Source: Tetracentron sinense (taxonomy: Eukaryota; Streptophyta; Magnoliopsida; Trochodendrales; Trochodendraceae). From it: a DNA stretch of 64,000 nt. The first letter of the stretch is position 1; the number at the start of each line of letters is the position of its first letter. Both the position numbers and the translations under genes were made by a program. Where the stretch lies: assembly GCA_015143295.1 (NCBI GenBank), contig CM026564.1, positions 16,356,416 to 16,420,415 on the forward strand, given 5' to 3'. Positions 1 through 64,000 of the stretch are shown in pieces. The notes beneath the pieces were generated by a model that searched no databases, was not told the DNA's origin, and saw only the letters and a list, made by a program, of their open reading frames with translations.

Positions 1-1
1 G

Positions 2-2620
2 TTTGCCGATTTCAGACCTATATCCGTTTGTAATGTTATATATAGGTTCATATCTAAAATGCTTGTCGGTAGAATTCAGCCAATCATGTGCAAGCTCGTG
101 AATGGCAATCAATCAGCCTTTATCAAAGGTCGTAGCATATCGGATAACATTCTCCTCTGTCAGGAGCTCCTACACAATTATCACCTTCCCCGTGGCACTC
201 CTAGAATGGCTATTAAAGTCGATATTAAAAAGGCTTACGATACTGTTTCATGGGACTTTGTTAAGATGGTATTACTTAAACATGGTGTTCCTGTCAGATT
301 TATTGACTGGATCATGGCTTGCATCTCAGGTGCCCGATTTTCCATTATGATAAATGGGGAACGGGTGGGCTATTTTCATGGCAGTCGTGGCTTGAGGCAA
401 GGGGACCCTATCTCCCCCTACTTATGTATGCTGGTTATGCAAGTCTTATCTACCTTGCTTGATAAGGAAGCTCAAGAAGGTCGGCTTTCTCCCCATCCCT
501 TATGCTTGTCTCCGCTGATCACACACCTCTGTTTTGCTGATGATCTGGTTATTTTTGCTCGTGCAAATCTTGGGTTCGTTAAAGCTATTGACTCCACCTT
601 GAAGCTCTTCTCTAGATCGGGGCTTGAAGCCAATCTGATGAAGTCTCATGTTTTCTTTGCTAATGTGCGCACGAGGAAGCGGGCCCAAATTCAAAACAAG
701 TTGGGATTCCGGGCTGGTACTTTGCCCATTAAATATTTGGGACTTCCCCTTTCTGCGACACGGCTTACATTTGGGAACTGTCATGATCTCATTGATAAAA
801 TCTCGAAACGTATTTCTTCTTGGAAAAACAGGTAACTGTCCTATGGAGGGAGAGTGGAGCTTATTAAGGGGGTTCTCCATAGCTTCCATTTGTATTGGTG
901 CAACGTCTTCTTGTTACCTAAAGGGGTAATTAAGCTTATTGACCGTCTGCTCGCCCGATTTATTTGGGCAAGCCCTGATCTTCATAGTTCTATTCACAAA
1001 GTTGCTTGGGAACACGTTTGCCGTCCTCATGCAGAAGGGGGGTTGGAGTTGCGAAGAGTGCTGGACTGGAACCATAGCGCCTTATGTAGACGTATATGGG
1101 AGATTGCCTCTACGAAAGATTCTCTATGGGTTGCGTGGTTCCGGGCTAGATACCTTAAGAAGGAGTCTATTTGGACTATGAAAATGCCAGCTTCGCCATC
1201 TTGGAGTGTCCGGAGTATTTTGAAGACTAGACCGCTAGCCGAGGGTGCTATTCATCATTTAGTTGGTGATTGTCTCTCCACTCGGATTTGGCTTGATCAT
1301 TGGCATCCTAGAGGTGTTTTACTGAAGGAATGCAGAGTTACAGATTCTTATATTCACGGTATTGACAGAAATGCCTTAGTTGCTTCTATTCGGCAAGAGA
1401 ATGGATGGATTCTCCAAGCTCCTAGCCTTCCTGAGCTGATTGGCGTGTGGGAAGAGATCAGTAACATTCCATTACTGGGTGAGGGTGCCGACCGTATTGT
1501 TTGGACTCCATCTGTTAATGGTAATTTCTCTTTAAAATCGGCTTGGAATCACATCAGGTCTTCTAATATCAATGTTCGCTGGGCTAACCTCCTATGGCAT
1601 TCCCATGCAATTCCTAAACATTCGATGATTACTTGGATGGCTATTCGCCATGCCCTATCCACTAAGGACATGCTATTTCGGTTGGGGATTGTTGGCGATG
1701 CCCAATGCATCCTATGCCGCTCAGCTCCTGAAAGCCATGACCATCTCTTTGTCTCTTGCCCTTTTACTTCAGTAATCTGGGCTCAAATTACTAAACGCAT
1801 CAGGTTGCCTGTCCGCCAGTTCCTTGATTGGAATGATATGATCCGTTCTTTGACCAGATATTGTAAAGTGAACCATATCAAAGGCTCATTCGCAAAACTG
1901 TTTTTTGTGCGTTCATCTATCATGTTTGGATTGAGAGGAATAACAGGACATTTCGCAATGAGTACCGCCCTTCTAATGTGGTTCATAGGAAAATCATTGA
2001 TGATGTGGTGATTCGGCTTAGTATGGACAAGCTAGTTGTTGAAGATAATGCAGACAACAGAGATACTATTGATTCCTTTGGTATCCAGGCCTACTGGACC
2101 TTGGCTTATGCTCGTTGGGTCTCTTGGGTCCCACCAAGGGATGGTCACCTTAAATTGAATACTGATGGATCAGCAAAACAGGGGCATAGTGGCTATGGTT
2201 GTATCCTTCGGGACGCCATGGGAAGTGCAATATATGCATTAGCCGGTGGGCGCCCAGAACAAACTGTTATCTACATCGAGCTATGTGCTATTCGACGTGG
2301 CCTTGAGGTTGCTCGCAGATTAGGTATTCAGCATATCTGCATTGAATCCGACTCCACCTGGGCCTTTTAGTGTGTACCAAGGAAATGTAGACCGGCCGTG
2401 GGAATGCTGCTTTATCCTAGCTGATATAGGTAGGCTGCTTCAGCACTTCGATGCTTGGGATATTAGCCACACTCCGCGAGAAGCAAACAAAGCTGCAGAC
2501 TTCTTATCTAAATTTTGTCCCTCCTTGGGGGAAATATCTTTAGTTCCTTCGGTGTTTCCAATGGGATTATCTCATCTTGTTGCTATGGACTCTATGGGTC
2601 ATAGTTATAAGCGAATGTAA
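2..2620 (+). pseudogene. LINE-A1 ORF2 remnant: RT, zinc-binding, RNase H
   Basis: The frame is open from base 2 (FADFRPISVCNV) and contains the RT motifs KAYDTVSWDF, GLRQGDPISPY and the catalytic FADD at 533-544. A TAA stop at 833-835 replaces a TGG seen in LINE-A3. The same frame then continues through the thumb (LPKGVIKLIDRLLARFIW) and the zinc-binding region (CILCRSAPESHDHLF, near 1710-1760). A one-base loss near 1885 shifts the frame. RNase H follows (LNTDGS near 2157, conserved E near 2280), with a TAG at 2368-2370 and a one-base insertion near 2391 before the C-terminal end HSYKRM. It is inactive as it stands; similarity to other copies leaves no doubt about identity. Confidence 0.92.
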
Positions 2621-2650
2621 TTGTTTTCCCTTATATATTTATTCCATTCT

Positions 2651-2669
2651 GGTTGGGGTCTGCCTAACC
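2651..2669 (+). other. LINE 3'-terminal hairpin of A1
   Basis: GGTTGGGGTCTGCCTAACC can fold into a stem with a short TCTG loop, about 30 bases before the A tail. The same element is found at the 3' end of all other LINE families in the window on both strands, so it is probably the signal by which the ORF2 protein recognises its RNA. Confidence 0.7.
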
Positions 2670-2710
2670 CCACTTTCCTTCCCCCCCCCCCCCCCCCCAA
2701 AAAAAAAAAA

Positions 2711-4584
2711 GCGGGGCGAAGTGAAGCAAGGAATCAACCATTGGATAAAGCTTTCTGGAAATCTCATCTTCCGCAATATTAAGATCAGATAGTCCCATCT
2801 AACCGTATCAAAGGCCTTCATGAGGTTGATCTTGATGGCACATCGAGGAGAACCTTTGTCCCGACGATAATTCCTGACAAGCTCATGAGTTAGGAGGATA
2901 CTGTCGGCAATATTTCTCCCTTTGATAAAAGCAGATTGACTTTCACTAATAGGACGAGGTAGAACAAGCTTGAGACGAGATGCTAAGATCTTGCAAATGC
3001 ATTTGTAAATGGTGTTACAGAGAGAGATAGGGCGATAATCAGAGAAGGAGTTTGGTCTAGCCACTTTGGGAATTAAAGAGATGAGAGTGGAGTTCATCTC
3101 TGTAAGCAACTTAGAGGATCTGAAAAAATTCTGAACTGCCCTAACAACATCTCTTTCAACAATATCCCAGCAGCTCTTGAAAAAATGGGCATTGAATCCA
3201 TCAGGCCCAGGGGATTTCTCATCGTGGCAGTCAAAAAAGGCCCATTTGATCTCTGCGGGTGTGATGGGAGCCGTTAGCAAAGAATGGTCTAGTGGGTCAA
3301 CAGTGCGAAAGCTGGGTATGTCCTTAGGGCCAATAACATCTTCATCATGAGGTCTGGATAACAGTCTTTCGAAAAAGTTCACCCCAGCTGAACTGATTTC
3401 TTCCTCTTGAGTTAGAGTGACTTCACCAACACTAATAGAAGAGATACGGTTGAATCCACGATGAGAGGCAAGGCTGTTGTGGAAGAATTTGGAGTTGTTA
3501 TCTCCCAATGAGAGCCATAGAAGTCTGTATTTTTGTCTGAGTGCAGCTTCCTCCGATCGAGCTAAGAAACAATAATCACGGAGAAGAAGTTTTTCAGCAG
3601 CAACAAGAGTTTCATCGTGAGGATTGGAATGGAGTTGTTGTTGAGCCTGATCCAGTAAAAGTTTGGCTTGGATCATTCGAGAGTTGATTTGACTGAAAGT
3701 GGCTTTGCTCCATCCCCGCAAACGAAATTTGAGGGCTTTGAGTTTCTGGACAAGTTGAAACATTGGGTTACCCTCGACTTGCATCTGCCAAACCTCCGCT
3801 ACAATACTTTTGAAATCTGAATGCTCAGTCCAGAAGTTGAAAATTTTGAAAGGCCTGTGTCCCCTAGGAATAGGGGACAAAAGTGATACAATCATTGGAG
3901 AGTGATCAGAAATCCCAGGAGTTAGAAAATCCGCCTCTGAGCCAATACGAGTACACCAACAGATGTTGATGAGCACTCTATCAAGCTTGCATTGAATACG
4001 GCGGATGCCTGATGTTGAGGAGTTACTCCAGGTGCAGAAAAGACCTTTACTCTTTATATCAAACATGCCCAGTTGGTGTAGACATTCATTGAATTCTCAA
4101 GAATTGCGTGGTTGATATGGGGCTCCACCAATTTTTTCACCTTGAAACCGAATGACATTGAAGTCACCAAGCATTACCCATGGTTCCATAGGGCAAGCTA
4201 AAGAAACCAGGTCGAGCCATAAAGATCTGCGTTCAGTCTCACTGTTAGAAGCATAAATGAATGAAGAGTGGAAGGTATTAGCAGAGTTGCAGGTTGAAAC
4301 TCTACAGTGGACGAGCTGATCTATGACTTTGAGGAGTTGGAGCTGGAAAAAGGATGGGTCCCATAGCCCCAGATCCTACCAAGAGTGGAGTGACTGTAGT
4401 TCTCAAGAAAATCCCATCCTCTGGCAATGCATTTGAAGGTCCTCAGCGCATTAGCTTGACGAACTCTCGTTTCCAGAATCGCAATCATGGATAGTTTTTG
4501 AGTAGCAATAATCTTCCTGATTTCCGCTTGCTTTAAAGGGTCATTAAGACCACGGATATTCCAAGCAGCGATCTTATTCATCAA
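2711..4584 (-). pseudogene. LINE-B1 ORF2 remnant: endonuclease and RT fingers/palm
   Basis: ORF2 begins at 4584 with MNKIAAWNIRGLND, the start of an APE-type endonuclease (WNIRGLN, then LETRV). After GRIW (near 4370) the frame shifts; the endonuclease GDFN motif can be read near 4160. From 4066 to 2711 one frame stays open: CTWSN, ISDHSP (the endonuclease SDH), the linker, and the RT N-half with EKSPGPDGFNAHFFKSCWD, IPKVARPNSFSDYRPISLC and KAFDTVRWDY. It stops at SPRF, before the FADD box, where the antisense tail of A1 continues the frame meaninglessly. ORF2 begins 10 bases after the ORF1 stop. Confidence 0.87.
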
Positions 4585-4594
4585 TCAATGAAAG

Positions 4595-6007
4595 TTAAAG
4601 AGCTGGGCCCCCAACAGGGGCAGAGTTACTAAGGGATTCACTAGCCTGAGGAAACCGCTTCTTGTGGCTACGCCTCGAACGAATAGGGGAGTCAGAGCCC
4701 AGTTCTCCATCGATAGCAGTAAGGGCATCAAACCGATTTGGGCTAAACAATGTGCCTTCATCTGGGGAATCAGGAGATTGAGGGCCAAGATAGGCATTAG
4801 GCTGGGAATTAAAATTGGGATCAGAGATGAATTTTGGTTGCTCAGGGCTCAAGGAGTTCAGTAGAGCCCAATCTTCCTCATGAGCTAGGTTATCCTGCAA
4901 TGCCCAGTCAATAAGAGGATTTCGGTTGAGAGCTTCATTTTGGGCTTTGATTGAGGCAAACTGTCGAACAGGTGATGGCCTATATGAAGCAAACCCAACT
5001 TCAACTGGAGATACATCGTCTTCCCCAGCGCTATCCTCTACAACAGAGTGGTCGATAATATTCTCTAATCGTCCTGCGTCTAGAGGGTGCTCAGTTGTTG
5101 TGACGCCGTCATGGTTTCCAAGCTCCAGGGAAGCGTCTATCCGAACATCGCTGAAACCCTCCGAAGATGGTCTGTCACCGGGAGTTGTGGCAACTTCGCT
5201 AGTCCCAAGCAGGGGATTTGAAGAGGAACAAGGATTAGCGGTTTTTGGGACATAGATCTGTTTAGTGGAGCAATGAGAGTCCAGGTGACCAAATGACCAA
5301 CACTTAGAGCATTTGAAGGGCTTCCAGTCATACTCGACTCTTTGTTGAATGAGAGACCCATTAGGCATCAATACGTCGATGAGATCGGGGAGATCATCTC
5401 GAGCAGAAATTTCTACACAAATTCTGGCATAGCCTCTCTTTCCCAGCAGTTATTTTGTCAGAGTACAATGGGGTTCCAATAACGCTTGCAAGCCTGCTGA
5501 GCGAAGATTCACCCCAAAGATGAAGTTGAAGGCCTGGAAATTTGATCCAAAGAGGAAGGGAGGAGACTAAAGGCTTCTCCAGCTTTGAAGAAGGGCACCA
5601 TGGTCGGAGACCAAGGGTTTTTTATCAAAGAACCAGGGTCCAGCCTCAAGAATTCGAATTTTGTCCTCTTCGCAGCTGAAATCGAACACAAAAAGCCCAT
5701 TTGCAAGACCTAAAACTTCCAGGTGCCCTTTAGGTGCCCAGATCCTTTGCACGAATCGCTTTAAACTGTTGAAATAAGGCTTGGATCCCAAAACAAAGCC
5801 GATTAGGGCATTGGACCATCGGTCAATCCCCTCTTCTAAATCTTCCGCGGGGAGACATGCAGTTTTTTTTCCTTTAACAAGATCGGGAGGGATGAAACGA
5901 AGTGAAGGTTCAGAGGAAGTGGTCTTGGTGGATTCAAAAAGAGTAGACCAGGGTTTTGGACTAGAGGGTGGAGGGGGGTCTGCTGGCACAGTGCCAGCAG
6001 ACGCCAT
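4595..6007 (-). pseudogene. LINE-B1 ORF1 remnant: RNA-binding protein, DUF4283 plus CCHC knuckle
   Basis: Starts at 6007 with MASAGTVPADPPPP. A DUF4283-type region (RWSNALIGFVLGSKPYFNSL, then CEEDKIRILEAGPWFFDK) is typical of plant LINE ORF1 proteins that coat the RNA. The frame is lost near 5570 and recovered by 5371, where VEYDWKPFKCSKCWSFGHLDSHC would be a CX2CX4HX4C zinc knuckle. A long polar acidic tail runs to the stop at 4595. Broken by at least one frameshift between 5370 and 5590. Confidence 0.82.
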
Positions 6008-6034
6008 GACTGCGAGGAAGAGTTTCAGACACAG

Positions 6035-8360
6035 GAAATCTCGATGCCCTTCTTCAGGAGCTAAATTTTTTATTAATATTAACGGGAATAGGATTGGCTA
6101 TTTCTCTAGTGGTCGGGACCTTATGCAAGGGGACCCAATCTCGATGTATCTATTTATGCTGGTTATGCAATGCCTCTCATCGAAGCTCGATCGTGCTGCT
6201 ATTGCCGGTACCGTGTGGACTCACCACAGGTGCAAAACGCCCTTGATTACTCATCTTGCATTTGCCGATGACTTCCTCATCTTATCAGCTGGCCGTTTGA
6301 ATTCTATCAGGTGCATAGCTGCCATTCTTTAGCAATTTCGTAGCTCTGGATTGGTGGCTAATGAAGCCAAATCTAATATCTTCTATAGCAATATCCCTGA
6401 GGGTAAACGCAAGAAAATTGAGGATATCTTGCATTTTAAGCGGGGTACGTTGCCTATTAAGTATCTGGGCATCCCCCCTCTCGTCTACTAGACTTACTAG
6501 TTGTGACTGTCAGCCGTTGGTGGAGAGGGTGATGGCGAGAATATCCTCTTGGAAAAACCATTGTTTGTCTTATGCGGGCCGCCTCAAGCTCATCAGACAA
6601 GTCCTTAGCAGTTTTCTCCTCTTTTGGAGTAATATTTTGCTCCTCGCAGCTTCTATTAGATCCATTGAGCAACTAATGGCTCGCTTTCTATGGAAGGGAC
6701 CTCTCATGAGCAATGGGATTCACAAAGTTGCTTGGACTGATGTGTGCAGGCCCACGAACGAGCGTGGTCTAGGCATCAAAAGAGTTATTGATTGGAATCA
6801 AAGTGCTCTCATTCGGAGAGTATGGGAGATTGCCTCAGATGACTCTTCCCTGTGGGTCACTTGGTTCAAACACCACATAATTCGCAAGGAATCAATATGG
6901 ACGTTAAAATGTCCGACATCAACATTCTGGACTATTCGAAGTTTGCTAAAAGTAAGGACCCACGCTGCGAGAGGTATAACTTCCCTGATTGGGAACAGTA
7001 GGAAAACAAAGTTTTAGTTGGACTTATGGCACCCCTAGGGCCTCCTGCTCCCCCTCATTCCGTCAAGTTATACTCACCTAGATCCTCCCAAAGATGCTTT
7101 CGTTTCTGCAGCTCGTGACGAGCATAGTTGGATTGCCCCCTGCCCGCCCTTCCGGAGTTGTATAGTGTGTGGGAAGATTTTAAATTGGTGCAGACCATTG
7201 GCCCTAACCACGCTGATCGGCTTGTGTGGAAGCAATCATCCAATGGTCAGTTCAGCTTACACTCTGCTTGTGAGCTCTTACAAGGTCAATCCTCGTGGGT
7301 CTGATGGGTAAACTTGATATGGTTCTCAAGTAATGTGCATAAACACTCCCTAATTCCAATCGGCCACATGCGTTTTTTGCAGAAATGGTGATGAAGACTT
7401 GAGCCACCTTATGGTTACTGGTCCTTTTGCTAATCACATCTGGAAGAGCATGTGCGAAAAGCTGCTGCTGCAATACCATTCACAAATAGACTAGAACCTT
7501 CACCATAATTGGATGGCTAGATTGTGCAAGAAGAAAGATGTGATAGCCACTATCAGGAAAGTGACTTTTGGAGGCCTCATTTATCACATTTGGGGTGAGC
7601 GTAATAGGAGGTGTTTCCTCAATGAGTTCCTTGCTGCTGAGTATGTTGCCAAGCGAATTATTGAAGATGTCCAATACAGGCTGAGTTCGCTCTTCCCTAC
7701 TATGATGGACAATGACCGAAATAGGAAGCTAGCTAGTATGTGGCATTTAAACGTCCATTGGATGAGGCCTATTCCCCAATGGGTTAGCTGGAAGCCTCCA
7801 AATTCGGGTGTCCTTAGCATCAAAACCGACGACTCTCATACTGGATCCTGTGGTGGCTATGGTTTTGTTATTCGGGACCACTTCGGTATGGCTATTTTCG
7901 CTTTGGCTGGAGGTATGCTTAGCTCCTCTGTCATCTCCATGGAGCTATTGGCTATTCAAAGAAGCCTCCAAGTTGCTACCCAGTTGAGATACCCACACAT
8001 CCAGATTATATAAGACTCCAAGTGGGCTATCCAAAGTTACCACGAGAAGGACACTAGGCCATGGGTGTGTGAGTCTTTGTTTTCAAGTATTGATGCTCTG
8101 GTACCAAAGTTTATGAGTTTCTCCATTTGTTTTGCTTTGCATGAGACCAACAGAGCTGTGGATTTTTTGTCTAAATTATGTGTATCTGATGGTGAGCACA
8201 CTTTTGTTCCCTCACAATTCCCTAAACAGTTGGAGGACCTTGTTCTAGCTGATCAGAGGGGTTGTAAAATCATGCGACTATAACTTTTGCTTTTATTTAT
8301 TTTATCTGGTCGGGGTCTGCCTAACCCCAACTTTCCTTGCCCCCCCCCCCTCCAAAAAAA
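6035..8360 (+). mobile_element. LINE-D1, L1-clade LINE, 3' part
   Basis: Plus-strand LINE fragment beginning in the middle of RT (near SGAKF, about 6055) and ending in the 3' hairpin (8308-8326), a C run (8339-8350) and an A tail (8354-8360). It begins exactly where the 5' end of LINE-B1 lies, head to head. This suggests either a 5'-truncated insertion beside B1 or, more likely, a D1 element split by insertion of B1. The bases after the tail belong to LTR fragment L1. Confidence 0.87.
6055..8283 (+). pseudogene. LINE-D1 ORF2 remnant: RT palm to RNase H
   Basis: The RT palm starts at about 6055 (ININGNRIGYFSSGR, MQGDPISMYLF) and includes FADD at 6261-6272. A TAG stop at 6330-6332 and a one-base gain near 6475 follow. 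The thumb and connection (LSYAGRLKLIRQVLSSF, GLGIKRVIDWNQSALIRRVWE) are open from 6361 to 7017. The zinc-binding region between 7020 and 7510 is badly decayed. RNase H is read from 7513 to 8013, with TDDS in place of the usual TDGS, then a stop at 8011-8013, and the end ETNRAVDFLSKL up to 8283. Confidence 0.85.
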
Positions 8361-9430
8361 GTCAAGCACACGATGATTTCAAGAGTTTTTCTGACTTTGA
8401 TGCGATGCAAGTATGAAATATAAACTGTCTACTTTCCTGTCAATTATATGAACTGCTTCCTGCTTTATTTCCATTATTATATTGATATGATTGTTGGTTA
8501 ATATTTGGTACCTGCTGAGTATTCCATGCTCAGTCGTACTTTTGACGTCGACAGGTTTTTTTTTTTGAAAGGTAAGCTGGGGTTAGGCGTCTCCCACCGG
8601 ATATATAAAAGAAAAAGGATTACAATCTAAGATAATTATAACTCGCTCTGTCCTTTTCCAAAATGGACAGGAGATCAGGGGGAAATTCCCTTGGCAAAAA
8701 AACAATAGAACTATTTATATTACAAAATTTAGCTAGAAAGTCATCTCCAGAATTACTTTCCTGCCAAATATGGCGAATAGAATGCGCGGAAAAGCTGAAT
8801 AATTTTCTAATACATCTCGAAACTAGATTCGCCAAGTACCAAGGAGGATCACTAGAGACCTACAAAAGTAGAGTGGCGTGCAACGAATCTGAATCAATGT
8901 AGAGGCGTTGAATGCCTTGAGTCAGGGCTAGATCAATACCTCTTTCTATAGCCAAAATTTTAAGGTTTAGGACATCTGTTCCCTCCACTCCTTCTGCATA
9001 AGCCAGAAGAGGCTGACCGTTGCAATCTCTAAGAATGCCTCCGAATCCCGCTGCACCATTTCTGATTGAGCGCCCGCTCCTTTTGACATGTGCTCCTGGC
9101 CCATGGGTGGAGGAGGAGTATGTTGAGGAACCTGTGGAGGAGCCTCATGTAGATGGTTACTATTAGGTGGTAGATTTTAGGTGAGTGTGGGTGTGTAGGA
9201 GAGATTTAGACCCATGTATTTTGGCGGGCATGTCCGCACCTTTATTTTATTTTTCTCTTTTGTACAAACTTGGATCATGTATATACATAGTTTATGCTTC
9301 CGCTATTTTTGCCCTCTATTGTATATGTTCAGCTTGTTTTGGAGGATGGTTTGTCAAGCATGTCATCTAGGTCATGACAAGCCCGTCCAAGATTCACTCT
9401 AACTCCTAGGGTGGGTTTCGGATTGCGACA
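8361..9430 (+). mobile_element. L1: 3' part of a gypsy-type LTR, split by LINE-B2
   Basis: The bases at 8361-8555 and 9073-9430 match the last 600 bases of solo LTR L4 (21486-22091): the GCTGAG...CTCAGT hairpin near 8515-8535, the short acidic frame near 9075-9175, TTCCGCTAT, and the terminal CTAACTCCTAGGG...GCGACA. The 5' part is missing at the junction with LINE-D1. Fossil LTR; no internal genes adjoin it. Confidence 0.8.
8556..9072 (-). mobile_element. LINE-B2, 5'-truncated copy (~515 bp)
   Basis: Minus-strand insertion with its tail as a T run at 8556-8566, the 3' hairpin at 8581-8598 and the C-terminal RNase H coding end at 8620-8835 (HIWQESNSGDDFLAKFC...YNYLRL). The upstream RNase H part (GGILRDCNGQPLLA on the minus strand) reaches to about 9072, where the LTR resumes. 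It matches LINE-B3 and B4. It is a short dead-on-arrival copy inside LTR L1. Confidence 0.85.
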
Positions 9431-9512
9431 AATGCAATAAATTAATATAACTCTACCCATATATTGGGTAGAGACTAACATATACCTTACTTTTCGAGAT
9501 ACCATACGGTTT

Positions 9513-9628
9513 ACACATTATCCGATGCATACGACTTGTCTACACATTATCCGGTGTATACGACTTGTCTACACATTATCCGGTGTATATAGCTTATCTA
9601 CACATTCGCCGATGTATACGGCTGATTT
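9513..9628. repeat. 29-bp tandem repeat, four units
   Basis: Units start at 9513, 9542, 9571 and 9600 with the form ACACATTATCCGGTGTATAC followed by GACTTGTCT; the last unit is diverged. It sits inside LTR piece L2. Confidence 0.85.
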
Positions 9629-10117
9629 TGTCTTGATCTTAGGCTTGTGGGGTACTCGGTCAGTGCAAAACTCAATCATACATCATGCTCGTGTCCTTGT
9701 GTACTTACATAATACTTATCATCTTATTTATTCTCATGCTTATTCATATTTAATTTCGTGAATCAGCTTGAGTGCAATAATGATGATTGTAGAATATGCA
9801 CTAATTTAAACATGCAAAATTTCTTGTAATTAATCACTACGAAATATAGATTTATCAAGGTTTCGATAATAAAGTAAAGGACAATTTTATTTATCATGTA
9901 TCAATCTTTAAATGCATTATTTTAATCAAATAAATCTCGCAGAACCCTAGTTTCATAAAATATCATAATTTTACAACAACTCATAATCATTCAATCAAAT
10001 CCAACCATTATTCATTCCTCCATTCACCATCATATATAACCACGAATTCATTCCTTTTTCTCTTGTTGATATGAACTATAAAATTTTAAGAATATCTTTA
10101 ACATCATCAATATCTTT

Positions 10118-10385
10118 CACAATAAAATCATGATTTAGAAACATTTTCTAATCATCATATATATATATATATTTTTCCATAAGAAAATTATCATTTAAAA
10201 TGCTCTCTGTTTATCAAGTATATTTTCCATAAGAGAATTATAACTTAAACCACTATCAAATCATCACATGTATTTTTTCATGAGAAAATCATGATTCAAA
10301 ACATTCTCTAACATTATATTTATTTTTCATAAGGGAATCATGGTTCAAAACATTTTCTAACATCATATGTATTTTTTTATAAAGG
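10118..10385. repeat. ~51-bp AT-rich tandem repeat, five units
   Basis: Repeated core ATCATGATTCAAAACATT followed by TTCTAACATCATATGTAT and TTTTTCATAAGAGA, with units near 10118, 10172, 10223, 10274 and 10325. It lies in the part of L2 that corresponds to the minisatellite-bearing zone of the other LTRs. Confidence 0.75.
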
Positions 10386-10653
10386 ATTTAAACATCGTAA
10401 TCATGCTAAATCTTGATTGTTTTTGCTTTAAATCTATCACTTTCATAATATTCATATCAAAATCACTATATTGATAGTAACGAAGTTATATTTACCTTTC
10501 CCGATCGCTTCCCTTCAATCACGCACTTGCGAATGGGATTGAGCTAAGCTTTTTCACCCTTCTTCCCCTCTTGGATCTCTCCAAATCCCCTTCTCTCACT
10601 CTTTTTTAGGTTTAGAAAACTTTAGAAACCCTCAACCCACGAGTATAAGAGGG

Positions 10654-10661
10654 TATTTATA
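10654..10661 (-). promoter_or_regulatory. TATA box of LTR L2
   Basis: TATAAATA on the minus strand, followed by a CCCTCTTATACTCG leader and GAGGGTTTC, matching the TATA-leader order of the other LTRs here. Confidence 0.5.
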
Positions 10662-10924
10662 ACATTGGGAGCCCTAGGGACTCAAAACACGCGAGATCAC
10701 GCATGTAGAACTCCGAATCTTCGTTTTACTAAGTAGTGAATAGTGTTTAATGTGCTTTTGTACACTTGGGGGTTTTATACTAATGGAAGTGTTTGGATTT
10801 ATGGTGTCCATGATTTGATAGGTCTACATGTCCTTAAGGAGTGTGTTTAAAGCCTGAAATGTGTTGGAAATGGGATTGGAGAAGATCCAAGTAGTGAAAA
10901 TAGGGTTTTGCAGCAAAACAGGGG

Positions 10925-11210
10925 TCACCGATCACTCGGTGATAACCACCGATTGACCGGTCTCACACCGATCGCTCGATGATAACATCCGATCGACCGG
11001 TCTCAAATCGAGTCACACCGATCGCATGGTGATAACCTCCGATGGACTGGTCTTCGACCGATTGATCGGTAGCTGTCGACTGGTTAACTAATTTGTATGG
11101 GGAAAAATTCTAGAGGGTGTTTTATACCGATTGCTCGGTTGAAACCACCAATCGATCGATCAGCCACCGATCGCTCGATTTGTACCACCAATCGATCAGT
11201 TATACGTTAT
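10925..11210. repeat. Quasi-palindrome cluster in L3
   Basis: About nine near-copies of ACCGATCGCTCGGT / ACCGATCGACCGGT, spaced by 5 to 20 bases (GATAACC, CTCAC), ending about 50 bases upstream of the TATA box. A spacer with CGACTGGTTAACTAATTTG recurs in the other LTRs. Confidence 0.85.
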
Positions 11211-11255
11211 TTCTTCATTAAGAGTTTTTAAGTCTTTAGCTACTACCCCTTTGCC

Positions 11256-11263
11256 TATATAAG
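11256..11263 (+). promoter_or_regulatory. TATA box of LTR L3
   Basis: TATATAAG within GCCTATATAAGGCTTG; the same box lies at equivalent places in L5 (23142) and L6 (25734). Marks the U3 promoter. Confidence 0.7.
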
Positions 11264-12083
11264 GCTTGTTCGTGCCTTATTCAGAAACCCTTAATACACT
11301 ATTTTGAGAGGGTTTTGAGAGGAAGAAGAAGGAAAGAAGCTAGGTGTTGCTCAAGATTGAAGGGAGATCAAGTTTTTTCCCTTCTTTTGGTATTTCTCAA
11401 CAAAGAACTCAAGGTTTTCAAGTGTTCCAAGCTTTTGGAATCAAAATTATTGATTTCACCAAGGTAGACACGCTATTATCAATCTTGTGATACTACTAGT
11501 TACCCCATAATGTTCTTCTTATTCTATACTATATATCTCTTGATTGTTATGGTGTGAAAGGTTGTTTTTATACTTGGATGTAAGTTATCACTATGATGCA
11601 CTCTAAGTGTTTTATTTAATACCTCTAAGGGTTTTTGGGTGTTTAAACATGTTGTTACTCTCATATGTTCATATGCTCGCATGTCTTGCATGAACCGAGG
11701 TTTTTCCTTGATACCAACTCACAAGAACTCTATGATAATGTCTTAGATCGTCTCACAAGCTCAAAAGCATCATAAATGAAATTGCTCTAAGATCTCTATG
11801 GTATTGGCTCTATGGTACTGCTCTATGTCTCAAAAGAATCATAAACGACTCTAAGGAACTCTATGAACTCTAAGAACTCATAAGGCTATGATTATCACAT
11901 GACTCACACGGTTTTGGTTTCGGATTTCATCATACGTACTATTCACGGTTTCCACGCTTTGATATCTTTTTAGGATTTCATTCTCCATGATTCGTATGCT
12001 CTATGCAATTATTGATTTATTGTTAGTAGCTTGTATACGCTGAGTATTCCACGCTCAGCCGATATTTGTTATCATCGGTAGGT

Positions 12084-12215
12084 ACTCGGGTTCCATTCGA
12101 CTTATGTGGTATGGAGCCTTGGGTAGAGGAAGAGTACTTCGACCCGGAGCCTTCTATGGACCACTATCAGGATGATGGCCCGCTAGATAGGCATCACAAC
12201 TTTGACTTCTGTTGA
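12084..12215 (+). other. Short acidic reading frame in L3 (LTR mini-ORF)
   Basis: A 43-codon frame directly after an AG|GT acceptor-like site, with PFDLCGMEPWVEEEY, then an acidic stretch and a C-terminal FDFC before the stop. Related frames sit at the same place in L4, L6, L7, L8, L10 and L11. It has no clear ATG at its start, so if translated it would be joined to an upstream exon. No function is known to me. Confidence 0.55.
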
Positions 12216-12529
12216 TGGACTTAGATAGACTTGATATTTTGTTAAGTGAGAGTGGGACTTGTCCACTCCGCATTTTGGATCCTTATACATGAGTATAATT
12301 TGTTGGTTCAGACTTGGACGAGTAATAGGAGTGTTCAATTATATTTTGGCTTCCGCTATGTTAGTTATATTTTGCTTCCGCTATACATTGTAAATCGTTT
12401 CCGCTATGAATGTCTGTGTACTCTGACAGGTTTCTATGCATGCCTTATGTATCATATTAGAGGTATGATATGGCGGTCACGAGTCAAAGTATCCCTAACT
12501 CCTAGGGGGTATTTTGGGCCGCGTCAGAC

Positions 12530-12542
12530 TTAGTATCAGAGC
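12530..12542 (+). other. Primer binding site, tRNA-Met type
   Basis: TTAGTATCAGAGC begins three bases after the 5' LTR and matches the usual TGGTATCAGAGC complement of initiator tRNA-Met used by Ty3/gypsy elements. Confidence 0.8.
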
Positions 12543-12924
12543 TCCAAGGATCGATTTCCATTGGGCTAAGCGGAAGTCAGTTCTCTGAGTTGAACTTAGA
12601 ACTCAGATGGACTTGTTTGTGTTAGGCTTGTTACCACGACATAACTGGTGTCAAGTAAATCCTTAGGTCAGTGGATCTTAGTCTAGGTGCTAGTTTAGGC
12701 CATGTCTTTATTCTTCTTCCAAAGGAAAAGGGAGATGCCCAACGCAAGGATCTTAACTATGCTAGAAAACTCTAAGTTATAATTATATGATTATGTGTAT
12801 ACTTCGATGTATACTTTATGCAGTAAGAGCATTTCATGTTTGTTGAATTGCTCTATGCTGTTGTGTGAGGATCAATATCCAAGTTAAACTCATGTTTTGC
12901 CAATTGATCTTAGGATTTTACATC

Positions 12925-13915
12925 ATGAGACACGACAATCGAGGTCGTGGTTACCGTACTCGAAGATCTGAGGGTAAGGTTCTTAGAGGGGAGGAGCCGC
13001 TCTACTTCACGAATGCTATGGATTCCATAGCAGAGACCTTGGCTATGTTGGCAACTAGACCTGCTGTGAATACTCCTACCCCACAGACTACTCCTGTGCC
13101 TCCACTGGTGTATCACACCGCAAGACTTAAAGCTTTCCGGAGACTACGGCCTCCTACTTTCTATGGTACTCTGGACCCAATGGTGGCAGAAGCTTGGATT
13201 ATGCAGCTGGAGAAGACCTTTTGGACTCTCCGATGTACTGAGGAGTAATGGGTTGAATGGGTTTCCTCCGAGATGGAAGGTGATGCCGAGGATTGCTGGA
13301 GAGCTGTCCAAAGGCAAAGAGATGTTGCAAAGGCAGGGGAACCCTGGACATGGGCGGAGTTCCTAGAAACTTTCCGTGAGTAGTATTTTCCCAGATTCAT
13401 TCGAGAACAGAAGGTGAGAGAGTTTATGCTTTTGGAATAGAGAATGATGAACGTGGCCGAGTATGAGGCTAAGTTCATCGAGTTGTCGAGATTTGCTCTG
13501 CATTTGGTTGCGACTGAAGACCTGCGGGTCAGAAATTTTGAAATGGGGTTGAAGGCGTTCATTCGGGATAGTGGCAGAAGAGTTCAACAGGATAAGATAT
13601 AGTGGCTTCCGGAGAAGCATGTCTTGGGGTTAATCTAGTGGTTCTTCACAGTACGAGAAGTGGACCAGGACTGTACCATACCAGTTCTCTCGACTGATGT
13701 CGGCTCAAAGGTCTCCTTTCGTGCCTCAGGCACCGTGTCCTACGACGTCACAGGCTATGAGGGTTACGCCTCCGACTTCCTCCGCATCGCAGGCTTTTGA
13801 GGAGTGCTCCGCATGTGGCCGTCAGCACAAGACTGGGGATTGCCGAAGATTGTCAGGTGGATGCTTCCACTATGGCGAGGTTGGTCACGTGATATGGGAC
13901 TGCCCACGCAAGTAG
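12925..13915 (+). pseudogene. gag region of the gypsy element
   Basis: The frame starting MRHDNRGRGYRTRRSEG is followed by a retrotransposon gag domain (FYGTLDPMVAEAWIMQLEKTF, typical near its start) and ends with CCHC-type knuckles (CFHYGEVGHVIWDC near 13860-13910). It would form the particle shell. It is a broken fossil, recognised from its motifs only. Confidence 0.8.
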
Positions 13916-14229
13916 TCACAGACTGGGCCACAGGGAGTCCGACCTCCAGGCAAGCAGACTTCGCTTCAGGGGTCTTCATCTCAGGCCTCTAGATCCTTGC
14001 CGCTCACCTAGCAGCCTCGTCAGGCTAATCAGGGCAGGGTATTCGCCATGACTGACAGAGACGCACAAACATCTGATGATGTTGTGCAAGATATGCGCGA
14101 GTTTAATATTGTTAAAGTTCTAGAATTGCCATGATGTGTTGTATATATATATATGCTATGTAATGCTTATTGTTATGCGTGTGTCAATATGTATTAGGCA
14201 TGTAGCAAATTATAACTTGGGTAGTTATA

Positions 14230-15885
14230 ATTCTCAGGATCGTTGCTCGTGAATGAGTGTTTAGCAAGGGTGTTGATCAACACGGGATCCACTCATTCAT
14301 TCATCTCGCCTAGTTTTGCCGAAGGCTTTACGTCCGAGCCGAATAAGCTACCTCAGGAGTTGTCCATTTCGACTCCATTGGGCAATTCTATTGAGACAAA
14401 TAAAGTGTATCTGGGCAGTGTTGTACAAGTCATGCAGCACAAGTTGCCAATTGACCTGATCATTTTGGGATTTCAGGATTGGGATTTCGACGTCATCCTA
14501 GGTATGGATTGGCTGTCAGCTCACCATGGGCACGTGGCATGTTTCGAGAAGGTGGTGAACTTTAAACCTGCTAGGTTGAAGCCATTTCATTTCAGGGGAC
14601 TTCAGAAGAGAGACATCTTTGCAGCTCTCATCTCCAGAATGTGGAAGTACGAGATTCTACTTCCATTCCGGTGGTATGTGAGTATATGAATGTTTCTTCG
14701 GATACCATACCGGGATTACCTCCTAATCGGGCAATCGAGTTTGCGATTGATTTGGCTTCAGGCACGTCACCGATTTCTAAGGCTCTGTATAGGATGGCCC
14801 CTATTGAGCTTAAGGAATTAAATGATCAGTTGGCAGAATTACAAGGCCTTGATTTCATTTGGCCAAGTGTCTCACCTTGGGGAGCTCCAGTGCTCTTCGT
14901 GAAGAAGAAAGATGGGTCGATGCGAATGTGCATTGACTATAAACAATTGAACAAAGTCATGATCAAGAATCGTTATCCATTGCCTCGGATAGACGACTTG
15001 TTTGATCGGTTGAAATGTGCAATGTTCTTCTCAAAGATTGACCTTCGATCTGGTTATCATCAGTTGAAGATCAAAAAAGAAGACATTCTGAAGACGGCAT
15101 TCAGAACTTGATACGATCACTACAAGTTTTTGGTGATGTCTTTAGTCTAACTAACGTGCTGGCTGCATTCATGGATTTGATGAACCGGGTGTTCAGATCG
15201 TCTCTCGAGCAGTGTATGATCGTATTTGTAGATGATATCCTTATGTATTCACAGTCACAGGATGATCACACGAGAGATCTCTGCCTTGTATGACAGACTC
15301 TTTGAGAGCATAGTCTGTATGCTAAGTTGAGCAAGTACGAGTTTTGGCTTGACAAAGTGTCTTTCCTTGGACATGTGGTGTCGCCGAAGGTATCTCAGTT
15401 GATCCTACAATGATTGAGGCAGTAATGAACTGGGAGAGGCCGAAGAGTGTTACCGAGATTCGTAGTTTTCTCGGCCTGGCAGGATACTATAGGAGGTTCG
15501 TGGAGGGATTTTCAAGCTTGGCAGCTCCGTTTACCTATCTCACGCGAAAGAACACTAAGTTCACTTAGAGTGACAAGTGCGAGGCAAGTTTCTTGGAGTT
15601 GAAGAAGAAGCTTACTACTGCCCCTGTTCTTACAGTTTCGTCTGGAAGTGGTGGTTTCGAAGTCTATAGTGATGCTTCACTAGTCGGACTTGGATGTGTT
15701 CTTATGCAGCATAAGCAGGTCCCGCCTATGCTTCCCGTCAGTTGAAGGAACATGAGTAGAACTACCCCACACGCGACTTAGAGCTTGCAACAGTCGTCTT
15801 TGCACTGAAAATTTGGCATCATTACCTCTACAGGAGGTTCGTGGTATTCACGGACCACAAGAGCTTGAAGTATCTCTTCTTCTTT
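14230..15885 (+). pseudogene. pol region, part 1: protease, RT, start of RNase H
   Basis: Protease-like stretch near 14260-14600 (TGSTHSFISPSFA, ILGMDWLSAHH), then RT from about 14690 ([52 protein letters not shown], the FVDDIL catalytic box near 15221) and the first half of RNase H up to the LINE-B3 insertion. Broken fossil. Confidence 0.85.
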
Positions 15886-18773
15886 TTTTTTGGGGGGGGG
15901 GGGTAAGCTGGGGTTAGGCGGACCCCTACCAGATATATAAAAGAGAAAGAGAATTACAATCTAAGGTAATTACAACCTGATCTGTCCTTGTCCAAGAGGG
16001 AGGAAAGATCAGAAGGAAAATCCCTTGGCAAAAAAACAATGGAACTATGAATATTACAATATTTGGCTAGAAAGTCAGCTCCAGAATTACTTTCCCTCCA
16101 AATATGGTGAATAGAATAATCCGAAAAACTGGATAGCTTAAGCATACATCGAGAAACTATATTCGCCAAGTACCAAGGAGTGTCGCTAGTAGCCATCAAA
16201 AACCGAGTGGCTCGTAAAGAATCTGAATCAATGTGAAGGCGTTGAATGCCTTATGCCAGGGCTAGATCTATTCCTCTTTCTATAGCTTTGAGTTCCACCT
16301 TTAGAATATCAGAATCCTCGACTCCTTCTACGTAAGCAAGAAGAGGGTTACCATTGCAGTCTCTAAGAATACCTCCGAACCCTGCTGCACCATTTCTGAC
16401 TGAACCATGACTATTTAAGACCCAATAACCTAGGGGAGGCGAAGACCATGAGCACCATCTTTGAGGTTTGGAAAAGAAACCAACACTGATCTGCCAGGCA
16501 GATAGAAATTCTCTGTTTGAAGCCGTGTCTTCCACTTGAGCATTTAAGCCCTCAGTCTTGAGCCTAGTATCTGATAGTATGGATCTGATGATATAATCCA
16601 CAGGCTTGGAGGAATTGGAGAAGATACAGTTGTTCCTTTCACTCCATATGTGATAAATAGTAGCACTAAAGGCGAGTCTCTTGATGAGTTGGGGAGTTTG
16701 CCTACCCTGAAATTCGTGTACAGCCCATTCTAACTCATTGTTCCAAGGAAGAATTTGCCTAGAGGGGTAGCGACAGAGGTGAAGGATGAACTTCCAGATC
16801 TGGTTTGTGAAAAGGCAATCAAAAAAAAGATGCTGGATATTTTTAGAAGTTGCCCAACAGAAGATGCAGCGGGATTGAGAGATGATATTGAGGGATAGGA
16901 GACGATCTTGCGTTTGAAGCTTGTTTGAGATGGCTAGCCAAGAGATAAAAGAGTGTCTCGGAATGTGATTACCATACCAAATGAGATTCCACCACGGCAG
17001 AGAGGGTTGAGACGATCGAATGTTGTCCCAAGCAGATTTGAGAGAGTAAGACCCATTACTATTGGGTTTCCATATCACACGATCAGATGTCAGTGAAGCA
17101 TTGATTTCAACATGATGAAGAGCACTCCAAACCGTTAAGAGGTCTGCTGAAATTGCTGGGGGAGGATTCCAATTGGAGGCAGATATGATAGATATTACCG
17201 ACGCATCTCTGGGAAGACCTGAGTCATATTGAAGGCGGTCTCCAAATTGCTCAAGGAGAATGCCCAGCGGGTGCCAGGGGTCATGCCAAAGAGATGTCGT
17301 TGATCCATCAGCAATGGAGTGGGAAATATAACCTTTGGCCAGGTCTCTTGACTGGAGAATTTTCCGCTAGCTCCAAGAGCAGTCAGTAGGAATTTTCATG
17401 GTCCAAAAAAATTTGTTCCAGATTAATTTCTTATAGCACCACTGAACCCATAAGCTGTCGGAACGGGAAGCTATAGCCCATACTTGGCGAACAATGCCTG
17501 CTTTGTTCCAGTCCGAGAGTTTCCAGAGGCCAAGGCCACCTTGATTCCTTGGGCTGCATGAGTGATAAGGGGGTTGTCACACCTAGGATGCAGAGATATA
17601 CGACTAGAGTTGACAGCCTGATTAAGCAAAGATGTGAAGCCTTCTAAGGCGATAACAAAGAGAAAGGGTGAGAGAGGATCCCCCTGGCGAAGCCCTCTTG
17701 AGCTACTGAAATATCCTTGAGGCGAGCCATTTATGACTACCGAGAAGCGGGCCATGGTGAAGCAAGGAATCAGCCATTGAATAAAAATATTAGGAAACCG
17801 CATCTTCTGCAAAACCAAAATAAGAAAGTCCCACCTCACTGTATCAAAGGCCTTTCTGAGATCTATCTTGATAGCACATCTTGGAGTGCCTGTGTTCCGA
17901 TGATAGTTTCGCACTAGTTCATGGGTGAGAAGAATACTGTTAGAGATGTTACGCCCCTTTATAAATGCCGATTGATTTTCACTGATGATGGAAGGCAAAA
18001 CTCGCTTGAGACACGAAGCTAGAATTTTTGAGATACATTTATAAATTGTGTTGCATAAGGAGATAGGACGATAGTCCGCGAAGGAGTTCGGCCTCGCCAC
18101 TTTTGGAATTAGAGTAATAAGAGTTGAGTTTATCTCAGATAACATCTTGGAAGATCTAAAAAAATTCTGAACAGCCTTGACAACATCTTTTTCAACGATG
18201 TCCCAGCAGAGTTTGAAGAAATGAGTAGTGTATCCGTCAGGCCCAGGGGATTTCTCATTGTGGCAATCAAAAAAAGCCCATTTGATCTCAGAGGGAGTAA
18301 TGGAATTTGTGAGGGCAGGATAGTCTTGAGGATCGACAGTAGTAAACTGGGGAATATCCGCAGGACCAATGGGTGCGTCATCAAGAGTTTTGGATAAGAG
18401 AGTTTCGAAGAATTTAACACCCGCAGAGCTAATTTCATCTTCTTGGTTGAGGGTAATACCACCATCAGTAATGGGCGAGATTCAATTGAAACCTCGTCCA
18501 GACGGAAGGCTGTTGTGAAAGAATTTAGTGTTATTGTCCCACAAAGAGAGCCATAAAAGTCGAGATTTTTGTCGTAGAGTTGCTTCTTCAGCGCGGGCAA
18601 GAAGACATCAATCCCTAGGGAGACATTTTTCAGCAGCAACAGGGGTATCATCTTGGGGGTTAGAATTGAGCTGCATTTGGGCCATTTCCAAAGCTTGTTT
18701 GGCATGCACCACTCGAGAATTGAGATTGCTGAATGTCTCTTTGCTCCATCCCCTAAGGCGGATTTTGCAGAAA
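15886..18773 (-). mobile_element. LINE-B3 inserted in the gypsy pol region
   Basis: Minus-strand LINE with a T run and 13-base G run (15887-15903; C run plus A tail on its own strand), the 3' hairpin at 15912-15930, RNase H, zinc-binding and thumb parts, and RT fingers ending near 18770. It is 5' truncated in the region between endonuclease and RT. The gypsy sequence resumes at 18774. A target duplication could not be resolved by eye. Confidence 0.87.
15954..18770 (-). pseudogene. LINE-B3 ORF2 remnant with RT core deleted
   Basis: From the 5' side: a linker ([20 protein letters not shown]), frames at 18705-18130 and 18145-17471 with ISLCNTIYKCISKILASC, SAFIKGRNISNSILLTHELVRNYH, RGLRQGDPLSPFLF. 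At about 17560 the frame jumps from NPLITHA to the GLGLWKLSDWN region, so roughly 600 bases with the FADD box and thumb are missing. The C-terminal zinc-binding (CIFCWATSKNIQHLFFDC) and RNase H parts are open at 17078-16251. The end HHIWRESNSGADFLAKYC...CNYLRL lies at 16199-15954; a stop near 16250 separates the two. Confidence 0.86.
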
Positions 18774-19876
18774 AAACTGAATATGAGGCAGTGTCGATGG
18801 ATGGAATTCATGAAAGACTATGGTTGTTCTATTCAGTACCATCCGGGTAAAGCGAATGTAGTAGCCGATGCCCTTAGCGGGAAACCCTACGGGGTTATGG
18901 CTCACTTGAGAGTACAAGAGTGGAAGTTATTGCATGATATGTGTAACGTAGACACTACTCTTAGACATGCTACCTATGGGCCAGTGATGTCAAACGTCTC
19001 AGTTAGGCCGCATATCTTGAAACGGATCAAGGAGTTGCAGAACTCGGATGCTGAGTTGCTTGAGACAAATCGGTTAGTAGTGGCAGTCAGGAGTTTAAGT
19101 TGAATGGTGATGGTGCCATCAATTTCAAAGGCAATTTGTGCGTTCCCGCCGACACAGTATTGAGGGGTGAGATCTTGGACAAGGCTCATCGATCCAAGTA
19201 CATGGTACATCCCGAAGGTACCAAGATGTACTAGAATCTCAAGAGGCACTACTGGTAGCGAAACATGAAGAGAGAAGTCGCCAGGTCTTTTACAGTCCCT
19301 CCCTATTCTGGAATGGAAATGTTAGAATATCTCGATGGATTTCATCGTGGGTATGCGGCGGACAGCAAAGGGCTTCGATGCTATTTGGGTGATAGTGGAC
19401 AGATTGACAAAGTCTGCATACTTCCTTCCGTATCGGACTACTTTTAGTTCGAATCAATTGGTGGCTTTGTATGTTAAAGAGGTGGTTCGTTTGCACGGTG
19501 TGCCGGTTTTCATCATGTCTGATTGAGACCCTAGGTTTACTTCCAGGTTCTGGAAAACTTTTCAGAATGCTATGGGTTCTCGTTTAGATTTTAGCACCGC
19601 TTTTCATCCTCAAACCGATGGGTAGATTGAATGTGCAAACAAGGTTGTGGCTCCGAGCTTGTATGCTAGACTTTCAGGGCAGTTAAGAGGAACATTTGCC
19701 GTTGGTTAAGTTTGCCTACAATAACAGTTACCAGGCAAGCATCCAAATGACGCCTTTTGAAGCTCTGTATGGTCGGAGTTGTAGATCGCCTTTATATTAG
19801 AATGAAGTTAATGAGCGGAAAGTTTTTGGTCCTAAATTGATCGAGCGGACCGCAAAGAGGGTCAAGGTAATCAGGG
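18774..19876 (+). pseudogene. pol region, part 2: RNase H end and integrase
   Basis: RNase H end and linker ([36 protein letters not shown]), then integrase core signatures (AIWVIVDRLTKSAYFLPY near 19390-19440, KEVVRLHGVPVFIMSD, and a [10 protein letters not shown]-like part near 19745). It integrates the DNA copy in this family. Broken fossil, interrupted by solo LTR L4 at 19877. Confidence 0.82.
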
Positions 19877-20135
19877 TGTAGAACCCCGGAACTTTTTGTA
19901 TATGCCTTGGAATATGTGTCAAGGCATGATGCCTTGTAATCTCCAATTTCATGAAATGAGAATTGGAAACTTTGAGAATTGCTTCAAGAATGCTATAATT
20001 AGTTAAATAAATTATTGAATAATGTCTATGAGCCTTAAAAGGTCCTAATCATGTTTAGAAAGGTCAAAAGGACAGTAGGATAAGTCTAAGTAGTAGGAAT
20101 GGGTGAAAAATGGACTCATTGTAGAAATTTGCAGA

Positions 20136-20330
20136 GCACCAATCGCTCGGTCCGTTATTAGCAATCGATCGGTCCACAACCGCTCGATTGCTAGCTATCG
20201 ACTGGTACACTTTTTTGTATGGGAAAAAATTCCAGAGAGCATGTTTATGACCGATCACTCGGTCAAGAATACTAGTCGCTCGGTAGGCGACCGATCACTC
20301 GGCATTAACCATCGATCGATAGCTATATCG
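20136..20330. repeat. Quasi-palindrome cluster in L4
   Basis: About six variants of ACCGATCGCTCGGT, several decayed, flanking the conserved spacer with CGACTGGTACAC and GTATGGGAAAAAATTCC. Confidence 0.75.
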
Positions 20331-21156
20331 CGTTTTACAGAAATTTCATTAAGGGTTTTTTTGTCATTTGTGCATTTCACTCTTACCTATTAAGGCTTGC
20401 CTAAGCCATTGAGGGTTCACTCGGTATTAGGCATCAAATTAAGAGAAAGAGAGAGAGGAGAAAGGGGATTTCTAACCTAGGGCATCCTCTTGAAGCAAAT
20501 CAAGAATTTTGAGAACCCAAGATCGTTCCAAAGGCTTGGATTCTTCAATCCAAGGTTCAAGCAAGAGAGGAACACGTCTCCAAGCTTGGCAGCAACCTCA
20601 CGCACGCACCAAAGGAATTTCTTCATTTCTTCAAGGTCGGTACCTTACGCTACCCTCCTAGTCCATATTCTTCTTTACTTCCTTCTCTTTTATGATGTTT
20701 CTCTACTATCTAAGTGTGTAAATGCTATGGAATGAATGAATGGAGGATGATTGACGGTGGATGCCGTGTGGATGTGTTGTGATGAATGAATTAGAAGGGT
20801 ATTGTACCAATAATGAATACACATGTATGTTGTAATCATAAACCCGACTAGAAAAGCATGGTATAGGCTTAAACCAATAATGTACATACCACATGTTTGA
20901 TGAAATGCCAAGATGAAGAAAATGAGTTATAAACCAAGAGAGTTATGATTTAAAGTGTATGAAATTGCTAGGGTTTATGATAGTGTGTTTAATTTTTTTT
21001 TTTGGCATGAATAATTACTTGTTGAAATAAATGTTATGCTATATGTTGTTGAAATCCCAATTGTCATATTTAATTCCAAGTGAAAGTATGTACACGATTC
21101 CACCAGCACGGCATGCATGACATGGTTTACTGGTTTTTTTCAAGAATAAAGTGTTA

Positions 21157-21190
21157 GAGGTAGGACATATCTTACGATATGTTTTGCCTC
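21157..21190 (+). other. Conserved LTR hairpin, ACATATC stem
   Basis: GAGG, then ACATATC-TTAC-GATATGT, then CCTC: a seven-base perfect stem with a four-base loop and an outer four-base stem. Counterparts lie at 27393-27425, 35541-35572 and 42909-42942. Confidence 0.65.
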
Positions 21191-21253
21191 GCTTTTGACA
21201 AGGACAAGAATAAGCATTGCACATAAGGGAGTTTAGACTTCCCTCCCATCTCA

Positions 21254-21360
21254 TTGAAAGAAGGGTCTCCCTTCACTCACAAGTGCATATCATTGAAAAA
21301 AGGGTCTCCCTTCCCTCTCAAGTGCATGTCATTGAAAGAGGGGTCTCCCCTCCCTCCTAA
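21254..21360 (+). repeat. ~45-bp repeat with covarying hairpins in L4
   Basis: Three units, each with a stem around TCT: GAAGGGTCTCCCTTC, AAAGGGTCTCCCTTC and GAGGGGTCTCCCCTC, separated by AAGTGCAT(C/G/A)TCA. The third unit changes both arms together. Confidence 0.75.
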
Positions 21361-21679
21361 GTGCATCTCACAAGTTACATGAGCATGTTTAAATTCCAAG
21401 CAAGCACGCATGACATGACACGCATAACAGACAAACAAGACAGACATAACAAGTTTTCCAAGCACGAAAAAGAGTATTTTAAGTCAAGTCAAGTGCACGA
21501 TGTTTCAAGAGTTTTATCGGCTTTTATGTGATGCAAGCATGAATATAAACTGTGTTACCTTCCTGTTATTATATGGATTGTTTCCTGCTTTATATATCGT
21601 CATTGTTATGTTGTGACTGTTGGTTAACGTTTGGTACCCGCTGAGTATTCCATGCTCAACCGTACTTCTCATGTCAGCA

Positions 21680-21775
21680 GGTGATAGCGAAGCGACGGCT
21701 CCTTTTGATATCTGTGCTCCTGGCCCATGGGTGGTAGAGGAGTATGTTGAAGAACCTACGGAGGAGCCTCAATAG
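21680..21775 (+). other. Short acidic reading frame in L4 (LTR mini-ORF)
   Basis: A 31-codon frame after a GCAG|GT acceptor-like site: APFDICAPGPWVVEEYVEEP, then acidic residues to TAG. It closely matches L10 (APFDVCAPGPWVEEEYVEEP) and more distantly L3 and L6. Confidence 0.55.
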
Positions 21776-22091
21776 ACGAGTACTACTAGGTGGTAGATTC
21801 TGAGTGACTATGGGTGAGCTTGAGACAGTATATTTATGTATTTTGGCTAGCATGTCCACACTTTCTTTTGTGATTTCATTTTGTACAAAACTTGGATTAC
21901 ATGTATATATACATACTTAGAGGTATGGTTAGACTTCCGTTGTGCTATATAGGTTATGCTTCCGCTATTTTTGTCCTCTATTGTATCTAGTCCAGGTATT
22001 TTGCAGGTTGGTTTGTCAAGCAAGTCATATAAGTCATGATAAGTCATACAAGATTCATTCTAACTCCTAAGGTGAGTTTTGGGTTGCGACA

Positions 22092-22590
22092 CAAAGAGCG
22101 ATTGAAAATTGCTCAGGATAGGCAGAAGAGCTATGCGGACACTCACCGAATGGATTTAGAATTCAAAGTTGGGGATCGGGTCTTTGTGAAGATTTTGCCG
22201 AGCCAGGGAATCAGGAGGTTCAGAAAGAATGGGAAACTCAGCCCTAGGTACGTGGGGCCATTTGAGATCATCACTAGAATTGGTGAGGTTGCTTACAGGG
22301 TAGCCCTACCGCCTCACATGGCAGCGGTCCATAATGTATTTCATGTTTCCATGCTTAAGAAATACATTCCGGATCTTTCACACGTCATTGCTCTTGATCC
22401 TATGGAGATTCGAGAGGATCTCACTTTGGTAGAACAACTAGTTCAGATCTTCGATCGTCGAGAACAAGTCTTGCACACCAAGACTGTCTTGTTAGTCCTT
22501 GTGAGATGACAGCATCATTCCAAGGAAGAGGCTACATGGGAGCGAGAGGCCGAAGTGAAGGAAAAGTACCCTCACTTGTTTGTATAGTTT
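22092..22590 (+). pseudogene. pol region, part 3: integrase tail with chromodomain-like end
   Basis: The longest intact stretch of this element. KERLKIAQDRQKSYADTHRMDLEF is followed by KLSPRYVGPFEI, VAYRVALPPHM, VHNVFHVSMLKKYIPD and DRREQVLHTKT, then an EEATWEREAEVKEKYPHLF end. This C-terminal layout is that of Tekay/Del chromoviruses, where it guides integration into heterochromatin. Broken fossil. Confidence 0.84.
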
Positions 22591-22662
22591 CTATGTTGGA
22601 TTTTCTGTATTTCGTTTTTGTTGTGCTTTTTGGTGTCGTTCTAATTTACAGGAGAGTCTTGT

Positions 22663-22675
22663 AAGGAGGGAGGGA
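22663..22675 (+). other. Polypurine tract
   Basis: AAGGAGGGAGGGA immediately precedes the TGTAAAACCCC start of the 3' LTR; primes plus-strand DNA synthesis in this family. Confidence 0.8.
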
Positions 22676-22894
22676 TGTAAAACCCCAAATCTTCGTTTCA
22701 CTAAGTAGTGAATAGTGTTCAATGTGGTTTTGTACACATGGGTGTTTTATACTAATGGAAGTGTTTGGATTTATGGCGTGCATGATTTGATAGGTCTAAA
22801 TGTCCTTAAGGAGTGTGTTTAAAGCCTAAAAGGTGTTGGAAATGGGATTGGAGAAGATCCAAGTAGTGAAGATAGGGTTTTGCAACAAAACAGG

Positions 22895-23092
22895 GGTCAC
22901 CGATCGCTCAGTGATAACCACAAATTGACCGGTCTCACACCAATCGCTCGGTGATAACCTCCGATCGACCAGTCTTCGACCGACCGCTCGGTAGCTATCG
23001 ACTGGTTAACTAATTTGTATGGGGGAAAAATTCCCGAGAGGGTGTTTTAAACCGATCGCTCGGTCAAAACCATCGATCGATCGGCTATACGT
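22895..23092. repeat. Quasi-palindrome cluster in L5
   Basis: About seven variants of ACCGATCGCTCGGT / CCGATCGACCAGT, shorter than the cluster in L3; it ends about 50 bases before the TATA box. Confidence 0.8.
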
Positions 23093-23141
23093 AGATTTCT
23101 TCATTAAGGGTTCTCAGGTCTTTAGCCACTACTCCTAGCCT

Positions 23142-23150
23142 ATATATAAG
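23142..23150 (+). promoter_or_regulatory. TATA box of LTR L5
   Basis: ATATATAAG in CCTATATATAAGGCTTATTC, equivalent to the box in L3. Confidence 0.65.
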
Positions 23151-23526
23151 GCTTATTCATGCCTTAGGGTTTCAGAAACCCTTAATACACTATTTTGAGA
23201 GGGTTTTGAGAGGGGGAAGAAGGAGAGAAGCTAGGTGTTGCTCAAGCTTGAAGGGAGATCAAGTTTCTTCTCCCCTTTTGGGGTTTCTCAACAAAAAACT
23301 CAAGGTTTTCAAGTGTGCCAAGCTTTTGGAATCAAAATCACTGATTTCATCAAGGTAAATACACTCTACTACCAATCTTGTGATATTACTAGTTACCCCA
23401 TAATGTTCTTCTTATTGTATACTATATATCTCTTGATTGTTATGGTGTGAAAGGTTGTTCTTATACTTGGATGTAAGTTATCACTACTCGCATGAACCAG
23501 GGTTTTTCCATGATACACTCACAAGA

Positions 23527-23694
23527 TTAGCTTCTTAGTTTGTTAGTCTGTTGTTAGCTTGATTACCATTCTCTTTCTTTCTTTCTCTTTACCCTATTCT
23601 GTATTGATTTGCATCTACTTGTACTTAGTTTACATCTCTGTAAACTGCTAGGTTTCTTCTTTTTCATATATATCTTCTGATTTACTGATCAACA
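23527..23694 (+). mobile_element. Copia-like LTR end, 5' truncated
   Basis: Matches the last 165 bases of the LTR at 32651-32897 and ends with the same TGATTTACTGATCAACA. It joins L5 directly on the left and the satellite on the right. Confidence 0.65.
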
Positions 23695-24804
23695 AAAAAA
23701 TAAACGTCGTTGCCCAAATCGAGCAAACGAGGTATATATTGAATGAATATAATTCTAAAAATTATGATAGATTGAAACAAAATGCTTTTGAGCAAACCGC
23801 TTCGAAAAATCATTCCCTATTGAGATTCAAAGCGCAATTCTATGCTACTTTTTTTAGTAGTTTGAAACTTAGGCAACTTCTTAACCTCGTAGCCAAATCG
23901 GGCAGACGAGGTCTAAACTGAACAAAAACATTTCTAGAAGTGAGGATACGTTAAAACAAATGCGTCGGAGTAGACCGCGCAGAAAAAGGAGTTGGTTGGG
24001 ATTCTGTCTGCTGCTCTAGGTTACTTTTTATGGAGTCTGAAACTCAGGTGACTTATGAACCTCGTTGGCCTAAATTGAACGAAGCCAATTCTAAAAATTA
24101 TGATAAATTGAAACAAATGCGTTGGAGCACACCTCGTTGAAAAAGGAGTCCTGTTAGGATTCTGTGTGTAGCTCTAGCTTACTTTTTTTTTAGTATTTTC
24201 AAACTTGGCCAACTTATTAACCTCGTTGCTTAAATCGGGTAAACTTGGTCTAAATTGAACGAAACCAATTCTAAAAATTAAGATAGATTGAAACACATTT
24301 GCTTTGGAGTGGATCCCATTGAAAAAGGAATCTCTATCTGGATTCTGTGTGCAACTCTAGGTTTACTTTTTTTAGTAGGTTAAAACGTTACTTATGAACC
24401 TCGTTGCCGAAATCGAGCAAACGAAGCCAAAACTAAACAAAACTAATTATATTAACATAGTCTATAAAATATTTTAGAGCAGATAACGTCGTAAAAGGAG
24501 TTCTTATTGGGATTCTATGCGCAACTCTAGGTTACATTTTTAATACTTTGAAACTTAGCCAACTTATGAACCTTGTTGCTTAAATCGGGCGAATGATGAC
24601 TAAACTGAATAAATCCAATTCTAAAAGTTTGGATAGATTGATCTAATGCGACATAGTAGACCGTGTTAAAAAAGGAGTCCCTGTTAGGATTCTGTGCAGA
24701 GCGTTAGGTTACTTTTTTAGTAGTTTGAAACTTAAGCAACTTATGAACCTCATTGTCCAAATCGAGGATACATGGACTGAATTGAGGGAAACTAATTCTA
24801 AAAG
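23695..24804. repeat. ~170-bp satellite, block 1 (about six monomers)
   Basis: The anchor GAAACTTAGGCAACTTATGA followed by ACCTCGTTGCCCAAATCG recurs near 23862, 24038, 24205, 24380, 24548 and 24724, giving monomers of 168 to 176 bases. Each monomer also has CCAATTCTAAAAATTA, GATAGATTGAAACAAATGC and AAAAAGGAGTCCCTGTTGGG. Monomers differ by about 10-20%. No coding potential. The block ends at AAAGTTA where LINE-F1 begins. Confidence 0.9.
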
Positions 24805-25269
24805 TTAGTGGCCTCCATGGAGTGTGCTTTAGGAAAGGAATCACCAGGGTAGCTTCGTCCTTAGATCCTTTCACTAAGTTTAAGTTGGGAAATGAGGTCG
24901 ACATCTAGTTTTGGAATGATGTCTGGTGTGGTCCGTCGAACTTAGAGACGATTTCGATTCCATCCTTCTCTTGGCCACTAGTAGAGGAGCCTCCATAGCT
25001 AAGAGTGTTGAGAGGTTGGGAAATGATTCAGTATGGTGTCCTAGACTTAGCTTAGGGATGGTAGGGTTTGGTCCTGAAGCATCTGTGGTCGATTTTCAAT
25101 TCGATCACTGTTACAGTCCTTGATCCTTACCTTTGCGCTCATTTCCTCATAATTGCTGTCTGGGCTAACCATGTTCACTCTAATGTATCTTTCTTCCTTC
25201 GGTTCGTTGCATTAGATAAAATTCTTACTTTGGATCATTGGAAGAGGCGAGGATGGAACTTAGCAAATT
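24805..25269 (+). pseudogene. LINE-F1 ORF2 remnant, piece 1
   Basis: Decayed RT-connection region of another LINE family: GITRVASSLDPFTKFKLGNEV, FWNDVWCG, and KILTLDHWKRRGWNLANCC leading into the zinc-binding motif. Several stops and shifts. LTR L6 interrupts it here; the motif continues at 29204. Confidence 0.72.
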
Positions 25270-25492
25270 GCTGCGTTCCCCACTAAGTGGTGAATAGTGT
25301 GTGAATAGTACTCAGGTGTGGTTTTGTACACTAACGGGCCTTATGTTAATATACATGTTTGGATTTATGGTGTACATGTTTTAATAGGTCTACATATCCT
25401 TAAGGAGTGTGTTTTAAGCATTAAAGCTGTTAGAAATGGGATTGGAGAATGTTCAAATAGTGAAAACAGGGTTTTGCAACAAACAAGGGACC

Positions 25493-25683
25493 ACCGATCA
25501 CTCGGTGATAACCTCCGATCGACCGGTCTTATACCGATCAATCAGCAGCTATCGACTGATTAACTAATTTGTATGAGAAAAAATTTCGGAGAGGGTGTTT
25601 TCAACCGATCACTCGGTTGAAACCACTGATCGACCGATCAGTCACCGATCGCTCGGTCTATACCACTGATTGATCGGTTATAC
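25493..25683. repeat. Quasi-palindrome cluster in L6
   Basis: About seven variants of ACCGATCACTCGGT / CCGATCGACCGGT upstream of the TATA box, with the shared CGACTGATTAACTAATTTG spacer. Confidence 0.8.
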
Positions 25684-25733
25684 GCAGATTTCTTCATTAA
25701 GGGTTTTTAAGTCTTTAGCCACTACCCTTTACC

Positions 25734-25741
25734 TATATAAG
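25734..25741 (+). promoter_or_regulatory. TATA box of LTR L6
   Basis: TATATAAG in ACCTATATAAGGGC, about 50 bases after the quasi-palindromes. Confidence 0.65.
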
Positions 25742-26601
25742 GGCTGGATTCGTGCCTTAGGGTTTCATAAACCCTTTGTGCATTATTTTGAGAGGTTTTG
25801 AGAGGGAGAAGAAGGGGAGAAGCTAGGTGTTGCTCAAGCTTGAAGGAAGATCAAAATCCTTCATTTTGGTGTTTTTCAATCAAGAACTCAAGGTTTTCAA
25901 GTGTTCCAAGCTTTTGGAATCAAAATCACTGATTTCACCAAGGTTGTTACCTTGTGTTGTTCTCATTCTCTACTATATATGTATCTTGATTTGTTATGTT
26001 GTGAAAGGTTATTTTTATACTTCGATGTAAGATATCACTAGTATGCACTCTATATGTTTGTGTAAATGCCTCTAAGGGTTTTTTGGGTGTTTAAACATGA
26101 TATTACTCTCATATGTTCATATGCTCGCATGTCTCGCATGAATCGATGTTTTTCATGGATTTCCTCAATGCTATGAAAAGGGTTTTCGAAACAAAGGACT
26201 TATATGAATGATGCTAAGCAACTCCATGATTTGTCCATGATCGATTCACAAGCTCAAAAGGATCATACTAAAGTCACAAGAACTCTATGATATCTCTAAG
26301 ATCGTTTCACAAGCTCTAATGATCATAAATGAAATTGTTCTAAGATCTCTATGGTATTGGCTCTATGGCATTGCTCTGTCTCTATGGATCATAAATGACT
26401 TTAAGGAACTCCAAGAATTCTATGAACTCACAAACAACTCATAAGGCTATGATTATCGCATGACTCACATGGTTTTGGTTTACGGATTTCATCTCACATG
26501 TGCTATTTCACGGTTTCCACGCTTTGATATGCTTTAAGGATTTCATTATCTACGCTTCGCATGCTCTAGCTATTATTGCTTTATTGTTAGTAGTTTGTAT
26601 A

Positions 26602-28717
26602 TGTCGCGACCCAAAACCTACCCTAGGAGTTAGAGTGAATCTTGAACGACTTGCCATGACCTACGTGACATGCTCGACAAACCATCCTGCAAAATACATG
26701 GAGTATATACGATAGAGGACAATAATAGCGGAAACATACCCTACATAGCACAACGGAAGTCTAACAAAACCTCTATGTATATACATGTAATCCAAGTTTG
26801 TACAAAATGAAGTCAACAAAAGAAGGTGCGGTCATACCCGCCAAAATATATGAATATACTCTCTCAAGCTGACCCACAGATCACTCAGAATCTACCACCT
26901 AGTAGTACTCATCTACATGAGGCTCCTCCGTAGGTTCCTCAACATACTCCTCCTACACCCAAGGGCCAGGAGCACAGCTATGAAATGGAGCAGTTGCTCC
27001 CTCAGTACCTATCGACATAAACGTACGGCTGAGCATAGAATACTCAACGTGTACCAATTGCTAACCAACAGTCACAACATAGCAATAATAATATATAAAG
27101 CAGGAAGCAATTCATATCGTGACAGGAAAGTAAAACAGTTTATATTCATGCTTGCATCACATAAAAAGCCGATAAATCTCCTGAAATCATCATGCGTGTC
27201 ATATCATGCGTGTCATGCGTGCTTGCTTGGAATTTAAACATGCTTATGTAACTTATGAGATGCACTTGGGAGGGAAGGGAGATCCTTCTTTCAATGATAT
27301 GCACTTGTGAGTGAAGGGAGACCCCTCATGAAAGAGAAAGAAGTGTAAACTCCCTCCTATGCAATGTTTGTTCTTGTCCTCTTGTCAAAAGCGAGGTAAA
27401 ACATATTGTAAGATATGTCCCACCTCTAAACCTTATTCTTGAGAACGCCGGTAACCCATGTCATGCATGCCGTGCTCGTGGGATCGTGTACACGCTTTCA
27501 TTTGGAATTAAAATATGACATTCGGGATTTCAACAATACATAGAATATCATAATTTAAACAAGTATTCATGCCATTTAAAGAAAGCAATTAATCACACTA
27601 TCATAAACCCTAGCAATTTCATACGCTTTTAAACATGCATTCCTTGATTTACAGCTCATTTTCTTCACCTTGGCATTTCATCAAACATGTGGTATGTACA
27701 CTATTTGTTAAGGCCTACACCATGCTTTTCTAGGTAGGTTTATATTCACAACATACATGTGCATTTATTATTAGTACAATATCCTTCCCTTCCCATTCCT
27801 TTCATCACAACACATTCACATGGCGTCCATTTGCCCAACACCCATCTCCATCCATGCATCCCAACTCATAGCATAGTTATAGTTTAGGGAAAACAAAGAA
27901 ATAAGGAAAGAAAAGAGGAAACCATAACTAGGAGGGTATCAAAAGGTACCGACCTTGAAGAAGCGAGAAAAAACCCTCCAAAACGTGCGTGGAGTCGCTG
28001 CCCTATCTTGGAGAACGTGCTCCTCACGAGCTTGTACCTCGGATTGAAGAATCCAAGCCTTGAGGTGTGATCTAGGATCTTTAAACCCTTGATTTGCTTC
28101 AAGAGGGTGCCCTTGGTTAGAATTCCCTTTTTTTTTCCTCTCTCCCTTTCTCTCAAATAACCTAAGTATGGTGAATGAGACCCCCAAGACTCGGGCAAGC
28201 CTTAATAGGTAAGGGTGTAATGCCCAAATGACGAAACAATCCTTAATGAAATTCTGCAAAACGCAATAGACCGATCGATCGATGGTAAATACTGAGCAAT
28301 TGGTCGCCTATCGAGCGACCAGTGTTTTGACTGATCGACTGGTCAAAAACAAGCTCTCTGGAATTTTTTCTCATACAAAAAAGTACACTAGTCAATAGCT
28401 ACCGATCGATCGGTTATAGACCGATCGATTGCTACATGGATCGAGCGATCGGTGCTCTGCAAATTTCTACACTGAATCCATTTGTCACCCATTCCTACTA
28501 CTTGGACTTATCCTACTTCCCTTTTGACCTTTTCTAAACATGACTAGGACTCTTTCAAGGCTATAGTTCATTATTAAATATTTTATTTAATTATTTTATA
28601 ACACCATTGCACCTTTTCTCAAATGCTCCAAATTCTCATTTTATGAAAAAGGATATTACAAGGACGTCATGCCTTGCATACATTCCAAGACATATGCAAA
28701 AGTTTCGGGGCTCTACA
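26602..28717 (-). mobile_element. L7: solo LTR nested in L6 (2.1 kb, TSD GTATA)
   Basis: Minus-strand LTR with ends TGTCGCGACCC and GGGGCTCTACA, flanked by GTATA at 26597-26601 and 28718-28722. On its own strand it has quasi-palindromes (28268-28456), the ACATATC hairpin (27393-27425), GAAGGG hairpin repeats (27270-27330), the GCTGAG-type hairpin (27028-27048) and the acidic frame region (26915-27011). Same subfamily as L4; the exact TSD suggests it is younger than L6. Confidence 0.92.
28268..28456. repeat. Quasi-palindrome cluster in L7
   Basis: About six copies such as ACCGATCGATCGATGG and TACCGATCGATCGGT in the same relative place as in L4. Confidence 0.78.
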
Positions 28718-28765
28718 GTATACGCTGAGTATTCCACGCTCAACCGATATTTTTTATCATCGGCA

Positions 28766-28900
28766 GGTGCCGAGGTTCCTTTCGATTTGTGCGGTACGGA
28801 ACCTTGGGTAGAAGAAGAGTATCACGATCCAGAGCCTTCCGTGGACCACTACCAGGACGATGGTTCGTTAGATAAGTGTCATGACTTTGACTTTTGTTGA
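28766..28900 (+). other. Short acidic reading frame in L6 (LTR mini-ORF)
   Basis: After CGGCAG|GT: VPFDLCGTEPWVEEEY, DPEPS, DHYQDDG, ending FDFC and TGA. Compared with L3, most base changes fall in third codon positions. Orthologous in place to the frames in the other LTRs. Confidence 0.58.
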
Positions 28901-29203
28901 TCGATTTAGAAAGATGCAGTGTTTTGTTAAGTGAGAGTGAGACTTGTCCACTCCATGCTTTACAGTTGTATTTTTTTAGTTCACACTTGGACCAAGTAAT
29001 GGGAGTATTTGGTTATGTATTTTGGCTTCCGCTATGACAAGTGATGTTTTGCTTGCATTATGCATTGTAAATCTTTTTCGCTATGTTTATCTGTGTACTC
29101 TTACAGGTTTCTATGCGTGCCTTATGTATCATATTGGAGGTATGATATGGTAGTCACGAGTCAAATTATCCCTAACTTGTAGGGGGTATTTTGGGTCGCG
29201 ACA

Positions 29204-29446
29204 ATTTGTGCCTGAATGCGGAAGAGTCGGTGAATCATCTACTCCTGCACTGTCCGGTTGTCTATTGGCTCTAGGCTTTTTTCTTGGTTAGTTTGGGTGT
29301 GCCGTGGGCCTTTCCCTTTTCCTTTCTGAGCTTTTTATCTGGATGGCGGTTGGTGGCTTTGGGGGACGCCAAGGAGCTAATATGGTCTATTTTGCCCGCT
29401 GCTATATCGTGGTCTATTTGGATAGAGCGGAATGGTCATATATTCA
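29204..29446 (+). pseudogene. LINE-F1 ORF2 remnant, piece 2 (zinc-binding)
   Basis: CLNAEESVNHLLLHCPV is a typical RT zinc-binding motif, followed by SWSIWIERNGHIF that begins the linker to RNase H. One stop (TAG in VYWL*AFF) is seen. LTR L8 interrupts at 29447; about 60 bases of similar character continue at 32587-32650. Confidence 0.75.
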
Positions 29447-30327
29447 TATAGAGCCCCAGATTTCAGGTGTACTGTTCATGTGAATAGTGATTAGTGTATA
29501 GTGCATGTAAAGGCTTAAGGTCTACCATGTGTTCTTGATATTGGGGAAAGTGACATGAGAGTTTTATATATGTGTGTTGAGTCTTAAAACAAGAGTATAA
29601 TAATACTCAAGTATCTAGAGTATAAAATACCCTAAGTGTGAATGTAGAACCCAGGAAACCGTTTCACAATGTTGTGACTAGTGTCATGGGCACAAGTCTT
29701 GTAAAGGCAGAGGGTCATCTATGTAAGTTGGTTTATGAGACATGATAAGAATAGTTTAAATTAGGTTAAGTGTTGTTGGATGGTTGGGATGAAGAAACAG
29801 GAGTATGACATACTCAAGTATTGAGAAAGATCCACCTTTACATTCCCTTAACTTGTCAGAACTCTAGTTTTGTCTTCACTTATCAAAATTGAGTGATTCT
29901 GTAATTTCTGGAAAGATATCGAAGCCCTCTTCAAAGTTCATGCTTTGCGTTTTTTCATATTTTGAATTTAAGTTATGTCAAATGTAAGGTTTCCGAAAGG
30001 TGGTCTACTGTCAATTTAGCAATCATTTTGGACCAGGCTACTTATGGACCCATTTAGACTATGCAAAACTCAAAATTAGGAGTTTTACAAAACATAAAAG
30101 TTGTTCCCCTTTAAAAGACAAATCCAACTCAAGTTAAATCGTCAGAATCCAATAAGCGAGTTAAAAGTTATGGCCAAGATACTAAAGTAGGAAAAACGAG
30201 AGAAATGAGGGCCAATCCGGTCGACCAGATTTGTGACCGGTCGACCGGTCAACTGTTCATTTGTGCTCTGGCTGACTCCCAGAGATATTTTGAGGGTGGT
30301 TTGGGGTTTTGGCAACCCCAAAACCCT

Positions 30328-30335
30328 TATATAAA
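30328..30335 (+). promoter_or_regulatory. TATA box of LTR L8
   Basis: TATATAAA in ACCCTTATATAAACCC, followed by GGGTTCCAAAACCCTAAAGAGAG leader sequence. Confidence 0.65.
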
Positions 30336-31429
30336 CCCAAGAATTCATTGGTAAGGGTTCCAAAACCCTAAAGAGAGCTTGAGAGTGATTTTGAAGGAGG
30401 AAGAAGAAGAGAAGGTTTGGGTTCTTCTTGGGTTGCTCTTATCTTGGGTTGGTGATTAAAGGAGGAGCTCAGATCTTGCTTTTCAAGCTTGAAACTTGTT
30501 CCTCAAGCTTTCTAAACGCTCTGAAATTGAAGGAGATCGATCCTTCAAAAGTTAGAACAATCTACTAACTTGCCTTACTATAACTTCATCGATGTGTAGT
30601 TGGTTTCTGTGGTTTAAATAAATGGACTTGATGAAAGTTAGGAGGTTTTGGCCATATTAGTAATTCTCATATTATAAGTAAGGTATAAAGCATGATTTTG
30701 ATAAGACAAATGGTAGCTACACTTTACTAAATTGTTTGCTATGAGTTGCAAATGAAATCGTAGGCATTGATGCAAGTTTTTAAGAAGACTAAGGCATGTA
30801 GTCTTATATGCGTATGCCACTGAAGGAATGAAATGAAATTGGGAATTTTACTATACTTAATGAGTCAACCTTTATTAACCACAATGATGTATATTATCAC
30901 CAAACTTTTATGATGAGTTTTGGATTAAGCATAAATATTGAAAAAATGGTTTTATCGTAAAGTAAGCTTAGAATTATGATTTTTACAAAATACGCTAAGT
31001 AGTACATGTATATACTATGATCACTCTATGAATGAAATCCCATGATCTATTTCGATGTTTTCAAAAACTCACTATGAATACTATGATGCTCACACTGACT
31101 CTCATGAATATGATTTCCGAGTTCACCATTAGGAATACACTCCATGTTCACAAGTCTCGCATTATATTCACAAATCTCGCACGATGTTCATAAGTCTCAC
31201 ATGATGTTTACGAGTCTTGCATGATGTTTACAAGTCTTGCATGATGTTCACAAGTCTTGCATGATCCGATGATTTCTCACAAGAACAGGCTTTTTTTTTA
31301 TAAAGTTCATAAGCAAGGTATTTGTAAAAGAAAGTTCACAAGCTCACAAGTTTACAAGTTTACAAGTTCACAAGCTCACAAGTTCACAAGTAAGGATAAG
31401 GCCAAACTTTGGGTACCGTTCTAAGATCG

Positions 31430-31925
31430 CTTTGCTTTTAATTTAAGGGAGTCTACCTCCTTACTTGTAAAGTATCGCTTTGTTTTGGACTCAAGACAAT
31501 CTACCTCCTTGCTTGTAAAGTATCACTTTGTTTTGAACTCAAGGGAGTCTACCTCCTTGCTTGTAAAGTATCGCTTTGTTTTGGACTTAAGGGAGTTTAC
31601 CTCCTTGCTTGTAAAGTATCGCTTTGATTTTTGACTCAATGGAGTTTACCTCCTTGCTTGTAAAGTATCGCTTTGATTTTTGACTCAATGGAGTTTACCT
31701 CCTTGCTTGTAAAGTATCGCTTTGTTTTGGACTCAAGGGAGTTTACCTCCTTGCTTGTAAAGTATTGCTTTGTTTTGAACTCAAGGGAGTTTACCTCCTT
31801 GCTTGTAAAGTACTACTTTGTTTTGAACTTAAGGGTGTTCTTAAGGAACCGCCTTGCTTGTAAAGTATCGTTTCATTTTGAACTCAAGGGAGTTATCTCC
31901 TATCTTGTAAAGTATAGCTTTGTTA
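31430..31925. repeat. 48-bp tandem repeat in L8, about ten units
   Basis: CTTGTAAAGTATCGCTTTG recurs at 31464, 31512, 31560, 31608, 31657 and on to 31903, with GGGAGTTTACCTCCTTG between. The period of 16 codons keeps a frame open by chance; no protein is implied. Confidence 0.9.
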
Positions 31926-32586
31926 TCAGTTTTGCGAATCACTCTAAGTATCAGGTTTGTTATGGCTCAATGTATATGGTTAGTGAAATGCTCAATGTTA
32001 TGTGCCTTGTAAAGAAATGCTTACAATGCTCACATGCTATCTGTTTTATGAATTGCTCTAAGTTATAAGCTAGTTCCGCTTTGCTTTTGCCTGATTCGCT
32101 CTGATAAATGCAGATGCTATCATTGATGTTTATAGTAATGCTAGTTAGTATTTTGTATACGTTGAGTATTCCATGCTCAGCCGAACTGTTACTTCGGCAA
32201 GTTTTGTGGATGCACATACTCCTGAGCCTTGGGTAGAGGAGTACTATGAGCTAGAGCCTGCCATGGATTAGCACCAGGATGATGGTGCTCTAGATAGGAG
32301 GCCCTATCTAGACTATTGTTGAGTGATGTGAGGGAGAGGGTTGTGTATTTTGAAAGTGGGGAATGTCCACTTTAGAATTTAAATTTTGTATAAACTACTG
32401 GTTTGGACTTGGAATACAAATCGCAGGTTTATGTTATAAAGAAATTTTCAGTTTCGCTTTTTAGTATGCCTTGTTAGCTCTTGCAGGATGGTATATATGC
32501 CTTATGTGTCATGACAAGATGGTATGACACAGCGGTCACGTGCCTAAAGTATCCCTAACTCCAAGGGGGTATTTTTGGTCGCGACA

Positions 32587-32650
32587 ATTCAACAATTCAG
32601 TATCCCCTAACACCGGATCTTGACCCGGGTGTGCCAACGGATTGACGGAT
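32587..32650 (+). other. Short remnant, probably LINE-F1 piece 3
   Basis: Continues the F1 reading frame after HIF (NNSVSPNTGS), then ends at the copia-like LTR. Too short for a firm call. Confidence 0.4.
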
Positions 32651-32897
32651 TGTTGAATGGAATTCTATAATTCAGCAGGGTTAGAAAAGTGAAGGATACC
32701 CTACCACTATGAGGAGATACTATAGCTGCTTGTTAGCTTGTTAGTTTGTTAGTCTGATGTTGGCTTGATTACCATTCTCTTTCTTTCTTTCTCTTTGCCC
32801 TATTCTGTATTGATTTACATCTACTTGTACTTAAACATCTTTGTAAATTTCTAGGTTTCTTCTTTCTAATATATATCTTCTGATTTACTGATCAACA
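32651..32897 (+). mobile_element. Small copia-like solo LTR (247 bp)
   Basis: Begins TGTTGAATGG and ends CTGATCAACA, a perfect TGTTGA/TCAACA inverted pair typical of short Ty1/copia or TRIM LTRs. No target duplication is visible. The same end plus the same satellite junction occurs at 23527-23720. Confidence 0.65.
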
Positions 32898-34231
32898 AAA
32901 AATAAACGTCGTTGCCCAAATCTAGCAAACGAGGTATATATTGAACGAATATAATTCTAAAAATTAGGATAGATTGAAACAAATACTTTGGAGCAAACCG
33001 CTTCAAAAAATGATTCCCTATTGAGATTCTATGCGCAATGCTAGGCTACTTTTTTAGTAGTTTGAAACTTAGGCAACTTCTTAACCTCGTTGCCAAATCG
33101 GGCAGACGAGGTCTAAACTGAACAAAAACATTTCTAGAAGTGAGGATACGTTAATACAAATGCGTCGGAGTAGACTATTCAAAAAAAGGAGTCGGTTGGG
33201 ATTCTATCTGCAGCTCTAGGTTACTTTTTATGGAGTCTAAAACTTAGGTGACTTATGAACCTCATTGAAAAAGGAGTCCTGTTGGGATTTTATGTGTAGC
33301 TCTAGCTTACTTTTTTTAGTATTTTCAAACTTGGCCAACTTATTAACCTCGTTGCTTAAATTAGGTAAATTTGGTCTAAACTGAACGAAACCAATTCCAA
33401 AAATGAAGATAGATTGAAACAATTGCTTTGGAGTAGATCCTGTTGAAAAAGGAATCTCTATTTGGATTCTGTGCACAACTCTAGGTTTACTTTTTTACGC
33501 TACTTACGAACCTCGTTGCCTAAATCGGGCAAACGAGTTTCAAACTGATTGAAACCAATTCTAAAAGTTATGATAGATTGAAACAAATGTTTTGGAGTAG
33601 ACCGTGTCAACAAAGGAGTCCCTATTGGGATTTTGTGCATAGCTCTAATTTACTTTTTTTAGTAGTTTGAAACTTAAGCAACTTCTTAACCTCATTGCCG
33701 AAATCGGGCAGACGAGGTCAAAACTGAACAAAACCAATTCTAGAAGTTATGATAGATTGAAACAAATGCGTCGGAGTGACATATACGCCCCCAGTATAAC
33801 TAAAGGGATTGTGAATCCATATACGTGTCCACTATCTTGTCAAAAAGAGAAAAACTTTGTGATGGACACCACCAAACCCGAAATGTTTGTCAAACTGGCA
33901 AGAGTGGGACATCTATGGCCCAATGAGCCTACAAACTGTAAAATCCTCTTGGTTATACATATGGGTCGGAGCAGATCATGCTGAAAAAGGAGTCCCAATT
34001 GGGATTTTTTCCGCAGCTATAGGTTACTTTTTAGTACTTTGAAAGTTACACAACTTATGACCCTAGTTGCTAAATCGGGCAAACGAGGTCAAAATTGAAC
34101 GAAACTAATTCAATTAGCATTGTTTGTAACAAATGTTTTAGAGCAAATCACGTCATAATAGGAGTCCCTGTTGGGATTTTGTGCGCAACTCTAGGTTACA
34201 TTTTTAATAGTTTGTAACTTAGTCAACTTAT
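32898..34231. repeat. ~170-bp satellite, block 2a
   Basis: Monomers with anchors near 33063, 33238, 33328, 33495, 33666, 34041 and 34212. One monomer has lost about 80 bases, and one carries a foreign piece at about 33778-33968 (ATGTTTGTCAAACTGG, GGCCCAATGAGCCTAC) that recurs at 46363-46470. The last five bases CTTAT are the target duplication of L9; the block continues at 46264. Confidence 0.9.
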
Positions 34232-34931
34232 TGTCATGCCCCAAAATACCCCCTAGGAGTTAGGATACTTTGGCGACGTGACTTAACCTTAATCAATCCT
34301 ACAAAGAGTATACAAGGCATGCCAAATAGTGATCCGAAAATTTTCTTTAACATAAATGTAATTCCAAGTGTCAACGTAAAACAATGACTGGATAAAATAA
34401 AATAATCACAAGGGTGCATATGCTTGAGTCTTCCACTCAAGCTCACATGAAAAATCCAAAGAAAGGAAATCCCAAAATATATTTCTCTCTCTCTCTCATC
34501 CCAACCCATGGCCATAGGCCAACCCTAACATCTGGCTAACCATCCGAATAACCTCCTACTCTCCTTGAGCTGCCTCAGTCCAAGGGACCAAAGTCCATAT
34601 GTTGTATAGTGTACCTGCAGACATAAAAGTATGACTGAGTATAGAATACTCAGCGAGTACAAGCTACTAACTGACAAGAGTAGTAATATTAATATGTAAT
34701 ACAAGATACAGTTCATCCAAAAGATACATAATCAGAGTGCAAAAGCTAAAACAACATAACAACGTAAAGTAAATCATGAACATCATATTTTAACTTACGT
34801 ATTGTAAATTCGTATTCAAAAGTAATGACTTATTCTTGAAAATACTTTTTGTGGTTTCCAAAACTTGCTTGTTGTATTTACAACTTATTCTTGTATCGTG
34901 GGAATCATACATGCCTTGTTTTGTTCTTATT

Positions 34932-35510
34932 TAGCTAGTACCCGAACTATGAAATGGACGGACATAATAGGTTCTTGTTATTCTTGCTTGTCTTGTTTAA
35001 CCAGTACCCGAACTATGAAATGGACGGACGTACTAGGTTCTTGTCATGCTCGACTAATGCCCGGACTATAATGGAGCGGAACACATTAGCCTCGTGTCTT
35101 GACTTGACTAGTGCCCGGACTATGGTAGAACGGAACACACTAGCTATTCTTGCTTGACTAATGCCTGGACTATAATGGAACGGAACACATTAGTCTTCTT
35201 GCCTTGCCTTGACTAGTGCCCGAACTATGGTGGAACGGAACACACTAGTTGCTCTTGCTTGCTAATGCCCGGACTATGATTGAACGTAACACATTAGTCT
35301 TCTTGCCTTGCCTTGACTAGTGCCCAGACTATGGTGGAACGGAACACACTAGTTGCTCTTGCTTACTAATGCCCGGACTATGATTGAACGGAACACATTA
35401 GTATCTTGCTGGACTAATGCCCGGACTATAATGGAACGGAACACATTAGCCTCCTTACATGACTTGACTAGTGCCCGGACTATGGTGGAACGGAACACAC
35501 TAGTTATTCT
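34932..35510. repeat. ~52-bp hairpin minisatellite in L9, eleven units
   Basis: Each unit is an inverted repeat: ACTAGTG...CACTAGT or ACTAATG...CATTAGT around GCCCGGACTATGG and AACGGAACA. The two arm types alternate irregularly but always match within a unit; an early unit uses AGTAC...GTACT. Unit starts near 34932, 34998, 35052, 35105, 35156, 35210, 35262, 35315, 35367, 35413 and 35466. Confidence 0.9.
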
Positions 35511-36539
35511 TGCTTGCTTGCATTGCTTAACTTGTGAGCCAGGTATGACATATCGTAGGATATGCCCAACCCTTGACATTTATGCTTGTTTATTCATATT
35601 TCTTATTCGTGTCATTTTCTTATATACATATAATTGAAAAGTTGATTCATGCATGCATGTGTACTTGTGGGTGTAGTTTGTAAACATAATAATAATAGCA
35701 TGAAAAAATTGAGGATAATAGATAGCATTTGAACAATTATAGGCACATGAGAGATTTATGGAATTCATATAGCATATCATCATTTTTACAATTTTTTGGG
35801 GAAATATCCCTATCTTATATCCCATAGATTAGGTTTTACATTTTACACAAGCATTTAATCAAACATTTTACATGCCACGTTTCTTCATTTTCATTAATTT
35901 GTTCTTAGCCGTAGGTTTTTATCTCATTCATGCATTTTATCAAACACATAGAGCATAACTCCTTTCTAACCATTTCATTTCCTCTTTTTATGGTTGTAAT
36001 TTCATCAACATTCAAGTGTGTTCATTACGTATACAATACCCTTCCACCATTTCCATCACATAACACCCATCATATCCATATGGTATCCATCGCCTTAACC
36101 ACACATTCCCACATCCATCATTCCTTCTTTTTCTTCATTAAATTTAGGAATTTAATAAAACAAGTCAAGAAAAGAATGAACTAAAGAAATCTACAAGTAT
36201 GCTTTTAAAGTAAACCTAGGTTATTACTAAAGTAGTTAGTACGGTGTACTAACCTTGAATAGGGGAAGAAACCCTTGAAAATGTCGAGGAAAAACGCTGC
36301 CAAGCTTGGAGAATGTGCTCCTCACGTGCTTGAGCCGTGGATTGAGAAATTCAAGCTTTACCCTTGATCTTTCTCCACTTGATGCCCTAGGATAAAACCC
36401 CTTTTCTCCCCTCTTACTCTCTCTCAAAATATTGCTAAGGGTGTTTGTGTTCACCTTTGGCTCGAGCCAACCATTAAAAATGAGGGTGGAGTGGCCAAAA
36501 GACTAAAAAACCCCTAATAAAATTTCTCCAAAACCCGTA

Positions 36540-36630
36540 GGACCGATAGATGACCGATCTATCAGTAGTGGACCGATCGATCGGTGCTTATGACCGATCT
36601 ACCGGTAGTGGACCGAGCGATCGGTAGTGA
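36540..36630. repeat. Quasi-palindrome cluster in L9
   Basis: About five units: GACCGATAGATGACCGAT, GACCGATCGATCGGTG, GACCGATCTACCGGTA, GACCGAGCGATCGGTA. Same position upstream of the leader as in the other LTRs. Confidence 0.78.
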
Positions 36631-37056
36631 TCGGTGCTCTACAAAAATGCACTTTGGTATTTTGGTCATAACTTTTGACTCGCTCGTCCAATTTTGACGA
36701 TTCAACTTGCGTTGGATTCTTCTTTCGAAGAGTAACAAATTTCATGTTTTGCAAAAATTATAATTATTCTTTATTCGTAGACTAAAATGCCCCTAAAGCG
36801 GACTGGTCTGCAATGGGTTGCGACAACCCAGATTTTCAACAGTCCCGACTTTGGAAATTAGACTTTTGACTCAACCCCGACTCAAAATTAGGGAAAGTGA
36901 TCAGCATGAACCTTGAAGAGGGTTCTAGTGCCTTTCCAAAATTCAATAATCAATCGATTCTGAGCAACGATGACTAAACTAGAGCCCTTTAAAGTTGAGG
37001 CAAATGCCGAGACATACCTTTTCACCACTTAGAACACCTCGAGTGTTTTCAGTCCT

Positions 37057-38889
37057 ATGGCCGTACCTTCGCATACTAGGGTGGGTGGACGTTCTTCCAC
37101 TGAGAGTTCTTCCGTGCCCGAGACGGAAGCTGCCCATTTTTTCCTTGAGTCAGGTTCTGATGGATTGGCAGTTGACTATGATGCGTTGGCAGCAAAGCAT
37201 CATTCTTTTGGTCCTCATAGTCCAAAGACCGCCTCAACTGACATAGGTGGGCATTTGGATTCTAGTGCATGCATTACTGGTGGCGTTTTGGACAAACAAA
37301 AATCTTACGGTGTGGATAACTTGCCGTTGCTAAACCCTACGGGAGATAGCTTTCCTCCCCTTTGTGGGCCCCATTTTGTATCTGGGATGGGAGAGGGATC
37401 TGGGTCTGGTCCATCCAACTCTCCACACCGTAATATTTCCATTGATCAGTTGCATGGTCGTGTGCCTTCTTTTGCCTGTGGGACTGCCCCCATGTTTGGG
37501 GATGTGTCCGTCCCTGCTGGATGGTCCTCACTTTTCAATGTTGCGACATCTATGGCTTCAGGAAGATCGCTTGAATTCATACCTCCGGTGGTGGTCGACG
37601 GAAAATTTCAGCTATCTAAATCGGTAGCGGAGATTGAGCAAGCTTCAGCTGAGTGGAAGAATACCCTCGTTGGATATTTCATCGGACCCAAACCTCCATT
37701 CCTTGTTACAAAACGAACAGTGGAGAGAATTTGGAATGTCCGCGGCAGTCTTGAAGTGTACTCTTTGGAATCCGGATTCTTTATTTTCAAGCTGAATTGC
37801 GAGGAAGATAAAACCCGCATTTTGGAAGGAGGACCTTGGAAGGTTCGCTCGTCTCTCTTGATTCTGAAGGAATGGAATAGGTTGCTCAAACTTGATAAGG
37901 TTGAATTTTCGACAATGCCTATTTGGGTAAAAATTTATCACCTCCACCTCCTCTTGTGGAATGAAGGAGATCTTAGCGCAATTGGAAGTATGCTCGGTAA
38001 GCCAATATGTCTAGACAAACAAACATTAGAGCGGAATAGACTAAACTATGCTAAAATGTTTGTAGAGGTGAATGCCCTCGAAGATCTGCCATCTGAAATC
38101 TGCTTTACGTTGAATGGAACAGAAGATTATAAACTACAATTGGAATATGACTGGAAACCAACCAGATGCTCTAGGTGTAAGGTGTTCGGGCATAGTGATG
38201 GAAAATGCCCTGATAGTATAGGCCAAGGGGTGAATACTAGAAAGGGGCGGCCTCGAAGTAGAAGTCGATCTCGTATGTCAGTTCCAAGGTCCATTTGGAA
38301 AGAGAAGCAGGCCAAGAACGCAGGTCAGGAGGATCCAAAGCATACAGTGGCTGAGGGGGATATCGTGGCCCTGGCGAAAGATTCTTCTGAGGTTTCCCAT
38401 CAAGGGGGGGCCGATGTTGATTCTCCTCAATCCGCGCAGCCAAATCAGGATTGTAGAGAAGAGTCGCATTTCGAAGCTAACAACCACAATGATCCCCCCA
38501 TAGAAAATGCCACCAAATCCCTTCAAACTGATGGTATAGGGAATGAGGATTGGAGTGAGGAACCTCTAGACGAAGTTGCAGTTGGCCCCATAAATGCATT
38601 ACTCACCAGTGTTAGCCCTGGCAACTATACGGTTGGTATTAAGCATGGGAAGCGTGAGCTTACCAAGATGCATAGCATAGTCAGCCCAAACAAATTCGAT
38701 GTTTTAAACATTTCCAACTCCATTTCGACTTTAGAGGAATTGCAGGCCTCAGTTTTGGCTAAACCTCACAAGAAGTTCCCTAGCCCTCTGAGCTCATTGA
38801 CTAGTAGTGGAGGTAAGTTGGGGCCAAGCGCATCCTCGGCTCATCAGCCAAGTAAAACGGCTCGGCCAGGATGTCCAGACCCTGCTTGA
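37057..38889 (+). CDS. LINE-D2 ORF1 protein, intact (610 aa)
   Basis: An uninterrupted 610-residue ORF1 protein that would bind the LINE RNA and form the transposition particle. Residues 1-180 are a low-complexity, Ser/Gly/Pro-rich stretch. About 185-330 is a DUF4283-type domain (AEWKNTLVGYFIGPKPPF, CEEDKTRILEGGPWKV, MPIWVKIYHLHLLLWNEG). A zinc knuckle follows near residue 372 (CSRCKVFGHSDGKC, CX2CX4HX4C) with a basic SRSRSR patch. The last 200 residues are acidic and polar. The ORF1 stop overlaps the ORF2 start (38871) by 19 bases in another frame. Start chosen as the first ATG after the insertion site; a longer protein is excluded by the target duplication. Confidence 0.9.
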   Translation: MAVPSHTRVGGRSSTESSSVPETEAAHFFLESGSDGLAVDYDALAAKHHSFGPHSPKTASTDIGGHLDSSACITGGVLDKQKSYGVDNLPLLNPTGDSFPPLCGPHFVSGMGEGSGSGPSNSPHRNISIDQLHGRVPSFACGTAPMFGDVSVPAGWSSLFNVATSMASGRSLEFIPPVVVDGKFQLSKSVAEIEQASAEWKNTLVGYFIGPKPPFLVTKRTVERIWNVRGSLEVYSLESGFFIFKLNCEEDKTRILEGGPWKVRSSLLILKEWNRLLKLDKVEFSTMPIWVKIYHLHLLLWNEGDLSAIGSMLGKPICLDKQTLERNRLNYAKMFVEVNALEDLPSEICFTLNGTEDYKLQLEYDWKPTRCSRCKVFGHSDGKCPDSIGQGVNTRKGRPRSRSRSRMSVPRSIWKEKQAKNAGQEDPKHTVAEGDIVALAKDSSEVSHQGGADVDSPQSAQPNQDCREESHFEANNHNDPPIENATKSLQTDGIGNEDWSEEPLDEVAVGPINALLTSVSPGNYTVGIKHGKRELTKMHSIVSPNKFDVLNISNSISTLEELQASVLAKPHKKFPSPLSSLTSSGGKLGPSASSAHQPSKTARPGCPDPA

Positions 38890-41800
38890 TTCTCGTCCTT
38901 TGTTTCGGTCCCTATTCCTTGATGTTTGGCTGTTGGAATGTAAGGGGTCTGAACAATGGCGTGCGCCAAAGGGATGTGAGAGATTTTGTTAAAGCTAATA
39001 AGCTTCACCTTGTCGGCCTAGTAGAAACGAAGGTGCAAGAAGTGAATGCTGATCGTATCATGAGTAAGTGTACCAGACATTGGCAAAGAATTGATAACTA
39101 TTCTCATGCGACTAATGGCCGTATTTGGTTACTTTGGGATAGTCTAGAGCTAAATGTTCAGCCTCTGAGCATATCGAAACAAGCGATCCATGTTACCGTC
39201 TCTTGTAGGGACTGGACCTCTGATGCCATTGTATCAGTGGTCTATGGATCTAATGTTCGCGTAGAAAGAGAAGACTTATGGAGAGAGTTGCTAGCCATTG
39301 CCCATAATCATAACCTTCCCTGGATGGTGCTTGGGGACTTCAACACAGCCTTGGCTAATTCTGAGAAAAGGGTGTGGCTCTACTATTCCCCTAACCTTGT
39401 TAATGAGTGCAAACGACATTATTCAAGGGGCTAGACTGTTCGACTTGAAATGGAAAGGGTCTCTGTTCACTTGGAGTAACCAAAAAATTGGAGCCTCTAG
39501 AATTGTTTGCAAGCTGGACCGCTGCCTTTGTCAATATTGAATGGATTCAGCTATTCCCTAACTCTGAAGCTTTCTTTTCCAGCGGATGCACATCAGACCA
39601 TCATCAGATTCTTATGAGTATGGGAAATCCATCTCCGCGGAAGATAAGACACTTAACTATTGGACTAAACACCCGTCCTTTCAGGAGGTGGTTGCTCATG
39701 CTTGGAACACTCGTCATAGTGGTACGCCGATGTTCAGACTAACTCAAAAACTAAAGCAAACCAAGTTATCCTTGAAACAATGGAGCAAAGATACTTTTGG
39801 TTAGGTTTCTATTGAGGTTACCAGGCTTCGAACTCAGATGGATCAACTTGAAGCCCTCATAATTAATAATGGTGATAATGCGAACCTGCATGAGGAGCTT
39901 CGTCTGGCCCGGATATCACTTACAAGAGTCTTAGCTATTGAGGAAGCTGAGTTGCAGCAGAAATCCCGGGTGAAATGGCTGAATTTGGGTGACAAAAATA
40001 ATGAATTCTTCCATCAGGCCATTGCTTCTCGAAGGCACATCAACCGCATTGATTCCATTTTAAACCAAGATGGCGTCTTGGTGTCGGATACTAACCAAAT
40101 TCCCACTGTTGCTGTAAACTTCTTCTCTACCTTGCTAAGTCGGGTGAATTGTCCTCCAACAATGATTGAAGAGGATTGTTTCGGGTCCCATCTTAATCAG
40201 CATGAGCTCCAGGCTCTCACGGCCCCTTTCTCTTCTGAGGATATTAAAAGGGTGGTATTTCAATCTGATGGTAATAAGGCACCTGGACCTGATGGGTTCA
40301 CTGCGCTTTTCTTTCAAGTCTGTTGGGATTTGGTGGAGACTGATCTGGTTCAGGCGATCTGTAGTTTCTTTAACAATGAGAAATTGCTTGGAGAGGTGAA
40401 TGCTACTCTGATATCCCTTATTCCTAAAAGTGAGAGACCTCAATCCTTCGCGGAATTTCGGCCCATATCAGTTTGTAACGTGGTGTATCGCTTCATTTCT
40501 AAGCTCCTGGTTCTTAGGATCCAAAACATTTTGCCTAAGCTGGTCGGCGGAAATCAAGAAGCTTTTATAAAAGGGCGGAATATATTTGACAATATTTTGC
40601 TATGTCAAGAATTAATTCATAATTACCACCTAAACAAGGGACGCCCTCGAGCCACCATTCGTGTGGATATCCGAAAAGCTTACGATTCGGTTAGCTGGGA
40701 ATTTCTTCATGCAACATTACAGAAAGCTCAATTCCCTCGTAAATTCATTTCATGGATCATGGCCTGCATCACTGGTGCTCGATTCTCCATCTCCTTGAAT
40801 GGGGGAAGGTATGGTTACTTCCAAAGCAGTCGTGGCCTTCGCCAAGGGGATCCTATTTCCTCATACCTCTTCATGTTAGTCATGCAAGTGCTATCCCACA
40901 AGTTGAATCATGAGGCTGTGCGTGGCACCATTATTCCTCACCCCCACTGTGTGGAGCCTTTGATCACCCATCTCTGTTTTGCAGACGACATCATGCTATT
41001 CTCAGCGGGCTCATATCGTTCTATTAGAGCCATTATGAAGGTGTTTGATTGGTTCAAAATGTCTGGGCTAAACATCAATGTGAGTAAATCTCAGATTTTC
41101 TTTGCAAATGTCCCAACTAGAATTCAAAGAAGAGTAACTAGCCTTACAGGTGTTGTGGGTGGCACCCTGCCTATCAAATACTTGGGTCTCCCACTTACAA
41201 CATCTCGACTTCGTGCTTCTGATTGTATGCCCCTCCTCGAGAGAATCCTAAACCGTACGGCCTCTTGGAAAAATCGGATGTTATCTTATGCGGGTCGCCT
41301 CCAATTGATTAAAAGTGTCCTAAGCACCTTCCACCTGTTCTGGTGTAGCGTTTTCTACCTGCCAAGAGCTGTTATGAATCGCATTGAAAGTATTCTAGCT
41401 CTTTTCCTTTGGTCTGGTAGGGACACTGCTCAACGATCTCACAAGGTGGGCTGGAATAGTATCTGTTCTCCTAAATCTGAAGGCGGATTGGGGATTCGTT
41501 CTGTAGAGGACTGGAACAAAAGTGCCTTAACTCATCGCATATGGGATCTGGCTGCAAAAGGGAATTCCATCTGGACCGATTGGTTCTACAATCGCTATCT
41601 TAAACATGATTCTATTTGGACTATGAAAAAGCCCACTTCCATGTCATGGTGCCTGAGAAGTATCCTTAAGGTACGGCGTTCGGCTGAATCTCAAGTTCTT
41701 CATATTATTGGTTCGGGGCATAGGACTAAAGTGTGGCTTGATCGGTGGATGGAAAGCGGGGTGCTCTTGAACCAGCCTTGGCCTACTACACTCCTTATGA

Positions 41801-41956
41801 ATGGCTTGGATCGTCTGGACTCGGTTTCCAAGCTTCGCCAAGATGGCACTTGGCACTTAGAGCTCCTGTCAAATCCTCACTTATCTGAAATATGGGAAGA
41901 GATTCCCCTTCTTTATACCCTTCCACACTATATGGAAGACCGTATTGTATGGACAC
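38871..41956 (+). pseudogene. LINE-D2 ORF2 part 1: endonuclease and RT
   Basis: Starts at 38871, or more likely at the internal ATG at 38922 (MFGCWNVRGLNNGVRQRDV). The APE-type endonuclease shows WNVRGLNN, VETKV, NGRIW and LGDFN. Frameshifts near 39375, 39530 and 39645 and a TAG at 39802-39804 break it; SDHHQI marks the endonuclease end. From 39838 to 41956 one frame of about 706 codons is intact: KAPGPDGFTALFFQVCWD, IPKSERPQSFAEFRPISVC, EAFIKGRNIFDNIL, KAYDSVSWEF, GLRQGDPISSYLF, FADD at 40978-40989, GGTLPIKYLGLPL and LSYAGRLQLIKSVLSTF. L10 interrupts it after DRIVWT. Confidence 0.9.
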
Positions 41957-42249
41957 TGTAGCGCCCCAAAACTCACCCTAGGAGTTAGAGTGAACTTTGG
42001 ACAACTAATCATGACTTGCTTGACGACTAACCTGCAAAACCCACAGAGCATATACAAGAGAGGGCAAAACAGCGGAAACATACTCTAACATGGTATAGCG
42101 GAAGTCTACCAAACCTCTATGTATATACATAATCAATCCAAGTTTATACGAAAAGAATCCAAAAGAAAGTGCGGACATGCCCACCAAAATACATAAATCT
42201 GACTCTCATCTCACCCACAGCTAATCCACTCAGAATCTAACACCACCTA

Positions 42250-42357
42250 CTAATAACCCTCTACGGGAGGTTCCTCCAAAGGCTCCTCAACGTACTCCTC
42301 TTCCACCCATGGACCAGGAGCACAAACATCAAATGGAGCAGCTGCTCCCTCAGAACC
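42250..42357 (-). other. Short acidic reading frame in L10 (LTR mini-ORF)
   Basis: A 35-codon frame after CGGCAG|GT: EGAAAPFDVCAPGPWVEEEY, then VEEPLEEPPVEG and TAG. Compared with L4 the frame keeps its sequence while many third positions differ (for example GATGTTTGT against GATATCTGT). Confidence 0.58.
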
Positions 42358-43836
42358 TGCCGACATAAGAAGTACGGCTGAGCATGGAATACTCAGCGGG
42401 TACTAAGCACTAACCAACAGTCATAGCATACAGATAGCATATATAAAGCAGGAAACAATTCAAGCATATAAAGCAGGAATAATTCATATCATGACAATAA
42501 AGTAAAGGAGTATATAATCATGCTTGAATTCATAAAAACCGATAAAACCCTTGAAAACACCGTGCACTTGACTTGACTGAAAATACCATTTCCTTGCTTG
42601 AAAACTTGTCATGTTTGTCTTATCTTATCGTATCATGCGTGTCATGTGTGTCATGCCATGTCATGCTTGCTTGGGAAAGTAAACTACTTGTGAGGGAAGG
42701 GAGACCCTTCTTCCTAAATGCCCATGCTTGTCATGCCGTGCCATGTCATGCTTGGAACAGTAAACTACTTGTGAGGGAAGGGAGACCCTTCTTCCTAAAT
42801 GCTCATGTCATGTCCTTTCACTTGTGAGATGTCCTTGTGAGATGTACTTGCGAGGGAAGGGGAAACCTTCTTATGATAATGCATGATTGACTTGTCCTTG
42901 CCAAGAGCGAGGTAAAACATATCGTAGGATATGTCCCACCTCTAACCATGTTCTTGAAAACCTCGATAATTCATGTAATGCATGTCGTGCTCGTGAGAAA
43001 CGTGTACATGCTTGCATTTAAATTTAAAGATGACATTTGGGTAATTTCACAACACATGTAGCATCAAAGATTGAGCAATGTAATATTCATATCCTTTAGG
43101 GAAAGCAAGAAACACACTATCATAGGCCCTAGTAATATTCAGAATTTATTAGGCATGCCTTTACAAATTTTCAGCTCACTTTATTCACCTTGGCATTTCA
43201 TCAAACAGGGTGTGTTCATTATGGATTTACCCTACAACATGCTTTTCTAGATGGGTTTTACTCAAATCGTACATGTATGTTCATTATTGGAACAATGCCC
43301 TTCCCCATTTGTTCATCACACACAACCATTGGCATCCAATCGCCCATTCCATCTCCATTCACCATTCACCATTTACCATTTACCATTCTCCATTCACCAT
43401 TCATCCATCTCATAGCACATGTATCAATGAAAGAAAAATCAAAAGAAATAGAGGGAGAAGAGGAACTATAACTAGGAGGGTAGTAAAAAGTACCAACCTT
43501 GAAGAAATGAGGAAGAAACCCCTTTCCAAAACGACTGTGTAGCTGCTGCCCTAGTTTGAGGAGATGCTCCTCACGAGTTTGTGCCTTGATCTTGAAGAAA
43601 AATGGGCTGGAGGTTGATCTAGGGTTTCAAAACCCTTTGATTTCTCTCCAAAATGGAAACCCTAGGTTGGAATCGCCTTCTCCCCTTTCTCCTATTCTCT
43701 CAAACTCTCTAAGTGTCGAATGAAGCCCTAAAGGCTCGGGTTAAACTCTTAAGGTAAGAGTGAACTGACCAAAAGACCGTAATACCCTTACTGGGATTTC
43801 TGCAATGACGCGAGGACCGTGAATAGTGCTGAACAC

Positions 43837-44402
43837 ATTGTGCTGTGAATAGTGCCAACTCGTGGTGCTGTGAATAGTGCAACTCGTGGTGCCATGAATA
43901 GTGCAACTCGTGGTGCCATGAATAGTGCAACTCGTGGTGCTGTGAATAGTGCCAACTCGTGGTGCCATGAATAGTGCAACTCGTGGTGCCATGAATAGTG
44001 CCAACTCGTGGTGCCATGAATAGTGCAACTTGTGGTGCCATGAATAGTGCAACTCGTGGTGCTGTGAATAGTGCAACTCGTGGTGCCATGAATAGTGCCA
44101 ACTCGTGGTGCCATGAATAGTGCAACTCGTGGTGCTGTGAATAGTGCCAACTCGTGGTGCCATGAATAGTGCAACTCGTGGTGCCATGAATAGTGCAACT
44201 CGTGGTGCCATGAATAGTGCCAACTCGTGGTGCTGTGAATAGTGCAACTCGTGGTCCATGAATAGTGCAACTCGTGGTGCCATGAATAGTGCCAACTCGT
44301 GGTGCTGTGAATAGTGCAACTCGTGGTGCCATGAATAGTGCCAACTCGTGGTGCCATGAATAGTGCAACTCGTGGTGCTGTGAATAGTGCAACTCGTGGT
44401 GA
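43837..44402. repeat. 24-bp minisatellite in L10, 23 units
   Basis: AACTCGTGGTG alternates with CATGAATAGTGC or CTGTGAATAGTGC; 23 copies of AACTCGTGG can be counted, with unit lengths of 23 to 25. The unit is nearly 8 codons long and has no stops on the minus strand, so all three minus frames stay open without meaning. Confidence 0.95.
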
Positions 44403-44696
44403 GCTGCACAACGTGCCCGTGGTGAGTTGTACAACGGATGCACACAGTATACGTTATCAGAGTACGTTGTCTGTGCTACGATTTCCTACAGGTACAGACT
44501 GTTTTGGCCATATTTTTTGACTCGTTCATCCGATTGTGACGATTCAACTTGCGTTGTGTTCGTACTTCGAAAAGGAACATTTCTGACGTTTCGAAATTTC
44601 CAATTTCTTCCTTATTTATTAATTATACCTCTTAAAAAGGCAAAAATGACAACGAGAGTGTCATGTATTAACTGTGAAAAGGTCCGGGGTTCTACA

Positions 44697-45809
44697 GACA
44701 CCCTCTCCAAATGGCCGCTTCTCTCTCAAGTTTGCATGGGAGACATTACGAAATAGCAAGCATACTGTCCGGTGGCATAAACTGATTTGGTGTAAAACAA
44801 ATATTCCAAGACACTCTTTTATTTCATGGATGGCAGTTAGAGAAGCTCTGAGAACTCTGGACAAGCTCGTCGATTGGGAAATCATTGACAGGGGGCCTTG
44901 CCTGCTATGTGATGGGTGCGTGGAGAGTCATGACCACCTTTTTGCTACGTGTGTGTTTTCTTCTCAGGTCTGGTCTATGCTTTTCTAGCAACTTCTTTTG
45001 AGGCCAAGAGTTTTTCATAGATGGAAATTTGCTATTAACTGGTTTTCTAGGAAAACCAATCATGATACTTTTCAGAACTCGATTAGGCGGGCTTCATTTT
45101 GTGCTTTCACGTACCACGTCTGGAAGGAACGCAATAGGCGTCTTTTTTCCAATGGAGCTTCTAATCCGGCGCACTTATTCCAAGCTATATTTAATGATGT
45201 TTTTGTGGTTTTCAACCAACATCCGGTCCCTCTGGCTACATCGAGATCGAATTGTAATATTGCCACTGCTTGGAACCTATCTCTTCGGTGGAAGGACCCC
45301 CTACTAGGTGGGTATCCTGGGATCCCCCTAAAAGGAACATTTTCGCCTTAAATACTGATGGCTCTCTCAGTCCACATAGGGGTGGTTTTGGAAGTATTTT
45401 GCGTGATCATGAAGGGAATCCGTTGTTCGCCATTGCCGGGCGCCGTGAGGGTAGCTCTATTATTGGGAATGAACTATGGGCTATAAAGAGTGGGCTTCAA
45501 CTGGCTACTGAGAGGGGATATAGGAGCATTCAAGTTCAGTCCGACTCTTCTTGGGCTGTGCTTTGTATTAACCATGAGTGCGAATGGCCATGGAAGGAGC
45601 TGTCCACGCTGACGGCTATTGATCAGATGACAAACTCACTTGATTTTTTTGAGATTTGCCATGTTCCCCGTGAATGTAATAGGGCTGCAGACTGGCTTTC
45701 CAAGCTCAGCCATAGTTCTACCCTTGTTCTAGAACCATCTATGTTCTCCCCTACCCTTAACCGTGTTGTTCAAGCGGATATGTGGAGAAGTAGATACATG
45801 CGCATGTAA
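44697..45809 (+). pseudogene. LINE-D2 ORF2 part 2: zinc-binding and RNase H
   Basis: Resumes after L10 with PNGRFSLKFAWETLR and NIPRHSFISWMAVREAL, then the zinc-binding CLLCDGCVESHDHLFATC. A TAG stop lies at 44986-44988 in the same frame, and a one-base change near 45290 shifts it. RNase H is then open to the end: LNTDGS, GNELWAI, VQSDSSW and ECNRAADWLSK supply the four expected acidic positions. The C-terminus RYMRM matches the LINE-A family end. Confidence 0.9.
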
Positions 45810-45832
45810 TTGGTGTTGTTTTATTATATTCT

Positions 45833-45851
45833 GGTTGGGGTCTGCCTAACC
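45833..45851 (+). other. LINE 3'-terminal hairpin of D2
   Basis: GGTTGGGGTCTGCCTAACC, identical to the one in A1 and A4 although the coding parts are diverged; followed by CTTTCCTTTCCCCC and a 16-base A tail. Confidence 0.75.
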
Positions 45852-46263
45852 CCGGCTTTCCTTTCCCCCAAAAAAAAAAAAAAAAGTGTTTTCACACTTT
45901 TTTCTCTTGTGTCCAATACCCTACTCACACCTCATAAATCCTTCTCCATAGGTTTTTAACCCACCTCAATGATAATTAAATTCACACCGACATGTGTGAG
46001 AGGCTCCGACCTCTTTTTGCCTCATGCACTAGCACTATTCACCAACAACTCATTTAAACAGTTAGGATATTTTATACCCTTGATTTTACCCACTTAGAGT
46101 ATCTTTACACTCTTTTTAAGACTCAAACTATGTACCTAAAACCCTCACTTGACTAATCATAATATCAAGAACATAATGGGAAGCCATAGGCCTTTACAGA
46201 CACACCATGTAAGGGCACTATTCACATGAACAGTGAACTCAATTTCTGGGGCTCTACACTTAT

Positions 46264-46542
46264 GAACCTTGTTGCTAAAATTGGCCGAACGATGACTAAA
46301 CTGAACAATTCCAATTCTGAAAGTTAGGATAGATTGAACTAATGCATTGTAGAGGACCGTGTCTTCTACCAGAAATGTTTGTCAAACTGGTAAGAGTGGG
46401 ACGTCTACGGCCCAATGAGCCTACAAACTGTAAAATCCTCTTGGTTAAAACATATGGGTCGGACCAGATCATGCCGAAAAAGGAGTCCCAATTGGGATTT
46501 TTTCCGTAGCAGGAGGTTACTTTTTTAGTGCTTTGAAAGTTA
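46264..46542. repeat. ~170-bp satellite, block 2b
   Basis: Continues block 2a after L9. It includes the second copy of the foreign piece (46363-46470: GAAATGTTTGTCAAACTGG). It ends at AAAGTTA (46536-46542), the target duplication of LINE-C1. Confidence 0.88.
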
Positions 46543-49500
46543 AACTTCAAGCTTTGAAAGTAAAACTCCGCCAATGGAGCAAGGTTCATTTTGCTAACAT
46601 TTCTTCTCATTCTGTAGATCTTAAAATCGCTCTTAATGATATCCAGGTCCAACTTCACAACAACCCTCTTGATGGCTCTCTTACAGCAGCTAAAAAGCAG
46701 ATCCTTGCTGAATATTCATCCGCCGCTAGCTACGAAGAAGCTACTATCAAGCAAAAATCTCAAATTCAATGGCTCTCTCTTGGAGTTCTTCTATAAAAGC
46801 CTCCTCTCTCGTCATGCTTCAACAGAATCACCTCTATCTCTGTGCATGATAAGCAAATTCTGGATGAAGAAGTTATAAAGTCTGAGGCTGTGAACTTCTT
46901 CAAGACTCTCTTATCTAAGCCCGAGAATGAAACCAACTTAGATCTCTCCAACCTTCCAACTCTATCCAGGCTATCTTGCGAGGAAGGCCAGTAGCTCATT
47001 TCTAAAATCTCAAAAGAGGAGATTAAATGGGCTATCTTTGATATGAAGGATAATAAATCCCCAAGTCCCGATGGTTGCACAGCTCTATTCTTCAAAGTTT
47101 GTTGGGATATTGTCAGTTCAGATGTGATAAAAGCTATGAAGAGTTTCTTTAGCTCTTCCAGTCTGCTCTCCGAATTAAACTCTACTTTCATCACTTTGAT
47201 CCCTAAGGTGGCTTGCCCCAACTCATTTGCTAATTTTTGCCCTATATCCTTGTGCAATGTTGTATACAAATGCATATCCAAGATCCTTGCCAATCGCATC
47301 AAAAAGATTCTACCCTCTATTGTTAGTGAGAACCAAGCTGCTTTCATCCGCGGGCGTAAGATATCTTACAGTATTCTCCTCTAGCACGAATTGGTTCGGA
47401 ACTACCATAGAGACAAAGGAAAGCCTTGGTGTACTATAAAGATCGACCTTATCAAGGCTTTTGACACTGTTAGATGGGACTTTTTGCTTAAGATGCTAGA
47501 TATGATGGGATTCCTAGGCACTTTTATCAACTGGGTAACCCCATTTATCTCTTCTCCTAAATTCTCGGTGGTTCTGAATGGCTCCCCTGATGGCTACTTC
47601 AATAGCTCCTGAGGGCTCCGGCAAGGCAACCCTCTCTCTCCCTTTTGATTTGTCATAGTGATGGAGGGTTTCTCGGCTCTTCTGATCAAGCTTTTAACTC
47701 GGGCCACATCATTTCTCATTTAAGGTGCGAGAACCCCCTAGTCTCTCATATAGTTTTGCAGACGATCTATTTGTGTTTCTTTCAGCCGATCCGAATTCTG
47801 CCATTGGGCTTCAAAGAGTTCTCAATCACTTTTCCTCCATATCTGGGCTCTCACCAAATCCTTCTAAGAGTCAGATGTTCTTTGCTGGTACCTCTATGCT
47901 CACCTAGGAAGCTTTCAAAAATGTGCTGCAATTCAACATTGGCAAGCTTCCTGTCAAGTATCTAGGCCTGCCCCTCATCTCTAGATGTCTCTCGGCCTCG
48001 GACTGCCAACCTCTTTTGGACAGGATGCTTTCCAAAATTAATAGCTGGAAAGCTAGTTGTCTCTCCTACGCTGGTAGAGCTGAACTCATCAAATTTGTGC
48101 TAAATAGTATTCATATCTACTGGGCTAGACTTTTCCTCTTTCAAAAAAAAGATTCTGAAGCTTGTGGAGCAGCTCTGTAGTCGGTTCCACTGGGCTGGTC
48201 AAGGACTTCGGAAAAAAATCCAACCTATCGCCTACAGCAAGGTCTGCCGCACCAAAGAAGAAGGAGGGTTGGGCTTTCGCAAACTCTCGGACAGGAACAA
48301 AGCTGGTTTTCTTAGATAAATTTGGGACATTGCTTCTAACTCTCAAGGCCTTTGGTCTAAATGGTGGTCTAAGCTCATCAAAAGGAAAAAATTATGGACT
48401 ATGAAGATCCCAGCAGATTGTTCTTGGGTATGGAGAAATCTTCTCAAGTTAAGGAACTCAGCTAAAGATCTCATCACGTACTCCATTGCCAATGGTAATC
48501 ACACATCTCTTTGGCATGATCCTTGGCATCCATTGGGCATCCTCATTGAGGTCTTCAAGAACCGAATTCAATATGACTCTGGTTTGGTCTTAGATGCTAA
48601 AGTCTCTGACATCATTATCCAACTCAGAATGGGATCCCCCTCCCTTGGTCTCAATTGACTTAGTTTGGAATGATCTTCATAAAGTTGAATTTAGCACTGA
48701 GCTTGGGAATGACTGTGTAATATGGAAGCCGCATAGCTTTGGCTCGTATACATTTCAATCTGCGTGGTCTAGCATCAGAGATATGGATAACCCACATGTT
48801 GGCACTCCTTAGTTTGGGGCTCCAACTATATCCCCCGCCATTCCTTCATCTCTTGGTTTTAGCAGTGTCTAACAGGCTTCTCACTCAAGACAAGCTTCAG
48901 AGTCTTATATTCTTCAGCAATCTATATGCTTCTTTTGTCGGGCCCATCCTAAAAATACTAAGCACCTTTTTTTCGACTGCTCCTTCACCAAGCAGACCTG
49001 GGGGGACATCCTTAATCTGAGATGCTACTCTAATAAAACTATTCAAGCTTTCGAAGACGAAATAGCCTGGGTCTCTACAGACTTCAAGGGTAAATCTTTA
49101 ATAAGCAACATCAATAGGATTACCCTGTGTGCAATTATCTACTTCATATGGCAGGAAAGGAACAATTGCATCTTCACTAACACATACAAGCCCATCCATA
49201 GATCACATCTTTCACTATATTTTGAGAGACACAAGAATGAAGTTTTCTGACCAAGAAAACCTTGTTGAAGATACTGCAGCTAATCGTGAAGTTTTAAGCC
49301 GTTGGAAGATCAAAGGAAAATTCTTTTTCAAGCCTTCGATCTGGTGCTCTTGGGTTCCCTCTCTCCGTGACAAATGGCTTCTAAACTGTGACGGCTCTGT
49401 CCGCCCATCCCTTGCAGGCTTCGGTGACATTTTTCGAGATCATCTAGGGACTCCTCTCATCACCTTTGCTGGAGGTTTGCATGATACTGATGTTTTGAAG

Positions 49501-49900
49501 ATGGAAATTATGGCTATCTGGATCTTGCAAAAGTCTTTGGTCTATCCAATTTTTCTATTGCTTCCGACACTTTAAATGCCTCTCTTTGTCTCTCTAAGAA
49601 GGGTCCCCCTCTTTGGAATCTTTGAAATTTGGTGGCAGCCACTCTTAGAAAAACGGAAGATCTAAATGTTCCTTTGGTGCAGCATGTCTGGAGAAAATCA
49701 AACAAGGCAGCAGATTTTTTAGCAATTTTTTGTACTTCCATATGCTCTACTGTTCTATCTCCTATTGATTTTCCTTCGAATCTGGTATCCCTTGTAAAGA
49801 CAAATCGGGGTTCTAATATCTCCAAATGTAATTTTGTTCTTTTGTGGTTAATATATCTGGTAGGGATCCGCCTAACCCGAGTTAACCCTCCAAAAAAAAA
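46543..49900 (+). mobile_element. LINE-C1 in the satellite (3.4 kb, TSD AAAGTTA)
   Basis: 5'-truncated LINE starting between endonuclease and RT and ending with the 3' hairpin (49859-49877) and an A tail. The duplication AAAGTTA lies at 46536-46542 and 49901-49907, and the satellite resumes exactly in phase. Its coding part is broken in more than ten places, so it is old. Confidence 0.92.
46546..49846 (+). pseudogene. LINE-C1 ORF2 remnant: RT, zinc-binding, RNase H
   Basis: Pieces in order: linker (LKVKLRQWSKVHFANISSHS) to 46796; RT fingers 47043-47384 (DNKSPSPDGCTALFFKVCWD, IPKVACPNSFANFCPISLC); palm 47391-47612 (KAFDTVRWDF, FSVVLNGSPDGYF); catalytic box FADD at 47755-47766; thumb 47923-48120 (GKLPVKYLGLPLISRCL); connection 48401-48658 (TSLWHDPWHPLGIL); decayed zinc-binding near 48900-49000; RNase H 49129-49575 (LNCDGSVRPSLAGFGDIFRDH). 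Ends HVWRKSNKAADFLAIFC at 49629-49846. Many stops (for example 47382, 47610) and shifts. Related to family B. Confidence 0.87.
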
Positions 49901-50489
49901 AAAGTTACACAACTTATGACCCTTGTTGCTAAAACGGTCAAACGAGGTCAAAACTGAACGAACTAATTCTATTAACATATTTTGTAACAAATGTTTCAGA
50001 GTAGATCACGTCATAACGGGAGTCCCTGTTGGGATTCTGTGTGCAACTCTAGGTTACATTTTTAATAGTTTGAAACTCAGCAAACTTATGAAACTTGCTG
50101 CTAAAATCAGGCGAAAGATGACTAAACTAAACGAATTCTATTCTGAAAGTTAGGATAGATTACTAATGCGTCGTAGAAGACTGTGTCAAAAAAGGAGTCC
50201 CGGTTAGAATGCTATGCAGAGCACTAGGTTACTTTTTGTGAACCGCGTTGTCCAAATTGGGGATACAAGGTTTAAATTGAGCAAAACTAATTATAGAAGT
50301 TAGGATAAGTTGAAACATATGCTTTCGAGTAGACCGCGTCTAGAAAAGACTCCCGGTTGGGATTCTTAGTGTAGTTCTAGGTTACTTTTTTTTATTAGTT
50401 TGAAACTTAGACAACTTATGAATGTCATTGCCCAAATCAGGCAAACGAGATTTAAACTGAACGAAACCAATTCTAAAAATTAGGAAAGA
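49901..50489. repeat. ~170-bp satellite, block 2c
   Basis: About 3.5 monomers with anchors near 49907, 50067, 50225 and 50398. It ends at AGGAAAGA where LINE-C2 begins. Confidence 0.87.
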
Positions 50490-50831
50490 TTCGGACTCTT
50501 TAAATGCCTCTCTTTGTCTCTCTAAGAAGGGTCCCCCTCCTTGGCATCTTTGAAACTTGGTGACAGCCATTCTTAGAAAAATGGAAGATCTAAATGTTCC
50601 TTTGGTGCAGCATGTCTGGAGAGAAACAAACAAGGCAATAGATTTTTTAGCAAATTTTTGTACTTCCATATGCTTTACTGTTCTATCTCCTATTGATTTT
50701 CCTTCAGATTTGGTATCCCTTGTAGATAAAGACAAATTGGGTTTCAAATATCCTCTAATGTAATTTTGTTCTATTGTGGTTAATATATCTGGTAGAGGTC
50801 CGCCTAACCCAGCTTACCCTCCAAAAAAAAA
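50490..50831 (+). mobile_element. LINE-C2, short 5'-truncated copy (342 bp)
   Basis: Closely matches the last 340 bases of LINE-C1 (RNase H end HVWRETNKAIDFLANFC...LGFKYPLM, hairpin 50791-50809, A tail 50823-50831). It lies only 600 bases from C1 in the same satellite block. Dead on arrival. Confidence 0.9.
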
Positions 50832-51007
50832 TGCTTAGCTACAGACCAAGCCAAAAAAGGAGTCACAATTGAGATTATGTGCAAAACTATGTTTTTTTAG
50901 TAGTTTGAAACTTAGGCAACTTTAGCCTTGTTGCTAAATTAGGCAGACGAAGTCTAAACTGAAAAAAAACCAATTCTAGTTGGTAGGATACGTTGAAACA
51001 AATGCGT
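50832..51007. repeat. ~170-bp satellite, block 2d
   Basis: One diverged monomer (anchor near 50903, AAACTTAGGCAACTTTAGCC). Ends at AAACAAATGCGTC where LINE-A3 begins. Confidence 0.8.
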
Positions 51008-51477
51008 CATAACCATCTCCGTCAATGGTTACGAGGACTACGACCTTAAAGTGGAATACGATGGAAACCCCCAACTCTAGTTGCTCTCTACCAGAGGGTA
51101 AGCCCGGCGGACCCGAGGTAAAAAGCAATAACAGAGTGGATATCAGTCGTAGGGGGCGCAGTAGAATTAGGAAAAGGCCATACATGTAGCACCCCAGATA
51201 TTTTTGATTTGTATTAAAACCTTAATGTCTTTTCCTTGATTGAGTAGTTGGAATTCTGAAATCAAGTTTACTGGAAATCCGAGTTTCTAAACTTCTTTTG
51301 CAGTTCAGTCAACTTTGGGAATAATTTGGTCCATAAATAAAGTGGAATTTGGAAATTCTAATGCTAGAAATATCCCTTTTCGAAAGATGACTCCAACGCG
51401 AATCGTTGAAATCAGACGAACGAGACAAAAGTTATGGCCACAACAGTAAAATAGGTTAAAAATCTGCAGAGCATTGA

Positions 51478-51706
51478 TCGTTAGGGATCGCTCGGTTCAC
51501 AACCGATCGTTTGGTCCAAATTAGCGATCGATCGGTCCACAACTAATCGATTGGTAGCTATTGACTGGTTAACTATTTTGTATGGGGAAAATTTCCAGAG
51601 AGTTTGTTTTCAACCGATCGCTCGGTCAAAAACACCGATCGCTCGGTTGGGCACCGATCGCTCGGTTGGGCACCGATCGCTTGGTCATAAGTACCGATCG
51701 ATCGGT
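51478..51706. repeat. Quasi-palindrome cluster in L11
   Basis: About nine units, including three consecutive ACCGATCGCTCGGTTGGGC-type units and ACCGATCGATCGGT, a perfect 14-base palindrome, plus the shared GACTGGTTAACTATTTTG spacer. Confidence 0.88.
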
Positions 51707-51771
51707 CTTTCGTGTTTTTGCAGAATTTTTGTAAGGGTTTTTAGGTCTTTTGGCCCTCAACCCTTAGGGGC

Positions 51772-51779
51772 TATAAATA
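51772..51779 (+). promoter_or_regulatory. TATA box of LTR L11
   Basis: TATAAATA in GGGGCTATAAATAGGAG, about 65 bases after the quasi-palindrome cluster. Confidence 0.7.
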
Positions 51780-53102
51780 GGAGTCCTATTTCGAGGTATT
51801 AGAGTACTCTACCTATTTCTAACCGAATTTGGCAATGAAAGAGAAAAAACCTAGGGTTTTGAGGGAGAGATTGCTTGGAGAAGAAAGAGATTACTAGAAG
51901 ATTGCAAGGAGAGCTTGAGGATCTTTCTCAAAGCTTCCCTTAATCACCATGGGAGCGATTTGGGTCCAAGGGAAGGATCCCTAAGGTCGATAAACTCCCT
52001 AACTTTTTTTTTGGAAGGTATAAACTCCCTAACTCAACTCTATTAATGATGTTTGGTGAATATTATTATAATATAAATGATAGAAATGATAATTTGATTG
52101 GTTTTCCTTAATTATGCATGGATTAAGCTTGCTAGAGATGGAAATGGATTTATACTATGGATGGATTGTATGGAGGATGAAAAATATTACGGAGGAAATG
52201 ATGAATGTATGGATGTGGAGTATGTTTGGGTTGTATAAATGGGTTATGGTGTGGTGGAATGTTAAAAATGGGAAAGGGTAAAGTATCCATAATTAACACA
52301 CTCAAAGTGTATGCTGAAATGCTTAAGAAAGAGAAATGTTAGTATGATACTATTGATTATTAATAACTAAGTTAAATGGATATTATTGTCGTTCTGATAA
52401 ATGATGCCTTATTTAATTGTATGGTGATCAGTATTTGGGTAGGCCAAACCTTAGAGGAAAATCATTCATGTTGGGAATTCTCTAACTAGGGAGATGTAAC
52501 TTAGCGGAGTTTCCTAACGGAAAATTGGAATCTAAGGGATGACTCATTTGAGTTCCAATCACGATACTCAAGCACACGTGCACTTGCATGGTAAGTATTC
52601 AAGTCTCATGAGTCCACTTGTCTCATAAGCATCCATGCATTGGATACGAACATGTTATGAATTATGTCATGAAAGAATGACCCCCTACTACGAACATCCA
52701 CTCTATGCGTTGTCGCACTCATGTTATGCTATGAAAGATTGATCTCCCGTTACGAACATCCACTCTATGCGTTGTCGAACACTATGAATTATGCATTTTC
52801 AGGACAAAACACTATGAATTATGCATTGTCGGGACAAACACATTAAGAATCATGCATGTATGAGTCTATGCATATGTTAAGGCAAGTTCATGGATAAGAA
52901 TTGCACGAGTACACGAGTCAAGATGATGTTATGACATGTTATATGCTCCATACTCTGATTATGCCTATTTTACGTGAAAGTATTATGATCAAGCTTAGAT
53001 AAACTGAGTTATGATATTTTTATTGCTCATGCTATCTTATGTTGTTGTTAGTTTGTTTATCCACTGAGTATTCCATACTCAGTCGACCTGTTATTGTCTT
53101 CA

Positions 53103-53207
53103 GGTTTAGGAGAAGAGCCGTGGACTAAGGAGGTGTATGCCGAAGAGAAAGAAGATGGTGAGCTTCCTGAGGGGGAGGCTAGGGATATTGATAGTCATCC
53201 CAATTGA
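53103..53207 (+). other. Short acidic reading frame in L11 (LTR mini-ORF)
   Basis: A 34-codon frame after CTTCAG|GT: GLGEEPWTKEVYAEEKED, then acidic residues to TGA. It keeps EPW-x3-VY and acidity, while the PFD-C part has gone. Same position after the hairpin as in the other LTRs. Confidence 0.5.
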
Positions 53208-54071
53208 GTAGTTTTAGTATTTCTTTTTGGAATGAATGTTTATATTAGACTTTTTGACTTTTAGTTGATGTTGCCTTAGTTGTCTTACCCTATTGATGCT
53301 TTTAGACTATTTCGTTTATGAGAAGCTATGATGTGTAGATTATCATTGTACATGATGATTTGACTTTTTATGATCAAAATTTCATTATCCTTATTTTTGG
53401 AGACTCGTGTTAGTATGCCTTGTATGTATGGATTTTAAGCAAGTTTATGTAATGTGACGATTCCAAAGTCCTATTTTAGCCTTGTAGGATTTTGTGGTCG
53501 TTACAATACACATCTTGGTGGGAATTGACTAGACCCTCCTCTACTGAAATTGGACAACCAAGTAGCAGAGTCTCACCTATTAGCCGGGATAATTCTGTTA
53601 TATCTTGTCCCGATAATGGAGATGACCCTAAACTTGTGGATTTACCTGAACAAGCTTGGGAGGTAGTGACAAACAAATGAGATAAACACCAAGCCGTGAT
53701 CCAGCCACCCTTGCCTGACTCGATTAACAGCCCCAACAGATTTAATGTTTTGAATGAGGCAGTAGAATTATCTACTAGTAGGGCTCTGGTGACCCTAGTG
53801 TAAATGTTGATGAGAATGTTAAGGAGCTTCAAAGGCTGCCAAAAGATGTGCCTCCTACCTCTACACCGTTAGCTTCTCCAAAATGCTGTTGGAATTGCTA
53901 AAGTCATGGAGCAACAATCGCTCAAAGGGAAATTGTTGATGACTGGGTTGAAACCTCAACGTGTTGATAAGGAGAGTTCTAGACCCGCACTGATAAAGGC
54001 GGGGGTCTTAAACATAGACATTAGCGGTGTTAGCTTCTTGGGTTGTGGTTGGAAAACTTTTTCAGTTATTA

Positions 54072-56040
54072 ATGTTAGTAGGATTTTGGAATGTTCGCGG
54101 CCTCAATAATGGCACTCGCCAGCGTGATGTTCGGGACTTCGTCAGGAATAATAAACTATGGTGTATTGGTTTAGTCGAGACTAAGGTCCGTAGCCTTAAT
54201 GCGGCTGTTACCATAAAGGCTATAGCAAATGATTGGTGCAGTGTGGATAACTACTCCTCCGCCCTCAATGGACGTATTTGGTTTTGTTGGGACCCTATGA
54301 AACTTGATATTATGCTTGTAAGATCATCTGATCAAGCCATCCACTGTCTAGCTAGCTCCAAGGATTTTCCTTCGCCTCTTCTCATTTCAACCATATATGG
54401 AGCCAATGACTACAGCCTAAGGGAATCCCTTTGGCATGATATTTCATCCTTGTCTAGATTATTCAGCTTGCTTTGGCTTGCTCTTGGGGATTTTAACTGT
54501 GTTCTATCCCCATCTGAGAAGCGTGGTGGGGCTCCGGTCAATATATGTTCTACTCGTGCTATTGAGGACTGTTTTTTTGAAACAGGGCTCTCTGATCTTC
54601 GATGGAGAGGCCCTATGTACACCTGGTCTAATGGTATGATTGGTCCTGGGCGCATTGAATGCAAATTGGATAGGTGTTTATCAAATATGGAGCTGATTCA
54701 AACCTTCCCTAATGCTGAAGCAGTAGTTGGGTGTTCTGCTACTTCAGATCATCGGCAAATCCTTATCTCTTTGGGGATACAACCTAGGGGTAAACTTAAA
54801 TCCTTCAAATTTTTTAATCACTGGGGTGCTGATCCAGAATTCCTTGAAGTTGTCAGGAAAGCATGGACTCCTCAAGGTCGAAGTAATCCTATGTTTCAGC
54901 TTATTCTTAAGCTTAGAAGCACCAAATGAGCATTGAAATCTTGGAGCAGGCAATGATTTCGTAATACGAGTGAGAGGGTGGCTCAAGCTAGAGAAGCCTT
55001 ATCACATGAGCTTTCGAACCTTGACTCAAACCCAATGAATACTGAAATTCAACGAAGAGTGAGGTTGGCCAAGATGCAGCTCTTAACAACTCTTGCTACT
55101 GAAGAGGCTAAGCTAAGGTAGAGATCTCGCATTCAATGGCTTCAACTTGGTGATAGCAATAATGCATTTTTTCATCGGTCCATCATTGCTAGACGTTTTT
55201 GAAATTGCATTACATCTCTCAAAGGCGATAACGGAGCCCAGGTTAGTGATCAGAATGGCCTGGTAGATCTTGCTGTTGCTTTTTTACCAACCTTCTATCA
55301 GCTAGTCCAAACCTAGAGAATCGCTCATTTCCCCTCCCCCATGCCCATGTGCTGGGGGAGGAGGATAGTTCTAGTTTATCTGTGGAATTTTCATCTGCCG
55401 ATGTCAAAGAAGTTGTTTTTAGCTCGAATGGGGATAAGTCTCCTAGGCCGGATGGCTTTAAGACTAAATTCTTTCATGTATGTTGGGATATTATTATCTC
55501 CTGTGATTTAACCAAAGCTATCCTCAGCTTCTTTTCTAGCTCCAAGTTGTTGGGTGAGGTTAATGCTACGCTAATCTCACTTATTCCAATAAAAGATAGG
55601 CCCGAGACCTTTGCTGATTTCAGATCTATATCCGTTTGCAATGTAATTTATAGGTTCATATCCAAAATGCTTGTCGGCAGAATTCAGCGAATCATGTGTA
55701 ACCTCGTGAATGGTAATCAGTTCGCCTTTATCAAAGGTCGTTGCATCTCGGATAACATACTCCTCTGTCAGGAGCTCCTGCACAATTATCACCTTCAACG
55801 TGGCACTCCTAGAATGGCAATTAAGGTTGATATTAAGAAGGCTTACGACACTGTTTCTTGGGACTTCGTAAAGATGGTTTTAATTAAACATGGCGTGCCT
55901 GTCAGATTTATTGACTGGATCATGGCTTGCATCTTAGGTGCCCGGTTTTCCATTATGCTAAATGGGGAATGGGTGGGTTACTTTCATGGTAGTTGAGGCT
56001 TGAGACAAGAGGACCCTATCTCCCCTTACTTATTTAAGCT
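54072..56040 (+). pseudogene. LINE-A3 ORF2 part 1: endonuclease and RT fingers/palm
   Basis: The endonuclease is intact to 54929, starting most plausibly at 54072 (MLVGFWNVRGLNNGTRQRDV). It shows VETKV, NGRIW, IYGAND, LALGDFN, YTWSN, CKLDRCL and SDHRQI, covering the expected APE residues. A TGA at 54927-54929 opens a decayed linker with further stops (55119-55121, 55200-55202). RT fingers and palm are open from 55349 to 55993 (SPRPDGFKTKFFHVCWD, PETFADFRSISVC, KAYDTVSWDF). A TGA at 55994-55996 replaces an Arg codon in SRGLRQGD. Confidence 0.9.
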
Positions 56041-56884
56041 CTGGGCTCAAATTACTAAACGCATCCGGTTGCCTGTCCGCCAGTTCCTTGATTGGAATGA
56101 TATGATCCGTTCTTTGACCAGATATTGTAAAGTGAACCATATCAAAGGGCTCATTCGCAAAACTGTTTTTTGTGCGTTCATCTATCATGTTTGGATTGAG
56201 AGGAATAACAGGACATTTCGCAATGAGTACCACCCTTCTAATGTGGTTCATAGGAAAATCATTGATGATGTGGTGATTCGGCTTAGTATGGACAAGCTAG
56301 CTGTTGAAGATAATGCAGACAACAGAGATACTATTGATTCCTTTGGTATCCAGGCCTACTGGACCTTGGCTTATGCTCGTTGGGTCTCTTGGGTCCCACC
56401 AAGGGATGGTCACCTTAAATTGAATACTGATGGATCAGCAAAACAGGGGCATAGTGGCTATGGTTGTATCCTTCGGGACGCCATGGGAAGTGCAATATAT
56501 GCGTTAGCCGGTGGGCGCCCAGAACAAACTGTTATCTACATCGAGCTATATGCTATTCGACGTGGCCTTGAGGTTGCTCACAGATTAGGTATTCAGCATA
56601 TCTACATTGAATCCAACTCCACCTGGGCCGTTAAGTGTGTACAAAGGAAATGTGTCTGGCCGTGGGAATGCTCCTTTATCCTAGCTGATATAGGTAGGAT
56701 GCTTCAGCACTTCGATGCTTGGGATATTAGCCACACTCCGCAAGAAGCAAACAAAGCTGCAGACTTCTTATCTAAATTTTGTCCCTCCTTGGGGGAAATA
56801 TCTTTAGTTCCTTCGGTGCTTCCAATGGGATTATCTCATCTTGTTGCTATGGACTCTATGGGTCATAGTTATATGCGAATGTAA
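56000..56884 (+). CDS. Chimeric ORF: A3 RT start fused to A4 RNase H (294 aa)
   Basis: The first 14 residues (MRQEDPISPYLFKL) come from the host A3 RT; from residue 15 the frame is A4: linker (IRSLTRYCKVNHIKGLI, HVWIERNNRTF) and a complete RNase H domain with LNTDGS, GYGCILRDAMG, the Glu in IYIELYAI, IESNSTW (Asn where D is usual) and ANKAADFLSKF. The fusion is an accident of insertion. One catalytic Asp being replaced argues against activity. Confidence 0.8.
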   Translation: MRQEDPISPYLFKLWAQITKRIRLPVRQFLDWNDMIRSLTRYCKVNHIKGLIRKTVFCAFIYHVWIERNNRTFRNEYHPSNVVHRKIIDDVVIRLSMDKLAVEDNADNRDTIDSFGIQAYWTLAYARWVSWVPPRDGHLKLNTDGSAKQGHSGYGCILRDAMGSAIYALAGGRPEQTVIYIELYAIRRGLEVAHRLGIQHIYIESNSTWAVKCVQRKCVWPWECSFILADIGRMLQHFDAWDISHTPQEANKAADFLSKFCPSLGEISLVPSVLPMGLSHLVAMDSMGHSYMRM

Positions 56885-56960
56885 TTGTTTTCCCTTATAT
56901 ATTTATTCCATTCTGGTTGGGGTCTGCCTAACCCCGCTTTTCTTCCCCCCAAAAAAAAAA
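56041..56960 (+). mobile_element. LINE-A4, 5'-truncated copy inside A3
   Basis: Begins CTGGGCTCAAATTAC, matching A1 at about 1788, and ends with hairpin 56914-56932, C run and ten-base A tail. A3 RT sequence resumes right after it (GTTATGCAGGTCTTC). Nearly identical to the end of A1, so a recent insertion by the same family as its host. Confidence 0.9.
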
Positions 56961-56985
56961 GTTATGCAGGTCTTCTCTACCTTGC

Positions 56986-58713
56986 CACTTTCTTTGGTAT
57001 GGAAATAATTCCCAAAGGAAAATTCCTCTTATCAATTGGAAGCAAGTTTGCAAACCTCTCTTGGAAGGCAGTCTCGACCTTAGAAGACTCAAGGATTGGA
57101 ACCGTGGCGCTCTCATCCGCCATGTTTGGCAAATTGAGTCAGGTTCCCATTCCTTGTGGACGGGGTGGGTTCAGAGACATCTCATCAAAGGCAAACCCTT
57201 TTAGAAGCTCAAAGAGCTGATGGATTGCTCATGGTCTTGGAGGAAATTGTTACAGCTGCGGAAAGAGGTAAAACCTCTTTTCCTTTCTCTAATTGGAGAT
57301 TGCACCCAAACTAATAAGTGGTTAAGCATAGGTGTTCTTGATGACTTGTTTGGCAGCAGAATCATCTTTGATTCAAGTCTAGGAGCCTCAGCGTGTGTCA
57401 GTTCGATCATCTCAAATGGTCGTTGGGATCCCCCACCTCCATCTTCTTGGGATTTAACCCAGCTTTGGAATGCTATCCATAAGACTCAGATTCACCGAAG
57501 TATTGTTGGAGGCAAGATTATATGGATTCCCTCTTCATCAGGTCGTTTCACTATGAAGTCCTCCTAGGAAGCCATTAGAACCCCTTCTCCATGTGTTGTT
57601 TGGAGCAAGCTGGTATGGTTTTCGCATAATATAAAGACGCATAGTTTTATTTCTTGGCTAGCCTTTTCCGGAAGACTTCAAACTCAAGACCGCCTTGTTA
57701 AACATTCGGTCCTTGGGGTTGCTACTTCTTAGGACCTCAAATGAAAGTCTTGAACACCTCTTCTTCGAGTGCAGATACTCTCAGTCAATATGGAAACACA
57801 TCCTAAACAAGATTAGGTTCAGTGCGCATGTCATTTTAGCTTGGGAAGACGATGTGAGGGGGTTTCTTAGGGAAACGGCCAAAGAAGATCCCAAAGCAAC
57901 AGTGCGGAAACTATGCTTCAATGCTTCCATTTACCATATTTGGCTGGAAAGAAATGCAAGAATCTTTCAGAACCAATATCTCCCCGTGGAGATCCTATGC
58001 AATAAGATCATTCGATATACGTCGCTTCGCCTAGATACCTCTTCATTGGACATTATAGAGAACCCAGCAAATAGAGATTTATTTTCTAGTTGGAATATTC
58101 CTATAAGCTGGCATCAACCACGGGAACAATGGTGTTCGTGGACTCCTCCCCCTCCTGGTACTACGATAGTCCATACTGATGGATCCTCAAGACCTAATGC
58201 TGCGGGCTATGGTGGAATTTTTCGTGACCATCTTGGTGAGCCAATTCTGGCCTTTTGTTCTTACAGCCAAATTGAAGATCCTCTTTATTTCAATTCTAGC
58301 ACTTACATGGAAATGTTGGCTATCAAGAAGGCATATGATTTCGCAAAAGATTTGAACCTAAATAGGCTTGAGTTTGTCTTGGATTCATAAGGAGTTGTTG
58401 ACATTATTAAACACCGGACTGAGATGCCATGGCAAGTTCAAGGGCTGGTGGAGATTATACGGGAGGAATTTCGGCACTTTCAGGAGGTGAAAATTTCTCA
58501 TGCTTGGAGAGAGACAAATAGAGCAGCTGATTTTCTAGCCTCCTTTTGTAACCTTGATTCGATAGTGGTTCTTCTTCCACATGATTTCCCTGATCCTCTT
58601 AGGAAGATTGTTAGAGAGGATGCTCTTGGCTACAAATACCGCAGATTGTAAGATGGTTTTTTAATGAATCTAGTTGGGGTCTGCCTAACCCCAAGCTTAC
58701 CTTCCAAAAAAAA
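56986..58713 (+). mobile_element. LINE-E1, 5'-truncated LINE inside A3
   Basis: A different LINE family, starting in the RT thumb and ending with the 3' hairpin (58672-58690) and an eight-base A tail. A3 resumes at 58714 (GGAGGCTCAAGAAGG). Its insertion site is only about 25 bases from that of A4. No target duplication is evident. Confidence 0.87.
56990..58651 (+). pseudogene. LINE-E1 ORF2 remnant: thumb, zinc-binding, RNase H
   Basis: Pieces: RRLKDWNRGALIRHVWQI (about 57080), then CSWSWRKLLQLRKEV to FTMKSS with a TAG at 57565-57567; zinc-binding with HLFFEC near 57750; linker from 57900 (IYHIWLERNARIFQNQYLP); RNase H 58130-58390 with VHTDGSSRPNAAGYGGIFRDH, a Glu in TYMEMLAIKKAY, and VLDS followed by a TAA at 58388-58390. 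The end HAWRETNRAADFLASFC runs to 58651. Several stops and shifts. Confidence 0.85.
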
Positions 58714-60666
58714 GGAGGCTCAAGAAGGACGGCTAACTCCCCACCCCTTATGATTGTCTCCACTGATCACCCACCTTTGCTTCGCTGATGATCTGGTTTT
58801 TTTTTCTCGAGCAAATCTTGTGTCCGTTAAAGCTATTGATTCCACGTTGAAGCTCTTCTCTAGATTGGGGCTTGAAGTCAGTCTGATGAAGTCATATGTT
58901 TTCTTTGCTAATGTGAGCTCGAGGAAGCGGATCCAAATTCAAAACAAGTTGCGGTTCAGGCATGGTTCTTTGCCGATTAAATATTTGGGCCTTTCCCTTT
59001 CTGCGACAAGACTTACCTTTGGGGACTGTCATGATCTATTTGATAAAATATCAAAATGTATTTCTTCTTGGAAAAACAGGTGGCTGTCCTATGGAGGGAG
59101 AGTGGAGCTTATTAAAGGGGTACTCCATAGCTTCCATCTGTATTGGTGTAGCGTTTTCTTGTTACCTAAAGGGGTCATTAAACTCATTGAGCGTATGCTC
59201 GCTCGATTCCTTTGGGCAAGGCCAGATCTTCATAGCTCATGCTGAAGGAGGGCTGAATTTGCGGAGAGTGTTGGACTGGAACAATAGCTCCTTATGTAGA
59301 CGTATTTGGGAGATTGCCTATAAGGATGATTCCCTATGGGTTGCTTGGTTTCGAGAAAGATACCTTAAGAAGAGTCTATTTGGACTATGAAAATGCCAGC
59401 TTTGCCATCTTGGAGTGTCCAGAGTATTTTGAAGACTAGACCGCTAGCTGAGGGCGCTATTCAACATTTAGTTGGTGATGGTCTCTCCACTAGGCTTTGG
59501 CTTGATCATTGGCATCCTATAGGTGTTTTACTAATGGAATGCAGAGCTCCAGATTCTTATATTCACGGTATTGATAAAACAAACTTAGTTGCTTCTATTC
59601 GGCAAGATAATGGATGGATTCTCCAAACCCCTAGCCTTCCTGATCTGATTGACGCGTGGGAAGAGATCCACAACATCCAATTGCTGGGGTGAGTGTACCG
59701 ACCGTATTGTTTGGACTCCATCTGTTAATGGCATATTCTCGTTAAAATCTGCTTGGAATCGCATCAGGTCAACTAATATCAATGTTCGTTGGGCTAATCT
59801 TCTTTGGCATTCCCATGCTATTCCTAAACATTCGATTATTACTTGGATGGCTATTCGTCCTGCCCTATCCACTAAGGACATGCTCTTTCGGTTGGGGATT
59901 GTTGGCAATGCCCAATGCATCCTATGCCGCTCAGCTCCAGAAAGTCATGACCATATTTTTGTCTCTTGCCCTTATTCTTCAGTTATCTGGGCTCGAATTG
60001 CTATACGCATCCAGATACCAGTTTGCCGGTTTCTTGATTGGAATGATATGATTCGCTCTCTGACCAGGTATTGTAAAGTGAACCATCTCAAAGGGCTCAT
60101 TTGAAAATCTGTTTTTTGTGCTTTTATCTATCATGTTTGGATCGAGAGGAATAACAGGACCTTTCGCAATGAGTTCCGCCCCTCTAGCGAAATACATAGG
60201 AAAATCATTGATGATGTTGTGATTCGGCTTAGTATGGAAAAGCTGGCTGTTTAAGATAATGCTGATAATAGAGAAACTATTGAATCCTTTGGTATCCAGC
60301 CCCATTGGACTTTGGCTCCTACTCGTTGGGTCTCTTGGGTCCCGCCAAGCGATGGGCACTTTAAGTTGAATACTGATGGATCAACTAAATAGGGTCATAG
60401 TGGCTATGGTTGTATTCTTCGGGATGCTATGGGTAGTGCGATATATGCTTTAGCTAGTGGGTGTCCAGAACAAACCGTTATTTAGGAATTCTGCATATCT
60501 GGATTGAATCCGACTCCACCTGGGCTATTATGTGTGTCAAAAGAAATTGTGTTTAGCCGTGGGAGTGCTCCTTTATCCTAGCTGATATAGATAACGAAAC
60601 TTTGAAGCATGGGATATTAGCCACACTCCGTGGGAAGCAAACAAAGCTGCAGACTTCTTATCTAAA
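58714..60666 (+). pseudogene. LINE-A3 ORF2 part 2: RT core to RNase H
   Basis: Continues the A3 RT: EAQEGRLTPHPL with a TGA near 58751, then ITHLCFADDLVFFS with FADD at 58781-58792, KYLGLSLSATRLTFGD and LSYGGRVELIKGVLHSF. A deletion of about 42 bases near 59238 and a one-base loss near 59372 break the connection. Zinc-binding CILCRSAPESHDHIF lies near 59925. RNase H (LNTDGSTK then TAG near 60391) has lost about 50 bases near 60485. It ends at SKF where the T run of LINE-B4 begins. Confidence 0.87.
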
Positions 60667-60696
60667 TTTTTTTTTTTTTTTTGGAAGGTAAGCTGG

Positions 60697-60715
60697 GGTT
60701 AGGCAGACCCCGACC
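60697..60715 (-). other. LINE 3'-terminal hairpin of B4
   Basis: On the minus strand GGTCGGGGTCTGCCTAACC, differing from A1 by one base; followed by CCAGCTTACCTTCC and the A tail. Confidence 0.75.
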
Positions 60716-60742
60716 AGATATATAAATTAAAAAAGAAAGGGA

Positions 60743-63700
60743 TTACAATCTAAGGTAATTACAACCCGATCTATCCTTTTCCAAAATGGATAAAAGTTCA
60801 GAGGGAAACTCCCTTGGCAAAAGAACAATAGAGCTATTGAGAATACAAAATTTGGCTAGAAAATCAGCTGCCGAGTTACTTTCCCGCCAAATATGATGAA
60901 TAGAATATGCTGAAAAGTGGGATAGCTTGAAAATACATCTCATAACTAAATTCGCCAAGTACCAAGGAGGATCATTAGAAGCGTTCAGTAACTGAGAGGC
61001 TTGCAGCGAGTTTGTATTAATATGGAGGTTCTGAATACCTTGGGCCGTAGCTAGATCAATGCCTCTTTCAATGGCTAGGATTTCCAGCTGTAGGATATCA
61101 GTTCCCTCCACTCCTTCCGCGAAAGCTAGAAGAGGATGACCATTGCAATCACGCAGAATGCCACCGAAACCCGCTGCACCATTTCTAATTGAGCCATCAC
61201 TATTTAGAACCCAGAAGCCTAGAGGAGGCGGGGACCATGAGCACCATCTCTGCGGTTTAAGAAAGAAACCAACAGTAATCTGCCAAGCATTAAGGAATTC
61301 TCTAGTTGAGGCCGTGTCTTCCACTTGAGCATTTAAGGCCTCAATCTTGAGCCTAGTATCTGTAATTATGGAGGCAGTGATGTAGTCCACGGGCTTGAAG
61401 GTGTTGGAGAAGATTCGATTGTTTCTTTCACTCCATATGTGGTATATAGTAGCACTGAAGGCTATTCTCTTGATGTTTTGGATAAGTTGCCGACCATGAA
61501 AAGCTGTAGCAACCCAATCAATCTCATTGTTCCAAGGCAAAATTTGTCGGGAAGAGTAGCGACAAAGGCGAAGGATGGTTTTCCAGATTTGGTTAGTGAA
61601 GAGGCATTCAAAAAATAAGTGTTGGGTGCTTTCAGAAGATGCCCAACAGAAAATACAACGGGAATGGGTGATGATATTGAGGGATAGGAGGTGGTCTTGA
61701 GTAAGAAGTTTGTTGGATATGGCAAGCCAGGAGATAAAGGAGTGACGGGGAATAAACTTACCAGACCAAACAAGGCTCCACCAAGGAACAGAGGGCTGAT
61801 TCGAGCGAAGGCTATTCCAGGCTGACTTGAGAGAGTAAGATCCTTTGCTATTAAGTTTCCAAATCACACGATCAGCTGGTAAGGAAGAATTGATATCCGT
61901 CTGTTGAAGAGCATTCCAAACTGTTGAGAGATCTGCTGAAACTGCAGGTGGCAGATTCCAGGATGAGTCAGAGATGATAGAGGCAACTGTAGCATCTCTT
62001 GGAAGACCCGAATCATATTGAAGGCGCTCACCGAATTGCTCAAAGAGAATGCCCAATGAATGCCAGGGATCATGCCAGAGGGAAGTTCTGGATCCATCAG
62101 CTATGGAATGAGTAATATGATCTTTGGCCAGATCTCTTGATTGAAGAATTTTCCGCCAGCTCCAAGAACATTCAACGGGAATTTTCATTGTCCAGAAAAA
62201 ATTGTGTCTGATAAGTTTCTTGTAACACCACTGCACCCATAAGCTATCGGTGTGGGAAGCAATAGCCCATACTTGGCGAATAATACCTACTTGATTCCAG
62301 TCCGTAAGTTTACGAATGCCTAGGCCACCTTCATTCTTTGGCCTGCAGATAGTAGACCAGGAGATAGGATGAATTTTGTGTCGAAGATCACAGCCAGACC
62401 AAAGAAATTTGCAGCAGATTTGTTCAATTTTCTTGGCTACAGATTTGGGGAGAATGAGCAACTTGGTCCAGTAGATATGCATGCTGTTCAAGGTAGATTT
62501 AATGAGCTCCAGTCGCCCTGCATAGGAGAGGAAGTTAGCTTTCCAGTTTTGAATCTTGTTGAGAATCCTATCGAGCAGCGGTTGACAAACAGCAGCAAAT
62601 AGACGACCAGAAATAAGGGGCATGCCAAGGTATTTGACAGGCAAACTTCCAATTCGAAATTTAAAAATGCGTTTGAAAAGGGACTGAGTAGAGGGAGCTG
62701 TCCCCACAAAAAACATCTGGCTTTTATCAGAATTGGGATGGAGGCCTGAGATTGATGAAAATTTGACTAGAACTGCTCCAAGTTCCGAGGCTGTTCATTG
62801 GTCTGCTTTAACAAAAACAAATAAGTCATCAGCGAAACTAATGTGAGTAAGGAGGGGATTATCACACCTTGGATGCAAAGATATAAGACCAACTCTGGCA
62901 GCCTGATTGAGCAGGGATGAGAAGCCTTCCATAGCAATGACAAATAGAAAGGGCGATAGAGAGTCCCCCTGTCGAAGGCCACGAGAGCTACTAAAATAAC
63001 CTTGGGGAGCTCCATTTATGACCACAGAGAAGCGAGGCGTGGTGAAATAAGGAATTAGCCATTGAATAAAGATGTCAGGGAACTGCATCTTCTGCAAAAC
63101 TAAAATCAGATAATCCCATCGCACCGTGTCAAAAGCCTTCATCAGATCAATCTTGATAGCACATCGTGGACTGCCATTGTCGCGATGATAGTTCCTCACA
63201 AGCTCATGGGTGAGAAGAATCCTGTCAGAAATATTGCGCCCCTTTAAAAAAGCCGATTGATTTCCACTTATAATGGAAGGAAGAACCAAACTGAGGCGAG
63301 CTGCAAGGATTTTTAAGATACATTTTTATACAGTGTTGCATAAGGAGATGGGGCGATAATCCGAAAAAGAGTTCGGTCTGGGCACTTTTGGTATTAAGGA
63401 TATTAGAGTTGAGTTCAGCTCAGACAGCATTCTGGAGGATCTGAAAAAATTCTGAACCGCCTTGACAACATCTCGTTCAACAATGTCCCAACAAACTTTG
63501 AAGAAAAGAGCAGTATATCCATCAGGACCAGGGGACTTTTCATCATGACAGTCAGAAAAAGCCCATTTGATTTCAGAGGGTGTAATGGAACTGGTAAGGA
63601 GAGGATAGTCTTGAGAGTCAACAGTAGCAAAACAGGGGATGTCCTCTGGGGCTAAATCTCTCTCAGTCGAAGGTCTGGATAAGAGGTTTTCAAAGTATTT

Positions 63701-63997
63701 GACGCCTGCTGAACTAATCTCATCTTCTTGGTTGAGGAGAATATCATTATGAGTAATTGAAGAGATTCGATTGAAGCCTCGTCGAGACGCAAGACTCTTA
63801 TGAAAGAATTTAGTATTATTATCCCCCAAGGATAGCCACAAGAGTCTGGATTTTTGTCTGATAGAGGCTTCTTCTGATCTTGCTAGAAGGCAGTAATCCC
63901 GAAGAAAACTCTTTTCCAGTGCAATAAGAGATTCGTCATGAGGATTAGAATGTAGCTGCATTTGGGCCACCTCCAGAACTTGTTTAGATTGGGCCAC
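60743..63997 (-). pseudogene. LINE-B4 ORF2, nearly intact (two in-frame stops)
   Basis: A single frame spans about 1,085 codons with only two stops: TAA at 63326-63328 (Tyr in related CNTIYKC) and TGA at 62795-62797. It includes QMQLHSNPHDESL linker, EKSPGPDGYTALFFKVCWD, IPKVPRPNSFSDYRPISLC, KAFDTVRWDY, RGLRQGDSLSPFLF, FADD at 62825-62836, GSLPVKYLGMPLISGRL, zinc-binding CIFCWASSESTQHLFFEC, and RNase H (LNSDGSIRNGAAGFGGILRD, a Glu in ILQLEILAI, ESNSAADFLAKFC) to the end CNYLRL. No frameshift is seen in the window. The relatively young state suggests family B was active late. Confidence 0.92.
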
Positions 63998-64000
63998 TCG

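What the first reader, a model, noticed from the sequence alone, without database searches (positions are those of the whole stretch)
12084..12215. Conserved short acidic reading frame inside the LTRs
At the same place in diverged LTRs (L3 12084-12215, L4 21680-21775, L6 28766-28900, L8 32201-32322, L10 minus 42250-42357, L11 53103-53207; also L7 and L1) lies a 31-45 codon frame with PFD(I/V/L)C and (E/G)PWVEEEY motifs and an acidic tail. L4 and L10 differ by many third-position changes yet keep APFD-CAPGPWV. L3 and L6 do the same. LTRs normally carry no coding constraint here, so this may be an LTR-encoded micropeptide or the 3' exon of a spliced LTR transcript. I know of no described family that fits.
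Basis: partly seen in the sequence, partly recalled or inferred. Interest (0 to 1): 0.85.

Follow-up and report, generated by a model that had tools for sequence, protein, structure and literature searches.

The report
Protein-coding exon inside retrotransposon LTRs
The repeated ends of a group of plant-type retrotransposons, normally thought to be purely regulatory, carry a short stretch that has evolved as protein-coding sequence right behind a splice site, so it is probably the last exon of a spliced element message, although a free micropeptide is not excluded.

Summary
Nine LTR copies in this window carry the stretch; three are broken (L2, L5, L8). Substitutions show protein-level constraint: omega 0.29 over seven copies (p 7.5e-7); L3-L6 has 16 synonymous and 9 nonsynonymous codon changes against 3.6 and 13.7 expected. 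Family B alone is weaker (p 0.074). The conserved peptide begins right behind a 3' splice-site-like AG|GT (8 of 9 copies), in the same phase in 8 of 8 unsplit copies, downstream of a near-invariant palindrome; between palindrome and AG the frame is not kept, behind AG it is. No AUG is common to the copies: L6 and L11, both intact, have none in their LTR frame, while L4, L5, L9 and L10 have an ATG three codons before the AG. The LTR's own first exon lacks ATG in 5 of 6 copies. I favour a 3'-terminal coding exon used from the 3' LTR. The only internal region here offers two phase-1 donor positions, at the gag-protease border (its GT reads AT) and just after the gag AUG. No RNA data; the partner is inferred. 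Precedents: MMTV sag, BARE/EVD Gag-only splicing. My listings and passages showed no plant case.

The parts
12081..12215 (+). L3 coding frame (44 codons + TGA), family A; codon 1 split G|GT across the splice site
28766..28900 (+). L6 coding frame (44 codons + TGA), family A; no Met in it
32200..32322 (+). L8 frame, A-like, TAG at codon 24; acceptor AG reads AA
21680..21775 (+). L4 frame, family B (31 codons, tail frameshifted)
26899..27009 (-). L5 frame, family B, one in-frame TAG at codon 19
42250..42357 (-). L10 frame, family B (35 codons)
53103..53207 (+). L11 frame, family C (34 codons, EEPWTKEVY); no Met in it
34556..34615 (-). L9 frame, short (19 codons, PWTEAAQGE)
9069..9150 (+). L2 remainder of the frame (end approximate), family B, separated from its acceptor (split codon at 8554) by a LINE; 2-nt deletion
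12039..12059 (+). near-invariant palindrome GCTGAGTATTCCAYGCTCAGC upstream of the acceptor (L3; equivalent in all nine copies)
   Evidence: pairing in RNA not supported by covariation
12080..12082 (+). 3' splice site, AG|GT, exon would begin at 12082 (L3)
   Evidence: AG|GT in 8 of 9 copies
10703..12526 (+). L3 LTR (5' LTR of an element), containing the frame
11256..11264 (+). TATA box TATATAAGG in L3 LTR (L11: CTATAAATA at 51771)
11286..11463 (+). putative leader exon 1 of L3, no ATG; candidate donor CCAAG|GTAGAC at 11464 (rank 14 of 423)
   Evidence: start assumed at TATA+30
12534..12542 (+). PBS-like TATCAGAGC next to the L3 LTR
   Evidence: tRNA-Met assignment recalled
12925..12973 (+). 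gag N-terminus (MRHDNRGRGYRTRRSE) ending at candidate phase-1 donor GAGG|GTAAGG
   Evidence: rank 6 of 423 donors
14091..14237 (+). intron-like insert at the gag-protease border, phase 1, T-rich, five in-frame stops; donor position reads CAAG|AT, acceptor TTCTCAG|G
22092..22587 (+). integrase C-terminus and chromodomain-like end of pol (one in-frame TGA at 22507)
   Evidence: chromodomain resemblance recalled
22663..22674 (+). purine tract before the (truncated) 3' LTR from about 22675

Best explanation
The stretch is a 3'-terminal protein-coding exon carried in the LTR of a group of Tekay/Del-like Ty3/gypsy elements. Shown: it evolves as protein; the conserved frame begins behind a conserved phase-1 acceptor-like AG|GT; the copies share no start codon. 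Inferred: in the 3' LTR of a full element an upstream donor in the internal region is spliced to this acceptor, the exon adds 19-44 residues, net acidic, and a stop, and the RNA is polyadenylated further on in the LTR. The likeliest partner is gag: either the donor position at the gag-protease border, where splicing to protease would give Gag-Pol and splicing to the LTR a Gag with an acidic tail, or the donor 49 nt after the gag AUG, which would give a small basic-acidic accessory protein. In the 5' LTR the same stretch would lie inside a leader intron and stay untranslated.
For: Purifying selection: omega 0.29, 2dlnL 24.5, p 7.5e-7 over seven copies; L3-L6 alone 0.20, p 4.8e-4; forward-shifted frames 1.3 and 2.6. 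Context-matched neutral simulation P 1e-4 for L3-L6 and L10-L4, 0.017 for L10-L5. Among stop-free 25-codon windows on both strands it has the highest synonymous fraction in family A (11 of 14; 447 windows) and shares the highest in family B (6 of 9, two other windows 4 of 6; 1490 pair-windows). Acceptor AG|GT in 8 of 9 copies. PW lies in the acceptor-defined frame in 8 of 8 unsplit copies although it stands 5, 9, 10, 12 or 15 codons behind it, whereas between palindrome and AG gaps of 0, 2 or 3 nt put the palindrome in two different frames (EYS in L3, L5, L6, L8, L9; PLSI-type in L2, L4, L10, L11). Exon 1 has 0 ATG in 5 of 6 LTRs (about 4 expected each), the next, intron-like part 22-66, two or more times the expectation; L3 and L6 have an in-phase TGA, L11 a TAA, shortly before the donor. 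From the acceptor to gag L3 has 26 ATG, a poor gag leader. Gag-protease insert: gag piece matches RVP_2 positions 3-25 (E 0.039, below cut-off), protease piece 24-133 (E 2e-27), the 147-nt insert between; more T-rich and lower in GC than all 251 windows compared; acceptor rank 7 of 468. Both donor positions are phase 1, as is the LTR exon.
Against: No RNA, ribosome or peptide data could be reached. Only one internal region lies in the window; it is decayed and its gag-protease donor position reads AT, so the partner rests on one copy and on phase (each match 1 in 3 by chance). The frame does not close at the AG: it stays stop-free for 15-21 codons further upstream in the eight copies where the LTR upstream is present, and in L4, L5, L9 and L10 this includes an ATG three codons before the AG, so translation without splicing is possible there. 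L11 has in-phase ATGs in exon 1, closed by stops. Splice scores used matrices recalled from memory; the acceptor of L3 is only rank 23 of 468, and the best acceptor of that element (22652) lies outside the LTR. Family B alone is not significant (p 0.074). On seeing I lowered this from 0.58 to 0.52.
Confidence: 0.52

Rival explanations
1. LTR micropeptide with its own AUG: either the frame is read without splicing from an AUG just upstream, or LTR exon 1 supplies the AUG and is spliced to this exon.
For: Frame is selected as protein. ATG three codons before the AG in L4, L5, L9, L10, nine codons before in L5 and L8, at codon 11 in L3; L11 has two in-phase ATGs in exon 1.
Against: L6 has no ATG of its own LTR in frame and L11 none in the LTR exon or just upstream, yet both are intact, and the L3-L6 pair shows the strongest constraint. 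The ATGs shown lack a purine at -3. Exon 1 has no ATG in L3, L4, L5, L6, L10; in L11 both frames are stopped before the junction.
Confidence: 0.15
2. Non-coding constraint: the stretch is a purine-rich exonic splicing enhancer or other RNA/DNA signal next to the splice site and only looks coding.
For: It lies directly behind a conserved acceptor and palindrome and is rich in GAG/GAA.
Against: Constraint is codon-specific: synonymous changes in excess, nonsynonymous ones rare, shifted frames omega above 1, length changes keep the frame. An enhancer does not predict this.
Confidence: 0.1
3. C-terminal exon of Pol or of an accessory product not related to Gag, spliced from a donor late in pol or from a second promoter.
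For: Donor-like sites exist in pol (19867 and 22248 rank 3 and 4 of 423), and the top-ranked acceptor of the element lies just before the purine tract (22652).
Against: Pol in this element ends with its own stop about 87 nt before the LTR; nothing singles out a late donor.
Confidence: 0.16
4. Relic: the exon was coding in an ancestor (a captured host fragment or remnant of a Tekay 5' additional ORF) and is now decaying.
For: Three of nine copies are broken; some Tekay elements are reported to carry 5' additional ORFs (PMC11728184, passages).
Against: Constraint is visible between two fairly similar copies (L3-L6, 15.6% apart over the LTR, omega 0.20); breaks are expected after insertion. No Pfam match for four copies.
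Confidence: 0.07

Closest known systems
Mouse mammary tumour virus superantigen gene (sag) in the 3' LTR
   Different: Sag is a frame in a vertebrate retrovirus; here a short exon without a shared AUG in a plant-type Ty3/gypsy element. No sequence relation was tested.
BARE1 and EVD Gag-only spliced RNAs (plant Ty1/copia)
   Same: Splicing near the gag border makes a Gag-only message beside Gag-Pol (PMC3735527 and PMC8892269, passages).
   Different: Copia elements; the Gag-only RNA ends by a frameshift stop (BARE1) or splicing-coupled early termination (EVD) in the internal region, not in an LTR exon.
Additional ORFs (aORFs) of plant Ty3/gypsy elements, including 5' aORFs of Tekay
   Same: Extra coding capacity of unknown function in related elements (PMC11728184, PMC7264820, passages).
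   Different: In the passages seen they lie in the internal region, not inside the LTR; the sunflower Tekay 5' aORF protein is about 400 aa.
[quoted passage not shown]
   Same: A partly spliced intron in a plant Ty3/gypsy polyprotein (PMC6317226, passages).
   Different: Different position (here gag-protease) and lineage; no LTR exon mentioned there.

Membership tests
Ty3/gypsy chromovirus, Tekay/Del clade (host element) | Protease, RT and integrase-end domains in Ty3/gypsy order | tested here: met
   RVP_2, RVT_1, then SH3_Tf2-1 on the L3 element; the integrase core was not searched
Ty3/gypsy chromovirus, Tekay/Del clade (host element) | Integrase C-terminal chromodomain | tested here: inconclusive
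   Chromodomain-like end read by eye at about 22440-22587 with a stop inside; resemblance recalled; one search gave no chromodomain hit for the piece up to 22506 and the rest was not searched
Ty3/gypsy chromovirus, Tekay/Del clade (host element) | RT tree placement in Tekay | not tested
   No reference plant elements at hand; the clade name is recalled
LTR-encoded spliced gene (sag-like organisation) | Coding sequence inside the LTR under protein-level selection | tested here: met
LTR-encoded spliced gene (sag-like organisation) | Splice acceptor immediately upstream of the frame | tested here: met
   AG|GT at one place in 8 of 9 copies, one phase in 8 of 8 unsplit copies; use in RNA not shown
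LTR-encoded spliced gene (sag-like organisation) | Transcript joining an upstream exon to the LTR exon | not testable with these tools
   no RNA data
LTR micropeptide (own AUG) | In-frame start codon shared by intact copies | tested here: not met
   Present just upstream in L4, L5, L8, L9, L10 and at codon 11 in L3; absent in the intact L6 and L11
Gag-only subgenomic RNA strategy (BARE/EVD type) | Intron at the end of gag | tested here: inconclusive
   147-nt T-rich insert interrupts the RVP_2 match in phase 1, but single copy with AT at the donor and a weak gag-side match

The most novel reading that the evidence does not exclude
A plant Ty3/gypsy lineage sorts its RNA by splicing: unspliced AUG-cluttered RNA for packaging, leader-spliced RNA for Gag-Pol, and a third message in which gag (or its first 16 codons) is joined to a selected exon housed in the 3' LTR, giving an LTR-encoded Gag tail or small accessory protein. 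Since solo LTRs carry promoter, acceptor and exon, many copies of a spliceable coding exon would be scattered through the host genome.
Probability: 0.27. Interest if true: 0.82.

Novelty: new variant of a known kind. Interest (0 to 1): 0.64.

Why it matters
LTRs are usually annotated as non-coding. A selected terminal exon there would add a product to a common plant element group, would suggest how single-frame Ty3/gypsy elements could make Gag without Pol, and would mean that solo LTRs can donate a coding last exon to neighbouring host genes. It can be checked at once in plant genomes and long-read RNA.

Tried and rejected
Own genome: none held. Relatives: the 17-base palindrome core hit 10 viral contigs; the LTR profile gave only two short hits there (E 0.011) and 8 of 10 contigs share one similar, unrelated-looking stretch, so I took them as chance. 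The longer pattern gave 0 in viral contigs and 3 contigs of bacterial MAGs, not followed. Protease, integrase, RT and peptide-alignment scans of viral contigs gave no confirmed relative. The protease had no match among solved structures. So there are no copies from outside this window.

Considered and disfavoured: LTR exon 1 as source of the start codon; a second conserved coding frame elsewhere in the LTR (in family B two other windows tie in synonymous fraction on smaller counts; not followed); the LTR acceptor as the normal gag-leader acceptor (26 ATG from there to gag); an RNA hairpin with covariation (83.3% of cells paired against 82.4% in shuffles; fold z from -0.8 to -3.3 in six copies). 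A first codon fit with L8 misaligned by one column gave omega 0.34 and is superseded. Script slips: the L11 exon start is off by one and its acceptor score likewise; one search also prints a score for L8, which lacks AG there. Searches give the right L11 frame.

The draft also called the frame the sole top window in family B; it is a tie.

Rows left out: L2 is not counted in the PW-frame test and enters the codon model with 24 codons; L9 and L11 are not in the codon model (too diverged); Pfam was searched with four of the nine peptides. Structure prediction was not run.

Full report
What is there. The window is plant-type DNA (my judgement; no organism was given) with nested LTR elements, LINE-type frames and satellite-like repeats. 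One Ty3/gypsy element can be followed in pieces: LTR 10703-12526, a PBS-like TATCAGAGC at 12534, gag from an ATG at 12925, protease from 14238, RT, a LINE insertion, integrase, a nested LTR (L4) at 19877-22091, the integrase end with a chromodomain-like tail to 22587, a purine tract at 22663-22674 and a truncated 3' LTR from about 22675. Profile search gives nine LTR copies with the reported stretch, in groups A (L3, L6 and the more distant L8), B (L2, L4, L5, L10) and C-like (L9, L11).

The frame. Read from the last base of a shared AG, L3 gives 44 codons, L6 44, L10 35, L11 34, L4 31, L8 23, L9 19, L5 18 before a stop; in L5 and L8 the stop is an in-frame TAG within the otherwise alignable peptide, and L2 has a LINE and a 2-nt deletion. 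L3, L6, L10 and L4 share PFDxC and PWV(E/V)EEY, 12 invariant columns in an alignment of these four; L5 reads PFHSC; L8 keeps EPWVEE; L9 and L11 share only PWT and acidic residues. PW lies in the acceptor-defined frame in 8 of 8 unsplit copies, with 5, 9, 10, 12 or 15 codons before it, so length changes kept the frame.

Is it selected as protein? (i) Codon-position counts: L3-L6 8/5/16 (p 0.013), L10-L4 5/5/10 (p 0.09), L10-L5 6/4/10 (p 0.09), L5-L4 4/5/7 (p 0.26); control windows elsewhere in the same LTR pair as extreme: 24 of 1415, 19 of 1584, 64 of 1525, 233 of 1847. (ii) Neutral simulation with trinucleotide-context rates learnt from the rest of the same LTR pair, which allows for methylation-driven change: L3-L6 16 synonymous and 9 nonsynonymous codons against 3.6 and 13.7 expected (P 1e-4), L10-L4 7 and 7 against 2.9 and 16.5 (P 1e-4), L10-L5 5 and 9 against 3.3 and 16.7 (P 0.017). 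(iii) Codon model on a hand-set tree: omega 0.29 (p 7.5e-7) for seven copies, 0.27 without L8, 0.20 for L3-L6, 0.21 for A, 0.49 (p 0.074) for B alone; forward-shifted frames 1.3 and 2.6, reverse frames 1.4, 0.41 (p 5.5e-4, 15 stops) and 2.7. (iv) Of stop-free 25-codon windows on both strands this frame has the highest synonymous fraction in A (11 of 14; 447 windows, many overlapping) and shares the highest in B (6 of 9; two others 4 of 6; 1490 pair-windows).

Where it starts. All nine copies share a near-invariant palindrome GCTGAGTATTCCAYGCTCAGC, then under 25 bases, then (C/T)AG|GT; only L8 has AA for AG. With a recalled plant matrix the acceptors of L6, L4, L10 and L9 score 3.7 to 8.0, those of L3 and L5 2.0 and 1.6; L3 is rank 23 of 468 AG sites of its element. 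The stop-free frame does not end at the AG: it runs on upstream for 15-21 codons in eight copies (in L6 into its nested neighbour). But gaps of 0, 2 or 3 nt between palindrome and AG place the palindrome in one frame in five copies and in another in four, so no common peptide is kept there. ATGs: three codons before the AG in L4, L5, L9, L10; nine before in L5 and L8; codon 11 in L3; none in L6's own LTR part or in L11. The palindrome is conserved as sequence; base-pair covariation is not above shuffles.

The rest of the LTR. A TATA box (TATATAAGG in L3 and L6, CTATAAATA in L11, degenerate in B) is followed by about 180-230 nt without ATG in 5 of 6 LTRs up to a shared AAG|GT, then by about 620-1140 nt with 22-66 ATG, two or more times the shuffled expectation. 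I read this as an AUG-free leader exon and an intron; the L3 donor ranks only 14 of 423. In phase with our frame, exon 1 has TGA in L3 and L6 four codons from the junction and no ATG in the five ATG-free copies; L11 has two in-phase ATGs, both stopped before the junction, the second by a TAA in the last codon. From the acceptor to gag L3 holds 26 ATG, so a gag message would do better to skip this exon. These facts push the coding use of the exon to the 3' LTR, without proving it.

Possible partners. In the only internal region, the RVP_2 match is interrupted: the gag piece 14012-14131 matches positions 3-25 (E 0.039, below Pfam's cut-off; a second weak hit, Bromo_TP, E 0.098, overlaps it), the protease frame positions 24-133 (E 2e-27). 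Between them 14091-14237 has five in-frame stops, 41% T and 30% GC, more extreme than all 251 windows compared, and ends in an acceptor ranked 7 of 468; its start reads CAAG|AT, so as it stands it lacks a GT donor. It splits a codon after its first base, as does the LTR acceptor. A second phase-1 donor, GAGG|GTAAGG, ranks 6 of 423 and lies 49 nt after the gag ATG. Either could join the LTR exon in frame; one decayed copy cannot decide.

Comparison. MMTV sag shows that a 3' LTR can hold a gene reached by a splice acceptor just upstream (PMC3026287, passages). BARE1 and EVD show that plant copia elements use splicing near the end of gag to make Gag alone (PMC3735527, PMC8892269, passages), and spliced isoforms with truncated Gag are reported in sunflower, where Tekay was absent from the expressed set (PMC7730604, passages), a warning that RNA evidence may be scarce. 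Additional ORFs of plant gypsy elements, also in Tekay, are described in the internal region (PMC7264820, PMC11728184, passages). None of the listings (titles and abstract starts, capped lists) and passages I saw describes a coding exon inside a plant LTR; subscription literature was not searched. Four of the peptides were tried against Pfam, without match.

Verdict. The terminal-exon reading is the best but not proven; a micropeptide with its own AUG remains possible in family B and L9. The upstream partner and the function of the acidic tail are inferred.

Noticed in passing
window 14091-14237: Intron-like T-rich insert at the gag-protease border of the one internal region, phase 1; possible Gag / Gag-Pol switch in a Ty3/gypsy element.
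   Followed up: partly
window 11286-11463 and equivalents in L4, L5, L6, L10: LTR leader exon without any ATG followed by an ATG-rich intron-like stretch; sharp change at a shared AAG|GT. L11 has two in-phase ATGs in its leader exon, both followed by stops.
   Followed up: partly
window 22632-22652: Top-ranked splice-acceptor-like site of the element (TTCTAATTTACAG|G) lies just before the purine tract and 3' LTR.
   Followed up: no
window 10930-11190, 20120-20330, 51480-51710: U3 of LTR families A, B and C shares repeated short palindromes of the CGATCG / CTCGGT type and a conserved block before the TATA box.
   Followed up: no
window 23527-24808, 32733-34232, 46256-46552, 49901-51008: Satellite-like AT-rich repeats of about 170-180 bp, partly abutting truncated LTRs.
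   Followed up: no
window 43770-44450: Array of about 24.5-bp tandem repeats that leaves several long overlapping frames on the minus strand, next to LTR L10; no Pfam match for the frame 43709-44485.
   Followed up: no
window 8556-9069: A LINE-type insertion sits in LTR L2 right behind the conserved splice acceptor.
   Followed up: no
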